A DNA stretch of 64,000 bases from Apostichopus japonicus (Eukaryota; Echinodermata; Holothuroidea; Aspidochirotida; Stichopodidae): positions 26,594,501 through 26,658,500 of the forward strand of contig NC_092568.1 in NCBI RefSeq assembly GCF_037975245.1, given 5' to 3'. The position numbers and the translations under genes are program-made. Numbering within the stretch: the stretch's first letter is position 1; every line of letters starts with the position of its first letter. Positions 1-64,000 of the stretch are shown here, piece after piece. The notes under the pieces were generated by a model. It saw only the letters and a list, made by a program, of their open reading frames with translations. It was not told the DNA's origin and made no database searches.

Positions 1-40
1 ATGAATGGCTTCAGAATCATGTGTAACCTCGATAATTGCT
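1..40 (-). CDS. INO80: INO80 coding exon 16, cut by window edge
   Basis: The first 40 nt of this exon encode [13 protein letters not shown] and then leave the window. It matches the INO80 block [16 protein letters not shown]. Acceptor ttcttcag. The remaining ATPase lobe must lie to the left of the window. Confidence 0.93.
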
Positions 41-3000
41 CTGAAGAATACAGAATCAGTGTGAAAAGGTGACGTTAAGTTAAAGGTTGGTTGCATTGGC
101 TGAATGTTAAACATGTTGACTGTGGGTTGAATTACTAATTAAACAGAAAACATCCTACATGATGCAGTCCAACTTAAACTCATTTAACTACTCTATCATG
201 AATGATATAACAAATGTGCAACATCTCAAATCTCACATAACCATGTATCAGCTTTAGCACATGTGCAACATCTCGAATCTCACATAAGCATGTATCAGCT
301 TTAACACATGTGCAACATTTCAAATCTCACATATCCATGCATCAGCTTTAACACATATAATTTGTTGATGATTTCAAACTGTCCTAGGTCTAGCATGACG
401 TAACATTCGATCAACCAACTACTAAACCATTTGAAAGTTTCAAGCATGTGATAGATTTACCTCCGTTTCGTATCTATTTCCAATATTACTGACCTTCATT
501 GATACCAGACTGTTTCTCAGCATGGCTTTCAATATCCTTAGAGAACCATTCATTAAATTCCTCATGACTGTCAAAGAGTGTGGGCATGATGAAATGTAAT
601 AATGCCCAAAGCTGAAAGAAAACAAAAGAAAAGATAAAGTGTTGTTATGTAGGGTTGTTTTACATCATCAATGAAAGTGGAAAGGATGAAACTTCAGAAA
701 ACCTTATATTTTAATCTGTACACATCAGCACTAAATGAAGTAAAGCCCTGCATATCAAACTTCATCATTTGTTACCTATGTTGTCATTTCCCTCGGCTGT
801 ATCTGCGAGGACTAGAATCGCCCAATATATACCAATATACCAATATATATGAATGGCTTTAACTGCACATTGCCTGATTTGATTATAATTAATTGTACAT
901 CTGATTGGAAACTTTGTGACTAACAGCAGACACAAATGTTACCAAAACGTGGGATACAAATCACATGACAGGGAAGAAGATAATTGTCATATTGCGATAG
1001 AAATATGTTTTACCGATCCATCTGTTTTTATTCCGTCAACTCAGCCTGCAACCCCCATGAGAACTTGGTAGGAGCCATCTTTGGGTTGCAACACACACTT
1101 TGAATCTTGTGAAATGTGCAGCACTGGTATCATATCTTGGCAGTTTCATTGCATAACAACCTTTCCATCAACAACAAGCCACTGAATATTTATGAGTTCT
1201 TATTTCAAAACATAAAAAAAACACTGCCTTTGGTATTAACACCAAGGCTGGAAACAAATTAAGGCTCAAAAGGAGACTCAGTGCCTTTGTTCTAGTCTTA
1301 TTGGTTCACTGGCTGTGGATGGAAGCTTGACTTACCTCAGCCATACTGTTCTGGATTGGTGTGCCGGTGAGAAGAAGTCTATTACGACACTTAAAACCAA
1401 GAAGAAGTTTCCATCTCACACTGAGGAATATAAAGTATGGAATTCATTTTACACACACAGCAACACTATATGGCAATCAATCGAGGTATACGTTGTAAGA
1501 TCCTCTGTTTTGTACACTGTTTAGAAAGTATATTACGCTAGCTTTAGTTTAAAAATTAATCCTTTCAGATTGTCATACATCAACACAAGATGTTTTATCA
1601 ATATGAAGATTTTACTAATCAAAAGTGACAGTGTCAATCTGTGTAGTTGTTAAATCTTCTCAACTGATACTTTGGTGGGTAGAATATAAATCCTAACATT
1701 AAAAGTCACTGGCATACAGCATCTGACAACTATAACAAGCAGGAATCTCAACATCTAGCTAAAAAAATCATCGTTCTAATTTCTAGAACAATCAGTGCCT
1801 AAGATTTTAAGATGTGTTCTAAACAGATGCATTTAAACAGAAGTTCACACTCACGAATCTAATATATTTGTCCTCAAAATTGTGCATTAAACAACACTGA
1901 ATAATAATGACTGTTGAGCACTTCAGGGACAAACATATAAACCAGCGAATCACAAGGTGAGATGCATAACTACTGGATTTAGAATCACAACCGCATTTGA
2001 AATAAAACCTCTCCAACACAACTCTATCACTGAAATTTAAATCTGATAAAGCCAGTTTAATGAGCAGTAATGCTGTCGATTGTTAGTAGTCAAATATGTA
2101 TTAAAATTTAACAAAACGACAGTAAACGGCTTGAAATTATCTACTCTTATCGGAGCTGCCTCTAGGCTTATGTCTTGAAGTTACATCACTTTAATATATA
2201 TCTATTCACCTTGAACTGCTCTTGATGGCTTGAGCTTCATCCAGTATCATATAGTGCCATTTTATTCTCTGGAAATACTTGATGTCCTGAACAACTAACT
2301 GGTAGCTGGTGATTAGGATGTGAAACTCTGCATTTTCTGTCTGCAAAGATGGAATCCTTTGATTCCAGAATTTTCTAAGAGTTCTTCGATCCATTGGGTT
2401 CCCCCAGTATGGGAGCACCTACGAGAACAGGGTTAATCGTAACAGTGTTGAAGGAACAGACAGGTGGAACCATTCAGCAAGATTCTTAAAATTCTTTTCT
2501 CAGATCTCCCTATTAATCTTTAGTGATAATGATATTTTAACTAAAGCAGCATTTTTAACATTTGCAGATAGTTGGTGGATTTCTTGAAATTCATTATTTC
2601 TAAGGAGAAAAATTGTTATAAAAATGTGAAAGCTTTTAATAAGAAACTACCTTTGCATCATATCAATTAATTTTCTTATAAAGATACATTGTCTATAAAA
2701 ACATCAGTTCTCAGCTAAGCAACTCACATGCAAATTTATCAAAAGTCCAAGAGGAGAATACCATGACTAGATGAAAGTTATATACCTTCTTCCAGTTAAT
2801 GAGCAAACAATCTTACCTTAAAACTAGGTGCAAATCTGGAACACTCCTGTTGCCAATTATGAAGAGTAGAAGCAGGAGCAATAATTAAGAAAGGACCCCA
2901 TATACCTTGTTTCTACAAACCAAAACAAAAAAAGCAATTTTATTTCAATGTTGATGAAAGTAGAATGAAGAGTTTGGGAGTAGACGGGTGAGGTTTGGTG

Positions 3001-6000
3001 GTTTGATGGAACATTGGTACTTTGAAGTCTATATTGGGACCATATTTGGCAATTGTTATTAAGATTGTTATTGAGATTTTCATACTGTTAGGAAAATGAA
3101 GAATGCTTTCCCATGTCATGGTATATCTTAGTGTGAACTGAGTGTACCTTAGTGTGCACTGAGTGAGTGGTCTTAAATCTTTGGGTTTGAGGTTGGCTGA
3201 CTGCACAATAGGTATCAACTACTGTTGCACTGATATTGCAAATATCCAATATTTTAAATATCTGCTGATACCAACCCAACACCGATAGCAATTATTATAA
3301 AAACTGTTATCTAACGTGAGGCCATATCTGTGTACAATCCCTTTTCAGTTAAACTTGCCTGTTTTGATCTTAAATGGCACTACCATTTGTTCATTCAGTG
3401 TTGTTTGATGCTAGTATTGACTTCTTAATATGACTGAATAATAATAAAATTGTGAATGATTGGTGTTTTCTTTTTGTTCTTTTGCTCCATCCATGCCTCC
3501 CTAACAACAAACAACTAATATTCACAAAAAGGAAGAAACACCCTCTCGCCTGCCCCCCCCCCCTTCCCCTGCCACACACACATAAAATAAATTTGACCAT
3601 CAGTGTGAACTATTAATATTCTAGTAATATACCAAGTCATGAGTAGATAAAATTTATATCACAAAAAGCAGTTATTAACCAGATAAGGTAATCTTCAATT
3701 ATGTATCTTCAAATGTATATATATATGTATATTACATACGTAGCTGCCCTAGGCCCTTGTAAAGATTACCATATACCAATATAACCATCTACAGATTAAA
3801 ATATGAACAGAAGACAAAACAGGTAAACTGTACCTCTCCAAGGTGAGCTAGAAATGCAATACTTTGTACTGTTTTTCCGAGTCCCATTTCATCAGCTAGA
3901 ATGCCATTAATGCCGCAGTCATAGAGGTTGATTAACCAGTTCATCCCGACCAGCTGGTAACTCTTCAGTTTGCCCTGAAATATCTCAGGTTGAGCAAAGT
4001 TAGATTCAGACTTCAACACTGGGTTTGACAGGCTGAATTCTGAAGAAAATGTCAGTCAAAAACAGAGAAAAAAGGAACAAGATCTTAAATTAAATGAAAC
4101 AGTCGGAAACATAGCCAGATGGTGTAGATATTATGGTGCCTTTCCACTGCAGGGGCTTAGTGATTTTGGTACTGAGGTCAAAACATTATTCTAAAACTTT
4201 AATAACTATCATCAACTGATTATTTCTGTAATTCAGGATACAGCCATAAACTTCTCAGATAGTTAACAATTTGACATTGTTGATGTATTCCTTTGATAGC
4301 CAGGCTTGTCAAGAGGGAAGGGATGAGGGGACAGCTCTAGGGGCCAGGGCATGAAGAATAAGGTATTTTTATTTTCATAACATGGATGAAAACAAAGACT
4401 TCAAACAGGGGCCTGGTGACATATTTGTCCCTTGGGCGGGACATGAATCTCGACTTGACCGCTGATAACACAAAGAAGTGCTTAATAAAATATGCAATTT
4501 CTTTCGTAATATCTACATATATACCTCTATGCAGCAAGAATAATCAAATAATCAAAAGAACCTACTTAATTCTAGAAATGCATTCTGGGCGTCAAATTCA
4601 CTCATGTCAGATTCACAGGCCTTGTAAGCATTCGTCACATTTTGTAGTGCTTGTAGTTTCATCCATTCACTGTCTGTAAGAGAAATGTTACAAACAGTAA
4701 GGAAGAAATGCAATCTAAAACAACGAGACTAATTCATGATAGATAGTTACATGCAACTGTAACGTGGTGCTTTCAGTGAATAGAATTACAGGTGTAAACC
4801 TTTAAAGTGTTTACCATAAATTTATTTTGTTTACTTTAATCTTCCTAACATAAACATTTCCTACAACTGGCTAATTAATTGTACAAGTAGGGTTTTGTTC
4901 CTCCACCCCCCCCCCCCCCCCCACGCAAAAGCAGCTGTTATCATGGTAACCACAAACTCTATTCTAGAAATGACACACTTGCAAAGAATTTTACAGAAAT
5001 TACTGTTTATTTTATAACTATATACAGTATTTCATTTGTTTGGATTGTCATTAAAAAGTAATATTAGTTTAGATCAGAAAATCTGATACTACAGGAAAAA
5101 GAATAAGGTGCCTTTTATTGCATTTTTGTGTAGGTCTCCAAAAACCTATACTTGCCTAAAAGAGAAAAGAAAAAAGAAGCATTGTCTAAATTGCATTTCA
5201 GGGTCAAAGATGAAACCAAATCACTGTAGGTTACCATATTTGATTGATTGTAATGACAAAAACTTGGTAGCCTGAATCCTAAAATTTGAAACATACAACG
5301 AACATGTTAAGAAACTTTCATCCAGACTTCACCCTACCATAATCATCTCCTTCAACATCGACCAGAACACCCCCTTTGACAGCTACTTCCCTCCTGTTAA
5401 GGGTCGGCTCCTCCAGACGACTTAGAATTCGATTTTTCTCATCATCGCCTTCTCCCGTTAACTTTCTACTCATGAAGTGAGCATACAACTCTGTTTGGGT
5501 AATGAGGTAGTTTAATTTTCTCTGTTGTTTCTTCGCCTTTGTGAAAAGAAGAGAAGCATTATTAAAAAAATAAATTTCGATTGAAAACATTTCAATTGCC
5601 AGAATTTTGAATGATTTGAAAGTATCACAGGGCAGACATAATAGGATCAAATTTGACTACATAATTAACACACCATTTTGCATAATTAAGTGAAAAACAC
5701 AGCCATCTCCTACCTCTCTAATTTCATCATCCAACCGCCTCTGCTCCTGGGCTTCCTTTTCTGCCCTCTTACGATGTTCCTTCTCCACCTTGTCATAATG
5801 CTTCCAGAAAGCTGTCATCTCCCTGGTCAATCTTCTTGCCCGATATGGAGTCTCTTTGCAAGTTCTCTGTATTTGTATGGCATGCCTTCGTAACTCCTTC
5901 TGACAGGCCTGAGCTTGCTTTCGACAATTGGTGAGGATCGTGTTGTGGACGGATATTCTGTGTTTCTGAGCCTTGAAAGATGAAATTGAAAAGTATGCTG

Positions 6001-9000
6001 CAGTCGCCGAACATTAAAGGAAACATGCTATCAAAACACAACTTTTCAGCTTCTACTTTCTCTTCCATTCATCTGACAAGTTGCTGTAATAAGTAATTTT
6101 TACTCTTATTGTAGCAAACTTGACATGTATCTCTGTTGTTGAGCACAGAAGAATAGAATACTCAACATAAATGACACTAGAGTTTGCTAATAGTCCACAT
6201 AAATGGTCAAAGAAATATTTCTTAAAGTCAGCTAAGCTAAACAAGATATGTGCTGTGGATTTTCAAGACATATCAGGTCCAATATGTTTAATACTTTGTT
6301 TCGTTATGTTTATCTGCAGGCGTACGTCATTTTCAAAAAATTTGAGGAAGGTTTTTCCAGAATCAGTTGGCTCACTGTAGAAATATTTTTATAGCCTGGC
6401 TCACAACTCTTACAATCATCTATGAAATGAAACTGATGTATGTATTTGTATGTATGTATTTTAGATCCTAGCTCCTGCAAGCAGGAACTCGCGAAGAAGC
6501 CATCATTGGCTTATCAAAGCCGCAAGCTGACCGAAGTCAGTCTCTTAGATTCATATTTAACGTCCATGATTATTAATTGTCAACAACTCTGTAACTGGAC
6601 GACATACATTAATTTTGGAGTGACTCAAACTCGGGACCTTATGATTGTAAGGCACCGGCTTTAACCACTGAGCTAACCATCCTAAATGAGAGGTATTCAG
6701 CTGACAGGATGAGTATAGTTAATCCGTCTTTTTTACTCCATGTACAATCTGACTTTAAACAGATGTAAAGCATTTCATGATACCTTCGGAATGTCTCGTT
6801 TTGATATCGCCATCCAAATGCGTTTCCTACGAGTATCCACGTCCTTGATTGAGTTGTACTTTCGCCCAACCGTGTCCTGAAATACAGCGACCGCTGTGTT
6901 GGATGACTGAGGTGCTTCATTGCTAACAGGAATGATGGCTAAGGTTTCAGCTTCCAAAACTGGCGTTGAGATTTCCTGTGCCTTGGTAAATGCAGGGATA
7001 GACTGAAATTCTATATACAGTATCTTTTCAAAATGTGGTTAGATGGCATGAATGTTACATTTTACCTTGGCAAACCTTTTAATTAAGTATTGCCTGGTTT
7101 TACATACTTTTAATCATGCAGTTTCAATATACCATGTAATGATTCCTTATACATTTCTTTCAATACCTTAAAAGTGAGACATCAAAATGTGACTTTCAGG
7201 TATATTGTTGGGGGAGGGGAGGGAGGGGATGGGGGAGGGCAGGGGGGATGGGAGGGGGAGAGGGCTTCCTACTGTAGTCTTCCTTTCGCATTAATAAATA
7301 GCTGTAAATATACACTAACAATTCCTGCATTACCTGATGTATTGCTTTAGTATTCACCCTTCCTAAAAAAGGGGGTAACTCAACTCTATAATCTTTTCCA
7401 TGGTTTCTACAGTACTCCAAAATCCCAAGAATTAAACTTGTTTCAATATTCAAATGTAACAAACTTAATTATCAGAGTACAAACAAACTGAAGTCATTGT
7501 GATTACCTGCTCAAGTGTTTCCTCCTTTGGTTTCTTATCAACTGTGGTTGTGGGTGCTGCTGGTAGTGGTGGTGGTAGAGGTACTGTTGGTAGTGGTGGA
7601 GGTGGTGGTGGGGATGGAGGGGCAGGAGGAGGAGGAGCAGGTGGTGGTAGTACTGGTGGTGGAGTTTTTGGTTGTTCCGCTTTAACCTCAGCTACATCTG
7701 GCTTTATCTTGTCACTTGGTTTATCTTTAACAAGAAAAGTTTCTTTGTCATCTTTGTTTTTTTTATTTTAAACTATTGATGATCATATCCGTGAAGAAAT
7801 TAAAACAAACATATATAAGCGAGCATTTCTCGGTTTATATAAGTATAAATCAGTAAATGAATAATATATGAAAACTTAATGGAAAGTTTTGGACAATGGG
7901 GAAAAGAACAAAGGAATTTCAGGCTAGAATTAAACTTGAAGCAGTGATCCCAGAGGTCACTGGTACAAATCCTATTCTAGCAATAAATTTCTTGCTCTTT
8001 TCCATTTTCATAATTTTGAACGGTATTTCTGTTCCTTCGCCTTTCTGCTCGTCACAACCTGTAACAATTGAGAACTATTTCACACCGTTTACCAGCTGTG
8101 TTTAGACTTACACTTTCAGGTAATTTGCCTGGTTATGCCTATAGATTTGCAGCCCCACTCAGATGGTGGGTGCACCCTAGGTACAGAAACACCCACCCGC
8201 ATTTAAATCACCTGCATATTTTAGTTAAAATAAGATAAAGCACAACATCAATCCATATTACACAAGCCTTGCTGTTATAACTGCAGTCATAACAATGGCT
8301 GTTTTGAAACCAAAACAAAGCCAAAATAAAAAAACTGCCAACATGGTTTTCAAAAAACACTGTGTGCGAAGACAGTTCATATATCTAAGCATAGCAGGAT
8401 ATCTTACGTTGCAAAACTTAAAGCTGCTTCCACACATGCCACTATCATCGTATAATGGGGAAAAGGGTCTGTAACTTACCATTTGTTTTCTTCTTTTCTG
8501 GTTCTTCTTTTCCTTGTGAACTGAGAAACTGACTTTGATGATCCAAAAATTTATCATAGAAAGACACAAGACTTGAGCCATAGTACATGTACTGTTTCAA
8601 CTGTTGAAGATAGAAAACAAGAAAAAAAGGAGAAAAAAATTAATGAGGTGAGGTGATTATATGATGATCCTTCAATTTTAAACTTAACTGGAAGTTATAA
8701 ACCTTTCGAAGATATTTAAACCCTGTGAAAAATACAACATTTATTAGGTTAAATAAAATATATATACCAAAGTAAACTCCTTGATTATCCCATTGAATTG
8801 AGAATCTGCTCTAACAACAACATGGTCGACATTTTATAACATTTTGTCCAAAAACATAAATGCGACCAATGAGATACAAGAATGTATAAGAGCATCCATC
8901 CACTTCTCCTTTGTATCTTTACTGCTAAGATACCTCAGTAAGAAGTATGATGTTGTGCTCTGAATCCCTTCAAAGTTACAATAGTGTTTGCCAGCATACT

Positions 9001-12000
9001 GTATGACAACAAGTTACAGTACCTTTAATCTGTTTAAAATTACAAATGTTTGTTTTCTACAAAATGTGTTTGACTGGGCAGGAGATATAAAGAAGATGAC
9101 CAGTTGTTTTTACCCTTTCTAAATTTCGATATAAGTTTTTCTGTTAAATTTGTCTGCCTGGGTGGAGGCATTGTGAACATAACCAGTTGCTCTTTATGCT
9201 TGCAGATACTTCCTCATACAGCTAGGAAGTTACATCAATCCAGCATTACACGCAGCCTGGAGTTGAAGAATAATATCTGAATCAGATACAAAAAAATAGT
9301 AAATGACTCACCTCTGGATCTGAGTAAAACTGTTTGGTATATTGCTTCTTTAGTTTATGCACTCTTAGCATTTGTTTTAACTCCCATTTATTCATAGGTT
9401 CCTGGTCATCTGAGTCTGAAGATTCTGATGAATCACTGAGCAGGAGATTCTGTCGAGGGTCAAAGGTCAATATGCTTTAGTACCTCTACTTAAGGGGGAT
9501 TTCTTTGCAGCTGTTGCAGCTCTTTTCTCTTTTTGACAATGTGCCTAAGCCAAACATTTCAAGTGTGTAACATGCTGCATGTAACTTGCTAATCCTATCG
9601 GAATTCACACTCTTGGAGGTAAATATTGAAAGACTATCAAATAATATTGGAATCCAGATGGTGTTGACTTTATCAGCGACCAATATTATACTCAGTATCT
9701 AACCAGAGTATGTACAATTCCCCTCAGTCCTCTTGCATGATATGGATATGTATTCATCATGTACTACTACTACTACTGGTTCAATCAGCTGATTCATGAC
9801 ACAAGCTGCACAATCATCACACTATTATTTTTAAGTCATTTATATTGCTTTAACAATATGAAGTCATACTGTCAAGATAAGCCTTTATTCAGAACTTCAC
9901 CCCCCCCCCACCAACCCCCACAGCCAAAAATGAGGCAACTTTTCTTTCCAATTACCTAGGTAGACAGCAGTGTTTCCTCTAAGAAATTTCCCATTGAGTC
10001 AAAATGGCTAATATCTGAATATTTGACTCACCCCGTTCTGGGGTCTAAGGGGAGGGGTAAAATTCCAGGAAAATTATTTTATTGAACCAAAAACACAATC
10101 GGTCAATGTTTTCGTGACTTTTCAGGGTGTTACATTTTGCTGACAGTATTAGTACCAGGGGCGTAGCAAGGATTTTCAAAGTTGTAGGCATGACTATCTG
10201 AGCAGAGCGCCACCATCAGTTGGCGCGGAGCGTACAAGAAAATTTTTAGTTTTACAAACCCCCCAGATGGCCAGAAACGGCCCTTCCCGAGTGTTCTTTT
10301 TGGTTCCCTGGCCTCTTGGTAAATTGAGACACCTCATTCAATATCACTTTAAACCAAAAAAACAAACGAGTTAAAAAAGTACTTAATTCAATACTACATA
10401 ATGTATTTAAAATTAGCAAGGTACATGTACAGAGTAAGCCAGTAACAACAGGCAACAAAGTACTGCAGCTCTATAAAGTCTGTTAATCAACGATAAGCTT
10501 GATTGTGGAATGTTTCTCAACTGAAATATTATCTGTGTAAACGGATTTTTAACTAGATTAATTAGTTAAAAAACTGACAAGATCAGATCCTAGTCTTTTT
10601 CGGCAGGTAGAGTGTTGATTAAAACGGCACGCGATAGAAATGATAGCTTAGATGACAGAAGAATATGTCACCTAATTTAGCATGTTCTTGCTACGTTCAT
10701 TTCAATAGTTTTTCCTGTCTAGGCTCTAAAACTCGTCCAGCAAGCTTATGGATTTGAGTTATGGGTGTTTAAGAAAAAAAGAAAACTTGGCCAAAAAGTG
10801 TAGGCCCGGGCCAACAGTGCTACATACTAGCTACGCCCCTGTGTACTAAACATGGCCAATCCAATGTCTGATTTTTTAAAATTGAGGCATGGAACCCTGA
10901 GTTTTATTTAAACGATGATTGCTAAGTAATAATAAATTAGTTCGTTGCATATCCCCTTATTTTTACAAGCTAAATTTGGCTCAAATATAGTGCACCACTT
11001 GCAATGCAGGGTAGGAATTTAGATTTGGCTTTGGGGGATATTTTGGAAAATGAAAAGTTAAAACCGCCCCCTTAATGTATTTACGAGGGCTTTTTTAAGG
11101 TTTAAGGGGGCGCTTTTCCAAAGTTCAATATGCTGTTTACGGAAAAGATCAGGATCACAGAGCTCCCAACTGACCCGCAATTCGCGGGTTAGACCCGCAT
11201 TCTAACATCCAAACCCGCTGACCCGCGCAAGTGTCCAAAAACTCACATTGTAATTGTCAAGTATACATAAAAAAATTGCATCAAATTTTGACTTAGCAAC
11301 CATCATTTCTTTAGCATTTAGCATAATAGAGTATAAAACCCTCCTTTACAGCATCATTTGAACCTCAAATTTTAGCCTATATTTCTTTTCGTTGGGGAGA
11401 GCAGCGAACATTTTCATGCCACGGGAAAGAATGAATTATCACCTACTATTCAATTTATTGATGTTACACACAAAAAAATGCATATTTCTCAGAAAATTTT
11501 GGGTGACAAAAGCCATTTTAAGTGCCGCCATTTTACATGAAGGCATCAACAGGATTCCAAAAAAAAATCAAAAGGGGGAGGTGGACACCCCCTCCCCTTA
11601 TACCCCTTCTCAAGAGTTGGGAGCTATGGGATCAAGTAAGCACATTTACCCTCTTCCTAGTTAGCTGCGACCGTATAGCAAATTCATTGAAAGTTTAATT
11701 GCCAAAATTTGCGATCGTTTAGCAAATAATGTCAATCCACCGAATATATGACGAAAAAACCAAGAACCCATCAACTGAAATAGAAAACACAGGTTTACTT
11801 CTACTGAAGGTGCCCTTTCCTTTAATCATGTATTTTTTCGTGTGTGGATAAAATCACCCACCACCAAATACGAAACTATTATACCGCTGAAAAGTAATAT
11901 ATAGAAGTTAAAACCTTCAATCCATCGCCACAGCAACGGTGTACGTAAAATACAACATTCCCTCTCTAAGACATAGCACATACCTTCCAAACAACTGCCC

Positions 12001-14960
12001 ATTTCGCGCGACGATAGCAGCAAGGAAAGTATGTAAACAAAGCTACGCAAAGTATTGTTATTATTTTGTTTTTGCTACTGATGGTTAGGCTACATTTCCC
12101 ATTGACTTAGTGTGGTTGTTAGGCTAACATGTCAAAGATTGCAGTTTTTCTTGGATATTTTTATTTTTTATTTGCGACACAACTTGAGCGAATAAACAGA
12201 TGGCTAGGTTAGAGTTCCATGTAGACTTAGTTTGAAGTTAGGCTACCATGTGGTCGGAGGTTTTTGGGGATTTCAGGTTATTGTCGCTGGTACTGAAATT
12301 GCTTAGTGGCACGGGAAGTTCCTGGTGATTGTGCGCAACCCTCCCGCACTGCTTCAAATTTGATCAAATGTGATGCAGGATTGTGAGAACGGTTTGTGCA
12401 ATTTGCGCTGCTACTGCAAACCCTAGCTGAAGCAAAAAGCTTGTCACAATTAAATTTACACAGTCACCTAATATTACGAGGGCGATTTACTAATATTTCC
12501 TTTTCGCACTCGCAATTGTGCTTTCGGAGGTTTTTTTAGCACTTGCTAGGGCGAATCGCCCGTCGCCCCCGCTTATTTCTGACCCTGTTGCAATGTAATG
12601 TAAGGTAGGCTATACAGATATTATATTTAGTACACTGGTATTGCGAACCATCGTAGTGTAGGCAATGCATCAGTGCACGTGCACGTTACGTTATATGATT
12701 TAGCTTTACAACAATCGAGCTAAATCTATGTGACTGTATAGAAAAACAGTGCTACGGTAAAGTTAACGATCGCTAATTTAACATTTCTGACGATAAATTG
12801 GAAACACTTTACAGTAATAACTTCTTCACTTCAAGTTGAAGTTCTGAACACCATGCCTTTTGAAACGATTTTTTTCTATTCACACTGTATAAAATTCAGG
12901 AGAAAATGAAACCCTCTTTTTTTTTTCTCTCTCTCTGAACGCCAGTGCGTCAAATCGGCAAGCCATTGCGTCAAAATCGCGTCATAGCAGAAACACTGGT
13001 AGACAGCCCAGTATGTACAATATGATATGGTTCTTATGTTTGTGTAATTAATTAAAAGAGGAACTATGACATAGATGTATGATCTTGGAAGCATGAAATG
13101 GTTTGTTGGGTGCACCAACATTGGGAGGAAAATGTAAAAGTGGAGTTCTCCTTCTTACCTTCAACCATCTTCGATTTTTCTTAACTTTTGAAAAGTTGTA
13201 CAGTTTTCTCTTCTCAGTTTTCCTTTCTATAAATGATAAGAGAAGCAAGTTTATGTCTCTCTTCATCAAGACTAATAGCAGTCTCTCGTGTTTGATTTTA
13301 ACAAAACTTACTGCTGCATATTAAACTACAATTGACCCAGCTAAGATGCAGTATGAGATATTTACCTCATATTAGTATAGGGTTTAATGATGCAATAATT
13401 AATGAACTTGACTTGATTCCCAAACATCTCGTCAGCCATATATACATTGCCATATTGTATCGATTACAAGTAAAACATGACCGGAAAAATGTTGTGAAAC
13501 TTTTGACTTTCATTCTGTTATTGAAATGACTAGTAATGCAATGATATATGCACAATGAAATGTGAACTTAGAACTAAGTAAGCTTCAAAACAATTATCAA
13601 GAACTACTTATAATGCAGTGTTCCAATGCAGAAACACACCCATCTTTGGGATCTATAGACATGACACGTACATGCTTACCTCCAAATGAAACCTAAGATT
13701 GTTGTACTCTTGCTCAACCGTCCTAGAGTTCTAATTTATAAACTGCTATACAACACCTATGAGGTCTGAAGTGATGAAGAACCCCATTTAATGAATCTAT
13801 ATATGATATAGTGTGTAGTATTCTTACTGTGCATATTATGAATTGATGTCTAACGACAATCTTTATCATATAAATGGCATTGATGCTTGGATCTTAAAGG
13901 GAGTGAAGACTCGCGCACAAAAAACGACTGATGCCGGTTATCTGACCTACTTTTGAATGAGGTGTAACAGAAGTGTTAGACACCACCATCGATCCCAGAA
14001 AATACACACACAGCTTGCTACCATTGGTAATTAGACACTAGTGTACAGTCAATACATGACGCTACGGTCAATACCCACAACACAGTGTACATAGCAGCGA
14101 TGGACATCTCAGGTACAGCTAAAGACAACAAGGTAACACGTTTCATTACTGTCTGCATTTGTAGCGACAAGACAAAAACTCCACTTGCAAGAAACGGGAT
14201 GTTATCTTTTTCAGAGGCGGCACGTGGTTTGGGGGGAGTCTTCAATGCCTTCAAAGGAACCCAGTCAGCAAAACTATATACTTTCTTTCAAAAAAGAAGA
14301 AAAAGTAACAAATTGACCAATACCTGATCTAGTCAAAGGCAGTCCATTTATAACTTTAAGGTTGTCTTTTTTCCGTTGTTTGATTCTGTCGTCCTCCTTT
14401 TCGAGTTGGCTCTTGGGTACAAACTGTCTGCCAATTTCTTCTACAAACAAGGGTTCTACTTTGCTATCTTTGGGTTTACTGTCAACCGAACAGAGACGAG
14501 GAAGAAGTGTTAAATAGAGAGCTCAGTACAGTGAGTGAAGTCAATGCCCTTATGCATGAAAAGGAACACAGACCTTGGGACAAAAATCTTCACTCATATA
14601 TTTCAAACAATTTAGTATGTTCTGCTTAAGATGATGACGAAAAAACCATTTAGTTTAACTGCTAACAAAATAAGATACACAAAGAATGATGGCTTGTACA
14701 GAAACATAAACATTATAACAGAGATTTGGTCAATCAGTACTTTAACCACTCAGATTTGTTTTATGATGTGAAAACTTTGAATGAACCTACTTTGCTTTCT
14801 CGATGGTTCTTTCCACCTCATTCAAGAAGGTGTCCAGCTGCAAAGCTCTTTCCAGCCTTTGGAATTGTAATGGCTTAGCCAAAGTGACTCCGAACACAGG
14901 CCCTTCGGGTAAAGTCGGGTTAGAGGTAACAGTACCTTCATCTTGTATCTTCTTGTCCAT
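1..14960 (-). CDS. INO80: INO80 chromatin remodelling ATPase, N-terminal half, 16 coding exons (3' part off window)
   Basis: INO80 is the catalytic SNF2-family ATPase of the nuclear INO80 complex, which slides nucleosomes and exchanges H2A.Z. I rebuilt 16 exons covering about 802 residues; vertebrate INO80 has about 1550. Seen in order: an N-terminal block [17 protein letters not shown] (about residues 32-48), a [15 protein letters not shown] block (about 116-130), an acidic serine stretch followed by [15 protein letters not shown], a proline-rich exon (about 218-290), the basic DBINO/HSA-type region (about 345-515), Walker A GLGKT (about 603-607), DEAQ motif II (about 712-715) and motif [13 protein letters not shown]. 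All introns are GT-AG and every codon phase matches across junctions. The start Met aligns with the short leader before the conserved LAKPL block. The reading frame is open throughout. The window ends inside LKPFM, so the second RecA lobe is missing. The neighbour TMX1 is head-to-head. Confidence 0.95.
211..358. repeat. 47-48 bp tandem repeat, 3 copies, INO80 intron
   Basis: Three diverged copies of a unit starting atgtgcaacatctc and ending near atgtatcagcttta, at about 213, 261 and 308. It lies between INO80 exons 16 and 15. There are no spacers, so this is not a CRISPR array. Confidence 0.85.
494..611 (-). CDS. INO80: INO80 coding exon 15
   Basis: Encodes [20 protein letters not shown] then [19 protein letters not shown], which matches INO80 directly after motif III. 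Acceptor tttcag, donor GTCAGT. Phase 0 in, 1 out. Confidence 0.97.
1336..1420 (-). CDS. INO80: INO80 coding exon 14, ATPase motif III
   Basis: Encodes [20 protein letters not shown] then [18 protein letters not shown] is SNF2 motif III. Acceptor cctcag, donor GTAAGT. Phase 2 in, 0 out, joining exactly to LWALLHF in the next exon. Confidence 0.97.
2210..2418 (-). CDS. INO80: INO80 coding exon 13, ATPase motif II
   Basis: Encodes [18 protein letters not shown] ... [19 protein letters not shown] ... [11 protein letters not shown]. The DEAQ box is the INO80 form of Walker B, and both acidic residues are present. Acceptor tcgtag, donor GTGAAT. Phase 0 in, 2 out. Confidence 0.97.
2817..2912 (-). 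CDS. INO80: INO80 coding exon 12, ATPase motif Ia
   Basis: Encodes [20 protein letters not shown] then [12 protein letters not shown]. It contains SNF2 motif Ia (PASTL). Exactly 32 codons, phase 0 at both ends. Acceptor ttgtag, donor GTAAGA. It was found only by reading the minus strand between the flanking exons. Confidence 0.95.
3834..4039 (-). CDS. INO80: INO80 coding exon 11, ATPase Walker A
   Basis: Encodes [20 protein letters not shown] and then [18 protein letters not shown]. This is SNF2 motifs Q and I, with the ATP-binding GLGKT intact. Acceptor cttcag, donor GTACAG. Phase 1 in, 0 out. Confidence 0.97.
4566..4673 (-). CDS. INO80: INO80 coding exon 10
   Basis: Encodes [20 protein letters not shown] followed by [16 protein letters not shown]. 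It corresponds to the ALKNAENAYHIHQARTRSFD linker just before the ATPase. Acceptor cttacag, donor GTAGGT. Phase 1 in, 1 out. Confidence 0.9.
5338..5536 (-). CDS. INO80: INO80 coding exon 9, end of DBINO
   Basis: Encodes [20 protein letters not shown], continuing FMSRKLTG. This is the strongly conserved [15 protein letters not shown] signature of INO80. Acceptor cacaaag, donor GTAGGG. Phase 0 in, 1 out. Confidence 0.95.
5714..5971 (-). CDS. INO80: INO80 coding exon 8, DBINO core
   Basis: Encodes a long basic helix with [16 protein letters not shown] and [20 protein letters not shown], nearly identical to the DBINO signature. This segment binds actin, Arp4 and Arp8 and contacts linker DNA in the known complex. 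Exactly 86 codons, phase 0 at both ends. Acceptor ttcaag, donor GTAGGA. Confidence 0.95.
6434..6682 (-). mobile_element. tRNA-derived SINE in INO80 intron
   Basis: On the minus strand the head reads GGATGGTTAGCTCAGTGG. The Pol III A box TAGCTCAGTGG is at 6675-6665 and a B-box-like GAGTTTGAGTC at 6632-6622. The head resembles a tRNA: an anticodon-like stem CCTTA/TAAGG sits between the boxes. The 3' part carries a small hairpin (CTCCTGCAAGCAGGAA on the plus strand) and an ATACATACATAC tail. The tail is shared with a second copy near 34.2 kb, which supports a dispersed SINE family. Confidence 0.8.
6784..7002 (-). CDS. INO80: INO80 coding exon 7, start of DBINO/HSA region
   Basis: Ends with [18 protein letters not shown], which matches the ARRRKVWLSIVKKELPK block at the start of the INO80 DBINO/HSA region that carries actin and Arp subunits. 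The first half is a poorly conserved linker. Acceptor tttcag, donor GTATCA. Phase 0 at both ends. Confidence 0.92.
7507..7724 (-). CDS. INO80: INO80 coding exon 6, proline-rich linker
   Basis: Lies between the conserved N-terminal blocks and the DBINO region. About 40 consecutive residues are mostly proline, with runs of up to six. The DNA is a (CCA/CCT)-rich trinucleotide tract, which is why the plus strand shows GGT/GGA repeats. Flanking residues are charged ([18 protein letters not shown] before, [15 protein letters not shown] after). The phases (1 in, 0 out) fit, so it is probably translated. Confidence 0.82.
8480..8600 (-). CDS. INO80: INO80 coding exon 5
   Basis: Encodes [20 protein letters not shown] and a lysine/glutamate-rich tail. 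It corresponds to the LQQYQYYSAGLLSTYDPF region of vertebrate INO80. Acceptor caacag, donor GTAAGT. Phase 0 in, 1 out. Confidence 0.9.
9312..9449 (-). CDS. INO80: INO80 coding exon 4
   Basis: Encodes [16 protein letters not shown] followed by [17 protein letters not shown] and FYSDPE. This is the acidic serine patch plus the conserved helical block that follows it in INO80. Acceptor cgacag, donor GTGAGT. Phase 0 at both ends. Confidence 0.9.
9960..9967. repeat. Left target-site duplication GTAGACAG
   Basis: Exact 8-bp match to 12999-13006, directly flanking the outer hAT-like element. Confidence 0.85.
10156..10841. mobile_element. Inner CAGGGGCGTAGC element, 686 bp
   Basis: Perfect 12-bp terminal inverted repeats, CAGGGGCGTAGC at the left and GCTACGCCCCTG at the right. 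These are typical hAT-type ends. No clean 8-bp target duplication is visible: the flanks attagtac and tgtactaa look more like inverted copies of each other. No transposase open frame. It lies inside the outer 3-kb element. Confidence 0.75.
11158..11628. mobile_element. Innermost MITE with AGCTCCCAACT ends, 471 bp
   Basis: The inverted ends CAGAGCTCCCAACT and CATAGCTCCCAACT (right end read inward) differ at one base. A 6-bp direct repeat GGATCA flanks the element at 11152-11157 and 11629-11634. It contains a cluster of CCCGC/GCGGG words near the left end. It is the third nesting level. A 90-codon open frame inside it (11392-11664) runs past its end and looks random. Confidence 0.72.
12075..12260. 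repeat. Dispersed repeat, copies here and near 36.3 kb
   Basis: The segment GCGACACAACTTGAGCGAAT, AAACAGATGG, ... GTTAGGCTACCATGTGG at 12174-12255 is closely matched at 36278-36358. A shorter internal version (gttaggctaca ... gacttagtgtggttgttaggc) lies at 12083-12130. It is probably part of the 1.58-kb element family. Confidence 0.65.
12999..13006. repeat. Right target-site duplication GTAGACAG
   Basis: Exact 8-bp match to 9960-9967, directly flanking the outer hAT-like element. Confidence 0.85.
13159..13226 (-). CDS. INO80: INO80 coding exon 3
   Basis: Short exon encoding [21 protein letters not shown]. It matches the conserved INO80 block LYNFSKLKKSRKWLK. Acceptor ttatag, donor GTAAGA. 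Phase 1 in, 0 out. Confidence 0.9.
13894..14256. mobile_element. MITE with TTAAAGG...TGAAGACTC ends
   Basis: Imperfect terminal inverted repeats: cttaaagggagtgaagactc at the left, and tttgaaggcattgaagactc read inward from the right. A single matching end, ttaaaggcattgaagactcg, also occurs at 50764-50783. About 360 bp, non-coding, in the intron between INO80 exons 2 and 3. Confidence 0.55.
14324..14478 (-). CDS. INO80: INO80 coding exon 2
   Basis: Encodes [14 protein letters not shown] ... INGLPLTRS, a charged linker that I do not match closely to vertebrate INO80. It is accepted because it is open, has a good acceptor (ttgacag) and donor (GTATTG), and its phases (2 in, 1 out) fit both neighbours. 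Confidence 0.78.
14791..14960 (-). CDS. INO80: INO80 coding exon 1 (start codon)
   Basis: Begins [11 protein letters not shown] and contains [15 protein letters not shown], the conserved INO80 N-terminus. The ATG is at 14960-14958. A possible 3' splice site (ttgtaag, then GTC) just upstream suggests a separate 5' untranslated exon. The donor is GTAGGT after phase 2 (AA, joined to T of the next exon). Confidence 0.88.
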
Positions 14961-16770
14961 GACCTTACAAAATAATTCACAATTTTTTTACATTTAACAG
15001 TTAATCAGAATCATCCCAATAATTTCTCATTCAAGGTTTCTGCTTATCATAAATTCCTGACATTCCGATACTCATAAATACTTTCATTGGCATTCGTGGA
15101 TCACTTTATCCATGTATCAATTTTGAAACAAGGATCATGTGACAAAGACACCTAACCTCTGTTTTCTTGAAGACTCCACGGTATGTTAAGAATAAGTGAT
15201 TCACGACACAAATATGAATATTTGCCAGACAATGATGAATCATTTGCCTGGGTTGTTAAGGAAGGATTGCTGTGGATCGAGTCACAGGAAGTGGCCTGTG
15301 AAAGTGATGCTCAGTCTCTATCATGTTGAAAGTAAACATTCTTGACACTAGTTATTCTTTGCTAGATTATCATGTGTCACATGTTCAGTCTGTGAAGTAA
15401 GTAACTTTGGGCTTTTCCCTAGCCTGTAAACATGATAAGGATGGTCAGGATAGAGTAAATTTATCCTTTTGCATACATTTCTCATAATAATGTGAATACA
15501 ATTTGTGAAACTGTTGTGTACCCTACATGGGTAGAGTTAGTGTTTGTTATGTTGCTAGCAACTAGGGAATGCAGTATGTCTAGTGACATTTCATGAGGTC
15601 ATGATTATTAGAACAATTTGAAACTTCTGTCATATGTCTGAAATGTGCGGTATTGAAGGAGAACTCCTTTACCTGTTTTGCATGACCTCTTTTACTTTAT
15701 TTAAGTGAACTAATCTGTTCAAGGAGAGTGTCTGTACTAGGACCCCAGATCCACTTGTCATGTGTTATATCTGTTATTATACCCCAGTGTGCCAGGAAAT
15801 TAATTATTTCTTTGTCTCAGGGCATTTTTTTATTTTGCGATTAGGAAGATAATTAAAGAAATGAAAAAATGTTTTTGTCGTAAAAATCATCAACTTTCTC
15901 TGTCCATAGAATTGGTCGACGTGGTGCTATTGCGCTTGTGCAATGACATTGGACCGCACCATTACACGGAGAGAATAATAAAACCAGGCAAAATGATAGT
16001 TAGCAATACTCTGTAAAAATTAGCAAAAACATATGTAGATTACAATGGAAAAACAATAAGAAATATTCATTATTTTAAAAACGTTCAATGATTTGATTTG
16101 GAGTTCATTCATCATACCACTTTGATGCTTTCTTACTACGTCAACCCACCTTACCGACACTGTACACAAAGGTAGTTCCCAAACCCTAACACAAACCGAC
16201 CCTTGTTGACGCTAATTAGTATGACCCGGATAACATGAATCATTGAAAATTATGTAATTCATGTTGGCATTTATTCCCTGTTTGCAATAGCAGCATTTTT
16301 GTTTGGTGGGATGGATATGTAGATTTTTCCATGTTTGACTGCGATTGTTATCGGAACTATTCCGACGTTTCGTGTTACTGATCCTTAACTTCTTTAGGCT
16401 TTACTGATCCCATAACTGTAGACTAGGCCTAGACTAGGCTATGTCTTACTAAGTGTGCTATAGTATAGTATAACTAAGGCCTACAATAGCAACCATTTCT
16501 ACAGCTTCTTGTAAAGTTTAATCTTACCTCCTCACTGTTATGCTTGGAGCAGGTTAGGATATTACACTTAGTGTGTCATTATTGCAAGCAGCGCAAAATG
16601 ATCTGTTTTTGACTTAGCCTCGACCAGCCTATCAAGTATCATTCATTGATTGTCCGAGGCCCTGTTTTCACGTTTTTTTTTTTGTTCACCCAGACTTAGT
16701 TCTAGCCGAAGAATATTATAAAACTCTGGTCAATCCATCCCAAAGAGCTGTTTCCTTAGCAGACGACAAA
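14961..16770. promoter_or_regulatory. Divergent INO80 / TMX1 spacer, probable shared promoter region
   Basis: The start codons of INO80 (minus) and TMX1 (plus) are 1.8 kb apart and point away from each other. No coding exon was found between them. The INO80 start exon seems to have a splice acceptor at about 14963, so an untranslated INO80 exon probably lies in this spacer. No TATA box or CpG island stands out. Repeated TAGGCCTA/CTAGGC words occur around 16420-16450. The promoter role is inferred from layout only. Confidence 0.5.
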
Positions 16771-16910
16771 ATGAAGTCGTTCCTTTCGTTTCAGGTGGTC
16801 CTGCTGGCTTGTTTCCTCTACTTTTGTCAAGCTAAGCTGAAAAACCAAGTAATACAACTGGACGAAAACAACTGGAGGGATATGCTAGCGGGGGAATGGC
16901 TAGTAAAATT
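16771..16910 (+). CDS. TMX1: TMX1 exon 1 (start, signal peptide)
   Basis: Starts MKSFLSFQVVLLACFLYFCQ, a clear signal peptide, and ends GEWLVK plus TT, which joins T of exon 2 to make F before YAPWC. The donor is GTAAGG. Confidence 0.95.
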
Positions 16911-19900
16911 GTAAGGGAGTGTTACTGTTCCTTCTCGTAGTTCTCGCATAACGCTCCATGTTGTTAGGCTACTAGTACTAGTACTACTACTATGTAGCAT
17001 TGTGTGCGTTAATTTTGACACGTCGCCTAAACGTACTGCATCAGTGTCAGTTATTCTGTGTATAGACCTATGCCTAGGCCTAACATTAGAATAAAGATTG
17101 TTTATGCTGGGGAAATGCTAGGCGTCCTATACAGCCTAGGCTATGATATACGGTAATATTGGCTTATGTGGGAAATGAAATTCAGAATTAAAGAAGTGCA
17201 GGAGTGAATGGAATTGTAGAGGACAAGTTCAGTGAGGGCATAGTTAAGAATAAGATGCTTATTTACAGATTGCAAAGAATGATTAAGACATAAACCAAGG
17301 CCATGGCACAGCAGTTTGTGTAGCAATCAAAGCCATCTTTAAATTGGTAAATCAAAATAGAATAAAACTAATTATCCACTAAAGAGCCCGTGTAAGAAAA
17401 TGTGTAAAAGTAAGAGGGCCTGACGTTTGGATCCTAGTAGGATCTTCTTCGGAGGCTGAATGACAAGTTACAGTAACAGAAGGGACAATACACATACAGA
17501 ATACTGACAGGTTAATGAGCCCGGTGAACACAAAGAGAAAGATGTAAGAGGATTAGTAAAACAAGGGGTGGAGAGAAGAAAGAAACCAACAGGGGGAAGA
17601 TGAGAGGTAGGAGATAAACTGTAGAGGGACAGGGAGAGGATTAAGGGAAGAGGGTAGGGAGTAAACTAGAGAAGGACAAAGACAGAAAAGTGTGGAGGAG
17701 TGACAGAAGGGGCAACAAATTAAAATTTATATTAAACTTTAAACTGTGTGTAAATCTAGGTGTTATTGCACAATTTTTTTTCTGAATCATGGCTTAAGTA
17801 ACTATTTTTCTTTTGGCACACCACACATTAAGGGTTTGCAAACTTTGAATATAGTTAATAAGCTAGATTTTTTTCAGATAACCACAAAATGGACTGATAT
17901 TATGACAATGTTTTGGTATTTTAATTGTAAATTTATAGAAATCCATGATCTTATTATGGGATTATGCCACAAGTTTGTATACTTCCTTGTACAGTGTGGA
18001 AAATAGACTGCCATATACTAGCCATGGTCTAGTCCTTTAATAAAGAACAAACACAGAAATGTTTGTACCTTATATAAGCAGCTAGAACAATGTGGATGAC
18101 GACAATAAAATACATACATAGAAACGTTTCGATCCTTTTGGTGTATCTTTAAGTTTTTGTTCTACTATGCTGTATTTTTTGTACTCATTTTGTTTCTTGT
18201 AAAACGCATTGAGACAGTTGGTTTTACGCACTATATAAATTAGTATTATTATAATTATTACATTCATATATGTAGAATAGAGCATGACATTACATAAGCT
18301 TTAAAACTTTGTGCTGTAGATACCTCAAGACAGAAATAAACCAAACACCAGGAGAGTGTATGCTCTACTGATCTATTTTCTCCCTTTTCATCTTTTCAAT
18401 TACTAGATGTAAAGTGAATGTACAGTAAGCTTACTACTTAGTATATAGATTACATAGGCTTATACAGAATTACACTTACCATTACCTTACACATAAGAGA
18501 TTAAGTTATTTTAAGGATTACAACTTAGTATACATAGAGTCCTGGAAACACAGAATATTTGATACTCCTTGCAGGCTTACATAGGATTAGCTTACATAGG
18601 ATCAGGCCTAGACAAATATTTTTAAAAGTACTGGCCATTTGGCGACATCTAATCGGCTTTCTGTATAGTCATGTATTATTTGGTACTAATTCCATCAGTG
18701 CCATCAGTCAAGATTTCTTGTTGTTACATTTTGTACTTTTTATTCCACTGCCAAGTATTGCAGAAGAAGGTCCCAGGGAGATAAAAAATTTCAATATATT
18801 TTCTAAAACAATACTTCTTATTTTTGTCAATTATGAGTCATATCTTATTTCTCTTCCTTTGTTCAAGAATATATACAGTATATTTGTATATAAATATATA
18901 CGAAGTCATAAAGCTGATGCTATATCCATGCTCAAGTTGCCAATCATCTTGATGAAGATTCTCTTTTCTTGAAATGTAGCTTGTGACTTCACAACAAAAA
19001 AGCATTTAAAATATTGAGAGCAGAGTTTATTATAACATAGCAGTGCCATAATATTAAATCTAACAGATTTCAAAGTTTTTTAATAGGGACTTGAAAACAT
19101 TTAGCCTGCTAAATTGTTTGATTTTTGTCAGGGTTGTATACTTATCTTTTGGCTCAAATTCTCATATTGCTGTATAGTTTGCTTTATGTACATATGTTTG
19201 ATCTCTTTCATATTGCAAGTTATGCACCATGGTGTCCGGCCTGTAAAAGTATAGCTCCAATATGGGAGAAAGTGGCTGACTGGAGTGAGGATCTAAATAT
19301 CAAAGTTGGAGAGGTAGATGTTTCGGAACATGCAGGACTAAGTGGCAGATTCTTTGTCACAGCTCTTCCAACAATTTATCAGTGAGAAAACATTTCCATC
19401 TTTATTTTTTCTTTTAATGATTATTTTATGATGTTTTGTTATGTTGCAATGTGTTCATAAAAAAAAGGCCATCCCTACTGCATGGTCAAATTAAGTGTTA
19501 GAATTCCAAATTTGATCAGTATTTTTTTTATAGTTATATCCTAGAGGCCTTCCAATTTATTTATTACCAGACGGGAGAAAAATTTGATCAGATATTTAAA
19601 TGTCTCTGTCAGGAAAGCCTTCCATGCTGGTAGTTGACATAACTACGTATTAATGTGACGGTTTCGTTTCTATTTATACTAAACTCACATTTTAGAATTA
19701 AACAAGCACCCTGACATCTTGTTGCATACTTTGATGAATTATTCTCAATTACTTGTTGTTGTTTTCTTCGGACAGTGTAAAAGATGGAGACTTTAGACGA
19801 TACCTTGGTTCCCGTGTAGAGGATGATATTATAAGTTTCATCGAAGAAGGGAAATACGAAGAAGTAGAAAAAGTATCGTGGTGGAAACATCCAAACTCTA

Positions 19901-21920
19901 TTCAGTAGGTGGCATAATTTTAATAGAAATGTTATCATTAAACTGTTAATTACAGAACGGGCAGTATATTATCTCAAACAGTGAAGGAAGGATCATACAA
20001 ACGAAAGTTGAGGAATTTTCCCCTTCTCTCCCCCTCCCCCCCCCCCCCACCACCCAAGTTGGCTAAAAGAAAACATGGAAAGACTAAAGTCATCTCCACA
20101 GTGAGCTATATTGTATTCCTCAGTTACGACATAACTCTTTAGAAATCTTGATATGGGATTGTATGACATATATATGTGTATGTATGATATTGTTATAGTA
20201 TATTTATGGGAGGAGGAGAGGAGTAATCTTAACCTAATCTATGTTTTCTCCTTTTCTTCTCCTTTTTATTTAGAATGAATATGCTGGCATCTATTTTCAG
20301 AATATCCATGCAAGTTAGGGTAAGGATAACTGTCTGTTTGAGTTCAAGTCATAAATTCTTAACCACTGATTGCAGCAAGAATCATTTTTTTGAGCTTCAC
20401 ATATATAGCTATTTCTGATGGAGACTTCAGAAGACCTTTTCCTTGGCTCATATTGAGTTGAGGATAATGTTCATTTTCAAGCTGAAGCTCTTATTAAATG
20501 GCTGTCATCATAATTTATGTCCCTTGTCCTCTCATCTGCCATTTTCAATGCATCTGTTCCCCTTTCCTTTCATACTCTTGTTTTAATGACTTTATAAATC
20601 TGAGGAAGGTTCCGAAGAAGAATCTGCTGAGAGTGAATGAGCAGGCCCTTCTTCTTTTGTCTATAATCATGTCATTTCTCTGTGATATTGGTTAGTATTG
20701 ATTAAAAGAATACAAGCCACCATGACTTGGAGCTTGAGAAAGAAACTGTCCATAGTTATTTGAAAATACTTATAGTTACTTGATATAATTATTATTTCTT
20801 TTTTTATACAAAAGTATATTTATTCTTATTTTTTTTTAAATAGCATTAAAGCTCTTCTTGGTTTCTTCTCTGCAGGTATTACACATCAAAATGACAGAGG
20901 AATGGGGTTTCCCGTACTGGTTATCCTATATTGTGTTTGGTATAGCAACCATTGCTGCTGGCTTGCTTCTTGGGTTGGTGAGTATGACACCAACTTAAAC
21001 AGGATTTAAACAGGATGATAAAGTTGAGAATGATTATACAATCCTATTAAAAATATGACGGGAGTAGGAGCTGGGTCGGAGTGACGATGTCAGACATTTT
21101 GCCAGTTTTACACATAGTGAAGTGTTGATAACCACTGTGCTAACATTTGAGAAGGGATTATATGGAAAGAAGGGTCTGTGAGTTCAATAATGGTTATAAA
21201 GTAAAAGAGGTCATTGAAGTGGTGTTATTAAAATGATTACAGTTCTGTTAGACTGGATGTCAGACATTTAGCCAGTTTTACCTAAAGTGAAGTGTTGATA
21301 ACCACTGTGCTAACATTTGAGAAGGGATTATATGGAAGAAGGGTCTGTGACTTCAATAATGGTTATAAAGTAAAAGAGGTCATGTGAAGTGGTGTTATTA
21401 AAATGATTCCAGTTCAGTTTGACTGGATCGGAACTGCAACAGAACAGAAGTCATCAAAAGGCATATAAAGCAAATAATTTGTGTGTTTACTTGGACACTT
21501 TAATGACAACTCATCTCTCTACCTTCAAGCCTTTCATATTTTAATTGTCTAAAATTTTGCCAAACTTTGGTTTGGTGTAACAAATGTATTGGAGGATACA
21601 AATTAGTGCACTGGCGATGATGTTCTCACCATCAACCCGTTTTGTTCCAGGTGTTTGTCGTAATTGCCGATAGCATCTGTCCACCAAAACCCCCACCCAG
21701 GCAACCAATCCCCGAAGGTTTCCAGCAGCCGATGCCCGACACCAAGCGAGACGAAGATGCCCAGGATGAAGGAGAGGTTGCAGATGAGGTCATCAAGGGA
21801 GAAACAATGAAGGATGAAGACTCTTCTGATGTGAGACAGAGGAAGGTGGCAGATAAGGTCAAGGAGGGAGAAGATGGAGAAAAAGATGAGGAGGGTAAAG
21901 GAGAAGCTCAGGAGGAGTGA
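16771..21920 (+). CDS. TMX1: TMX1-type thioredoxin-related transmembrane protein, complete, 6 exons, 282 aa
   Basis: An ER membrane disulfide oxidoreductase that acts preferentially on membrane-bound clients. Exons are 16771-16910, 19220-19381, 19776-19904, 20274-20319, 20876-20977 and 21651-21920, giving 282 codons plus stop; human TMX1 is 280. Seen: a signal peptide (about 1-20, ending FCQA), a lumenal thioredoxin fold with YAPWCPACKS (active site CPAC at about 52-55, the TMX1 signature), a cis-proline loop TALPTIY, a membrane helix at about 174-200 (WLSYIVFGIATIAAGLLLGL), then a very acidic cytosolic tail. The tail holds an RQR motif (about 255-257), as in human TMX1, possibly an ER-retention signal. 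One juxtamembrane cysteine is kept (ADSIC) where human has two (ADCLC). All splice sites are GT-AG with matching phases. TMX4 is the main alternative, but the CPAC motif and length favour TMX1. Confidence 0.96.
17411..17467. repeat. Dispersed repeat, second copy near 59.5 kb
   Basis: The stretch gcctgacgtttggatcctag, taggatcttcttcggaggc is matched with a few changes at 59517-59556 (acctgatgtttcgatcctag, tagcatcttctcc). It lies in TMX1 intron 1. This is an unclassified interspersed repeat fragment. Confidence 0.65.
17540..17720. repeat. Purine-rich (G/A) tract
   Basis: About 180 bp of the plus strand is dominated by G and A (gagagaagaaagaaacc, gggacagggagaggatt and similar). It is non-coding, in TMX1 intron 1, next to the 17.4-kb repeat. 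Confidence 0.6.
18190..18265 (+). repeat. Probable 3' tail of a retroelement
   Basis: Reads aaaacgcattgagacagttg then ttttacgcactatataaatt and a degenerate (ATT)n end. This arrangement, a cgc-attgaga core, then cgc-tatataaat, then (ATT)n, resembles common invertebrate retroelement 3' ends. The family was not identified. Confidence 0.5.
19220..19381 (+). CDS. TMX1: TMX1 exon 2 (CPAC active site)
   Basis: Encodes YAPWCPACKSIAPIWEKVAD through LSGRFFVTALPTIY. It contains both active-site cysteines and the cis-proline. Acceptor ttgcaag, donor GTGAGA, phase 2 in and 2 out. Confidence 0.97.
19776..19904 (+). CDS. TMX1: TMX1 exon 3
   Basis: Encodes VKDGDFRRYLGSRVEDDIIS then FIEEGKYEEVEKVSWWKHPN, the C-terminal part of the thioredoxin fold (human: CKDGEFRRYQGPRTKKDF). 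Acceptor cggacag, donor GTAGGT. Confidence 0.96.
20274..20319 (+). CDS. TMX1: TMX1 exon 4
   Basis: A 46-nt micro-exon encoding QMNMLASIFRISMQVR, corresponding to the human segment VLMSSMSALFQLSMWIR. Acceptor atttag, donor GTAAGG. Phase 2 in, 0 out. Confidence 0.9.
20876..20977 (+). CDS. TMX1: TMX1 exon 5 (membrane helix)
   Basis: Encodes VLHIKMTEEWGFPYW then the hydrophobic LSYIVFGIATIAAGLLLGL. Exactly 34 codons, phase 0 at both ends. Acceptor ctgcag, donor GTGAGT. Confidence 0.96.
21087..21428. repeat. 170-bp tandem duplication in TMX1 intron 5
   Basis: Two adjacent copies of a unit starting gtcagacatttt/agccagtttta and ending ttagactggat/ttgactggat, at 21087-21258 and 21259-21428. They differ by only a few substitutions and small indels. 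Confidence 0.88.
21651..21920 (+). CDS. TMX1: TMX1 exon 6 (acidic cytosolic tail, stop)
   Basis: Starts VFVVIADSICPPKPPPRQPI, completing the membrane helix. The rest is Glu/Asp/Lys-rich with one RQRK motif, ending EEGKGEAQEE and TGA. Acceptor gttccag. Confidence 0.95.
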   Translation: MFVVIADSICPPKPPPRQPIPEGFQQPMPDTKRDEDAQDEGEVADEVIKGETMKDEDSSDVRQRKVADKVKEGEDGEKDEEGKGEAQEE

Positions 21921-23105
21921 TATTTAAAAGTAACCTTTCATTTTCTAAGAATTGGGTGCATGTGGAGAGGAAATTGTTTATGATTTTCATGATAAGCAAT
22001 GCTAGAGTCTATGAGACTTGCTGTATTGGAATTTCTCACACATTATTTGATAATGAAAACTTTGCAATACTATTCATATTTTTTTTTTTGTCCAATTCTG
22101 TCTTGTTAATGTAAATAGTTTTTTTCTTTTTATTAAGGGGAGATAGTTACCGCTCATGCTTATGGTGCTGAGTATGAATGAATAGTATGAATGATAGTAT
22201 GAACGATGGGGTTAAAAGTATGACTGATGGGGCGATTAGTAGATTTGATATGAGTTATATACCACCCACTGATAATACAGCATTGAGAGCCCCAAGATGG
22301 TTCATCTTAAAACTTTAGTGCCAATGTATAAAATGGTGAATTGCAAGAAATGTGGACACCATTGATCACATTGTATTGACTGTATCATTAACTACTGTAC
22401 AGAAGCCCAGTCATAAGAATTTGTTTAGGGTGAATGACAGATAGAATGAATTAGGTCTGGTTTGCCCAAAGTTTCTTTCAAATTCACATTCATCAAATAT
22501 GAAACTTCAGAGAGGAAAAAAATCCAGAAAAATATCCTCCTTAGAGAAGGAATCTATGAAGAATCACATGTTAGCTTAAACTTGCAAGATTTCTGCACAT
22601 GGTTTGAAATGATCTGTAAATGTTTTTAGAACATAATAATCCATGGATTGCTTGTACCTCACCTGTGATCATACTGGATGGACAAACTTGAAGATACTTT
22701 TGTCAAATTTATGCATTGCAAACTAACTAGAAGATCAATGGTATTTATATGTGCCACATCTGAGGCCACCTGGTGTTTCAGTGTTTCAAAATTTCTTGCA
22801 CTGAAAAAAAAACATTCAGTGGCAAACTGTCACATTAGGTATGAAAGTGATACTCATTTTGCTTGTCTGACAACGATACAAATATTATACGTTAAAATTG
22901 TCTTCCAGAGTAAAAATGTCATTTCATTCTACTCTATAGTGCAGTGCATAACCCTTCCACTTCCCCTGATCAGAATGTGCAAAGTGTGGAGTGATTTTGA
23001 CATGTGGCTTATTTAGGGTCTTGTCTTTTTATTAAGGGATTTAATACTCATAGTGTACTATTCAAGGCTTACATGAGGGGATGGGGTCCAAGGAGGGGCA
23101 GTTAT

Positions 23106-23760
23106 TAGCTCATACCAGCATGCTGGTGTGAGCTATTGTTACAGTGCGGCGTCTATCACTCTATCATTCTATCACTCTATCCGTCAACAATTGGTAAAAC
23201 TGCTCCCACTCGCACAGTGTTTGATGGAATTTCATGAAACTTGGACACAAGGACCATTGGGTATAGGGCCATCAGAGATGGTCCAAAATTTGGGGTCAAA
23301 GGTCACCTGTGGGCCGTAATGGGCCATTTTGTGGAAATACGCAAAATGCTTCTTCTCCTACAGATTCCATGGTGCAATGTTGAGGGTTTGTCACGATAGT
23401 GCTATGGTAGTTTTACCTTCAGGGTGTTCATGAATTTGAGATCAAAGATCAACTAGGGGTCTTTTGTGGCCCGGGCCGTGGCCCTATATTTTCAAATTGC
23501 TCCTGTTCGTACAGTGTATGGCCAATTATAATGAAACTTGGTCACAATGTTCCTCGGGATGAGAGTTACGAGGGGTGTTCGGAAAATTGAGGTCAAAAGT
23601 CATTTAGGGGGTCATCGGGGGTCATTCTTTGTAATATTTTCAAATATCTCAATCTCCTCAAGATTTTGATGGATCATATTCAAAGTTGAACTGATGATTG
23701 TTGGATTGTGTATGAATAAGGTGATGCCTAAAAATTTTTGGTCAAAAGTTAATTAATTAC
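23106..23760. repeat. Modular repeat: four about 150-bp units with DR1-like motifs
   Basis: Opens with the near-palindrome agctcataccagcatgctgg, tgtgagct (23108-23135). Four diverged modules follow. Each has a block like gatggaatttcatgaaactt near its start and a ggtcaaaggtca-like motif near its end, at 23294, 23440, 23591 and 23740. The motif spacing is 146-151 bp. The family was not identified. Confidence 0.7.
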
Positions 23761-26195
23761 AATTAATCCCCATTGTTTAAAAAAATCTGAGCCTTCACTT
23801 TTTGCCAAAGCTCCTTTAATTTGTCTCCCAATCCCTGCAGTGTTTGTTTGTGGTTAAGCTCTGCAGAGGCTGTTAGTGGAATTAAAGCAGGACTAGGAGT
23901 TGTTATTAACTGTTGAACTGTAAGCATGAGAGCCCTATAGCCAATCAGCACTTGCCGATTCTTAGAAGTCTTTGAGCCTGAGGTATGTAGGCAGCTTGTG
24001 AAGTTATGTCTTGTAGGGAGTGCTTGTTATGTCTGCTAAGGTAGAGGGGAGAAAGTTGAATAGGGTAGGCCAGTGGTATTGTTTGAGAGAGTGGGTAAAA
24101 TAGGATTTAAAGGGGAAAATAGGAATTATAGCCAGTGGTGTGGCCAGGATTCTGCTAACTGAGGGGGGGGGGGGGGGGTTATCCCTCACGGGCCCAAAAT
24201 TGGTTTTGTGGGCCCTACATTTTTCAGCTCGAAAAGGTATGAGCTTCTGCACCATTGGTGCTCTAGTATGGGAGTTATCTCCATGTGCCTTGTTTCTGAG
24301 CAGAGGTATATAGTTAAAGTACTGATGTAATTTTTGTTTTGATTTAGTTTCTGGCCAGCACATTCCATCACCAATCATAGAACCATGAAGTGAACTGTTT
24401 GGTTTATATTAAAATATCAAATCAGGTTGAATAATTCAAATTCTAGGCAATATTTTATATGATTTAATGTACATAAACTGTAGAATACCTGGTATACCTC
24501 TCCTGGTCAGAGAATAAATTTGAATGTTATGACAATCTGAAAAGCAAATTTTATAGTCAGTCTTGCATAGCAGTGTAGAAGTAGAAGGATTTATGGAGTT
24601 TCTTCAAATTTTAATATCAAATTAAATAAATTATTTGAAATTTATCTTTTCACAGTTCAAAGCATTTTTGTATCATCTGAGGCCAGATGCCAAAGGGGGG
24701 GGGGGGGGAGGGGGGGGTTACTTGCATATCATGTTACTGTTCAAGTGGATGCAAAATAGGCGCCCAACATGCCACATCTTGTAGAGTATATTCGTTGACT
24801 GTTAAATTCAGAAGTGTTTGCTATACTTGGTAACCAACAAAATATTTTGAAAGACTAAGTTATTTCAGTTGGATTGGAAGAGGAGTAATCTCATTTCAGG
24901 TGTTATTTGTTGTGGCAGTTATTTCAAGTAACAAAGTTAACAAGTTAGTCCACACTGTATGTGGGTTACTACTAAATGCTTTTCATATGGTGTTTATGAA
25001 TCTTTCAATGCTAGTCAGTACTGTCATCCCATGACGATGGTATGGCATATGCTCAACAATTCAGCTTTCCACTTTGAGTTACAAATGTTCAAACCTTTCC
25101 AATATGGATGTGATAAGTACAAATGTGAAGATTGTCTAGGAGAAGGAAGGGGGGGGGGGAAGAACTTTGTTTTGGTGTAAACGTATGGACTAGGGTGTCT
25201 TAGTTTGGATCAATTGCAACATAGCAAATACCTTGTAAGTTTTGCTAAACATTTTGATGAAACATAAACAGCTGATGTTAATGATTTGAATCTAGTATGG
25301 AGTTGACTGAATGTTGACTTTAAGATGTCACATTTGTTCTTTCCAACCTTACTTGAGTGTTCTTTAAACACTCATTCAGATGTTGTCTCCTAGAGAACTA
25401 AGTACAAGGAAGTGTGTTATCCAAAAGACATTTTATCTTATTTTCAGTTTCCAACACCATCATGTTTATAATTATTACATCAAGTATGTGGTCTGTTTTG
25501 TTGATATTTGCTCGAGTTGAGAAGGTTTAAATACTAGACCTGATTTTGTATTTTTAACTCTACATTAGTAAAAATAGAAGCACGCAAAAACTATCTAATC
25601 CAGTTTGTTTTGTTTGTATTTTTAGGATAAGAAATAAGACAATGCCTGATTGTTTATCCAGTACTGTATGTACAAGTATAAAAGCCAGAGGACTTGGTCA
25701 TGATTTTCATAATCAAACAAATGTTTCCTTTGAAAATGAAATTATCATAGGTTACATAGCCATCCTTTGAAAATTTATGTAAAAATGTGTCTCTTTGTAC
25801 TGAACGAAAAATGAGAACTACATAAATGCAATAAGATATTACATACTGAAGAAATCAGCAACCCATTCACATGACTTCCTGCAAATGACAGTAAGGTTTT
25901 CTTCAGATTTTGTTTCAGATGTTAATGATTGGCATCTCCATCAAGAGAGACAAAGATGATGGCTGGGTTACTTTACCTTTGAAAGGAAACACCAACATAC
26001 TGAAGTGGTAGCACCAAGAAATAACCTTTATAAATTCTCACAATTGTTATCTTTCCCTTATGTTCTTGAGTGTCATTGCTCACCCCTGGCATGCACAAAT
26101 GGGGGGGGGAGAGGATGGGGGGTTGTGATAGCACCTGCCAATTAATTCTTTGGAAGGTTAACCTGGAGTGTTTTCATCTGGAGTGTTTTCTTTAA

Positions 26196-26814
26196 AGCAG
26201 CATTTTGCGTTTGGTCGCCGTTTTCTACTTTTTTGACATGTCCATCGAGTTTTTTACATATATCAATCACAAAACAGCAAACTAAGATATTAGCCAAGTC
26301 TTTCCCTGCCAACAACGTTAATTGGCGAGTAATTAAGGATATTTTCAGATAATGAGAAGAGTGTCCACGACAAATTCCACAGTTAAAATTAATCGCATAC
26401 AGTTCCCCCAAAACCCACTAGTTTGAATTCAACCAATCAGAGATGCAGGTGTAGTTATGAGCCGTTGCTAAAAATAGATTCAAGACTTTGCGTTAGTACA
26501 ACCAGGGAGATGTATGGAACTCCCTGGTACAACTGCCATATAGACTGTACACAAATAAAGCATGGTGTTGTATTGCATAGGCCTATTGGTCAATGACGTT
26601 CGTAGTGTTTAAATATTCATATTATGGGCGAGGTTTTTGGGTTCTAACAGAAATATCTTGGAGAAAAACAAAGTTGAAAGTTGCAAATTTTTCGACTTTT
26701 ATGCCACCATTTGAAGTAAGATTTAAATAGATAAGCTAGTTATGTATGTCGTTATGGCATAGTGGAGTCAGCGAGGTTGAGAAAAATCATAGAAAAGGAC
26801 GCAAAATGCTGCTT
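26196..26814. mobile_element. MITE with AGCAGCATTTTGCGT ends and TTAA flanks, 619 bp
   Basis: Perfect inverted repeats: AGCAGCATTTTGCGT at the left and ACGCAAAATGCTGCT at the right. Each is flanked by TTAA (26192-26195 and 26815-26818). TTAA duplication is the mark of piggyBac-type and some other cut-and-paste elements. It has no transposase. Confidence 0.8.
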
Positions 26815-29800
26815 TAAATGCCCATAGATGCAGGTTGGGTATCTTCTGGAACTGATGGATCCTTTCTTTTCGGTTGTTTGATCTATATATCAATGTAGTT
26901 CAAAGATTCTGACACCAAGAAAGAGAAACCAAAAAAAAAGCCCACATCACACACGAATCTTTCATGTCCAGTTTATTCCTGCAATAAAGTCTAATTTGAT
27001 AACAGAACAAGGTGTGAAAAGCATGTTTGTACTAGTAGCAAGTTTAAAATGTACAAACTCAAAAAGGAATACCTTTCTTACCCATTTAACTATCCCTATA
27101 GAACCTTATTTAGTTCCATATTCCATCTGTACATGTAAGAATAATTTGCTCTATCATCTTACCCTCTCCTTTATATGCTATGGTACAGTCATAGTATTAC
27201 ACGTTGCTCTTTGATATATTCTACACAACACTTTACAAAATACAAGTCAATTTTTTTTTTTTATAAGTTATATAACTTCAGAACAACTACACATTTTTCA
27301 ACCACTTCAAGAACTGCTACTTCTACCGCCATCATAGTATAAAACATAACAGTAAGAAATTTATCTCTTTATAAGTCAATCTCATTAATATGCATGACAA
27401 TAACGTCATCATCATCAACCAACCAAAATGCTTAAAATATGAACAGCTGTTACACTTCAATATGATTTTGATTTTTTTTTCTTCAGATTTGCACACATAC
27501 ACTGAACAAACAAAGTATTAACAATAATAATATAGATCTAAATTCAAAAGGAAAAAAAAAATAATCATAATCATAAAAATAATAATAGTAACATCATTTT
27601 CACAGCTTTACTTAAATCAACCAGTGGTTTACTGTTTACCAAAAAAGAAAACAAAATGAGGAAAAAACAGGTTGCTTTGAATCAAACAGCTTGTTACAAT
27701 CCTACACAAATAAAGATATCACTTATTATAGATGATACAGGAGACCACCATCTTTGTTTTCCGTTGACTAATTGAAAATGAATAACATTCAGTAAAATTA
27801 ATGATGGAGACTGTATAAGCTGGCTCAGCAGGACACAATGCAACTAAAAAATTATGTAAAATCAAATGGAACTTAGGTTAAATAAATGAAGAGTGACATA
27901 TGTTCTAGCATGATCTTCAAAGATTTTATTTTTTTGGTGGGGGCTAGGAAGGGGATATCTGACTACCAAGACGAGAATATAAGTTGATAGGTATTGGACA
28001 CGCATGACACCTGCGTGCATTTCCCACATATTTACTTCTGTTGTACGATTACAACAATGATTAAGTTTATCTCCATGTCATGTCGATTGCATTCAAAATT
28101 TAAATGTATCGTTCCATCGGTTCCAAAGACTGATTGGCATAAATCACAGATGGATGTTTCATTCCTATTCTCACTCCACTATTTGGATTCATAATTACAA
28201 CTGAGGCCAAACTGATATCCATTCATCAAAAAAGTAAAGAAATATGTTTGTTATGTGACATATTTGCTTGTTTAGTTAGTAGGTATTGAGCTTGGATTCT
28301 TCTAGTATGCCTGCCTTTGACAACATAATATTTTATATTCTCCAAAGCTACAAGTAGTCTATATATCAATTCTTTGCTAACAATCCTTACACATTATACT
28401 CACTATTGTTTGGACAAGACATACAACATGTTGTTTTTGTGTCAATGTATAAACAAAACTACCATGGGAGCAACTACAGACTTCAGCATGCAAGTTTATT
28501 TTAGAATAGTTTATTATTAGAATTATGTGCACCAAGATTTCTTCACTTAGAACACAGATTGTGAATATTACATTAAAACACTGTCCAGAAGTTGATCTAG
28601 ATCTTGATAATCAAAATTGTTTTGAAGACGAAATTTCATTGATAAAGTATGACATATCTCTTGATGATACTTAATGTTTGTCTTTATATCACTTTTGAAA
28701 TGAAAAAAAAAAAGCATAAAAACAACTCAATTTTTTGCAAAACAGAATATATGCTGCAATGCGAGAATTCCAATTCAGATAAGAGATATCAGTTTTAATA
28801 CATCTCAGCATTATCACATGTAATGAAATAATCTCACATTGAAAATCACACAAATACCTAACAATCTTCAAAATAATATTTCTAATTGAGGATAAACATT
28901 AAAAAATTTTTTGTTTATTTCAACATAACCCACCCCCCCAAAAAAAAAAATGGGGAAAAAAAACAAGAAAACTAAGAATATTAACAATTTAACAATCTGT
29001 AGATTTATCTCATTTAAAAGCAACTTACACTTTCAGTATTGGCAATGGTTTGCTAACCATTTCCACCAAACACCCAACAGATATTACCATTTTTGTTTGT
29101 ATTTATCAAATTCGAATTCATTTCTGTGGGTATTGCTTAAGTCTGTACATGTTCATCTGTGGAGCTAAAATATGAAGCACACCCTCTATTATCCAACCCA
29201 CAAAAGAAAAAAATGCAATTTACATATTTAAACTAAGCCAAAAGGAAAGCAAATGATGGGAAAGACTTATTGAGTGTGGATAATAACAACAGCTAAATTT
29301 GACCATTTATCTACAAACCTTTCCAATATTGTAAGATGTATAATTTTCTTTAGATTCATATGTTTCTGTACAGTTGCATGCAAGAAGTGCAAAGATTTTC
29401 TTGAAAAGGAGCACACAAAAATAATAACAATACTACAAAAAACAAATTTCCCACAGCAAACCAAGCAACGTTATATCACAGTATAATAATCTACACCAGA
29501 ATGAGTTGGTAATTGTTATGCAATAAAGCAATAATTTTCATCTCATTTATTACAATTTCCATTGGTCTTTCTTTCTTCCTGTTTCATTTTCTTCTAGGCT
29601 TTGGCATCGACATCTTTACACATGTTTCAGGTCGACATTAAACACAAAACTCTGACAACAAGAAAAAGGAATTGCATCTCCTAGGCCAATTTTCCCAAAT
29701 CTGAATGCAACATTTCCAATCAGGAGATAGATGGTAGTTTTATTTAATATTTCATTTCTTACATGTGTACCTTCGGATGTTACTGTAACCATACCATTCG

Positions 29801-32104
29801 AAAATGATTCCCTGACACAAGAATACCTCTGAATACCTTCGAGCTCTCCATCAAACCTCAACGTCTACTAGGGGAATCCCCAGGGACGAACACTTTTCCT
29901 GAGTATCTAGAGGTCCGTTAGCAATTGTGAATACCAAATAGAGGAAAATGCCACTGTTCAAACCATATTGTTATTTACAAGTGACTTTTCAAATAACAAG
30001 GTTGACCTGAAACCATCGTCTTCCAATCAAGTAGGATAACTTCTTGCAAGGAGCTGCTTCCAATGTTACAATGTATAACATCTGACATTAGCTAAGATAA
30101 GGAAGAACAGCTTTGGTTACTTTGTAGATCACGTGAAACACACGGAAAATCCCCTTTTATAAACCAATCGAGGGCTAACCAGGTTGAATTCATAATGGGA
30201 AGGGTTGGCTATATAACATCATTATACAACTTCGACAAAACTTTCATTTAAAATGACCTTTCAGTTGTTGATTCGCACCTCTCTGATCCCTTCTAAACTG
30301 ACTCCAACAAAGATTAGCACATCGCAAACCCTCCTAGAGCATTGGAGTGATAAACACCTGAAGATTATCGTACATGACTCTTACATTTATTAAGCAGGGT
30401 TTGACCACCCCTGTTATATGCCCAATGGTTTGCCAGTGAATCACTATAAAGCGATGTGTTAACATTGCTTTATACCTGTGTCCAACAAACGCAAAATCTA
30501 TGACCTATGAATTAAACAGCAATGACTGGACTGGACGGTAAGAATCCTCCGAGGCTCTGTGATGAATACGCAAATAATTGACCAAAAAAAAAAAAAAAAA
30601 GGTAAAAAGAAAAACTAAAGTGCACTGTTATCCTTAGGACGGTAGAAAAAACAAAGTAGAAGTCTTTGGATAAACATTGCAAATGCTATACAATACTCTT
30701 CTAACTTTTACTAACCAGAATTTCTCAATATTGAGTTGGAAAAGCGATTAAAAAAAAAAAGATGTTAATGTGAACAATGTACACATATCACAATCCAAAT
30801 AGATAGATTCAATGTCATAGGGCTTGTTGTCTTCACTACAAAAATGATCGCACACCTACTTCAAAAAGGAAAAAATGCCAAAAACCTGTTTAAAATAACA
30901 AACATACAATTCCAACAAGTTCAAGCCTGCTTAAGCTTTGTACGTCAGTTAGGGATTCCTCTCTGTGTGAGAAATTACGTTTACTCCAATGTTCAGCAAT
31001 ATTTTCATTTGTCCTTTGTTTCACTGGATTCACTCCAAGTGTACAACATGACATCCTGGTGGGTGGAAAGTTGATGTTATATCAAACAATTCTTTGCATT
31101 TATTTTTATTACTTATTCCAAATATTTAATACTAAAATTCCATTACAATACAGCTCATCAGCTTTTAATTTTATTTCGTTCCCCTCCTCTGCCCCACCCC
31201 ACCTCCCCTCCCCCAGATTAAATGACAGCTTGCAGCAGTATGTGCTCCATACGAAGTACAATAGACAGTGTTTTCGAGATGAAATACTTTATAAATGAAA
31301 CAACTAATTAGTTACTTGTTATTTCAATGTGGTTTAAATTGTCACCACATCCAGGATATATTTGTTTAACCAATTGTGATCTCATTTTGGGTGTTCTCAA
31401 TTGTTTAATAAAATTATATTATTCCCCCCCCCCCCCACTCCTTTCATCTTAAAAAAAGAAACAGGCTAAATATATGCTACAAAATACTAACCGCTGCTTT
31501 AAATGTCAGTTTAACGACTATTCCAGATGCAGCGAGAAAACTTGATAGGATCAGAAATAAATCACATTTTGCTAGCAATATGACGAAAAGGATTTTTTTT
31601 CTCTCCACATGGGACACTCAAGGAAATGGATACCATATGATAAATAGAAATCACTGCAGCAAAAATGAACCAGACAGCATTAGATGTGATTTGATCTTCT
31701 GAACGGTAGGAATTGTTCTACGTGGATTTATGTAATACATTTTGATTTTTATTATATACACCTATTTATTATGTTCCGACTGTATCTAGTGACCATCAAG
31801 TCATAGAATGGAGCCCCTGTAATAACAAGGTCCATTTAAAAGTAACAGTCCTTTACCCAGGGCCCTGTGCAAGTTTCTGAGTAATTGCTTAAAATTCTCT
31901 CAAATATCTAGGCTCTGAAGAGTCAAACAGAATGTGCATAGGTTGCGCACTAGGGATAGCGCAAAACTTGTGTGAAGCGAGAGAGAGGTTCGTCACAACA
32001 AAAGTTTATAAAATGTCAAGAAATGCTTAAGAAAAACAAGAAAATATATGTTGCTCCCCCAGCCCCCCCACCCCTCCCCAACCCTATTTTGAGCCTCTGA
32101 ATAT

Positions 32105-32222
32105 TCATTTATTAGGTGTCCCATCTGCTACCTTCGGCTGTTGGCTGCTGTTCAAATGATTCTTTTCTAACTTGCCTAGCTTCTTCCACAGCTCGTCTCG
32201 TTCTTTTTCCTTCTTCTTCTCC
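32105..32222 (-). CDS. PPP2R5E: PPP2R5E-like last coding exon (stop)
   Basis: Encodes [20 protein letters not shown] then a short tail ending DGTPNK and TGA at 32107-32105. The tail after the conserved LWKKL helix is lineage-specific. Acceptor ttgcag, phase 2 in. Confidence 0.95.
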
Positions 32223-35200
32223 CTGCAAAAAAAGATGACAGATATTACTATCCAGTATTAATTATTCTGCCGATGTTTGATGAAATATGAGACATTTCCT
32301 GCTTACAAACTCAGCAGAGTCAAAATACTTTAAATCATGACAGCCAGACAATTCCCCTTTGATACAAAGGTGTTTCAAATATCTACTGATCATCACATGA
32401 GATCTAGATCTTTCAATTTATTCCGATGTGTGTTAAGGACTCTGACGAGGTCTTCCTTCCTTCCTTTTGTACAAACAATCTTTTTTTGCTTCTAATTTCT
32501 CACAGTTCTTCTTCTTGGAGTGTGGTAAAAAATTCCCATGAAATTTGAAAATTTTCACTAAATGTTTAATGAGGTTCTACAGTATGGAGGTGTACCGGAC
32601 ATCCTTTCCATGTCAGTATGATTTACTTCGATAGGATGCTTCGGCCTGCTTTAAAAATCATTAGACCGAGATTAAAAATATAGAGTTCTAAGGTAAAAAC
32701 AATCTCAGTTTGCAGTTTCTGATACTTCAGTATCAAACAGCTGAGAAGCAATAGCATGACTCAATGGAACGATATACACAAAGCACTGAGAAACAGATAT
32801 GTATAGTGCAATCAATGATCAGCTTAAAATGAAACATTAATGGCTATTACAGTCTACTGCAGTCAACATTACTGGTTATGTTTAAGATATTCCACTGTTG
32901 TCACAATTTACTGGTTATGTTAAAGACATTTCACCGCATGCAGTCAACATTACTGGTTATGTTTAAGCTATTCCATTGTAATCAACATTTCTGGTTATGT
33001 CAAAGATATTCTTATGACATCAACATGATTGGATATACTTAAGGTGTACGAAACTAACAACATACAGTTTGACAAACTTTTAAATGAAATAAAAATTGGG
33101 AAGTTTTGGACTTACTTTTGTCTCTCAGATTTGTAGTTTGCTGTAAGTTCATCAAAGAGCTTGTTGTTGAGTTCCATGAAAGTTTTAAGCACATTATACA
33201 CAAGAGCAATGATCGTTCTGTAGAAAAGATATACGGAAGAGATTAGTGAAAACACACAGAGAAAGATCTACGTCATTCACCAAAAAAAACCTGACCTCCC
33301 CCTCCCCCTGCCCCCCCTCCCCCTTAACAGTTGTCTAGTTGCGTCATCAGTTCCAAAAGCAAAACTGTCATTTACAATGTTTACAGAATTAATGCCATTT
33401 TCCCTGGTGGTGTTTTCCCATTGTCATACTACAAATGGAAAAACTGAATTTTAATTTGGAAATGACGAGCGCCCCATAAATCAAAGAAGTCAGAGAAGAT
33501 AATAAATGAAAGGGGAGAACATAAGACTATAGTTTAAGTTTCAAGTAACATGCACAACATGACATTATTGAAAATAAAAAATTACTGAAAGACAAAGACT
33601 GGTATTTGGTTCGCACTTCCTCAATGTTTGTTGTCGCTTCAAAGCAAAACCATGTGAAGTAAATATCTGGTTACTTATTATTTATCATTCTGATACAAGG
33701 AAGGTATTCAACTCTGATTAATATATCAGTAAACTAGGCTAGTCTGGCTAAATCTACTATGATCACGTTGCAGGCATTTGCCGATTTGTCCTCGGAAATA
33801 AATCACTTTCAATCACAAGACTTTAAACCGCTCCTCGGACAAATAACGCAACAGCAGCCTAACTAAAATATCAAGTATCTGTTCGAGGGTGTCAGATGAT
33901 GAGAGAAGGTACACAGCACACATAACCAGCGGTTTTTAACATTTTATTATGCGGACAGAAACGGCACCCTTTCGTGCCTTGTCTTAAGGAATCCTCCAGA
34001 CATTCGACACACTTTTTGGGTGACAATCTGTATGTCTATAAACCATTCTATAAAATGTAAGCTTTATTTAGCTCAGTTACATACAGTTAATTTTGACAAC
34101 TGTTTGCTTTCCACTACATATGCTTGCTTTCCACTACATCTGTTTACTGTTTTCTTTCCACTACATCGCGAGTTCCTGTTTGCAGGAGGATCTAATATAC
34201 ATACATACATACATAATGTTGTAATTTCCCACAAAAGCCTCTTCATTTTTTCACATGCATAACTACTGCATTATTCCATAGGAACACTTCAACATTTTTC
34301 TTCCCCCTCCCCCTCCCCCAATCCCTGTAGTGCAGTCAGCTAGTAATTTGCCAAGTACACTAATGCATGATAGCATAGGTCAAATGCTGAAGTTAACATT
34401 GACTGACGTCCCCATGTGCAGCGATGGGTGTGACAATTACATGCCTGGCTTGACATTATTAATCGGATAATTGTCAAAAGAGAAGGCTTGGTACAAGCCA
34501 GTGTTCGTCCACAATCATCAGGTTTCAAATAAACTTCTATTGGATATTCTGTAAAAGTGTTTTAGGCAGGAGCAGAAGGTCACTATTTATATATCAAGTA
34601 TTGAAAAGGAAACTTTCCATAGGTATTGAATATGCAGTTTTGTCACACTAATGAACAAATTATAAATACATTTTTGCATATTTGTATTTATTTGTATTTA
34701 AAACCTAACAAGCAAACACAAACCACACACTGCTTTAACAGTATAAACGATAGCTCTTCCCTGATTGTAGTGCAATCCCATGCTTAGAAATATAGACAGT
34801 GAGGTCAATCACTCCTCAACTTGTCAAATAAATGTTATTATAAACAAATGAATTAATAACAGGAGAATAGATGTAAAGAAGGCATATAAAGGATATATTC
34901 CCCATCAATGTATGATATCTGAACTACTCACTGATTCCAGTGTTCTTTGGATATCCTGTAGAGGCTTGGGAACATAATGGACATGATAACAGTAATATTC
35001 TCCTCCATTAGGCTGAGAATGTATTCATTGTTCCAAAAGTACAAGGCTCTCTCAGCTACCTGTAAATACAGACAAAAACAGTCAAAGTTTTCAAAGTACT
35101 TTTGAGGCAGACTTTTACACACACACAAAAAAATTGTACTAAAAAAATAGAAACATGAGAAATAGACACAAAGAAAACAGACACAAGTCAGTTGAACAAT

Positions 35201-38200
35201 TTTTGAGACCATCTTAGCTAGAACAGGGTTTTAACGAGTGACCTCAGAAGAGAAGTTCCTCTGCTCTAGCTTATTCCTTCTTTAAGGCCTATATTTTAAT
35301 ATTTTTAACTTGAAGTATCACACTTATCATCAGAACATACATCTTGGAAGCATGAAACTCTTTGAGAAGATCCCAAACACTGTCAAAACAAGAAACGAAG
35401 CTTGTCACAGCTCACAGCCAATTTTGTCTCCGGCTGGATTTTAGACTGGTATCATTTATACCATGCATTACATATTTTAACATTGGGATTGTTCCAACTT
35501 TTGACTAGATTATGTTTATTCTGATCTACGCAGAGAATGACTGGGATATATCATAGCAACCCCAATAATTGTAAACAGACTTTAATTATTGAATTATCTA
35601 CAAATACATTCTCTTAACAACCCACTGAAGAGTTCGTTTAGGGAAGCCTCGCAAATCTAACCGCCGGTTCCGGGCCGGCGGAAATCTCGCACCCCTTGCT
35701 CATTATGCATGTGCATATTGGTCCCATGGTTGAATGCACACACGCTGGTTGCCAGCCAGAGTAATGAGCACAGCGTCCTGACAACACAAGGCTGGTTATT
35801 CTTCACAAACAATGAGCAAACTTGGCCAAGTGACCGGATTAACATTTGCGGTTTTGACAGTCAATAAAGCGGTAGTTTATGTTGCAAAGTGACTTATACA
35901 CTAAAATCCACCACTACCAAATGTCCGAGATTCAGTACTTTATATAATTCTTGCAAATCTTCCACGTTATCAAACCTCACAAATAAAATTTCTTGGGTCT
36001 CTTATGAACAATTGTGAAACTCAGCTACTCGAAAGTTCGATAAAAGCAGCCTTTACCTGGGCCTATACTATTATGAGCCTTTGTTCAACGAGTGGTACGT
36101 AACTATGAATTAAAAACTGAATCAGCCATTGCATTAAATATATGCCCCCCCCCCCCAAGAACTTCAGAAAACCCATATTGACAAACCAGAATTTAAACAA
36201 AACAATAGTTAAGCTATGCCACATATGTATGTTAAAGAGAGAACATCGACCGTAACATTGATCTCTGAAGCTAACTGCGACACAAATTCAACGAATAAAC
36301 AGATGGTTTAGGCTTGATTTTTCCATTGACTTAGTGTGTTAGGCTGCCATGTGGTTAGAGATATAAGTTACTATTCAGTGAAAATTTTACTATACGTACA
36401 TCAGTTTACAACTGCAGTGTTTACCCCTACTTAAATATCATCGTAGGCATACTGTACATGGGCTGCGAATTTTCCCAGGTACCTTGCACAAACAACCCCC
36501 CTGTCTAACACCTGTTTGTTAACATTTTTGGCACGTTTCCAAAAAACTTTTCATGGAGTAAACTATTTTGGCTCCACTCTAGAATTAATTAGGTAAGTCA
36601 GTAAAGGATCGGTAAAGTTATGCGAAATATTATCTTAGACGTTCAAGAAAAGTATATATCCCCGTAACATAAAGGTAAGTAAAACCCACCTCAAGCCAAC
36701 CGACTCCTCCGCATGAACAAAACATTCTATTCCCCATGATACATGAGTCTATACCATACAGACATAGCACGATATCAAGGCCCCAATAGCTACAGTATGG
36801 CTGTCTTTATGAAAGTAAACCTTTTAAATCCCATGTTTTAGGCCACTTGGCATGATTAACTGAATGCTAAATATTGTTTCCATGTCCTTGTAGAAAATGT
36901 CAACTTCGCAAAATACAATAAGTTGTGTTTTTGTTGTTACGTGAGATCCGTAACCGGCGAAGTGGTTAGGCTATTTACTATACACTTAACTATGGTAGGA
37001 TATTAATTTTTCCTTTTTTTTTTGGTGGAAATTCTAGAAAATACTTTCTTCCCCCCCCCCCCGCCAGATGTGGTCGTATGGTTTATTCATAAATGGGTGT
37101 ACTAGAGCCTTGTCTACATGACATAAGTTGCGTTTAGCACGATATGCCAGTTTCGAGTGAATTTTTCGAAAGTATTTTGCTCGATCCTTCGTAAAATTTG
37201 AAAGGTGTACCAACTTACTGTTCGTACACAATTGCAAATTTCTCTACTGATTTTCAGAGTAGTAAAGGACGGTTTTTTTTACGAAGTTCAAAAGTCAGTA
37301 AATGAAGTTGATAAACTTTATTTCTTTCAACTTTCTTAACCATGGAATGCTAGAGTAACATTTACACTTAAAACGGAGAAAGGATAATCACATTTTTTCC
37401 ACATTTATTTCAAATTTCTTTCACAAGAAATTATCGTCATTTGTTCAATCCTCATGATGTCTACGATCTAGCTGGCTAAAAAAAAGTACAGCTTCGCTGG
37501 AGTGCGAAAAATTCCTTACAGTCAACCGATTTTTTTTCACCTAGCTAGGTAGTTTAGGTCCTGTTCTATACAACTTAGTAGGATTATTCTAAAGTCATCC
37601 CGTATGTTAGGCTCTGGTTCACGCTTATGTGCACGTGTACAAGAAGTGAGATTGTGATTTCAGTTTTTTAGATTTTTAAATCTTAAAAATTCAGGAAACT
37701 TAATGTCCTTGCAAAAAGGCAACGAAACTTTTTGTTCCTACTTGGCCGACTGGGAAAATAAGAAAGATAGCATTTTAGATTCCTGCAATGTAAATTCACA
37801 TTTCCTTACTTATTTTTCACAGAAGTTTTGCTTCTGCAGTAGGATAAAATATGGCGTATAAACATACTATCTTTTTGAAACGTTTGAATACCTTGAGACT
37901 TAGCTATGATGTTTTGTTCAACTCACTATTGTGTTCAAATCGGCTTAGTAAAAACTTGACCGCGGCTGTGAATGTAACTGTATAGCGTGGAGGGTGGTTT
38001 GGAGAGAGTGTGCACTCAAGTGTGACTCATTATCTGCTTGTGGCTGTGCTCATTATAGCCGCGGAAAAATCCACCGGCCCGGACATGGCGGTTAGATTTG
38101 CGAGGCTTCCCTTAGCTCTGACAGCAATACTGAAATGGACACTATGGCTTGCCAATGCCAACAAAGAGGAACTTCTATGTTCCAGTAACAAAACTCTTTC

Positions 38201-41200
38201 CAAAAAAAAAAGAGAGACAAACATCACAGTATTTTAGCTGTAATGTTACAATGTGTCAGCACAGCTACATATAAAGTATTCAGTTTCTGTATTTCACAAT
38301 GGGGAAAAACCTTACAGTGAAATGCAGGACAGCAACACTATTTTTCGTTTCATCGTTAAACAAAAATTTCTTTTTGAGAATTCCACGTGATGTAAAAGTC
38401 AACCTTGAATTTCACTTGATGTAACATGATAATGTAGAACTTAATCAGTAAACACCACTACATATAGTAAGGAGTGTAGCCAGGCTTCTTTCTGTTTATG
38501 CTTTGGGGAAGGGAGGACCCAACAGAACCTACTTTATGAATAAAAAACAAATGTGACAATTGTTTGGTGGCGGTGGGGGGGGGGAGGGAAGGGGGAGGCA
38601 GACATGTATTTGGGGAGACCAACATGTCACTGTGTACAGTCCAGGTAAACAAATGGGAAAATATTGTGCAAATATACTATTACATGTGAAAACTAATATT
38701 AATCCCATGGACAACCTTTGTGTATAATGTACACAAGCATGATAGTTGCATTTTCATGCAAACACCAGTGTCCTCACAAAGGAGATAACCCACTCAAATA
38801 TCCAATGAGTTTTCAAGTAAATATAACATAAAAATAATTTGGCAATATTTCGACTAGCGACAGCGCAAAATTCCTATCTTGTCCTACTGACATTCTTCCC
38901 TCATGATTTTGACTGCCAAAGTAAGCTTGTTTTGAAAATGAAAAGGATCCGAGTAGGTAATCTTGACATGTGAGTCTGCCCAAAACCCAGATTAGTCTGC
39001 TGATCTAACAATCACTTTTAGCATCCTATTGCTCTCAGCTAATTTTCATGTCCGCTGAAGCATCGGCAAACGATGCACCACCAGGGAAATGATGAATCCT
39101 TCAAGCTGTTAATTTGGTTTTGACAAATCCTGGCATTTTACAGGTGTTCCTTTGGGGACATGAGATGGAATTCTGTCGGTTATGGACAGAAATTTGGACA
39201 GACCCCAGTAGCTCATATATGCCGAAACATGAAGAGGAAATTTAGGCAGACATCCTGTGTGATCTCCGGAGATGAGAAGAAAAGGGAAGATGGAAGACGA
39301 AGAAAACTCAAAGTGAAGGTCTTTTTTTTATATATTTTTTTTAAAGACTACCCAGTAATAATTGAGTGCAAAATGGAGGGATGGAATGCTGTCATTAACT
39401 ATCCTGTCATCAAACAAAGGGATCGAAATCTTTAGAAAATTATTCGTTACTTTTGAAGACAAGTAGAAGAAACTTTTAATATTCACATTAAAGTGAAGAA
39501 GGAATCACCTATTGATAGCAGGTAGTGAACAACTCTGTTGACTGTGTACTTGGAGAGGAGAATCTAAATCTGCCTGAATTATTTAGTTAGAAGTGGTCTA
39601 ATTCTCCTCCAACTGAATGAACCTCCCCCTCCCATCTCACCGAACTGTTGCAGAAGCAAGATTTGAAGTTTACAAAGTGGACAGGGTGGAGTTAATACAG
39701 ACCTGAAAATGAGGACTGGCCACACATCTAGCTAACTGCCTGGCAAGTGGGTCTTGAATCTTCTGAAATTGGGATGGTTCAATGACATCCAGTATCTCCT
39801 CAATCTCACCAAGGAACATGACCTGTTTGGGAGAAAACATTGACAACTTTCAAAGAATGTTCACCAAATTCTGAACATCACCAAGGAACATCACCTGTTT
39901 GGGAGAAAACATTGACAACTCTCAAAGAATGTTCACCCAATTCTGAATCTCACCAAGGAACATGATACAAGGTACATTTGACCAAGGTTTAAATACATTT
40001 TATTTTGACACTAATCATAACAAAAGGCATAAAGTCATGACAGAAGAAGTACCTAGTTCTCACTATTTAGTTCCAATTCACTGACAAAGATTTCCATAAT
40101 CACTTGCCACTGTTTTTAGTGAAATACCTCTTAACTGACTCTCTCTTTTTTAAAGTAAATCTTTTTTAAAGCTTCCTTTAAAATCGGGAACATCTGTGAT
40201 AAGAGTAAAATTTTGACAATTTCTTCCTTGTTCCTCGTGAACAATTCCCTATTCCATACGAGAAGTTTGCATTCCACTCTAGAACCAATGTTTTACTTTT
40301 CCTTATATGACTCTTTTTTTTTTTTTTTGGGTGGCTGAATAACAATGTTGAAGGTAGTCTTGTTGCTTGAACATTTTCCTGAGCCAATCAACCAATCATC
40401 CATTTTACTCTACAATGCACATCAATAAACTGCAACCTGAGAGAGAGAAAGAGTACCCACAGCGAGAGGCTACTGAATTTTCTACACATGATGTGAACCA
40501 ATCAATACCCCTGAAGGAGATTAAAACACTTGACCATCCAACTAGAATCGAACAAAATAGATCTTACAGATTTTGGTCAGGCAGGTATGCAGCAGATTCT
40601 AGGCCAAACATATCACCTTTTGCTTAGAAAGGTCAATTACAAAACAGACGTTATTTGCATTGCAAAATGCCACAGCCTTAAAATAAATTTAAGGAATGGA
40701 GGGGAAGGTTCACACGCTTCAAACACCAAAGATAAGTTACTGAAAATAAATGGTGGATAATTTCTAGAGAGAACCACTTATGGTATAGTTTTGTTTTTTG
40801 TATTTGTAAAAGATGAAAAGTCTACTTCTATGATAACTTTGTTATAAATAATATCTCTTACATGGCACCACACAAATTAAAGACACCAGCAATTAAAGGA
40901 GGAGGGGGGCACAATACTCATGTCGTGTGATTTGTAGAGGTTTTGTGCACATGATGGTGACACAGATGGGGGGCATAGTGATCTGCTTTTGGGTGGCACA
41001 CAGCCCCTGTATTTGCCCTCGCCTGGCTGTTGGTCTCACGATATCTGATAAACATCGCTAACGTATTGGAAAGCGATGATAATGATTAACAACTTTCCCA
41101 TACAAGCCAGAAAAGTGTTATTCCATCTGGGATATATCTCGTTTGAGGGTTTCTTCGCACAAGATTGGAAGTTTGAACGAGACAGCCATCAACTTACAAC

Positions 41201-44200
41201 AAATTGCTGTTTATAATAGATATTCTTACTTTAAGCAAAATTCCAAACAATGAACAAAATGCACACATGACAGAGATTATTTTCTAGTCCATCTGAATCA
41301 GTCTGACCTGTGGATAAAATATTTCATCTTCTTGCATAAAATTAAGGTTGGCAGTTTGAACATGACAGCCATCAACTTACAACAAATTGCTGTTGATATT
41401 GTTTTCATTATGTCATTTCTCATTATTACTTTATCTTCATTGAAAGGAGTTTACATTGCAATTAATTTTTTTTAAAACACCATTAATTATAAACAGGTCG
41501 GGCTATAAAACCGTACATTGTTATCAGTAAGAAGCAATCTTTTAAAAGTAACTATGAAACTATGAAGAGATGACATAGGATAATATTTCAATTTTTCCCA
41601 GAGTCATTATGCCATCACCTACTGGACCTCCTGACCAAATGTCACAGTTGAAGAGAAGGTCAAAAGTTTTGTTCGTTTCTTTGAGGAAACATTGCAATTA
41701 CATTGCAATTAATTTTTTTTAAAACACCATTAATTATAAACAGGTCGGACTATAAAACCGTACATTGTTATCAGTAAGAAGCAATCTTTTAAAAATAACT
41801 ATGAAACTATGAAGAGATGACATAGGATAATATTTCAATTTTTCCCAGAGTCATTATGCCATCACCTACTGGACCTCCTGACCAAATGTCACAGTTGAAG
41901 AGAAGTCAAAAGTTTTGTTCGTTTCTTTGAGGATCATCAGAAGCATCTCTTATATATAGAAGAGGTAAAGATGATGTTAGGGTTTGGTTCTCCTTTAATT
42001 ACTCATCAAAACTTACAGCTCCAAACTAATATTACTAACAAACAAACAGACAAACAAACAAACGAACAAACTTGACATGATAGACATAAGAATTTACTCA
42101 CCTCTTTCTGACTACATGTTTTTGGCCAATACTTTAGTAAACCCTTGACAACCTATGGATAGGAGAAAATCAGAGATATTCTTACTTTACAATGCAAAAT
42201 TCCAACATAATGAACATAAATGCACAAGTGACAGCACTTGTTTCTTTCCGTGTCCAATCTGAATCGGTCTGACCTGCGGATTAGAAAAACTCTAAACGGA
42301 TATTCCATCTTGTCGCATGAAATTAACTTTGAGGTACTTTGTACACGATCAACATAACATTTCAACTTTAAAGTAAACATCATCTTGTACGCTAATATAG
42401 TGTTCATACATATATATATTCATATTCTTTTATCCTTAACATAATTTGGTGATACCGATATTCATCTTCTCAATTATTTTATTTATTTTCCATTTTGATT
42501 TGGTTATGAGTTTACAATCCCACTCACCCATTTATAGGTCCTTCTTCATAACTATATGTACAAAGATTCATTCTAACACAACAACAAAAATTGTTCCTGT
42601 ATTCCAGCCCCACCCCCTGCATCCTTCCCCCACCCTCTGCGGTCACGACGACAATGTCATACATAACTACACTAAACAAATGCAGGTACAACAACCAAAG
42701 CCTTACTCTGCAACAGATTACAGCCTATATTTCATAGTTTGTTTCTGTAAACAATCTGTTGCTATTAAATCTTTGTTGTATGACAAATGCTCTATACAGT
42801 CTCTTCAACAGTTTTTTTTAAATTTTTTTTTGGCATTTTTTTATTATTACCTGTCACTAGTGAGAATTTAACAAAAACAAAGCAAAATTAATCCATTGCA
42901 AACTGTAGCTATCAACAATAAAACATATTCATACAGGTTTTTTATTCTTTCATCCTGTAAATATTTACAATGCCTGTCTACCTGACATGTAAACAAATTA
43001 TTCAAAGACACTGCACTATACATTATTAAGGACCTATCCATCTTTACAAACCTCTAGCACAAAACTATGAAAGTTTTATTTCGAAAAATTTCTATTCCTA
43101 AAAGTCTATGGAAATGTTTCAACCAATTTTATACGTTTTATCGTCTGTTAGTTCTCTGGAACGATAATTTATTAAATTAAGATAAAAAATTTATCAATGT
43201 GGGGTTTTGATCTTTACTCTAATCTGGATAGTCTGTCCTCACAATACACAACGATACACACAGACACATATATGCAAATTAATACTGCCATATTAATAAA
43301 GAAAACACCACCATCTCTACATTGGACGTTCACTATTAAATGCCATTATAATCTTGACTGAGTTTTGGCTTTTAACATTACATAACCCTCATTTTTACTA
43401 AACTCACAGCAAAGTTGTATTAATTTAACAGAATGGGTGTAAGGCACCTACAGGTGTTTGTGGGGAAAACTATATAACTATAAAAATTGCATGAACGTTT
43501 TCTTCTTCTTCCTTTATATAAATATCCTTCTTCCATTGCTATTTCTCAATTGCAACAAATTGTTTAGTAAAATTTCCCTGTAAAAGATTGTTTGTAGAGA
43601 GCAGGCCTCATGTTGAGCATTTTGAAATTTCATGAGTTGCTTAAACACAAGCACCTCAGATTGCCTGTGGGATTTTTAGAGGCCTGTAAAAGTAAACTGG
43701 AAAGTGATTTTCATGAATCACTATGTTTTTTTTAAATTTTATATATTTTTTTTGAATTTGTTTTCATTGCCACCATTTACATAGAAATCTGTCTTCTATA
43801 TTTTTTCATTGATCTGTTTTTGCCCAAACACGCACCGAAATAAAAGAGAAAAAAAAGAATGAAATTTATTACATATAATATTCAGAAGGTTATAAAAGTA
43901 ATATCGAATATGGATTTTGCACTGAGATGTATGTTTGGGGCACAACACAAAGGAGACACAGGGCTGCTGTTTCCCTGTTCATGTAACAACTAATAATGAT
44001 AACTAGATAAATAATAACTAAAATAATAATGAATATATAAATAATGTATACAAATAAAAACCTAAATCATAAATAATGATAACTAAATAAATGATGACCA
44101 AAATCATTAAGACGTCAATAGTGAAATAAATAAATACATTCAAATATTACATAAACCCTCCACTATACCCAACTACCCCTTATACCCAGCTACCCCCTAC

Positions 44201-44791
44201 AACCAATTGTCTCCAATCGCCTGCCTTCCCCCTCTCTCTCCCTCCGTCGTAAAAACAAGAGCAAGAATGGTGCCTTCCATTATTGAATCTCTTAGTACTG
44301 TTTGATCAAAATAGAACAACCTGACATTTACAACCTTCCTTAATTTCATGGCTGCTCTAACCCTGGGAGAAAGATATCTGAGATATGCATAAAATAATTG
44401 AATTAGGGAAATTATGCAAGGCTGAAGTATCTAAACAGTATTGACGTAGGTGCCATAATTTCTCCTCCTCCTCCGACGAGGAGATGGAGATGCAGAAAGC
44501 AACAGCGTGAGAACTACTTACAGGTTCTGTTAATGTGGCATCCTTCTCCAGGAATTGAACAACACAATAGGCAAGCTATAAGAAGACAAATGTAAAACAA
44601 AAAAACAAACATGTTTATGAAGCATTTGGTAGGGTCTTCTACGAAGCACATATCTACATATAAACTAAAATACCACATTTTACTTAAATGATTGAAGTTA
44701 TAGCATCTAATAACCCACAAGATGTTAACTAGGTGTTTGCATGTATATTATACTACATATTAGTGATAAATACAACTTGCATAGAATGATC

Positions 44792-44844
<53 letters not shown>

Positions 44845-47800
44845 AACATTGCTCGGTCTACTGAAATGAGTGGAATTCAAGCGGATGCTTGTCTTTATGT
44901 GTAAGTTTGCAAATTTCATCCGTTTTTTGGGCTTCACCTCTGTCAAAAGACAACATTGAAAGATATGCAAGGAAATGTCAGATTGGACTTGTGCTAGCTT
45001 TGCTCTACGGCAACCTCCCACCCCCCCCCCCCACCCACCGCCCAGGCACACCCACAACCTAAACACCACATTAGGTCAGGTGGCAAGATAAAATGTGACT
45101 TGAATCGGATTACATAACAAGTGCACAATGTTTCTGCGCTTCGAGATCAGAAACGCATGCAAATACTGCACTTATTGGATTTCACAAAATTTACCATAGA
45201 AGTTCTGTCTTCCATACCGCATACAACTAACTCATTTGGACAAATTACACAATTTACATTATCATCTGATACAAGTAAAGAAGCGACAATTTGCTCTTTT
45301 CTGTTCCTGTGCACACACTCCATGAGATGATGCATCAATCTGCCATGCCTATATTACAGTGACTTCTCTTATGTAGTCGTTAATAGACCCCGGGAAGAAA
45401 CAACCATTAAGGAGCTAATATTGTTACAGCTTTTACATTGTTCGGCTTAAATGCACTTGATGAATGAAGGAACACTACTTTACATTGCAGTGTGATATTA
45501 AGGTGATAATTCCAGGAGATGCCTTCCACATACTGCAATGGCTTAACTACTTTCAGGTACGCTTTTAAGGCAGATCTCTCTTAAATTAGTTATGGATGGA
45601 TAACGGTGAGAAACTTTTAGAGCGACCTGAAATCCTAAGATGTGAAATTGTTAAATCTTTACAAACCAAGGGACAATTAGAATTGTATAAAATTACAGCT
45701 CAAAGTGGCATTTTGGTTAAACCTTTAGCTACGGCTGGGTAACATTTAAGTATTACTTTAGGCACAAACAAATAAATTTGACATGTTCTAGACTGTTAAT
45801 TTGTTAAAGTGCACTGCTATCAGTCTCCATTGGATCTCTACATATCACTTTTAAGTTTTGAAAATTTACCTTTAAAACAAGTGAATATCATCAACTAAAG
45901 TGACTGGGCTATTAAGTCTAATACACTTGCAGACTATTAAGTCAGTTCCTCAGATGCATCACAAACCTCAATGGGGAAACATGAGAATTTTATGGCCTCA
46001 ATGATATGTTTATAATACGTTTTAAATTTGTCAAGAACAAATGCTGTTAAACACCATCCAAGGGTGCTCTCTTGTTTATAAATATGAAGTTGAAGAACAC
46101 GTTTCAGTTTATGTTGAGTTATTAGAATTTACTCTACAAGGGAATAATATTAAACATTAGGCCTGTACTGAGCAGTGAGTTCATCATGTCTGAAGCCTTA
46201 AAGGAGCAATCCAGAGTTTTAGCATATTTTGAAGCTGAATATCTTGAAAATCTCATTAGCTATAGGAACATTACAAGCACTCAAATGTTTCTTTTCACTT
46301 GAACTTTAACATATAAAATTCTGCCTAGTGTCATTGATGTTTTCCTTTAAAATATTAGGAGAACCTACATCCTATGATGATGAGTGACTATGACCTTTCA
46401 AAGACAGAGTACATGATTTGTATTTAAAAGTATTACTTATACTGTACATGACATTTGGTGACTGAGGAGCCAGGCATTTAATTACTTCCTTTACTGATAT
46501 AAGCTTAACAAAAAAGAACATTAACAATCTCTGTTGTCTCCTGCACGGCTAACATGGCTACTTTATGCTATTAAACATTCAGGTATGCAAATTAGCTGAT
46601 TTCTTTAAGGTTAATGTTTGGATATAACATTACAACTGTAAAACAAGCTTACATCCTCAAACAGATGATAACTGTTTCTGACCTTTCACAAATGGCACAT
46701 ACAGTACATAATTTTGATTTAAATGTATCGTTTATATGACAATTTGGTGAGTCTGGATGAAACCAGCCAAAATTACCTCTTTTAGTCACATTTAAAGCTA
46801 CGTCAAATAGAAATGTCTCTGTTCTCGTCTTACGTCGTCGCAAAGCAACTTTAATAGATTTACATATCTTCCAAATCTGCTACCAATATGTTATTGTGTT
46901 CCAAAAATATCTACACTGAGTTTAAAAATAGTCTTCAACTAACAGAGGTGACTGTAGACTGGTAAATTCTTGGAATTTCCGGGGCAAAGAGCAGAGTAGT
47001 TGAATTGCTTTCACAGTGTACCGTGAACGATAAACCAGCATGATAAACAGATCTGTCTTTTAATATCTTAAGTAGTCAGTCCTCAACCCTGTATGACTTT
47101 TTAACTTGTTTGCCGTTCTCGGTAGAGGGCATACGGTACAAGACACAAACGCTAATCGTTTCCTTCGCGACCCCATTCGCGTTCACTCTGGAGTCACTTT
47201 ACCTCTCAGAAGCATCTTCACAGTTAACAAGTATCATTCACAACAGGTGCAGACAATTTCCATGCTACAGTTACGATGGGAAAAGTTCACTGTTTTGAAT
47301 ATATATATGCAATTACAGTAGTCATTCAAGCTCATCGTTCCATAGGAATGGACTCCAAAGCCTGAATGAGCTAAAGTTATACATTTGCTGTTGTATAGCC
47401 CCTTGATGGTTTTTTACAATTGTAATTATCTTGGAAAATTTCTCTGCTGATTCCATGTGAACAACACCCACACAAAAGGAAGAATTTAATGTAATTGTGA
47501 CAACGTGAATATTCACGAAATGATCTCAACCTCCACGTATCTTATATGTATAATTGTTCCCTACAGGTGGCAATAAGGATAAACCTCACAGTGTAATTGT
47601 GGCCTGACTATACAATAGCAAATAGACTACATTTGGGATAAGTGTTAAAAATATTTCCTGGCTATCTAGTATTTCAACTCTATGCTCATGCATATGAAAG
47701 CCTACATATCCATAGTCTCGTATGACAGGACACAACCGTGCCGACGGCGATACGTACGCAACTGCATATTCTTGTATATTGCTACAGGCTACGGGCTTGC

Positions 47801-50800
47801 GTGACCGACCCGTAAACACTTTAAAAGGGCACTCAAAACAAGATCGATGGACATGCTCTGATTTAGAGAGATGCTTACATGTAAACAATGCCATATGAAA
47901 GGGACATGTCCGTATAAGAAGGACTGATAACACTAAATATAAACAGTGACATTTTAATCATCTTACACAGGATGTACTTGGACTAGTACAATGAAAACCC
48001 TACAGATGCTGTAGAGCTTTACACAGTTTTTTGTCATCTCCACTACGCTTCTCTTCAACCTCTGTAAAATCCTAGGTTTCAAAAGTCCAATGTTGTTTAT
48101 AATTGCAACATGTCAGGAAAGAATTTTAGCTTTCAAAATTTTGTGTAGCAATTTTGAAGGCTCTGAAGTTTGTTCTAAATAAAACACGACTGTTACGGTG
48201 TAAAAACAGACCCTGCTATATATCTGTGTACTTGTATAGTTATTAGACCATTTTACATAGCATTTTGTATAGCAGTTTGCATAGCAGTTTGCGATGCAAT
48301 ACTGAAAGAATTACTTACAGCATGCTCTTCACATTATCATTGCCAGGGTCTATGTAATACTTTCTTGAATACTGTTCTTTGGATATGTACAAATTAAACC
48401 GACAAAACTGAAGGTTACAAGTAATGTTGATGATTAATCCGTGATATTACTTCTCGACGAGAGAAGCCTCACAACAGCTCAGATGATATGGCTGTTGAAA
48501 TTTGACTATCAGAACCCAAGGAATCTCACGTTGCACACGAAGAGCATGCTGTAACCTTGCCTACACTGACTAAATTACGAAAGCTAGCAACGATCTTTTT
48601 ACAAAATATTTTCAAACCATAATCAAGGCTGCCAATTTCTTGTTACCGAACTTCTCTTGATATGAAAAACGAATTTTTACCAAGATCATACTTCACATTT
48701 CTAATTCCCTACAAAACCCACTCTGCCATACTTGAAATTAGCAATGCAAATTTTCACATGACATTGGGAAATATCTTTCTCCGTTTAAAAACCAATTTTG
48801 ACGAATAAATTCTACTCGTTTGCGAAGACATTCAACTGCAAAATTTCCACATCGCATTTTTCAATTCTCAAAATTCTCTGCCAAAGACATTGACGCATTT
48901 GAGTAAAGGAAAACCATTGAAAGGGAAACAAATTGAATGAAAATTTAATTATGCCAATACCAAACAGAGACGGGATTCAGACAGAAGGGTAAATGTTACT
49001 TGTAGATTCGCTCACTGGCAGACGTCATCGATAAAAAAGAACAAATGTGAGTGTGTGTGTGTGTGTGCGTGGCTTTTACAGAGATGGCAATGGGTTGTCT
49101 GGGTCTTCATTGCATTCAATCATGTACAGTATATCACAAAGAATTGTTATGACAATCCATCACCATGGTAACTGATCTCTCCATGGGAGGAAAAAAACAA
49201 GAGAGGAAATGGGAGCTTGTCTCAGCTTGTGATAAAATAGCTCAAAAGCTTTTCCTTCTTGATAATCATTGGCTTATTATTAAATAAAAGAGGATATATA
49301 GATGTAACTAAAGAAAAGTGGATGATACACTAACTGAGTGGATCATCTGGCAAACATTCACTATCTTGCACACGTGCAGAAGAGCACACACACGCACACA
49401 AATTTTTGCTAATCAATGTGTAACTCAGTGCAAGGTATTTATCTGAAGCTATCAACCAAAAAAAGAAGAAGAAGAAGAAAAAAAAGAAAAAGGAGCAGAG
49501 ACACGTAAAATGGGCTACAATTTCTCTCGCACACATTTTCACATGATAGATGTGGAAGAAGCCTATCTTCTTGAAATCTGGCAGTAGCCATGGAAACCAA
49601 CTCCACATTTTAAGTCCTCAATCACTGATCGATCCAAATGCCTACACTTAGGAGAAGTAATCAAGCCAACATGAGATGTCCTGAGCTGGAATCATGTGTG
49701 TTCAGTAACACATTGTCAGTGCAGAAACATTAACTATTTGGGAAGTTCAAATATTTGCTGGGGAATTGGGGATCGTCCGACTGAGGAGAGTGACGTGCAT
49801 ACGGAAATTTTCAGACACGTTCAACAGGAAAATTAATAATTCTTCTGGTGTGAAAGACACAACAAGTGAGGGGGAATGAAGTGTAAAACAGGATTGTATA
49901 GGATAAATAAATAAGATGTGATCTAAAGGTCAAGAAATGCTACTATGTATAGTGAAGTGTTTGGGGGCCTAATGAAATCTCTGTTTTCCTTGTAATCTTA
50001 GAACTGTATCTTTTAAATTGCCAGTACTAGGGTAGAGAGCATTCTAACCGGGTAGACAACCTATCAAGTGACATATATTCCTTCCTGCTTTTAAAAATAG
50101 TTATTTAGACTGTCATCTCTCCCCTATGAGACTGGCAGAGATACCAAACATCTTAAAGGTAAATTTTGCCCCCCCCCCCCAAGGATTAATTGCATCAAGT
50201 TATTACTTCTTCTAATATTAAAGTTTAGTTATGCAATTACTTTGAAATTGGTTCATGATAAATATACTGCTAATAACCGATTATCTCAAACCTCCTTAAT
50301 AGGGGAATTAACTATTATTCAACTAGTAAATACAAGAAGGAAAGTGCTCATGAATAGTTTGTGCAAGTATTTCTTAAGTTTACATTTTGTCTTCACATCA
50401 TGAACAGCTTATAAAGAAATTAAGCATGGTACTATTGAAGTCATCTCACCTGAGCATGGTAGAGTCCAAGGCCCTTGGCTTTATGCAGTGGAATGAGAAC
50501 TTTGATAAGAAACTGTTTATGCTCTGCTTTGAGAGGAAGGGCAAAGCCATTGATTATGCTGTGAAAATAAAAACACAATAGGGATGATTTTTAATAGTAA
50601 TGCAATAATGCTGTTATCGAAAGTTAATAAATTTGTGAAGAAATAATAAATAAATAAAATATACAGCTGATCACTTCATCTGCAGAGAGACTACACAGTA
50701 CATGGGCACTTCTGAGTACTGCTTATGAGTGGTAAATGCATGTGAAGGGAATAATTTTGTGTTTAAAGGCATTGAAGACTCGCCCCACTCGACTATAGAT

Positions 50801-53370
50801 TCCAGGTTTAACTGTTTTGTCATTTTTAAGGGAAACCTTTAGTAAGTATTACATTCATACATGTTAAGATTGTCTATTTTTATAACCTTTTAGTTTTCAC
50901 ATTTCACCTCAAATGAAATCGCTGACATCCACCAAAGATGAAAGGCTACTGAAACGTTATCTATAAGGTTAACATATCAAGAATTAATTCAGGTTCACAT
51001 GAATGTAGAATAGATGAAACATGAATGCAGACCTAGATATTCTCTTCTCCCCCTCCCCCACCCCCACCCCAACATGAAACCAATTGACAATTAAAACAAA
51101 GAAACTGATGTCAAAGAAAATTCCTCAAATATTTGAAAGAAGATATTCTACCAAAGAGAGACTACAGTCAGTCAATCCATCGATTGATTGATCAATCCAT
51201 CCAACCATCATTAAATCTATAATCAATAACAGAACATCTTATGAATCTCACTGCACATGAATTCCCTCATTGAGAACTGAAATTTATATACAGATTACGT
51301 TGACTCATGGGCCATATGGTCGTTAAAACGAGCTATTGTTGGATTGTTTAAATCTGAGAATCTCAGAGTCTTTCATTAAATTTAATCTACGGGGAATAAC
51401 TCAACGACTTCAATTTCCAGTCAAACCAATATGACATCCTCTCAATGTGCTAAGTTCCTCCAATAGAAATGGCATGTTTAATGAGCACCAAATTATTTAT
51501 TATTATAGAAGATTAAGTACAGTAATTCAATTTAGGTTTATTTACTGACAACCTGATGTTAGGTATCAATCAGTTCGAATATGGTTTTACATTGTCACAT
51601 TTCGACATGTACATACTTATCAATTTGCAAAGTAAAAAAATGATGTTTTATTTTAAGGCTATTCTACAATATAAGATTAATTATCCCTACTACTTAATAA
51701 ACTTTAAAATAACCGATCCTTGGAATGGATCCTTGGAATGGAAGCGCTGCTTACCAGGACTGTTGTAGCATTGCTGATAGAGTTTTACAGCAAAAATTAG
51801 GTTGCATGTAATGAAGTTGCCCAAAGACCTAAATGTTACAATTTGTAAGTCCCCTCCATCCCTGCCTCCTCAACCTCCCTCCCACACCCCCCTCCAAAGG
51901 AATGTTGGCAGTCAAAGTAATGCAAAATCTGTCATTACAAAACTCTGTCATACAATGACAAACACGAAATAGTCATCCACTAAACTGGCCATCCTACAGA
52001 GTTGACAAGATTTGTGCAAGATTTGTTGTGGATGGAATGAATAAAGTGGATCTTTGTCCTAATCCCCTCCAAACTTTTTACCAACAAGGTAGCTATGAGC
52101 GGCTTGAAACGGATGAAAATTCACAGGTCAAAACTGTGTTGTAGAACTTCTGTATGGTAGATTCGGAAGAATGAGGGGGATGACCTCCCACGAAGGGTCA
52201 TTCGGGACACAGTGCAAGCATGTTACTGTACCATTTTGTAGGTCATATGGAAGATGTGAGTAGGAGACAGGTAAGGGAGTAATGAAGTAAATAGATGCTT
52301 CTGTCTGACTTCAGGTAATGTGATGACATTCTCACTAACCTCTGAGAGAGACTTGTCCTGCTATTCATTTATTTTGTCATAGTGACATTTGTTTTTCCTA
52401 TTTACAGGCTGAGTTTTATCATTGGTAAACAAATGCAACAAGTTTAAGACATATATTTATCTTATATATATTTATTTGTATAAAAATGTGTTTATTTTCA
52501 GGGACAAAAGCTACTGTATATGATTAGACACTATGCCTGCTGACATATGTGTAGGCTTTACAAAAGTCGATACCGGTCTGTGGAATGTCACATGACGATA
52601 ATTCAACCTTGAACTTTCCCACCAAAGAGAAAGAGAGAGAGAGGCAAAGACCACCCGTTGTTTACTTCAACATTCACTCCCCTGATTAGATTACTACAAA
52701 ACTATTCAAATTTACTCTGACAACGTTCAATGCCTTCCTCCAAGAACACAATGATCAATCAATCGATCGATGACAATGATGATGCAAAGGTTTTCTGATC
52801 AGGAGAGATTGCCGGCAGCGTTGCAGAACGTCGACACTGTTTGCTCGCCAGCACATATTCCAATGTAAAGGGTTCTATTCATTTCAGACTATTCATCTCT
52901 CTTTTCGTGACACATTTTTCACTTGAATGCTGATGGTATTGGAAAGAGCAATTTTGACCAAAGCGTACTGAAAATCAAGCTTTGACCCACCTGGGGAATT
53001 TTTCGCTGATTAGTCGGCAGAGATACTAGGTCATGTTTTTATTCAGTAATGGTTAAATTGTGCATAGAGCCAATTCAAGCAAAAGACTCCTCCTCTTGAA
53101 TCATTTGTTGATGCAGCATTGCCAGGCATCGTTTTCAAATCTGCATACATACACTATATGTGTATTATACATCATATTGTTGGATACTAATGCTTCCCCA
53201 GTAGAACTGATGGCTACTTTACATGAAACTGAGGAATTTCTCAAAGATGTTATCAAGGCTATTTATTTTATCTGTATTATGTATTATGTTTATGTATTAA
53301 CTGTACTACAGAATGTACAGTTTCATGGTCGTATTTTAACGGTACACAGATATATATCTATATATATATA

Positions 53371-53411
<41 letters not shown>

Positions 53412-56400
53412 TTGCCTGTATATATATATATGCCTGTATATATATAAACTGTGCTTTTCAGTTTTCATTTTGAAGGCAAATGCTATCATTAGAAGCTATA
53501 AATGCTTTGTTTTTATTCAGTGTGATGTTTTTACCTCCAAGTATCCCCAATAACAGAGGCCACTTCTCATCCTTAAAATGCTTAAGGTCAATCCACCCCA
53601 AAATGCTTCAAAGTAGAAGATTCATCTCCCACTGTTCACTTCATATAATATGCAAAGACAACAGACACAAATCTGACCAGGAGACTGTCAGTATAATGTT
53701 TAAAAGGGAGAGAAATTGTTTACTAGTATGAGACCTGAACCATTGAGTAGACTTAGAGGATGCACAGTCTTGTTCTCTAGCGACAGAGATATCTAGAATT
53801 ACAATGGTGGCAATTATTATAGATTATTTAAGTCAGAAGCCACTGTTGGTACTGTTAGACATCATGTATTACCTACATGGCAATCTTTATTGCCACTGTA
53901 GGTAATACATCATGCAACAGAGAATCACAACTATTATGATTACCCATACAATCTGGAAGTGACGAAGGGGAGGGGGAGGGGGAGGGGGAGGGGAGGGAGG
54001 AGGGGGAAAGGCCAAAAATGTTTAAATATAGATATATAAGCACATAGAAAACTGTTAAAATTTGGAAGTGAAAAATTAGAACATAACTTGAATAGAATTG
54101 ACATCCCATTTTAGCCTACAATATATTTTTTGGGTCAAGATCTGATTTAGGGCATTGCCATTTGATAATGCTCATTTATAGGGTGTATAAACTGAATAAA
54201 GCACTGCTCCAACTTTCAGGACCTTACATAGATACAAAAACATCTCAAGTCATCAGCTAATAGCAATTTTTTTGATACTAGAACAGGATTCAAATCCAAG
54301 TTTAGCTAACAATATATCTTGCCTTCTAAGATTTCACTTTGTATGTATTGCTATGATAATACATGCTCATTCCGCGAGTATAAACTGCATGAAAATACAT
54401 AGCACTGCTCCAAACGTCAGGACAATTACATAAATTTAACAAAAAACATCATCTCTAGTCATCAGATGATGACAATTTGTTTTGATACTAGAACAGGATT
54501 CAAATCCAAGTTTAGCTAACAGCCTTCTAAGATTTCACTTTGTACATTGCTATGATAATATATGCTCATTCAGCGAGTATAAAATTAAACCGTTATGTAA
54601 AAATACATAGCACTGCTCCTAATATCGAGAGCTGATAGATCCGATTGTCCTTGAAGTGATTCCAATTACTTCCCCTCCAAAGACGCCTCTATCATCAAAT
54701 GGTAAACTCAGTTGATATCAAATATATTTAACAGTAAAGAATCTCACTTATACAAGAACAGAATGAAAGCAAAGAGAAACACTAAAGCTGTCAACATACT
54801 ACAGTTTTTGTTAAATGGTTCAACATTGGAAAGATGACAAAGAGATGTAACTTGATATGGAACATTCATCAAAGTGACAATGGCCCACAGGACCTCCAAA
54901 GCAACATTTATGATGTCATAAAACAATAATATTCTTCAAACTTTTGGTTCTGTTTCTTCTTTCGGGAGAATTAATAATGAAAAGAGAGCGCACTGATGAA
55001 AAGCAACAAAACGAATGTTGATAAGCGTGCATACATTATACAGTTCTTCAGCATACAATTCTTGTTTATCTCAACTTTTCGAATCCACTGAATTAGAAAT
55101 GAGATCAAAAACGGATGCTGGCTGTTTTAAATACAGATGAAAATGTCAAGGAATTCATCACAAGAGCATACTCCAGCGGTTCCATCTTTTGGGCGGATCT
55201 AAGTCCAATATAACTTTTAATATTACCTGTATTTTCATGCGAATCATTTCATACTATAAGACAAATTAGGTCTGAGTTTCATCCAAGTGTTTAGTATATA
55301 AACAGGCCCCACAGTCTTTTTAGTGTGAACCTGCAGGAAGGTATCATAGACATGTAATGACTAATATACATGATACAAACGTGGAGGAAGAAAAAAATCA
55401 TTTGACAATGGGTGTTGGTGCATAAAAATGCTATTGTTAACCACTCAAGACTAATTTTGTATTTTGTAAATCAGTTTTGTTGTACATAAACAGCTGGTTT
55501 GTTCTTTACTTGACTCTTGAGACAGATACTATTGGGTTAAAGTCACCAAGGGTCACAGAAGGGGATATTTTTATGGATCTAATTATCATTCTAAACAGGC
55601 AGAGTTGTAAAGTGCTCTACAGTATGTGTCACCTTATTACAGCTAATTATTTAATTGATGTTACAATCTGGCATCTCGTATTAGTAACAACTTCAATAGA
55701 TAACTGATCTTTATAATCATTTGCACACGTTCAGAACTAAAAATCAATAATTTGGTTTCAAACTCACAGGCCGAGTTCAATAAATTCTGCGACATCACAT
55801 ACCAGTACAAAAAAAATGTCCAAGGTCGCAAGATCGGACAATCTAACAATTCTATCACCTCAAAAACACACGAACGGATAACGCTACAGAGTGGACCAAA
55901 GTATTTTTTAGTATTTTACAAAAAATGACCGAAGAATAGTTGTGTAGCGAAAATGCTTCTCCCTTTTTTCTTTTAACACTTTTTAACCATTTACTTGAAA
56001 TGACCTCATCCATGCTTCTCATACATTCTACAGAAGAAATTCCAGCATATGAACAACGCAAAGGTTAGCATATACCTATCCTACGTAGATATCTCTACTG
56101 CATTCTAATTCCTGACGGAACTGTATGTTTCTACCACCAATCACAAATGCACAACCTTTGAACAAATTTCTCAGCTAAATGGATTTGCTCTCCATCTCTA
56201 ATGAAAAGAGCACATATTTATCCCAGTAGAATGGCTCAAACCCCCGGACAGCTCTCCGTAAAGCAGTGCAGTGTCTTAACTGTGAGTGAGAGTGGAGTTC
56301 ATTAAACGTCCAATACAACCCAGTCACGTAGAATATGGAAGTGCCTGCCCATTATAGCAGAGCGATGCCTTCATGATTTGAACTATGAGGGAAGTACTTA

Positions 56401-59400
56401 TTAACTGCTTCTAAAGCGACAAGGCGCCGCCTTGACTATTAATTTGTCTTCTCTTTAAGTGCATAAATTGAATGTTTTGAATGGTTTCTCATGAATTTCT
56501 AGGATCCAGAATGGATCTGCAGTGTCCATCGTGCATAAACCAAAGTCGGAAAATTTTTCGAAATGTCAAGAATGATTCTATCTGCGATGAAACATTTCTT
56601 CATCGCATTCCGTCTGCTTCAGATGTGAGAATGTTTTTTATATTTCTCTGTTACTTTTAGTAGATTAGGACCTTCCACACAGTAAAATTACTGTTTATTC
56701 ATATGATATACACTGAAGCTTTTCTCACTGCAGCAAGTACACTATGCAATAGGGTGCAATAACATAGACAAGCATGATATAGAGTTTACTCTGAAGAATG
56801 AATGTCCCTATGTATGTATATACTACACACACACACATATTAACAGTTAAATGTTTAAACAGTTGGACAGCATGTACGATGGATCAGGATAAACAGCGTG
56901 CACTGGCTCCCATGCTGCTCTTTGTCAATTAATATTTAATTGGAGGCACCTCCTGTTTCACTCAAAGCGTAATCGGGTATTTCCCGAATTTTGCATCGAG
57001 TAGGGAAGAGTAGAGAAGATAGCCCGGACTAAACTAACAGAATTGATAAAAGCACTGACAGGTCGAGGGACAACAGAGACTTTTAATTACATAAAAATGT
57101 CAACCAGATGGAGAGGAAGCACTTATTTCTCAGTAAACATCAAAGGAAGCTTGTATTCCAAATAAGCAATTACAAACTGTGCAATACTGAGTGCACAGTG
57201 AAGCAACGATAACAGTTTTTCCCTTTTCAATCAGCTAACTAAACCGAAATTAATCTTATAAATGGATTTAATTTGACCGTTTCCCACGTGGACTACGTAC
57301 AATGTCAGACATGTGAACTCTGACTTATTGCATATTTTAGCAGCCTTTGAGGATGTAATCTTCTGACATTTCAACTAGCAACTTCAGTGTTATTTAATAT
57401 CTGAGAGAAAACTATCCATGTATATTCTACTGCTAAGACAAAACCCGACTACAAGCAGCATTCTGTATGATGGGTGACAAAGTTGCAACTTTCAGTTTTC
57501 TATTATAGAGTATTTAAGGTGAATTCTTGTACAAATACTAAGGTTGCTGTGAATGTAAAGCCATTAACAACGTAACAACAAACTGATGACTTTTTTTAAG
57601 AAAAGGATTATGTGATGGAAAAGCTGTACATCTTGAGAAGGGAAGATGTATAAAAGAATTTTAAAGATAAGGGCTTTTTTCTGAATTGGCATAACTAATA
57701 TCCAATAACACATCTAATCTCGTATTACATTCTCATACCACAAACCCATTTCCTATTTATAGATTTCTTTTTCTTCGTTTTGTTCCCGCCTATTTGCATT
57801 GACACTCTGCTTTTCGTGAAAACACAGCTTTACCTACTGCTTTATATTTTGATTATCATTCGGCGGGCTGCATGGCTATTAATCTTGTCAAAGATTCAGT
57901 CAAAACGGAAGTGCTGTATCCTGATCATCAGTCTTCCTCCTCCTCCTCCTACTCCTCATCATCATGGTCACATAAATAAAGTCACCACTCTTACAGAACT
58001 AAACAAGCTCAGGTTATCTCTCCAGACAGGATCACGATGATGATATGGGTAACTAAGACATTCCCTGGTGATAAGTCAATCAAGTCAACAAAGTACCCAT
58101 GGTGTACGTGTATGAACATTTGTAATATCCAAGGTTAAATTAGTCTTCAAGAATCACACTGAACAGGAGAGCACAATATCAACAGTTTAAATATTCAATA
58201 CCCTAGTTTAAAGTCTGCATACTTACAGCACTATAGTATTTTACAATGATATTTTAGTTCACTAGAGCTGTTAAGGATTAACATTTCTGTCTATTTCCTG
58301 AAAGATTTTTTTCTTTCTTCTTGAAATTTGTCTTCAAGAATCACACAGTCAACAGGACAGCACAAGATCAACAGTATAAAACAAGAAATATTCAATATCC
58401 TAAGGATGTATAAGTCTGCATAGTTACAGTACTACAGTAATTTACAATGATATTTTAGCTTCACTAGAGCTGTCAAGGATTAACAGTTCTATTTCATGAA
58501 AGATTATTTTCTTTCTTCTTGAAATTTGTCTTCAAGAATCACACAGTTAACAGGAGAGCAAAATATCAACAGTTTAAATCCAGAAATATTCAGTACCCTA
58601 AGGATGTATCAATTCTGTACAATTCCAGCACTACTGTTATTTACAATGATATTTTATGTTTTCTAGAGCTATCAAGGATTAACAGTTTAGTCTATTTTCT
58701 CAACTTTGCAACAAATAATGCATATCAGGTTAGACCAGAATTCAAGCAAAGTTGCACGTAGATTTATTCTCATGCTTGCATATTAGATGAACATGCTACG
58801 TTGTAAGGTTACAGGTCTATTTGGATTTGTCAAAAACAGATGTTTTAGACTGAAACGTAATCAAATATTATGTGAGAAGAACCAACAAGTTTGACTATGT
58901 GAGTATTCTGTGCTTTCTAGAGAAGACCTACAAAACTATTTTTACAATGCCGTGACATAGTGAGAAACTATCACAAATAAAATGTGAACATATGTCAGTT
59001 GGTAACAACGTAACCATTGTAAATGTTTCTGTACGTGAAAGAAGCAACACCATTTATCTGTGTGTTTTATTATCCTACAATAGCACTAATGCCACAACTC
59101 TTTGAAATGTGGTTATTACAATGATTGGGTGGTACAAAATTGACTGTTTTGTTTTGGGGGGGGGGGGGAGTGGAATTTCAGCACAGATGGATACACATAT
59201 CCAGAAAAGTCTACTACATACATTCACTGCCTTTGGCAATGTACAAATGAAAGAAAAATAAATAATATAGATTATGATATTCCAAGAAAACAGGGTTAAG
59301 AGAGGTGCCAGGTCACTGTACTCTATATTGGATATATGACACACTGAATTATGCTATGACAAATCTGCATTAGATATGTTTCTGTAATATGGCTGTGCTC

Positions 59401-62400
59401 CATTATCAATCACTCTTCATCTTATATTTTATGTGACATCTCCCTATTATGTCTCCAATAGAAGAGTCTAGTTTGAGAAAGAAGCTCAAGGCTATTTCTC
59501 CTATGTATAAAAGTTAGAGGACCTGATGTTTCGATCCTAGTAGCATCTTCTCCAGAGACGAAGTGGGCCTATGATTGAAACACCAAACCCTCAAACTTAA
59601 TACAATTAACTACATACATTAGCAGTCTGCTCAACTGTTGATAATTCTCCAAGTTTAATAACAGGTGGTTTGAAAGTCCTGATTAAAACATACACTTTGA
59701 GGGGACAATCCTCATGTAAAATGCTCCTGAGATCAAGTTAAAATACTTCCAAATAAAATGTTATCAGCTTGGTTGTGCAGCTGGTATCATTGAATTACAT
59801 AAATTAGTATGCAATTTACTTTTTAATGTTTAAGTTTACCTTCACTGGAAGTGTACATGTCCTTAGAATATCACATATCAATGTATATTATGCTTGGCCT
59901 TACTTCAACTATTTATACTGTAATGCTGTAACATATATCAAATACTTGAAGTAGCTGCTTAGGTTTCAATGCAACATTTATATATAGTATACAGAGTTAC
60001 TATTCCCTATTATGCTTGGCTTACTTCAACTGTATAATGCTGTAACATACATCAAATACTTGAAGTAGCTGCTTAGGTTTCAATGCAACATATATATATA
60101 GTATACAGAGTTACTATTCCCTATTATGCTTGGCTTACTTCAACTGTATAATGCTGTAACATACAACAAATACTTGAAGTAGCTGCTTAGGTTTCAATGC
60201 AACATATATATATAGTATCCAGAGTTACTATTCCCTATTATGCTTGGCTTACTTCAACTGTATAATGCTGCAACATACATCAAATACTTGAGGTAGCTGC
60301 TTAGGTTTCATTGCTACATATATAGTATACATTACTATGTCCTATTATGCTTGGCTTACTTCAACTGTATAATGCTGCAACATACATCAAATACTTGAAG
60401 TAGCTGCTTAGGTTTCATTGCTACATATATAGTATACAGAGTTACTATTCCCTATTATGCTTGGCCTTACAGTCAACTGTATAATGCTGCAACATACATC
60501 AAATACTTGAAGTAGCTGCTTAGGTTTCATTGCTGCATATATAGTATACATTACTATGTCCTATTATGCTTGGCCATACAGTCAACTGTATAATGCTGCA
60601 ACATACATCAAATACTTGAAGTAGCTGCTTAGGTTTCATTGCTGCATATATAGTATACAGAGTTACTACAGTATGTCCTATTATGCTTGGCCTTACAGTC
60701 AACTGTATAATGCTGCAACATACATCAAATACTTGAAGTAGCTGCTTAGGTTTCAATGCAACATATATATATATAGTATACAGAGTTACTATTTCCTATT
60801 ATGCTTGGCTTACTTCAACTGTATAATGCTGTAACATACATCAAATACTTGAAGTAGCTGCTTAGGTTTCAATGCAACATATATATATAGTATACAGAGT
60901 TACTATTCCCTATAATGCTTGGCTTACTTCAACTGTATAATGCTGCAACATACATCAAATACTTGAAGTAGCTGCTTAGGTTTCAATGCAACATATAGTA
61001 TACAGAGTTACTATTCCCTATTATGCTTGGCTTACTTCAACTGTATAATGCTGCAACATACATCAAATACTTGAAGTAGCTGCTTAGGTTTCATTGCTAC
61101 ATATATAGTATACATTACTATGTCCTATTATGCTTGGCCATACAGTCAACTGTATAATGCTGCAACATACATCAAATACTTGAAGTAGCTGCTTAGGTTT
61201 CAATGCAACATATATATATAGTATACAGAGTTACTATTTCCTATTATGCTTGGCTTACTTTAACTGTATAATGCTGCAACATACATCAAATACTTGAAGT
61301 AGCTGCTTAGGTTTCATTGCTACATATATAGTATACAGAGTTACTATTCCCTATTATGCTTGGCCTTACAGTCAACTGTATAATGCTGCAACATACATCA
61401 AATACTTGAAGTAGCTGCTTAGGTTTCATTGCTGCATATATAGTATACATTACTATGTCCTATTATGCTTGGCCATACAGTCAACTGTATAATGCTGCAA
61501 CATACATCAAATACTTGAAGTAGCTGCTTAGGTTTCATTGCTGCATATATAGTATACAGAGTTACTACAGTATGTCCTATTATGCTTGGCCTTACAGTCA
61601 ACTGTATAATGCTGCAACATACATCAAATACTTGAAGTAGCTGCTTAGGTTTCAATGCAACATATATATATATAGTATACAGAGTTACTATTTCCTATTA
61701 TGCTTGGCTTACTTCAACTGTATAATGCTGTAACATACATCAAATACTTGAAGTAGCTGCTTAGGTTTCAATGCAACATATATATATAGTATACAGAGTT
61801 ACTATTCCCTATAATGCTTGGCTTACTTCAACTGTATAATGCTGCAACATACATCAAATACTTGAAGTAGCTGCTTAGGTTTCAATGCAACATATAGTAT
61901 ACAGAGTTACTATTCCCTATTATGCTTGGCTTACTTCAACTGTATAATGCTGCAACATACATCAAATACTTGAAGTAGCTGCTTAGGTTTCATTGCTACA
62001 TATATAGTATACATTACTATGTCCTATTATGCTTGGCCATACAGTCAACTGTATAATGCTGCAACATACATCAAATACTTGAAGTAGCTGCTTAGGTTTC
62101 AATGCAACATATATATATAGTATACAGAGTTACTATTTCCTATTATGCTTGGCTTACTTTAACTGTATAATGCTGCAACATACATCAAATACTTGAAGTA
62201 GCTGCTTAGGTTTCATTGCTACCTATATAGCATACATTACTATCCTATTATGCCTGGCCATACAGTCAACTGTATAATGCTGCAACATACATCAAATACT
62301 TTAAGTAGCTGCTTAGGTTTCATTGCTACATATATAGTATACAGAGTTATTATGTCCTATTATGCTTGGCCTTACAGTCAACTGTATATTTTAATGCTGG

Positions 62401-63543
62401 AACATACATCAAATACTTGGAAGAGCTGCTTAGGTTTCATTGCTGCATATATAGTATACAGCGTTACCACAGTATGTCCTATTATGCTTGGCCTTACAGT
62501 CAACTGTATAATGCTGCAACATACATCAAATACTTGAAGTAGCTGCTTACAGTTGGTTTCATTGCTACATATATAGTATACAGAGTTAATATGTCCTAGT
62601 ATGTTTGGCATTACGTCAACTGTATAATGCTGCAACACACATCAAATACTTGAAGTAGCTGCTTAGGTTACATTGCTACATATATAGTATACAGAGTTAC
62701 TATGTCCTATTATGCTTGGCCTTACAGACAACTGTATACTGTAATGCTGCAACATATATCAATACTTGGTAGCTGCTTAGGTTTCATTGCTACATATATA
62801 GTATACAGAGTTACTGTGTCCCAGTATGCTTGGCCTTACAGTCAACTGTATATTTTAATGCTGCAACATACATCAAATACTTGGAGGAGCTGCTTAGGTT
62901 TCATTGCTACATATATAGTATACAGAGTTACTATGTCCTATTATGCTTGGCCTTACTTCAACTGTATACTGTAATGCTGCAACATATATCAATACTTGGT
63001 AGCTGCTTAGGTTTCATTGCTACATATATAGTATACAGATTACTGTGTCCCAGTATGCTTGGCCTTACAGACAACTGTATAATGCTGTATATACAGAACT
63101 AGTAGTGTACTACATCATCAGCAATATCAATAGTCAAGTTTGAACACATCACACATGGATTGAGTCCACTATAGAAAAGTGCATTTCTCCTTTGTGCTTC
63201 ATGTGAATTAATAAAAGACTACACTACATTCATAATTGTTTGACACTTGAGCATCAGTATAGAAGACGGGATCAACATATTTATTTCATCTTTAGTTGGA
63301 TGTGAACTAAAAAAAAAAAATCTATGCACAAAACCAGCTAAAATATTATTTGATGTAATGAAAATTAAAAATATCAAGGGACCCTGGCAGATTTATTAGT
63401 TACCACACACAGAGATATGTTAACAGTTTTAAAAAATGAAACAAAACTCTCATAACAACTAAAACGAAGAGCTGATTTCTCACCTGCCAAGTATTTCCAG
63501 AAGTTCACCAATGCCATTAAAGTGTTCTGTTTCATAGATAAAC
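32105..63543 (-). CDS. PPP2R5E: PP2A B56-family regulatory subunit (alpha/beta/epsilon group), last 8 coding exons
   Basis: B56 subunits bind the PP2A scaffold-catalytic core and recruit substrates through LxxIxE motifs, setting phosphatase specificity. Eight exons give 246 residues to the stop codon; the family is about 470-500 aa, so the N-terminal half lies off the right edge. Seen: [133 protein letters not shown]. The YRISKEHWN and [15 protein letters not shown] blocks separate the alpha/beta/epsilon group from gamma/delta. Features of both alpha and epsilon are present, so this is probably the single pre-duplication orthologue. All introns are GT-AG in consistent phase. One intron is 12.9 kb. 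Confidence 0.94.
32862..33020. repeat. About 41-bp tandem repeat, 4 copies
   Basis: Four diverged copies carrying (t)ttctggttatgt/tactggttatgtttaag at about 32868, 32909, 32950 and 32990. They lie just downstream (in the gene sense) of the 33116-33217 exon. Confidence 0.8.
33116..33217 (-). CDS. PPP2R5E: PPP2R5E-like exon
   Basis: Encodes [20 protein letters not shown] then [13 protein letters not shown]. Acceptor ctacag, donor GTAAGT. Phase 2 in and 2 out. Confidence 0.95.
34166..34214 (+). mobile_element. Truncated SINE 3' tail
   Basis: cgcgagttcctgtttgcagg, aggatctaatatacatacat matches the tail of the SINE at 6434-6682 in the opposite orientation. Only the 3' end is present. Just upstream, ctttccactacat is repeated three times (34106-34165). 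Confidence 0.7.
34932..35059 (-). CDS. PPP2R5E: PPP2R5E-like exon
   Basis: Encodes [20 protein letters not shown] then [12 protein letters not shown], the most conserved B56 stretch. Acceptor ttacag, donor GTGAGT. Phase 0 in, 2 out. Confidence 0.96.
35641..38111. mobile_element. Harbinger-like element, 2.47 kb, TTA target duplication
   Basis: The left end GGGAAGCCTCGCAAATCTAA, continuing CCGCC, recurs as its reverse complement at 38087-38111. The similarity runs about 41 bp and includes a CCGGGCCGG block. A further taatgagcacagc match lies just inside (35763-35776, and inverted near 38050). The flanks are TTA on both sides (35638-35640 and 38112-38114), the PIF/Harbinger target preference (TWA). 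No transposase open frame is evident. It lies in the intron between the 39703 and 35059 exons of the PP2A subunit gene. Confidence 0.8.
36278..36360. repeat. Second copy of the 12.2-kb dispersed repeat
   Basis: gcgacacaaattcaacgaat, aaacagatgg ... gttaggctgccatgtggtta matches 12174-12260. It lies inside the 2.47-kb Harbinger-like element. Confidence 0.65.
39703..39822 (-). CDS. PPP2R5E: PPP2R5E-like exon
   Basis: Encodes [20 protein letters not shown] then [20 protein letters not shown], 40 codons, phase 0 at both ends. Acceptor aaacag, donor GTCTGT. Its first bases and acceptor are copied 72 bp upstream in the intron (see the repeat at 39806-39965). Confidence 0.95.
39806..39965. repeat. 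72-bp tandem repeat overlapping an exon boundary
   Basis: Units start tcaccaaggaacat at 39806, 39878 and 39950 (period 72, about 2.2 copies). The first unit includes the first 17 coding bases and the acceptor of the 39703-39822 exon. The second unit repeats that acceptor at 39894. Confidence 0.9.
41168..41393. repeat. Direct repeat pair in PP2A-subunit intron
   Basis: agtttgaacgagacagccat, caacttacaacaaattgctg at 41169-41210 recurs at 41353-41392. The DNA between them (41217-41345) also resembles 42177-42330, so this intron has been duplicated locally more than once. Confidence 0.75.
41454..41935. repeat. 247-bp tandem duplication
   Basis: Copies at 41454-41700 and 41701-41935, starting cattgcaattaatttttttt and ending ttcgtttctttgagga. 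They are nearly identical, with only a few differences, so the duplication is recent. Confidence 0.92.
42102..42152 (-). CDS. PPP2R5E: PPP2R5E-like exon (51 nt)
   Basis: Encodes [17 protein letters not shown], 17 codons, phase 0 at both ends. Acceptor ccatag, donor GTGAGT. Confidence 0.95.
44522..44575 (-). CDS. PPP2R5E: PPP2R5E-like exon (54 nt)
   Basis: Encodes [18 protein letters not shown], 18 codons, phase 0 at both ends. Acceptor cttatag, donor GTAAGT. Confidence 0.95.
44795..44840. repeat. (AT)23 microsatellite
   Basis: An uninterrupted run of 23 AT units in a PP2A-subunit intron, about 220 bp upstream (in the gene sense) of the 44522-44575 exon. Confidence 0.97.
50450..50558 (-). 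CDS. PPP2R5E: PPP2R5E-like exon
   Basis: Encodes [20 protein letters not shown] then [16 protein letters not shown], a B56 HEAT-repeat segment near the substrate-motif pocket. Acceptor ttcacag, donor GTGAGA. Phase 2 in, 0 out. Confidence 0.95.
53349..53445. repeat. (AT)n-rich microsatellite with ATCT/GCCTGT interruptions
   Basis: Alternating AT, interrupted by atatatct and by two tgcctgtatatatat units. It explains the odd 137-codon open frame that runs through it. Confidence 0.93.
54181..54620. repeat. About 200-bp tandem repeat, 2+ copies
   Basis: The anchor gcactgctcc occurs at 54201, 54402 and 54610. Between anchors, ttttgatactagaacaggat, tcaaatccaagtttagctaa and atgctcattc.gcgagtata recur. 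Confidence 0.85.
58143..58700. repeat. About 190-bp tandem repeat, 3 copies
   Basis: Units start gtcttcaagaatcacac at 58143, 58330 and 58528. They share a ttacaatgatattttag core and a cactagagctgt/caaggattaaca end. The copies have diverged noticeably. Confidence 0.88.
59509..59566. repeat. Second copy of the 17.4-kb repeat
   Basis: acctgatgtttcgatcctag, tagcatcttctccagagac matches 17411-17467 with scattered changes. Confidence 0.62.
59885..63090. repeat. Satellite, about 28 tandem copies of a 105-118 bp monomer
   Basis: Each monomer contains tattatgcttggc, caactgtataatgctg, aacatacatcaaatacttga, agtagctgcttaggtttca and an atatatagtataca segment. I count 28 copies of the gctgcttagg anchor from about 59950 to 63005, followed by a partial unit. 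Two monomer subtypes alternate (cttacttcaactg and cttacagtcaactg). The edges, especially after 62230, are more diverged than the middle. Confidence 0.95.
60421..62218. repeat. Higher-order duplication of 899 bp inside the satellite
   Basis: The block at 60421-61319 is repeated at 61320-62218 with the same order of monomer subtypes, 8 monomers per block. By eye the copies look almost identical, including a 78-codon chance frame that translates the same in both. Confidence 0.9.
63484..63543 (-). CDS. PPP2R5E: PPP2R5E-like, first exon in window
   Basis: Encodes (R)[19 protein letters not shown], matching B56 [20 protein letters not shown]. Acceptor ttattag, donor GTGAGA. Phase 2 in and 2 out. 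The upstream exons are beyond 64000. Confidence 0.93.
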
Positions 63544-64000
63544 CTAATAAGAGCAAAAGAAGTGAAGAATATAAGAGGGAGGATTCAACACTGCCAGTAC
63601 TGTACGTCAGGCAGAAACATACATGCACAACAGACACATACGGGCTAAGCTCTTTAATAATGCCTAGCCTTTGCAATGTAGCAGGCAAGTACAAGTGTGA
63701 GGATGAGATAAAAGAGAGTATCATATTAAAAGAAGCAGGAAAAAATCACCATTCATTTCCAATGTTTCACTAAAGTAGAATCTAACAGGGTAGGGGTAGT
63801 GTGAAACCCCGACTTGGACCCCCACCTCCCTCTGGGTAGGGATTGATCATTCCTGCTGGGGGAAGTGTTAATACTAACACAAACTGCATCACATACAGTA
63901 TCACAAAACAAATTGACATGGCTGTAAAACAGCATCATTTTGCATCTAAGCACCCTTAGTTATGCAACAATAGACTCCTCCCCCATGACAATGTTCAATG

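Follow-up and report, generated by a model that had tools for sequence, protein, structure and literature searches.

Nested hAT-like DNA transposon insertions in an INO80 intron of the holothurian Apostichopus japonicus

One intron of the INO80 gene of Apostichopus japonicus consists mostly of transposons lying inside one another: an outer element contains both a 686-bp and a 1.58-kb element, and the latter in turn contains an element of 471 bp. We consider this arrangement very probably the product of four separate cut-and-paste insertions of short, noncoding DNA transposons, most likely nonautonomous hAT elements mobilized in trans. The nesting, the element ends, the target duplications and the intron boundaries can be read directly in the window (the whole 64,000-nucleotide stretch of contig NC_092568.1 analyzed here), and the coordinates, ends and flanks of the nest are present exactly as the original prediction had them, including three levels of nesting (outer, 1.58 kb and 471 bp), a further element that the outer one encloses, two exact 8-bp duplications and exact GGATCA flanks around the 471-bp element. 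The duplications occur in strictly nested order and are exact and flush with the ends at three of the four elements (8, 8 and 6 bp).

The INO80 gene crosses the region on the minus strand. Its identity, and with it the claim of an INO80 intron, is borne out by an open reading frame at 5657–6013 that matches the Pfam domain DBINO (E 8.7e-24) and, in the PDB, the INO80 chain 6hts_G (E 2.5e-27), followed in the gene by two SNF2 pieces recognized by Pfam. A query with the N-terminal part of human INO80 matches exons at 13227–13159 (E 4.7e-5) and 9452–9264 (E 1.7e-6), and the GT...AG splice dinucleotides between these matches delimit an intron of 3709 bp (9450–13158, minus strand) that runs from 13158 (GTAAGA) to 9450 (CAG). 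The intron is in phase 0, between ...NRRWLK and NLLLSD..., and the exons on either side join in phase; the donor is 152 bp and the acceptor 510 bp away from the transposon nest. Removal of the outer insert and one GTAGACAG leaves an intron of 670 bp, in agreement with the predicted remainder of roughly 0.7 kb, and insertions account for 82% of the present length. Splicing of the enlarged intron presumably still works. On the plus strand, 19125–19382 is a thioredoxin-domain exon neighboring INO80 (Pfam, E 1.2e-12), which we take to be perhaps TMX1-like.

The outer element (9968–12998) is hAT-like, apparently nonautonomous and now 3031 bp long, and would measure 756 bp without its nested insertions and one TTGCAATG copy. 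It is flanked by an exact (8/8) target duplication, GTAGACAG, read on the plus strand at 9960–9967 and 12999–13006, and its inverted ends match at 12 of 14 positions, or 14 of 17 over a longer arm. The two ends also have an 18-mer in common in direct orientation on the plus strand, CCATTGAGTCAAAATGGC at 9991–10008, which agrees at 16 of 18 positions with 12963–12980; when the two 120-nt ends were resampled 100 times, the best agreement was 15. A further copy, 78% alike, occupies 12942–12959, such that 12942–12980 carries two copies at the opposite end that form one repeat family with 9991–10008. These subterminal repeats are plausible as putative transposase-binding sites.

Inside the outer element lies a hAT-like element of 1,581 bp (11007–12587), flanked on the plus strand by the exact 8/8 duplication TTGCAATG (10999–11006 and 12588–12595), with ends that match weakly, at 10 of 14 positions. 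Subtracting the 471-bp insertion and one GGATCA reduces it to 1,104 bp. Its two ends fold as single-stranded DNA hairpins with z scores of −1.9 and −3.3 (8 and 0 of 200 shuffles, respectively, are as good), and it contains two copies of a repeat of approximately 57 bp that are 119 bp apart (12077–12132 and 12196–12251). A relative of this internal repeat, approximately 90 bp long, is found 24 kb away at 36271–36362 (E 5.9e-8); apart from this internal piece, blastn and nhmmer searches of the window recovered each of the four elements only once. At approximately 36415, after the 36271–36362 repeat, there is a CAGTGTTTACCCCTA stretch similar to a hAT end.

A start in CA is a mark of hAT ends, and the CAG start used in the following rule is prior knowledge of hAT. 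When an exact 8-bp duplication, CAG ends and an end match of at least 10/14 are required together, only the outer and 1.58-kb elements are found in the window, compared with a mean of 0.027 in resamples (first-order Markov sequences modelled on the window as a whole rather than exact dinucleotide shuffles), of which 8/300 contain at least one match and 0/300 contain two. At 12/14 or better, the outer element alone is retained and 0/300 resamples have any match. The rule with the duplication and matching ends, minus the CAG start, returns the same two elements against a mean of 2.1 (20 resamples), and CAG ends with an 8-bp duplication, minus any further end match, return 2 against a mean of 1.9; because these looser rules equal chance, significance requires the duplication, the CAG start and the end match jointly. 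Elsewhere in the window, 26198–26811 has ends CAGCATTTTGCGTT/CAGCATTTTGCGTC that match at 13/14 and flanks CTTTAAAG/CTTTAAAT that match at 7/8; since resamples average 0.65 matches as good (maximum 3), we regard it as a candidate hAT-like element only.

The 686-bp element (10156–10841), also inside the outer element, has perfect 12-bp CAGGGGCGTAGC ends (12/12, and 13/14 over the longer comparison). If a CAG inverted pair must be exact over 12 bp and contain 9 or more G/C, the window has one, this element, and 0/600 resamples have any; if composition is left free, such exact 12-bp CAG pairs occur 3 times in the window and on average 0.375 times per resample (60/200 resamples have at least one). 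Its insertion scar is uncertain. The element has no 8-bp duplication, its flanking 8-mers agreeing at 4/8, and we give slightly less than an even chance to the reading that it is a standard 8-bp hAT that has lost its clean duplication by decay or rearrangement, or one with inverted ends that reach outward through TTAGTAC. The half-matching 8-mers are compatible with decay, but the three other duplications of the nest are intact; the flanks are inverted over 7 bases (TTAGTAC...GTACTAA) and could belong to longer ends, but no duplication is visible outside such an end. Alternatively, the palindrome may belong to the outer element itself, in which a similar stretch is found at 12623–12638.

The same flanks admit a second reading. 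hAT5 and hAT6 are classes that reportedly go back to Kapitonov and Jurka in 2007. Under these names, PMC12730594 describes hAT families that duplicate 5 and 6 bp of target, respectively, and the CAGGGGCGTAGC element may accordingly be a hAT5-type insertion with the 5-bp duplication AGTAC/TGTAC at the palindromic target TTAGTACTAA, a reading that we hold to be a serious possibility while giving it somewhat less than an even chance. The flush 5-mers resemble a hAT5 duplication with one mismatch (4/5 agree), and the inverted flanks, a pattern seen in only 14/20000 random site pairs, suggest a palindromic target site. Against this, a comparable near-match over 5, 6, 7 or 8 bases is found in 590/20000 random site pairs, the near-match and the ends required together give 1 case against 0.2 per resample (maximum 2), and the rule of an exact 5-bp duplication yields no match.

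The 471-bp element (11158–11628), inside the 1.58-kb element, has ends CAGAGCTCCCAACT and CATAGCTCCCAACT that match at 13/14 and differ in their starts, CAG versus CAT. The plus-strand duplication GGATCA (11152–11157 and 11629–11634) is flush with these ends and exact at 6/6; if 8 bp are required, the agreement is 0/8. One case in the window, this element, combines an exact 6-bp duplication, a CA start and an end match of at least 12/14, and 11/300 resamples contain at least one; an exact flush 6-mer by itself is shared by 117/200000 random site pairs. By its 6-bp duplication, the element fits the hAT6 class as described in PMC12730594 better than canonical hAT. It resembles hAT6 in the exact 6-bp duplication and the CA..TG termini beside it, and differs from hAT6 in being without a transposase. 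According to PMC10045372, 6-bp duplications are also usual for IS3EU and GingerRoot, and membership in another such superfamily would account for the length of the scar; we consider this unlikely, as the source gives the termini as always TA..TA in IS3EU and mostly TA..TA, occasionally TG..CA, in GingerRoot, and the CA..TG termini of the 471-bp element have the hAT-type orientation. IS3EU and GingerRoot were rejected on these termini. Finally, it is very improbable that there is a single 3-kb element whose inner elements are just inverted pairs arisen by chance: looser rules do match as often in resamples as in the window, but the stricter resample tests argue against chance, and duplications, ends and nesting agree jointly.

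Short inverted ends and, as a rule, 8-bp duplications are given as features of hAT elements (PMC3517528, PMC3942097), the terminal inverted repeats measuring 10–25 bp (PMC3942097). The outer and 1.58-kb elements, each with an exact 8-bp duplication and short inverted ends that start in CA (those of the 1.58-kb element being the weaker match), fit nonautonomous hAT by structure, and it is on structure that their probable membership of the superfamily is based. The predicted assignment to hAT has structural support for these two elements, and does not carry over in the same form to the 471-bp element, with its hAT6-like 6-bp duplication, or to the CAGGGGCGTAGC element, which is without an 8-bp duplication. 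With regard to subgroups, GTAGACAG fits the pattern nTnnnnAn given for the Ac group in PMC8961557, as a single insertion only, and TTGCAATG does not; neither has the central TA of the pattern nnnTAnnn given for the Buster group in PMC3517528.

Five stop-to-stop open reading frames of at least 70 aa overlap the nest, one of which (12879–13154) extends beyond the end of the outer element. None of the five matches Pfam at the curated cut-off or shows a transposase family (two have matches below the cut-off, MENTAL at E 0.059 and AmyB_C at E 0.054, and the other three have none), as expected of nonautonomous copies. A comparable known system is Mar of Drosophila, a nonautonomous hAT or hAT MITE that, as described in PMC3517528, has short inverted ends starting in CAG and 8-bp duplications and is noncoding and 0.5–1 kb long, like the elements of the nest. 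The Mar ends given in that source, CAG(G/A)GGTAGGC, are unlike those of the nest elements, and its duplication consensus is of the Buster type, which fits neither GTAGACAG nor TTGCAATG. A literature search for an INO80 intron with a hAT transposon or nested insertion returned nothing on this case, and CAGGGGCGTAGC in literature text led to unrelated papers only.

Of seven scans of viral contigs with the element ends, four gave 0 matches and three gave 3, 21 and 4 loci. The opposite end was absent at all three loci of the first of these. Among the 22 loci with the CAGGGGCGTAGC end (21 viral and one prokaryotic), the opposite end was present within 2 mismatches at 6 and, by eye, matching flanks at none, and among the viral loci with the CAGTGTTTC end it was present at 1 of 4, with flanks that by eye do not match. 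None of these viral and prokaryotic loci has both ends and a duplication. We take them, with single or paired ends, to be chance matches. The sole match to the CAGGGGCGTAGC end among prokaryote genomes (L004), a doubtful one, has one end only, and by eye its likeness stops after approximately 21 bases. At this locus, the A+T-rich end (positions 5000–5823, 37–47% G+C) of an Alphaproteobacteria MAG contig of 61–69% G+C carries CAGGGGCGTAGCCAGGATTTT; it may be misassembled or stray DNA of another animal host, and we note it as a lead only.

Other repeats in the window comprise a tandem array of approximately 28 copies of a 114-bp unit (59921–63087) and two tandem pairs, with units of 247 bp (41451–41933, 98% alike) and 170 bp (21086–21428, 94% alike). 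Rfam and tRNA scans of the whole window found nothing.

The order of insertion is given directly by the nesting, and the predicted relative order is upheld as a partial one: the outer element came first, the 1.58-kb and 686-bp elements later, and the 471-bp element after the 1.58-kb element. We propose that the outer element would have entered an INO80 intron of approximately 0.67 kb through an 8-bp staggered cut at GTAGACAG, and that the 1.58-kb element, through an 8-bp cut at TTGCAATG, and the 686-bp CAGGGGCGTAGC element would then have entered the outer element, in an order relative to each other that the nesting does not fix. The 471-bp element, last in its own branch, would have inserted into the 1.58-kb element by way of a 6-bp cut at GGATCA. 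Transposases acting in trans, from genes at other places in the genome, presumably mobilized all four. More tentatively, and with odds somewhat against it, three hAT lineages with cuts of 8, 6 and perhaps 5 bp may be nested in this one intron, in which case the locus would record the relative order of activity of hAT (8 bp), hAT6 and possibly hAT5.

Nested DNA transposons are common in animal introns, and the nest is a new example of a known and common kind of event that leaves the general understanding unchanged. Within that frame, the INO80 intron is a clear worked example of growth from 0.67 to 3.7 kb by successive transposon insertion, in which the order of events is partly fixed by the insertion scars; the nest provides end sequences for at least four nonautonomous families in this genome.
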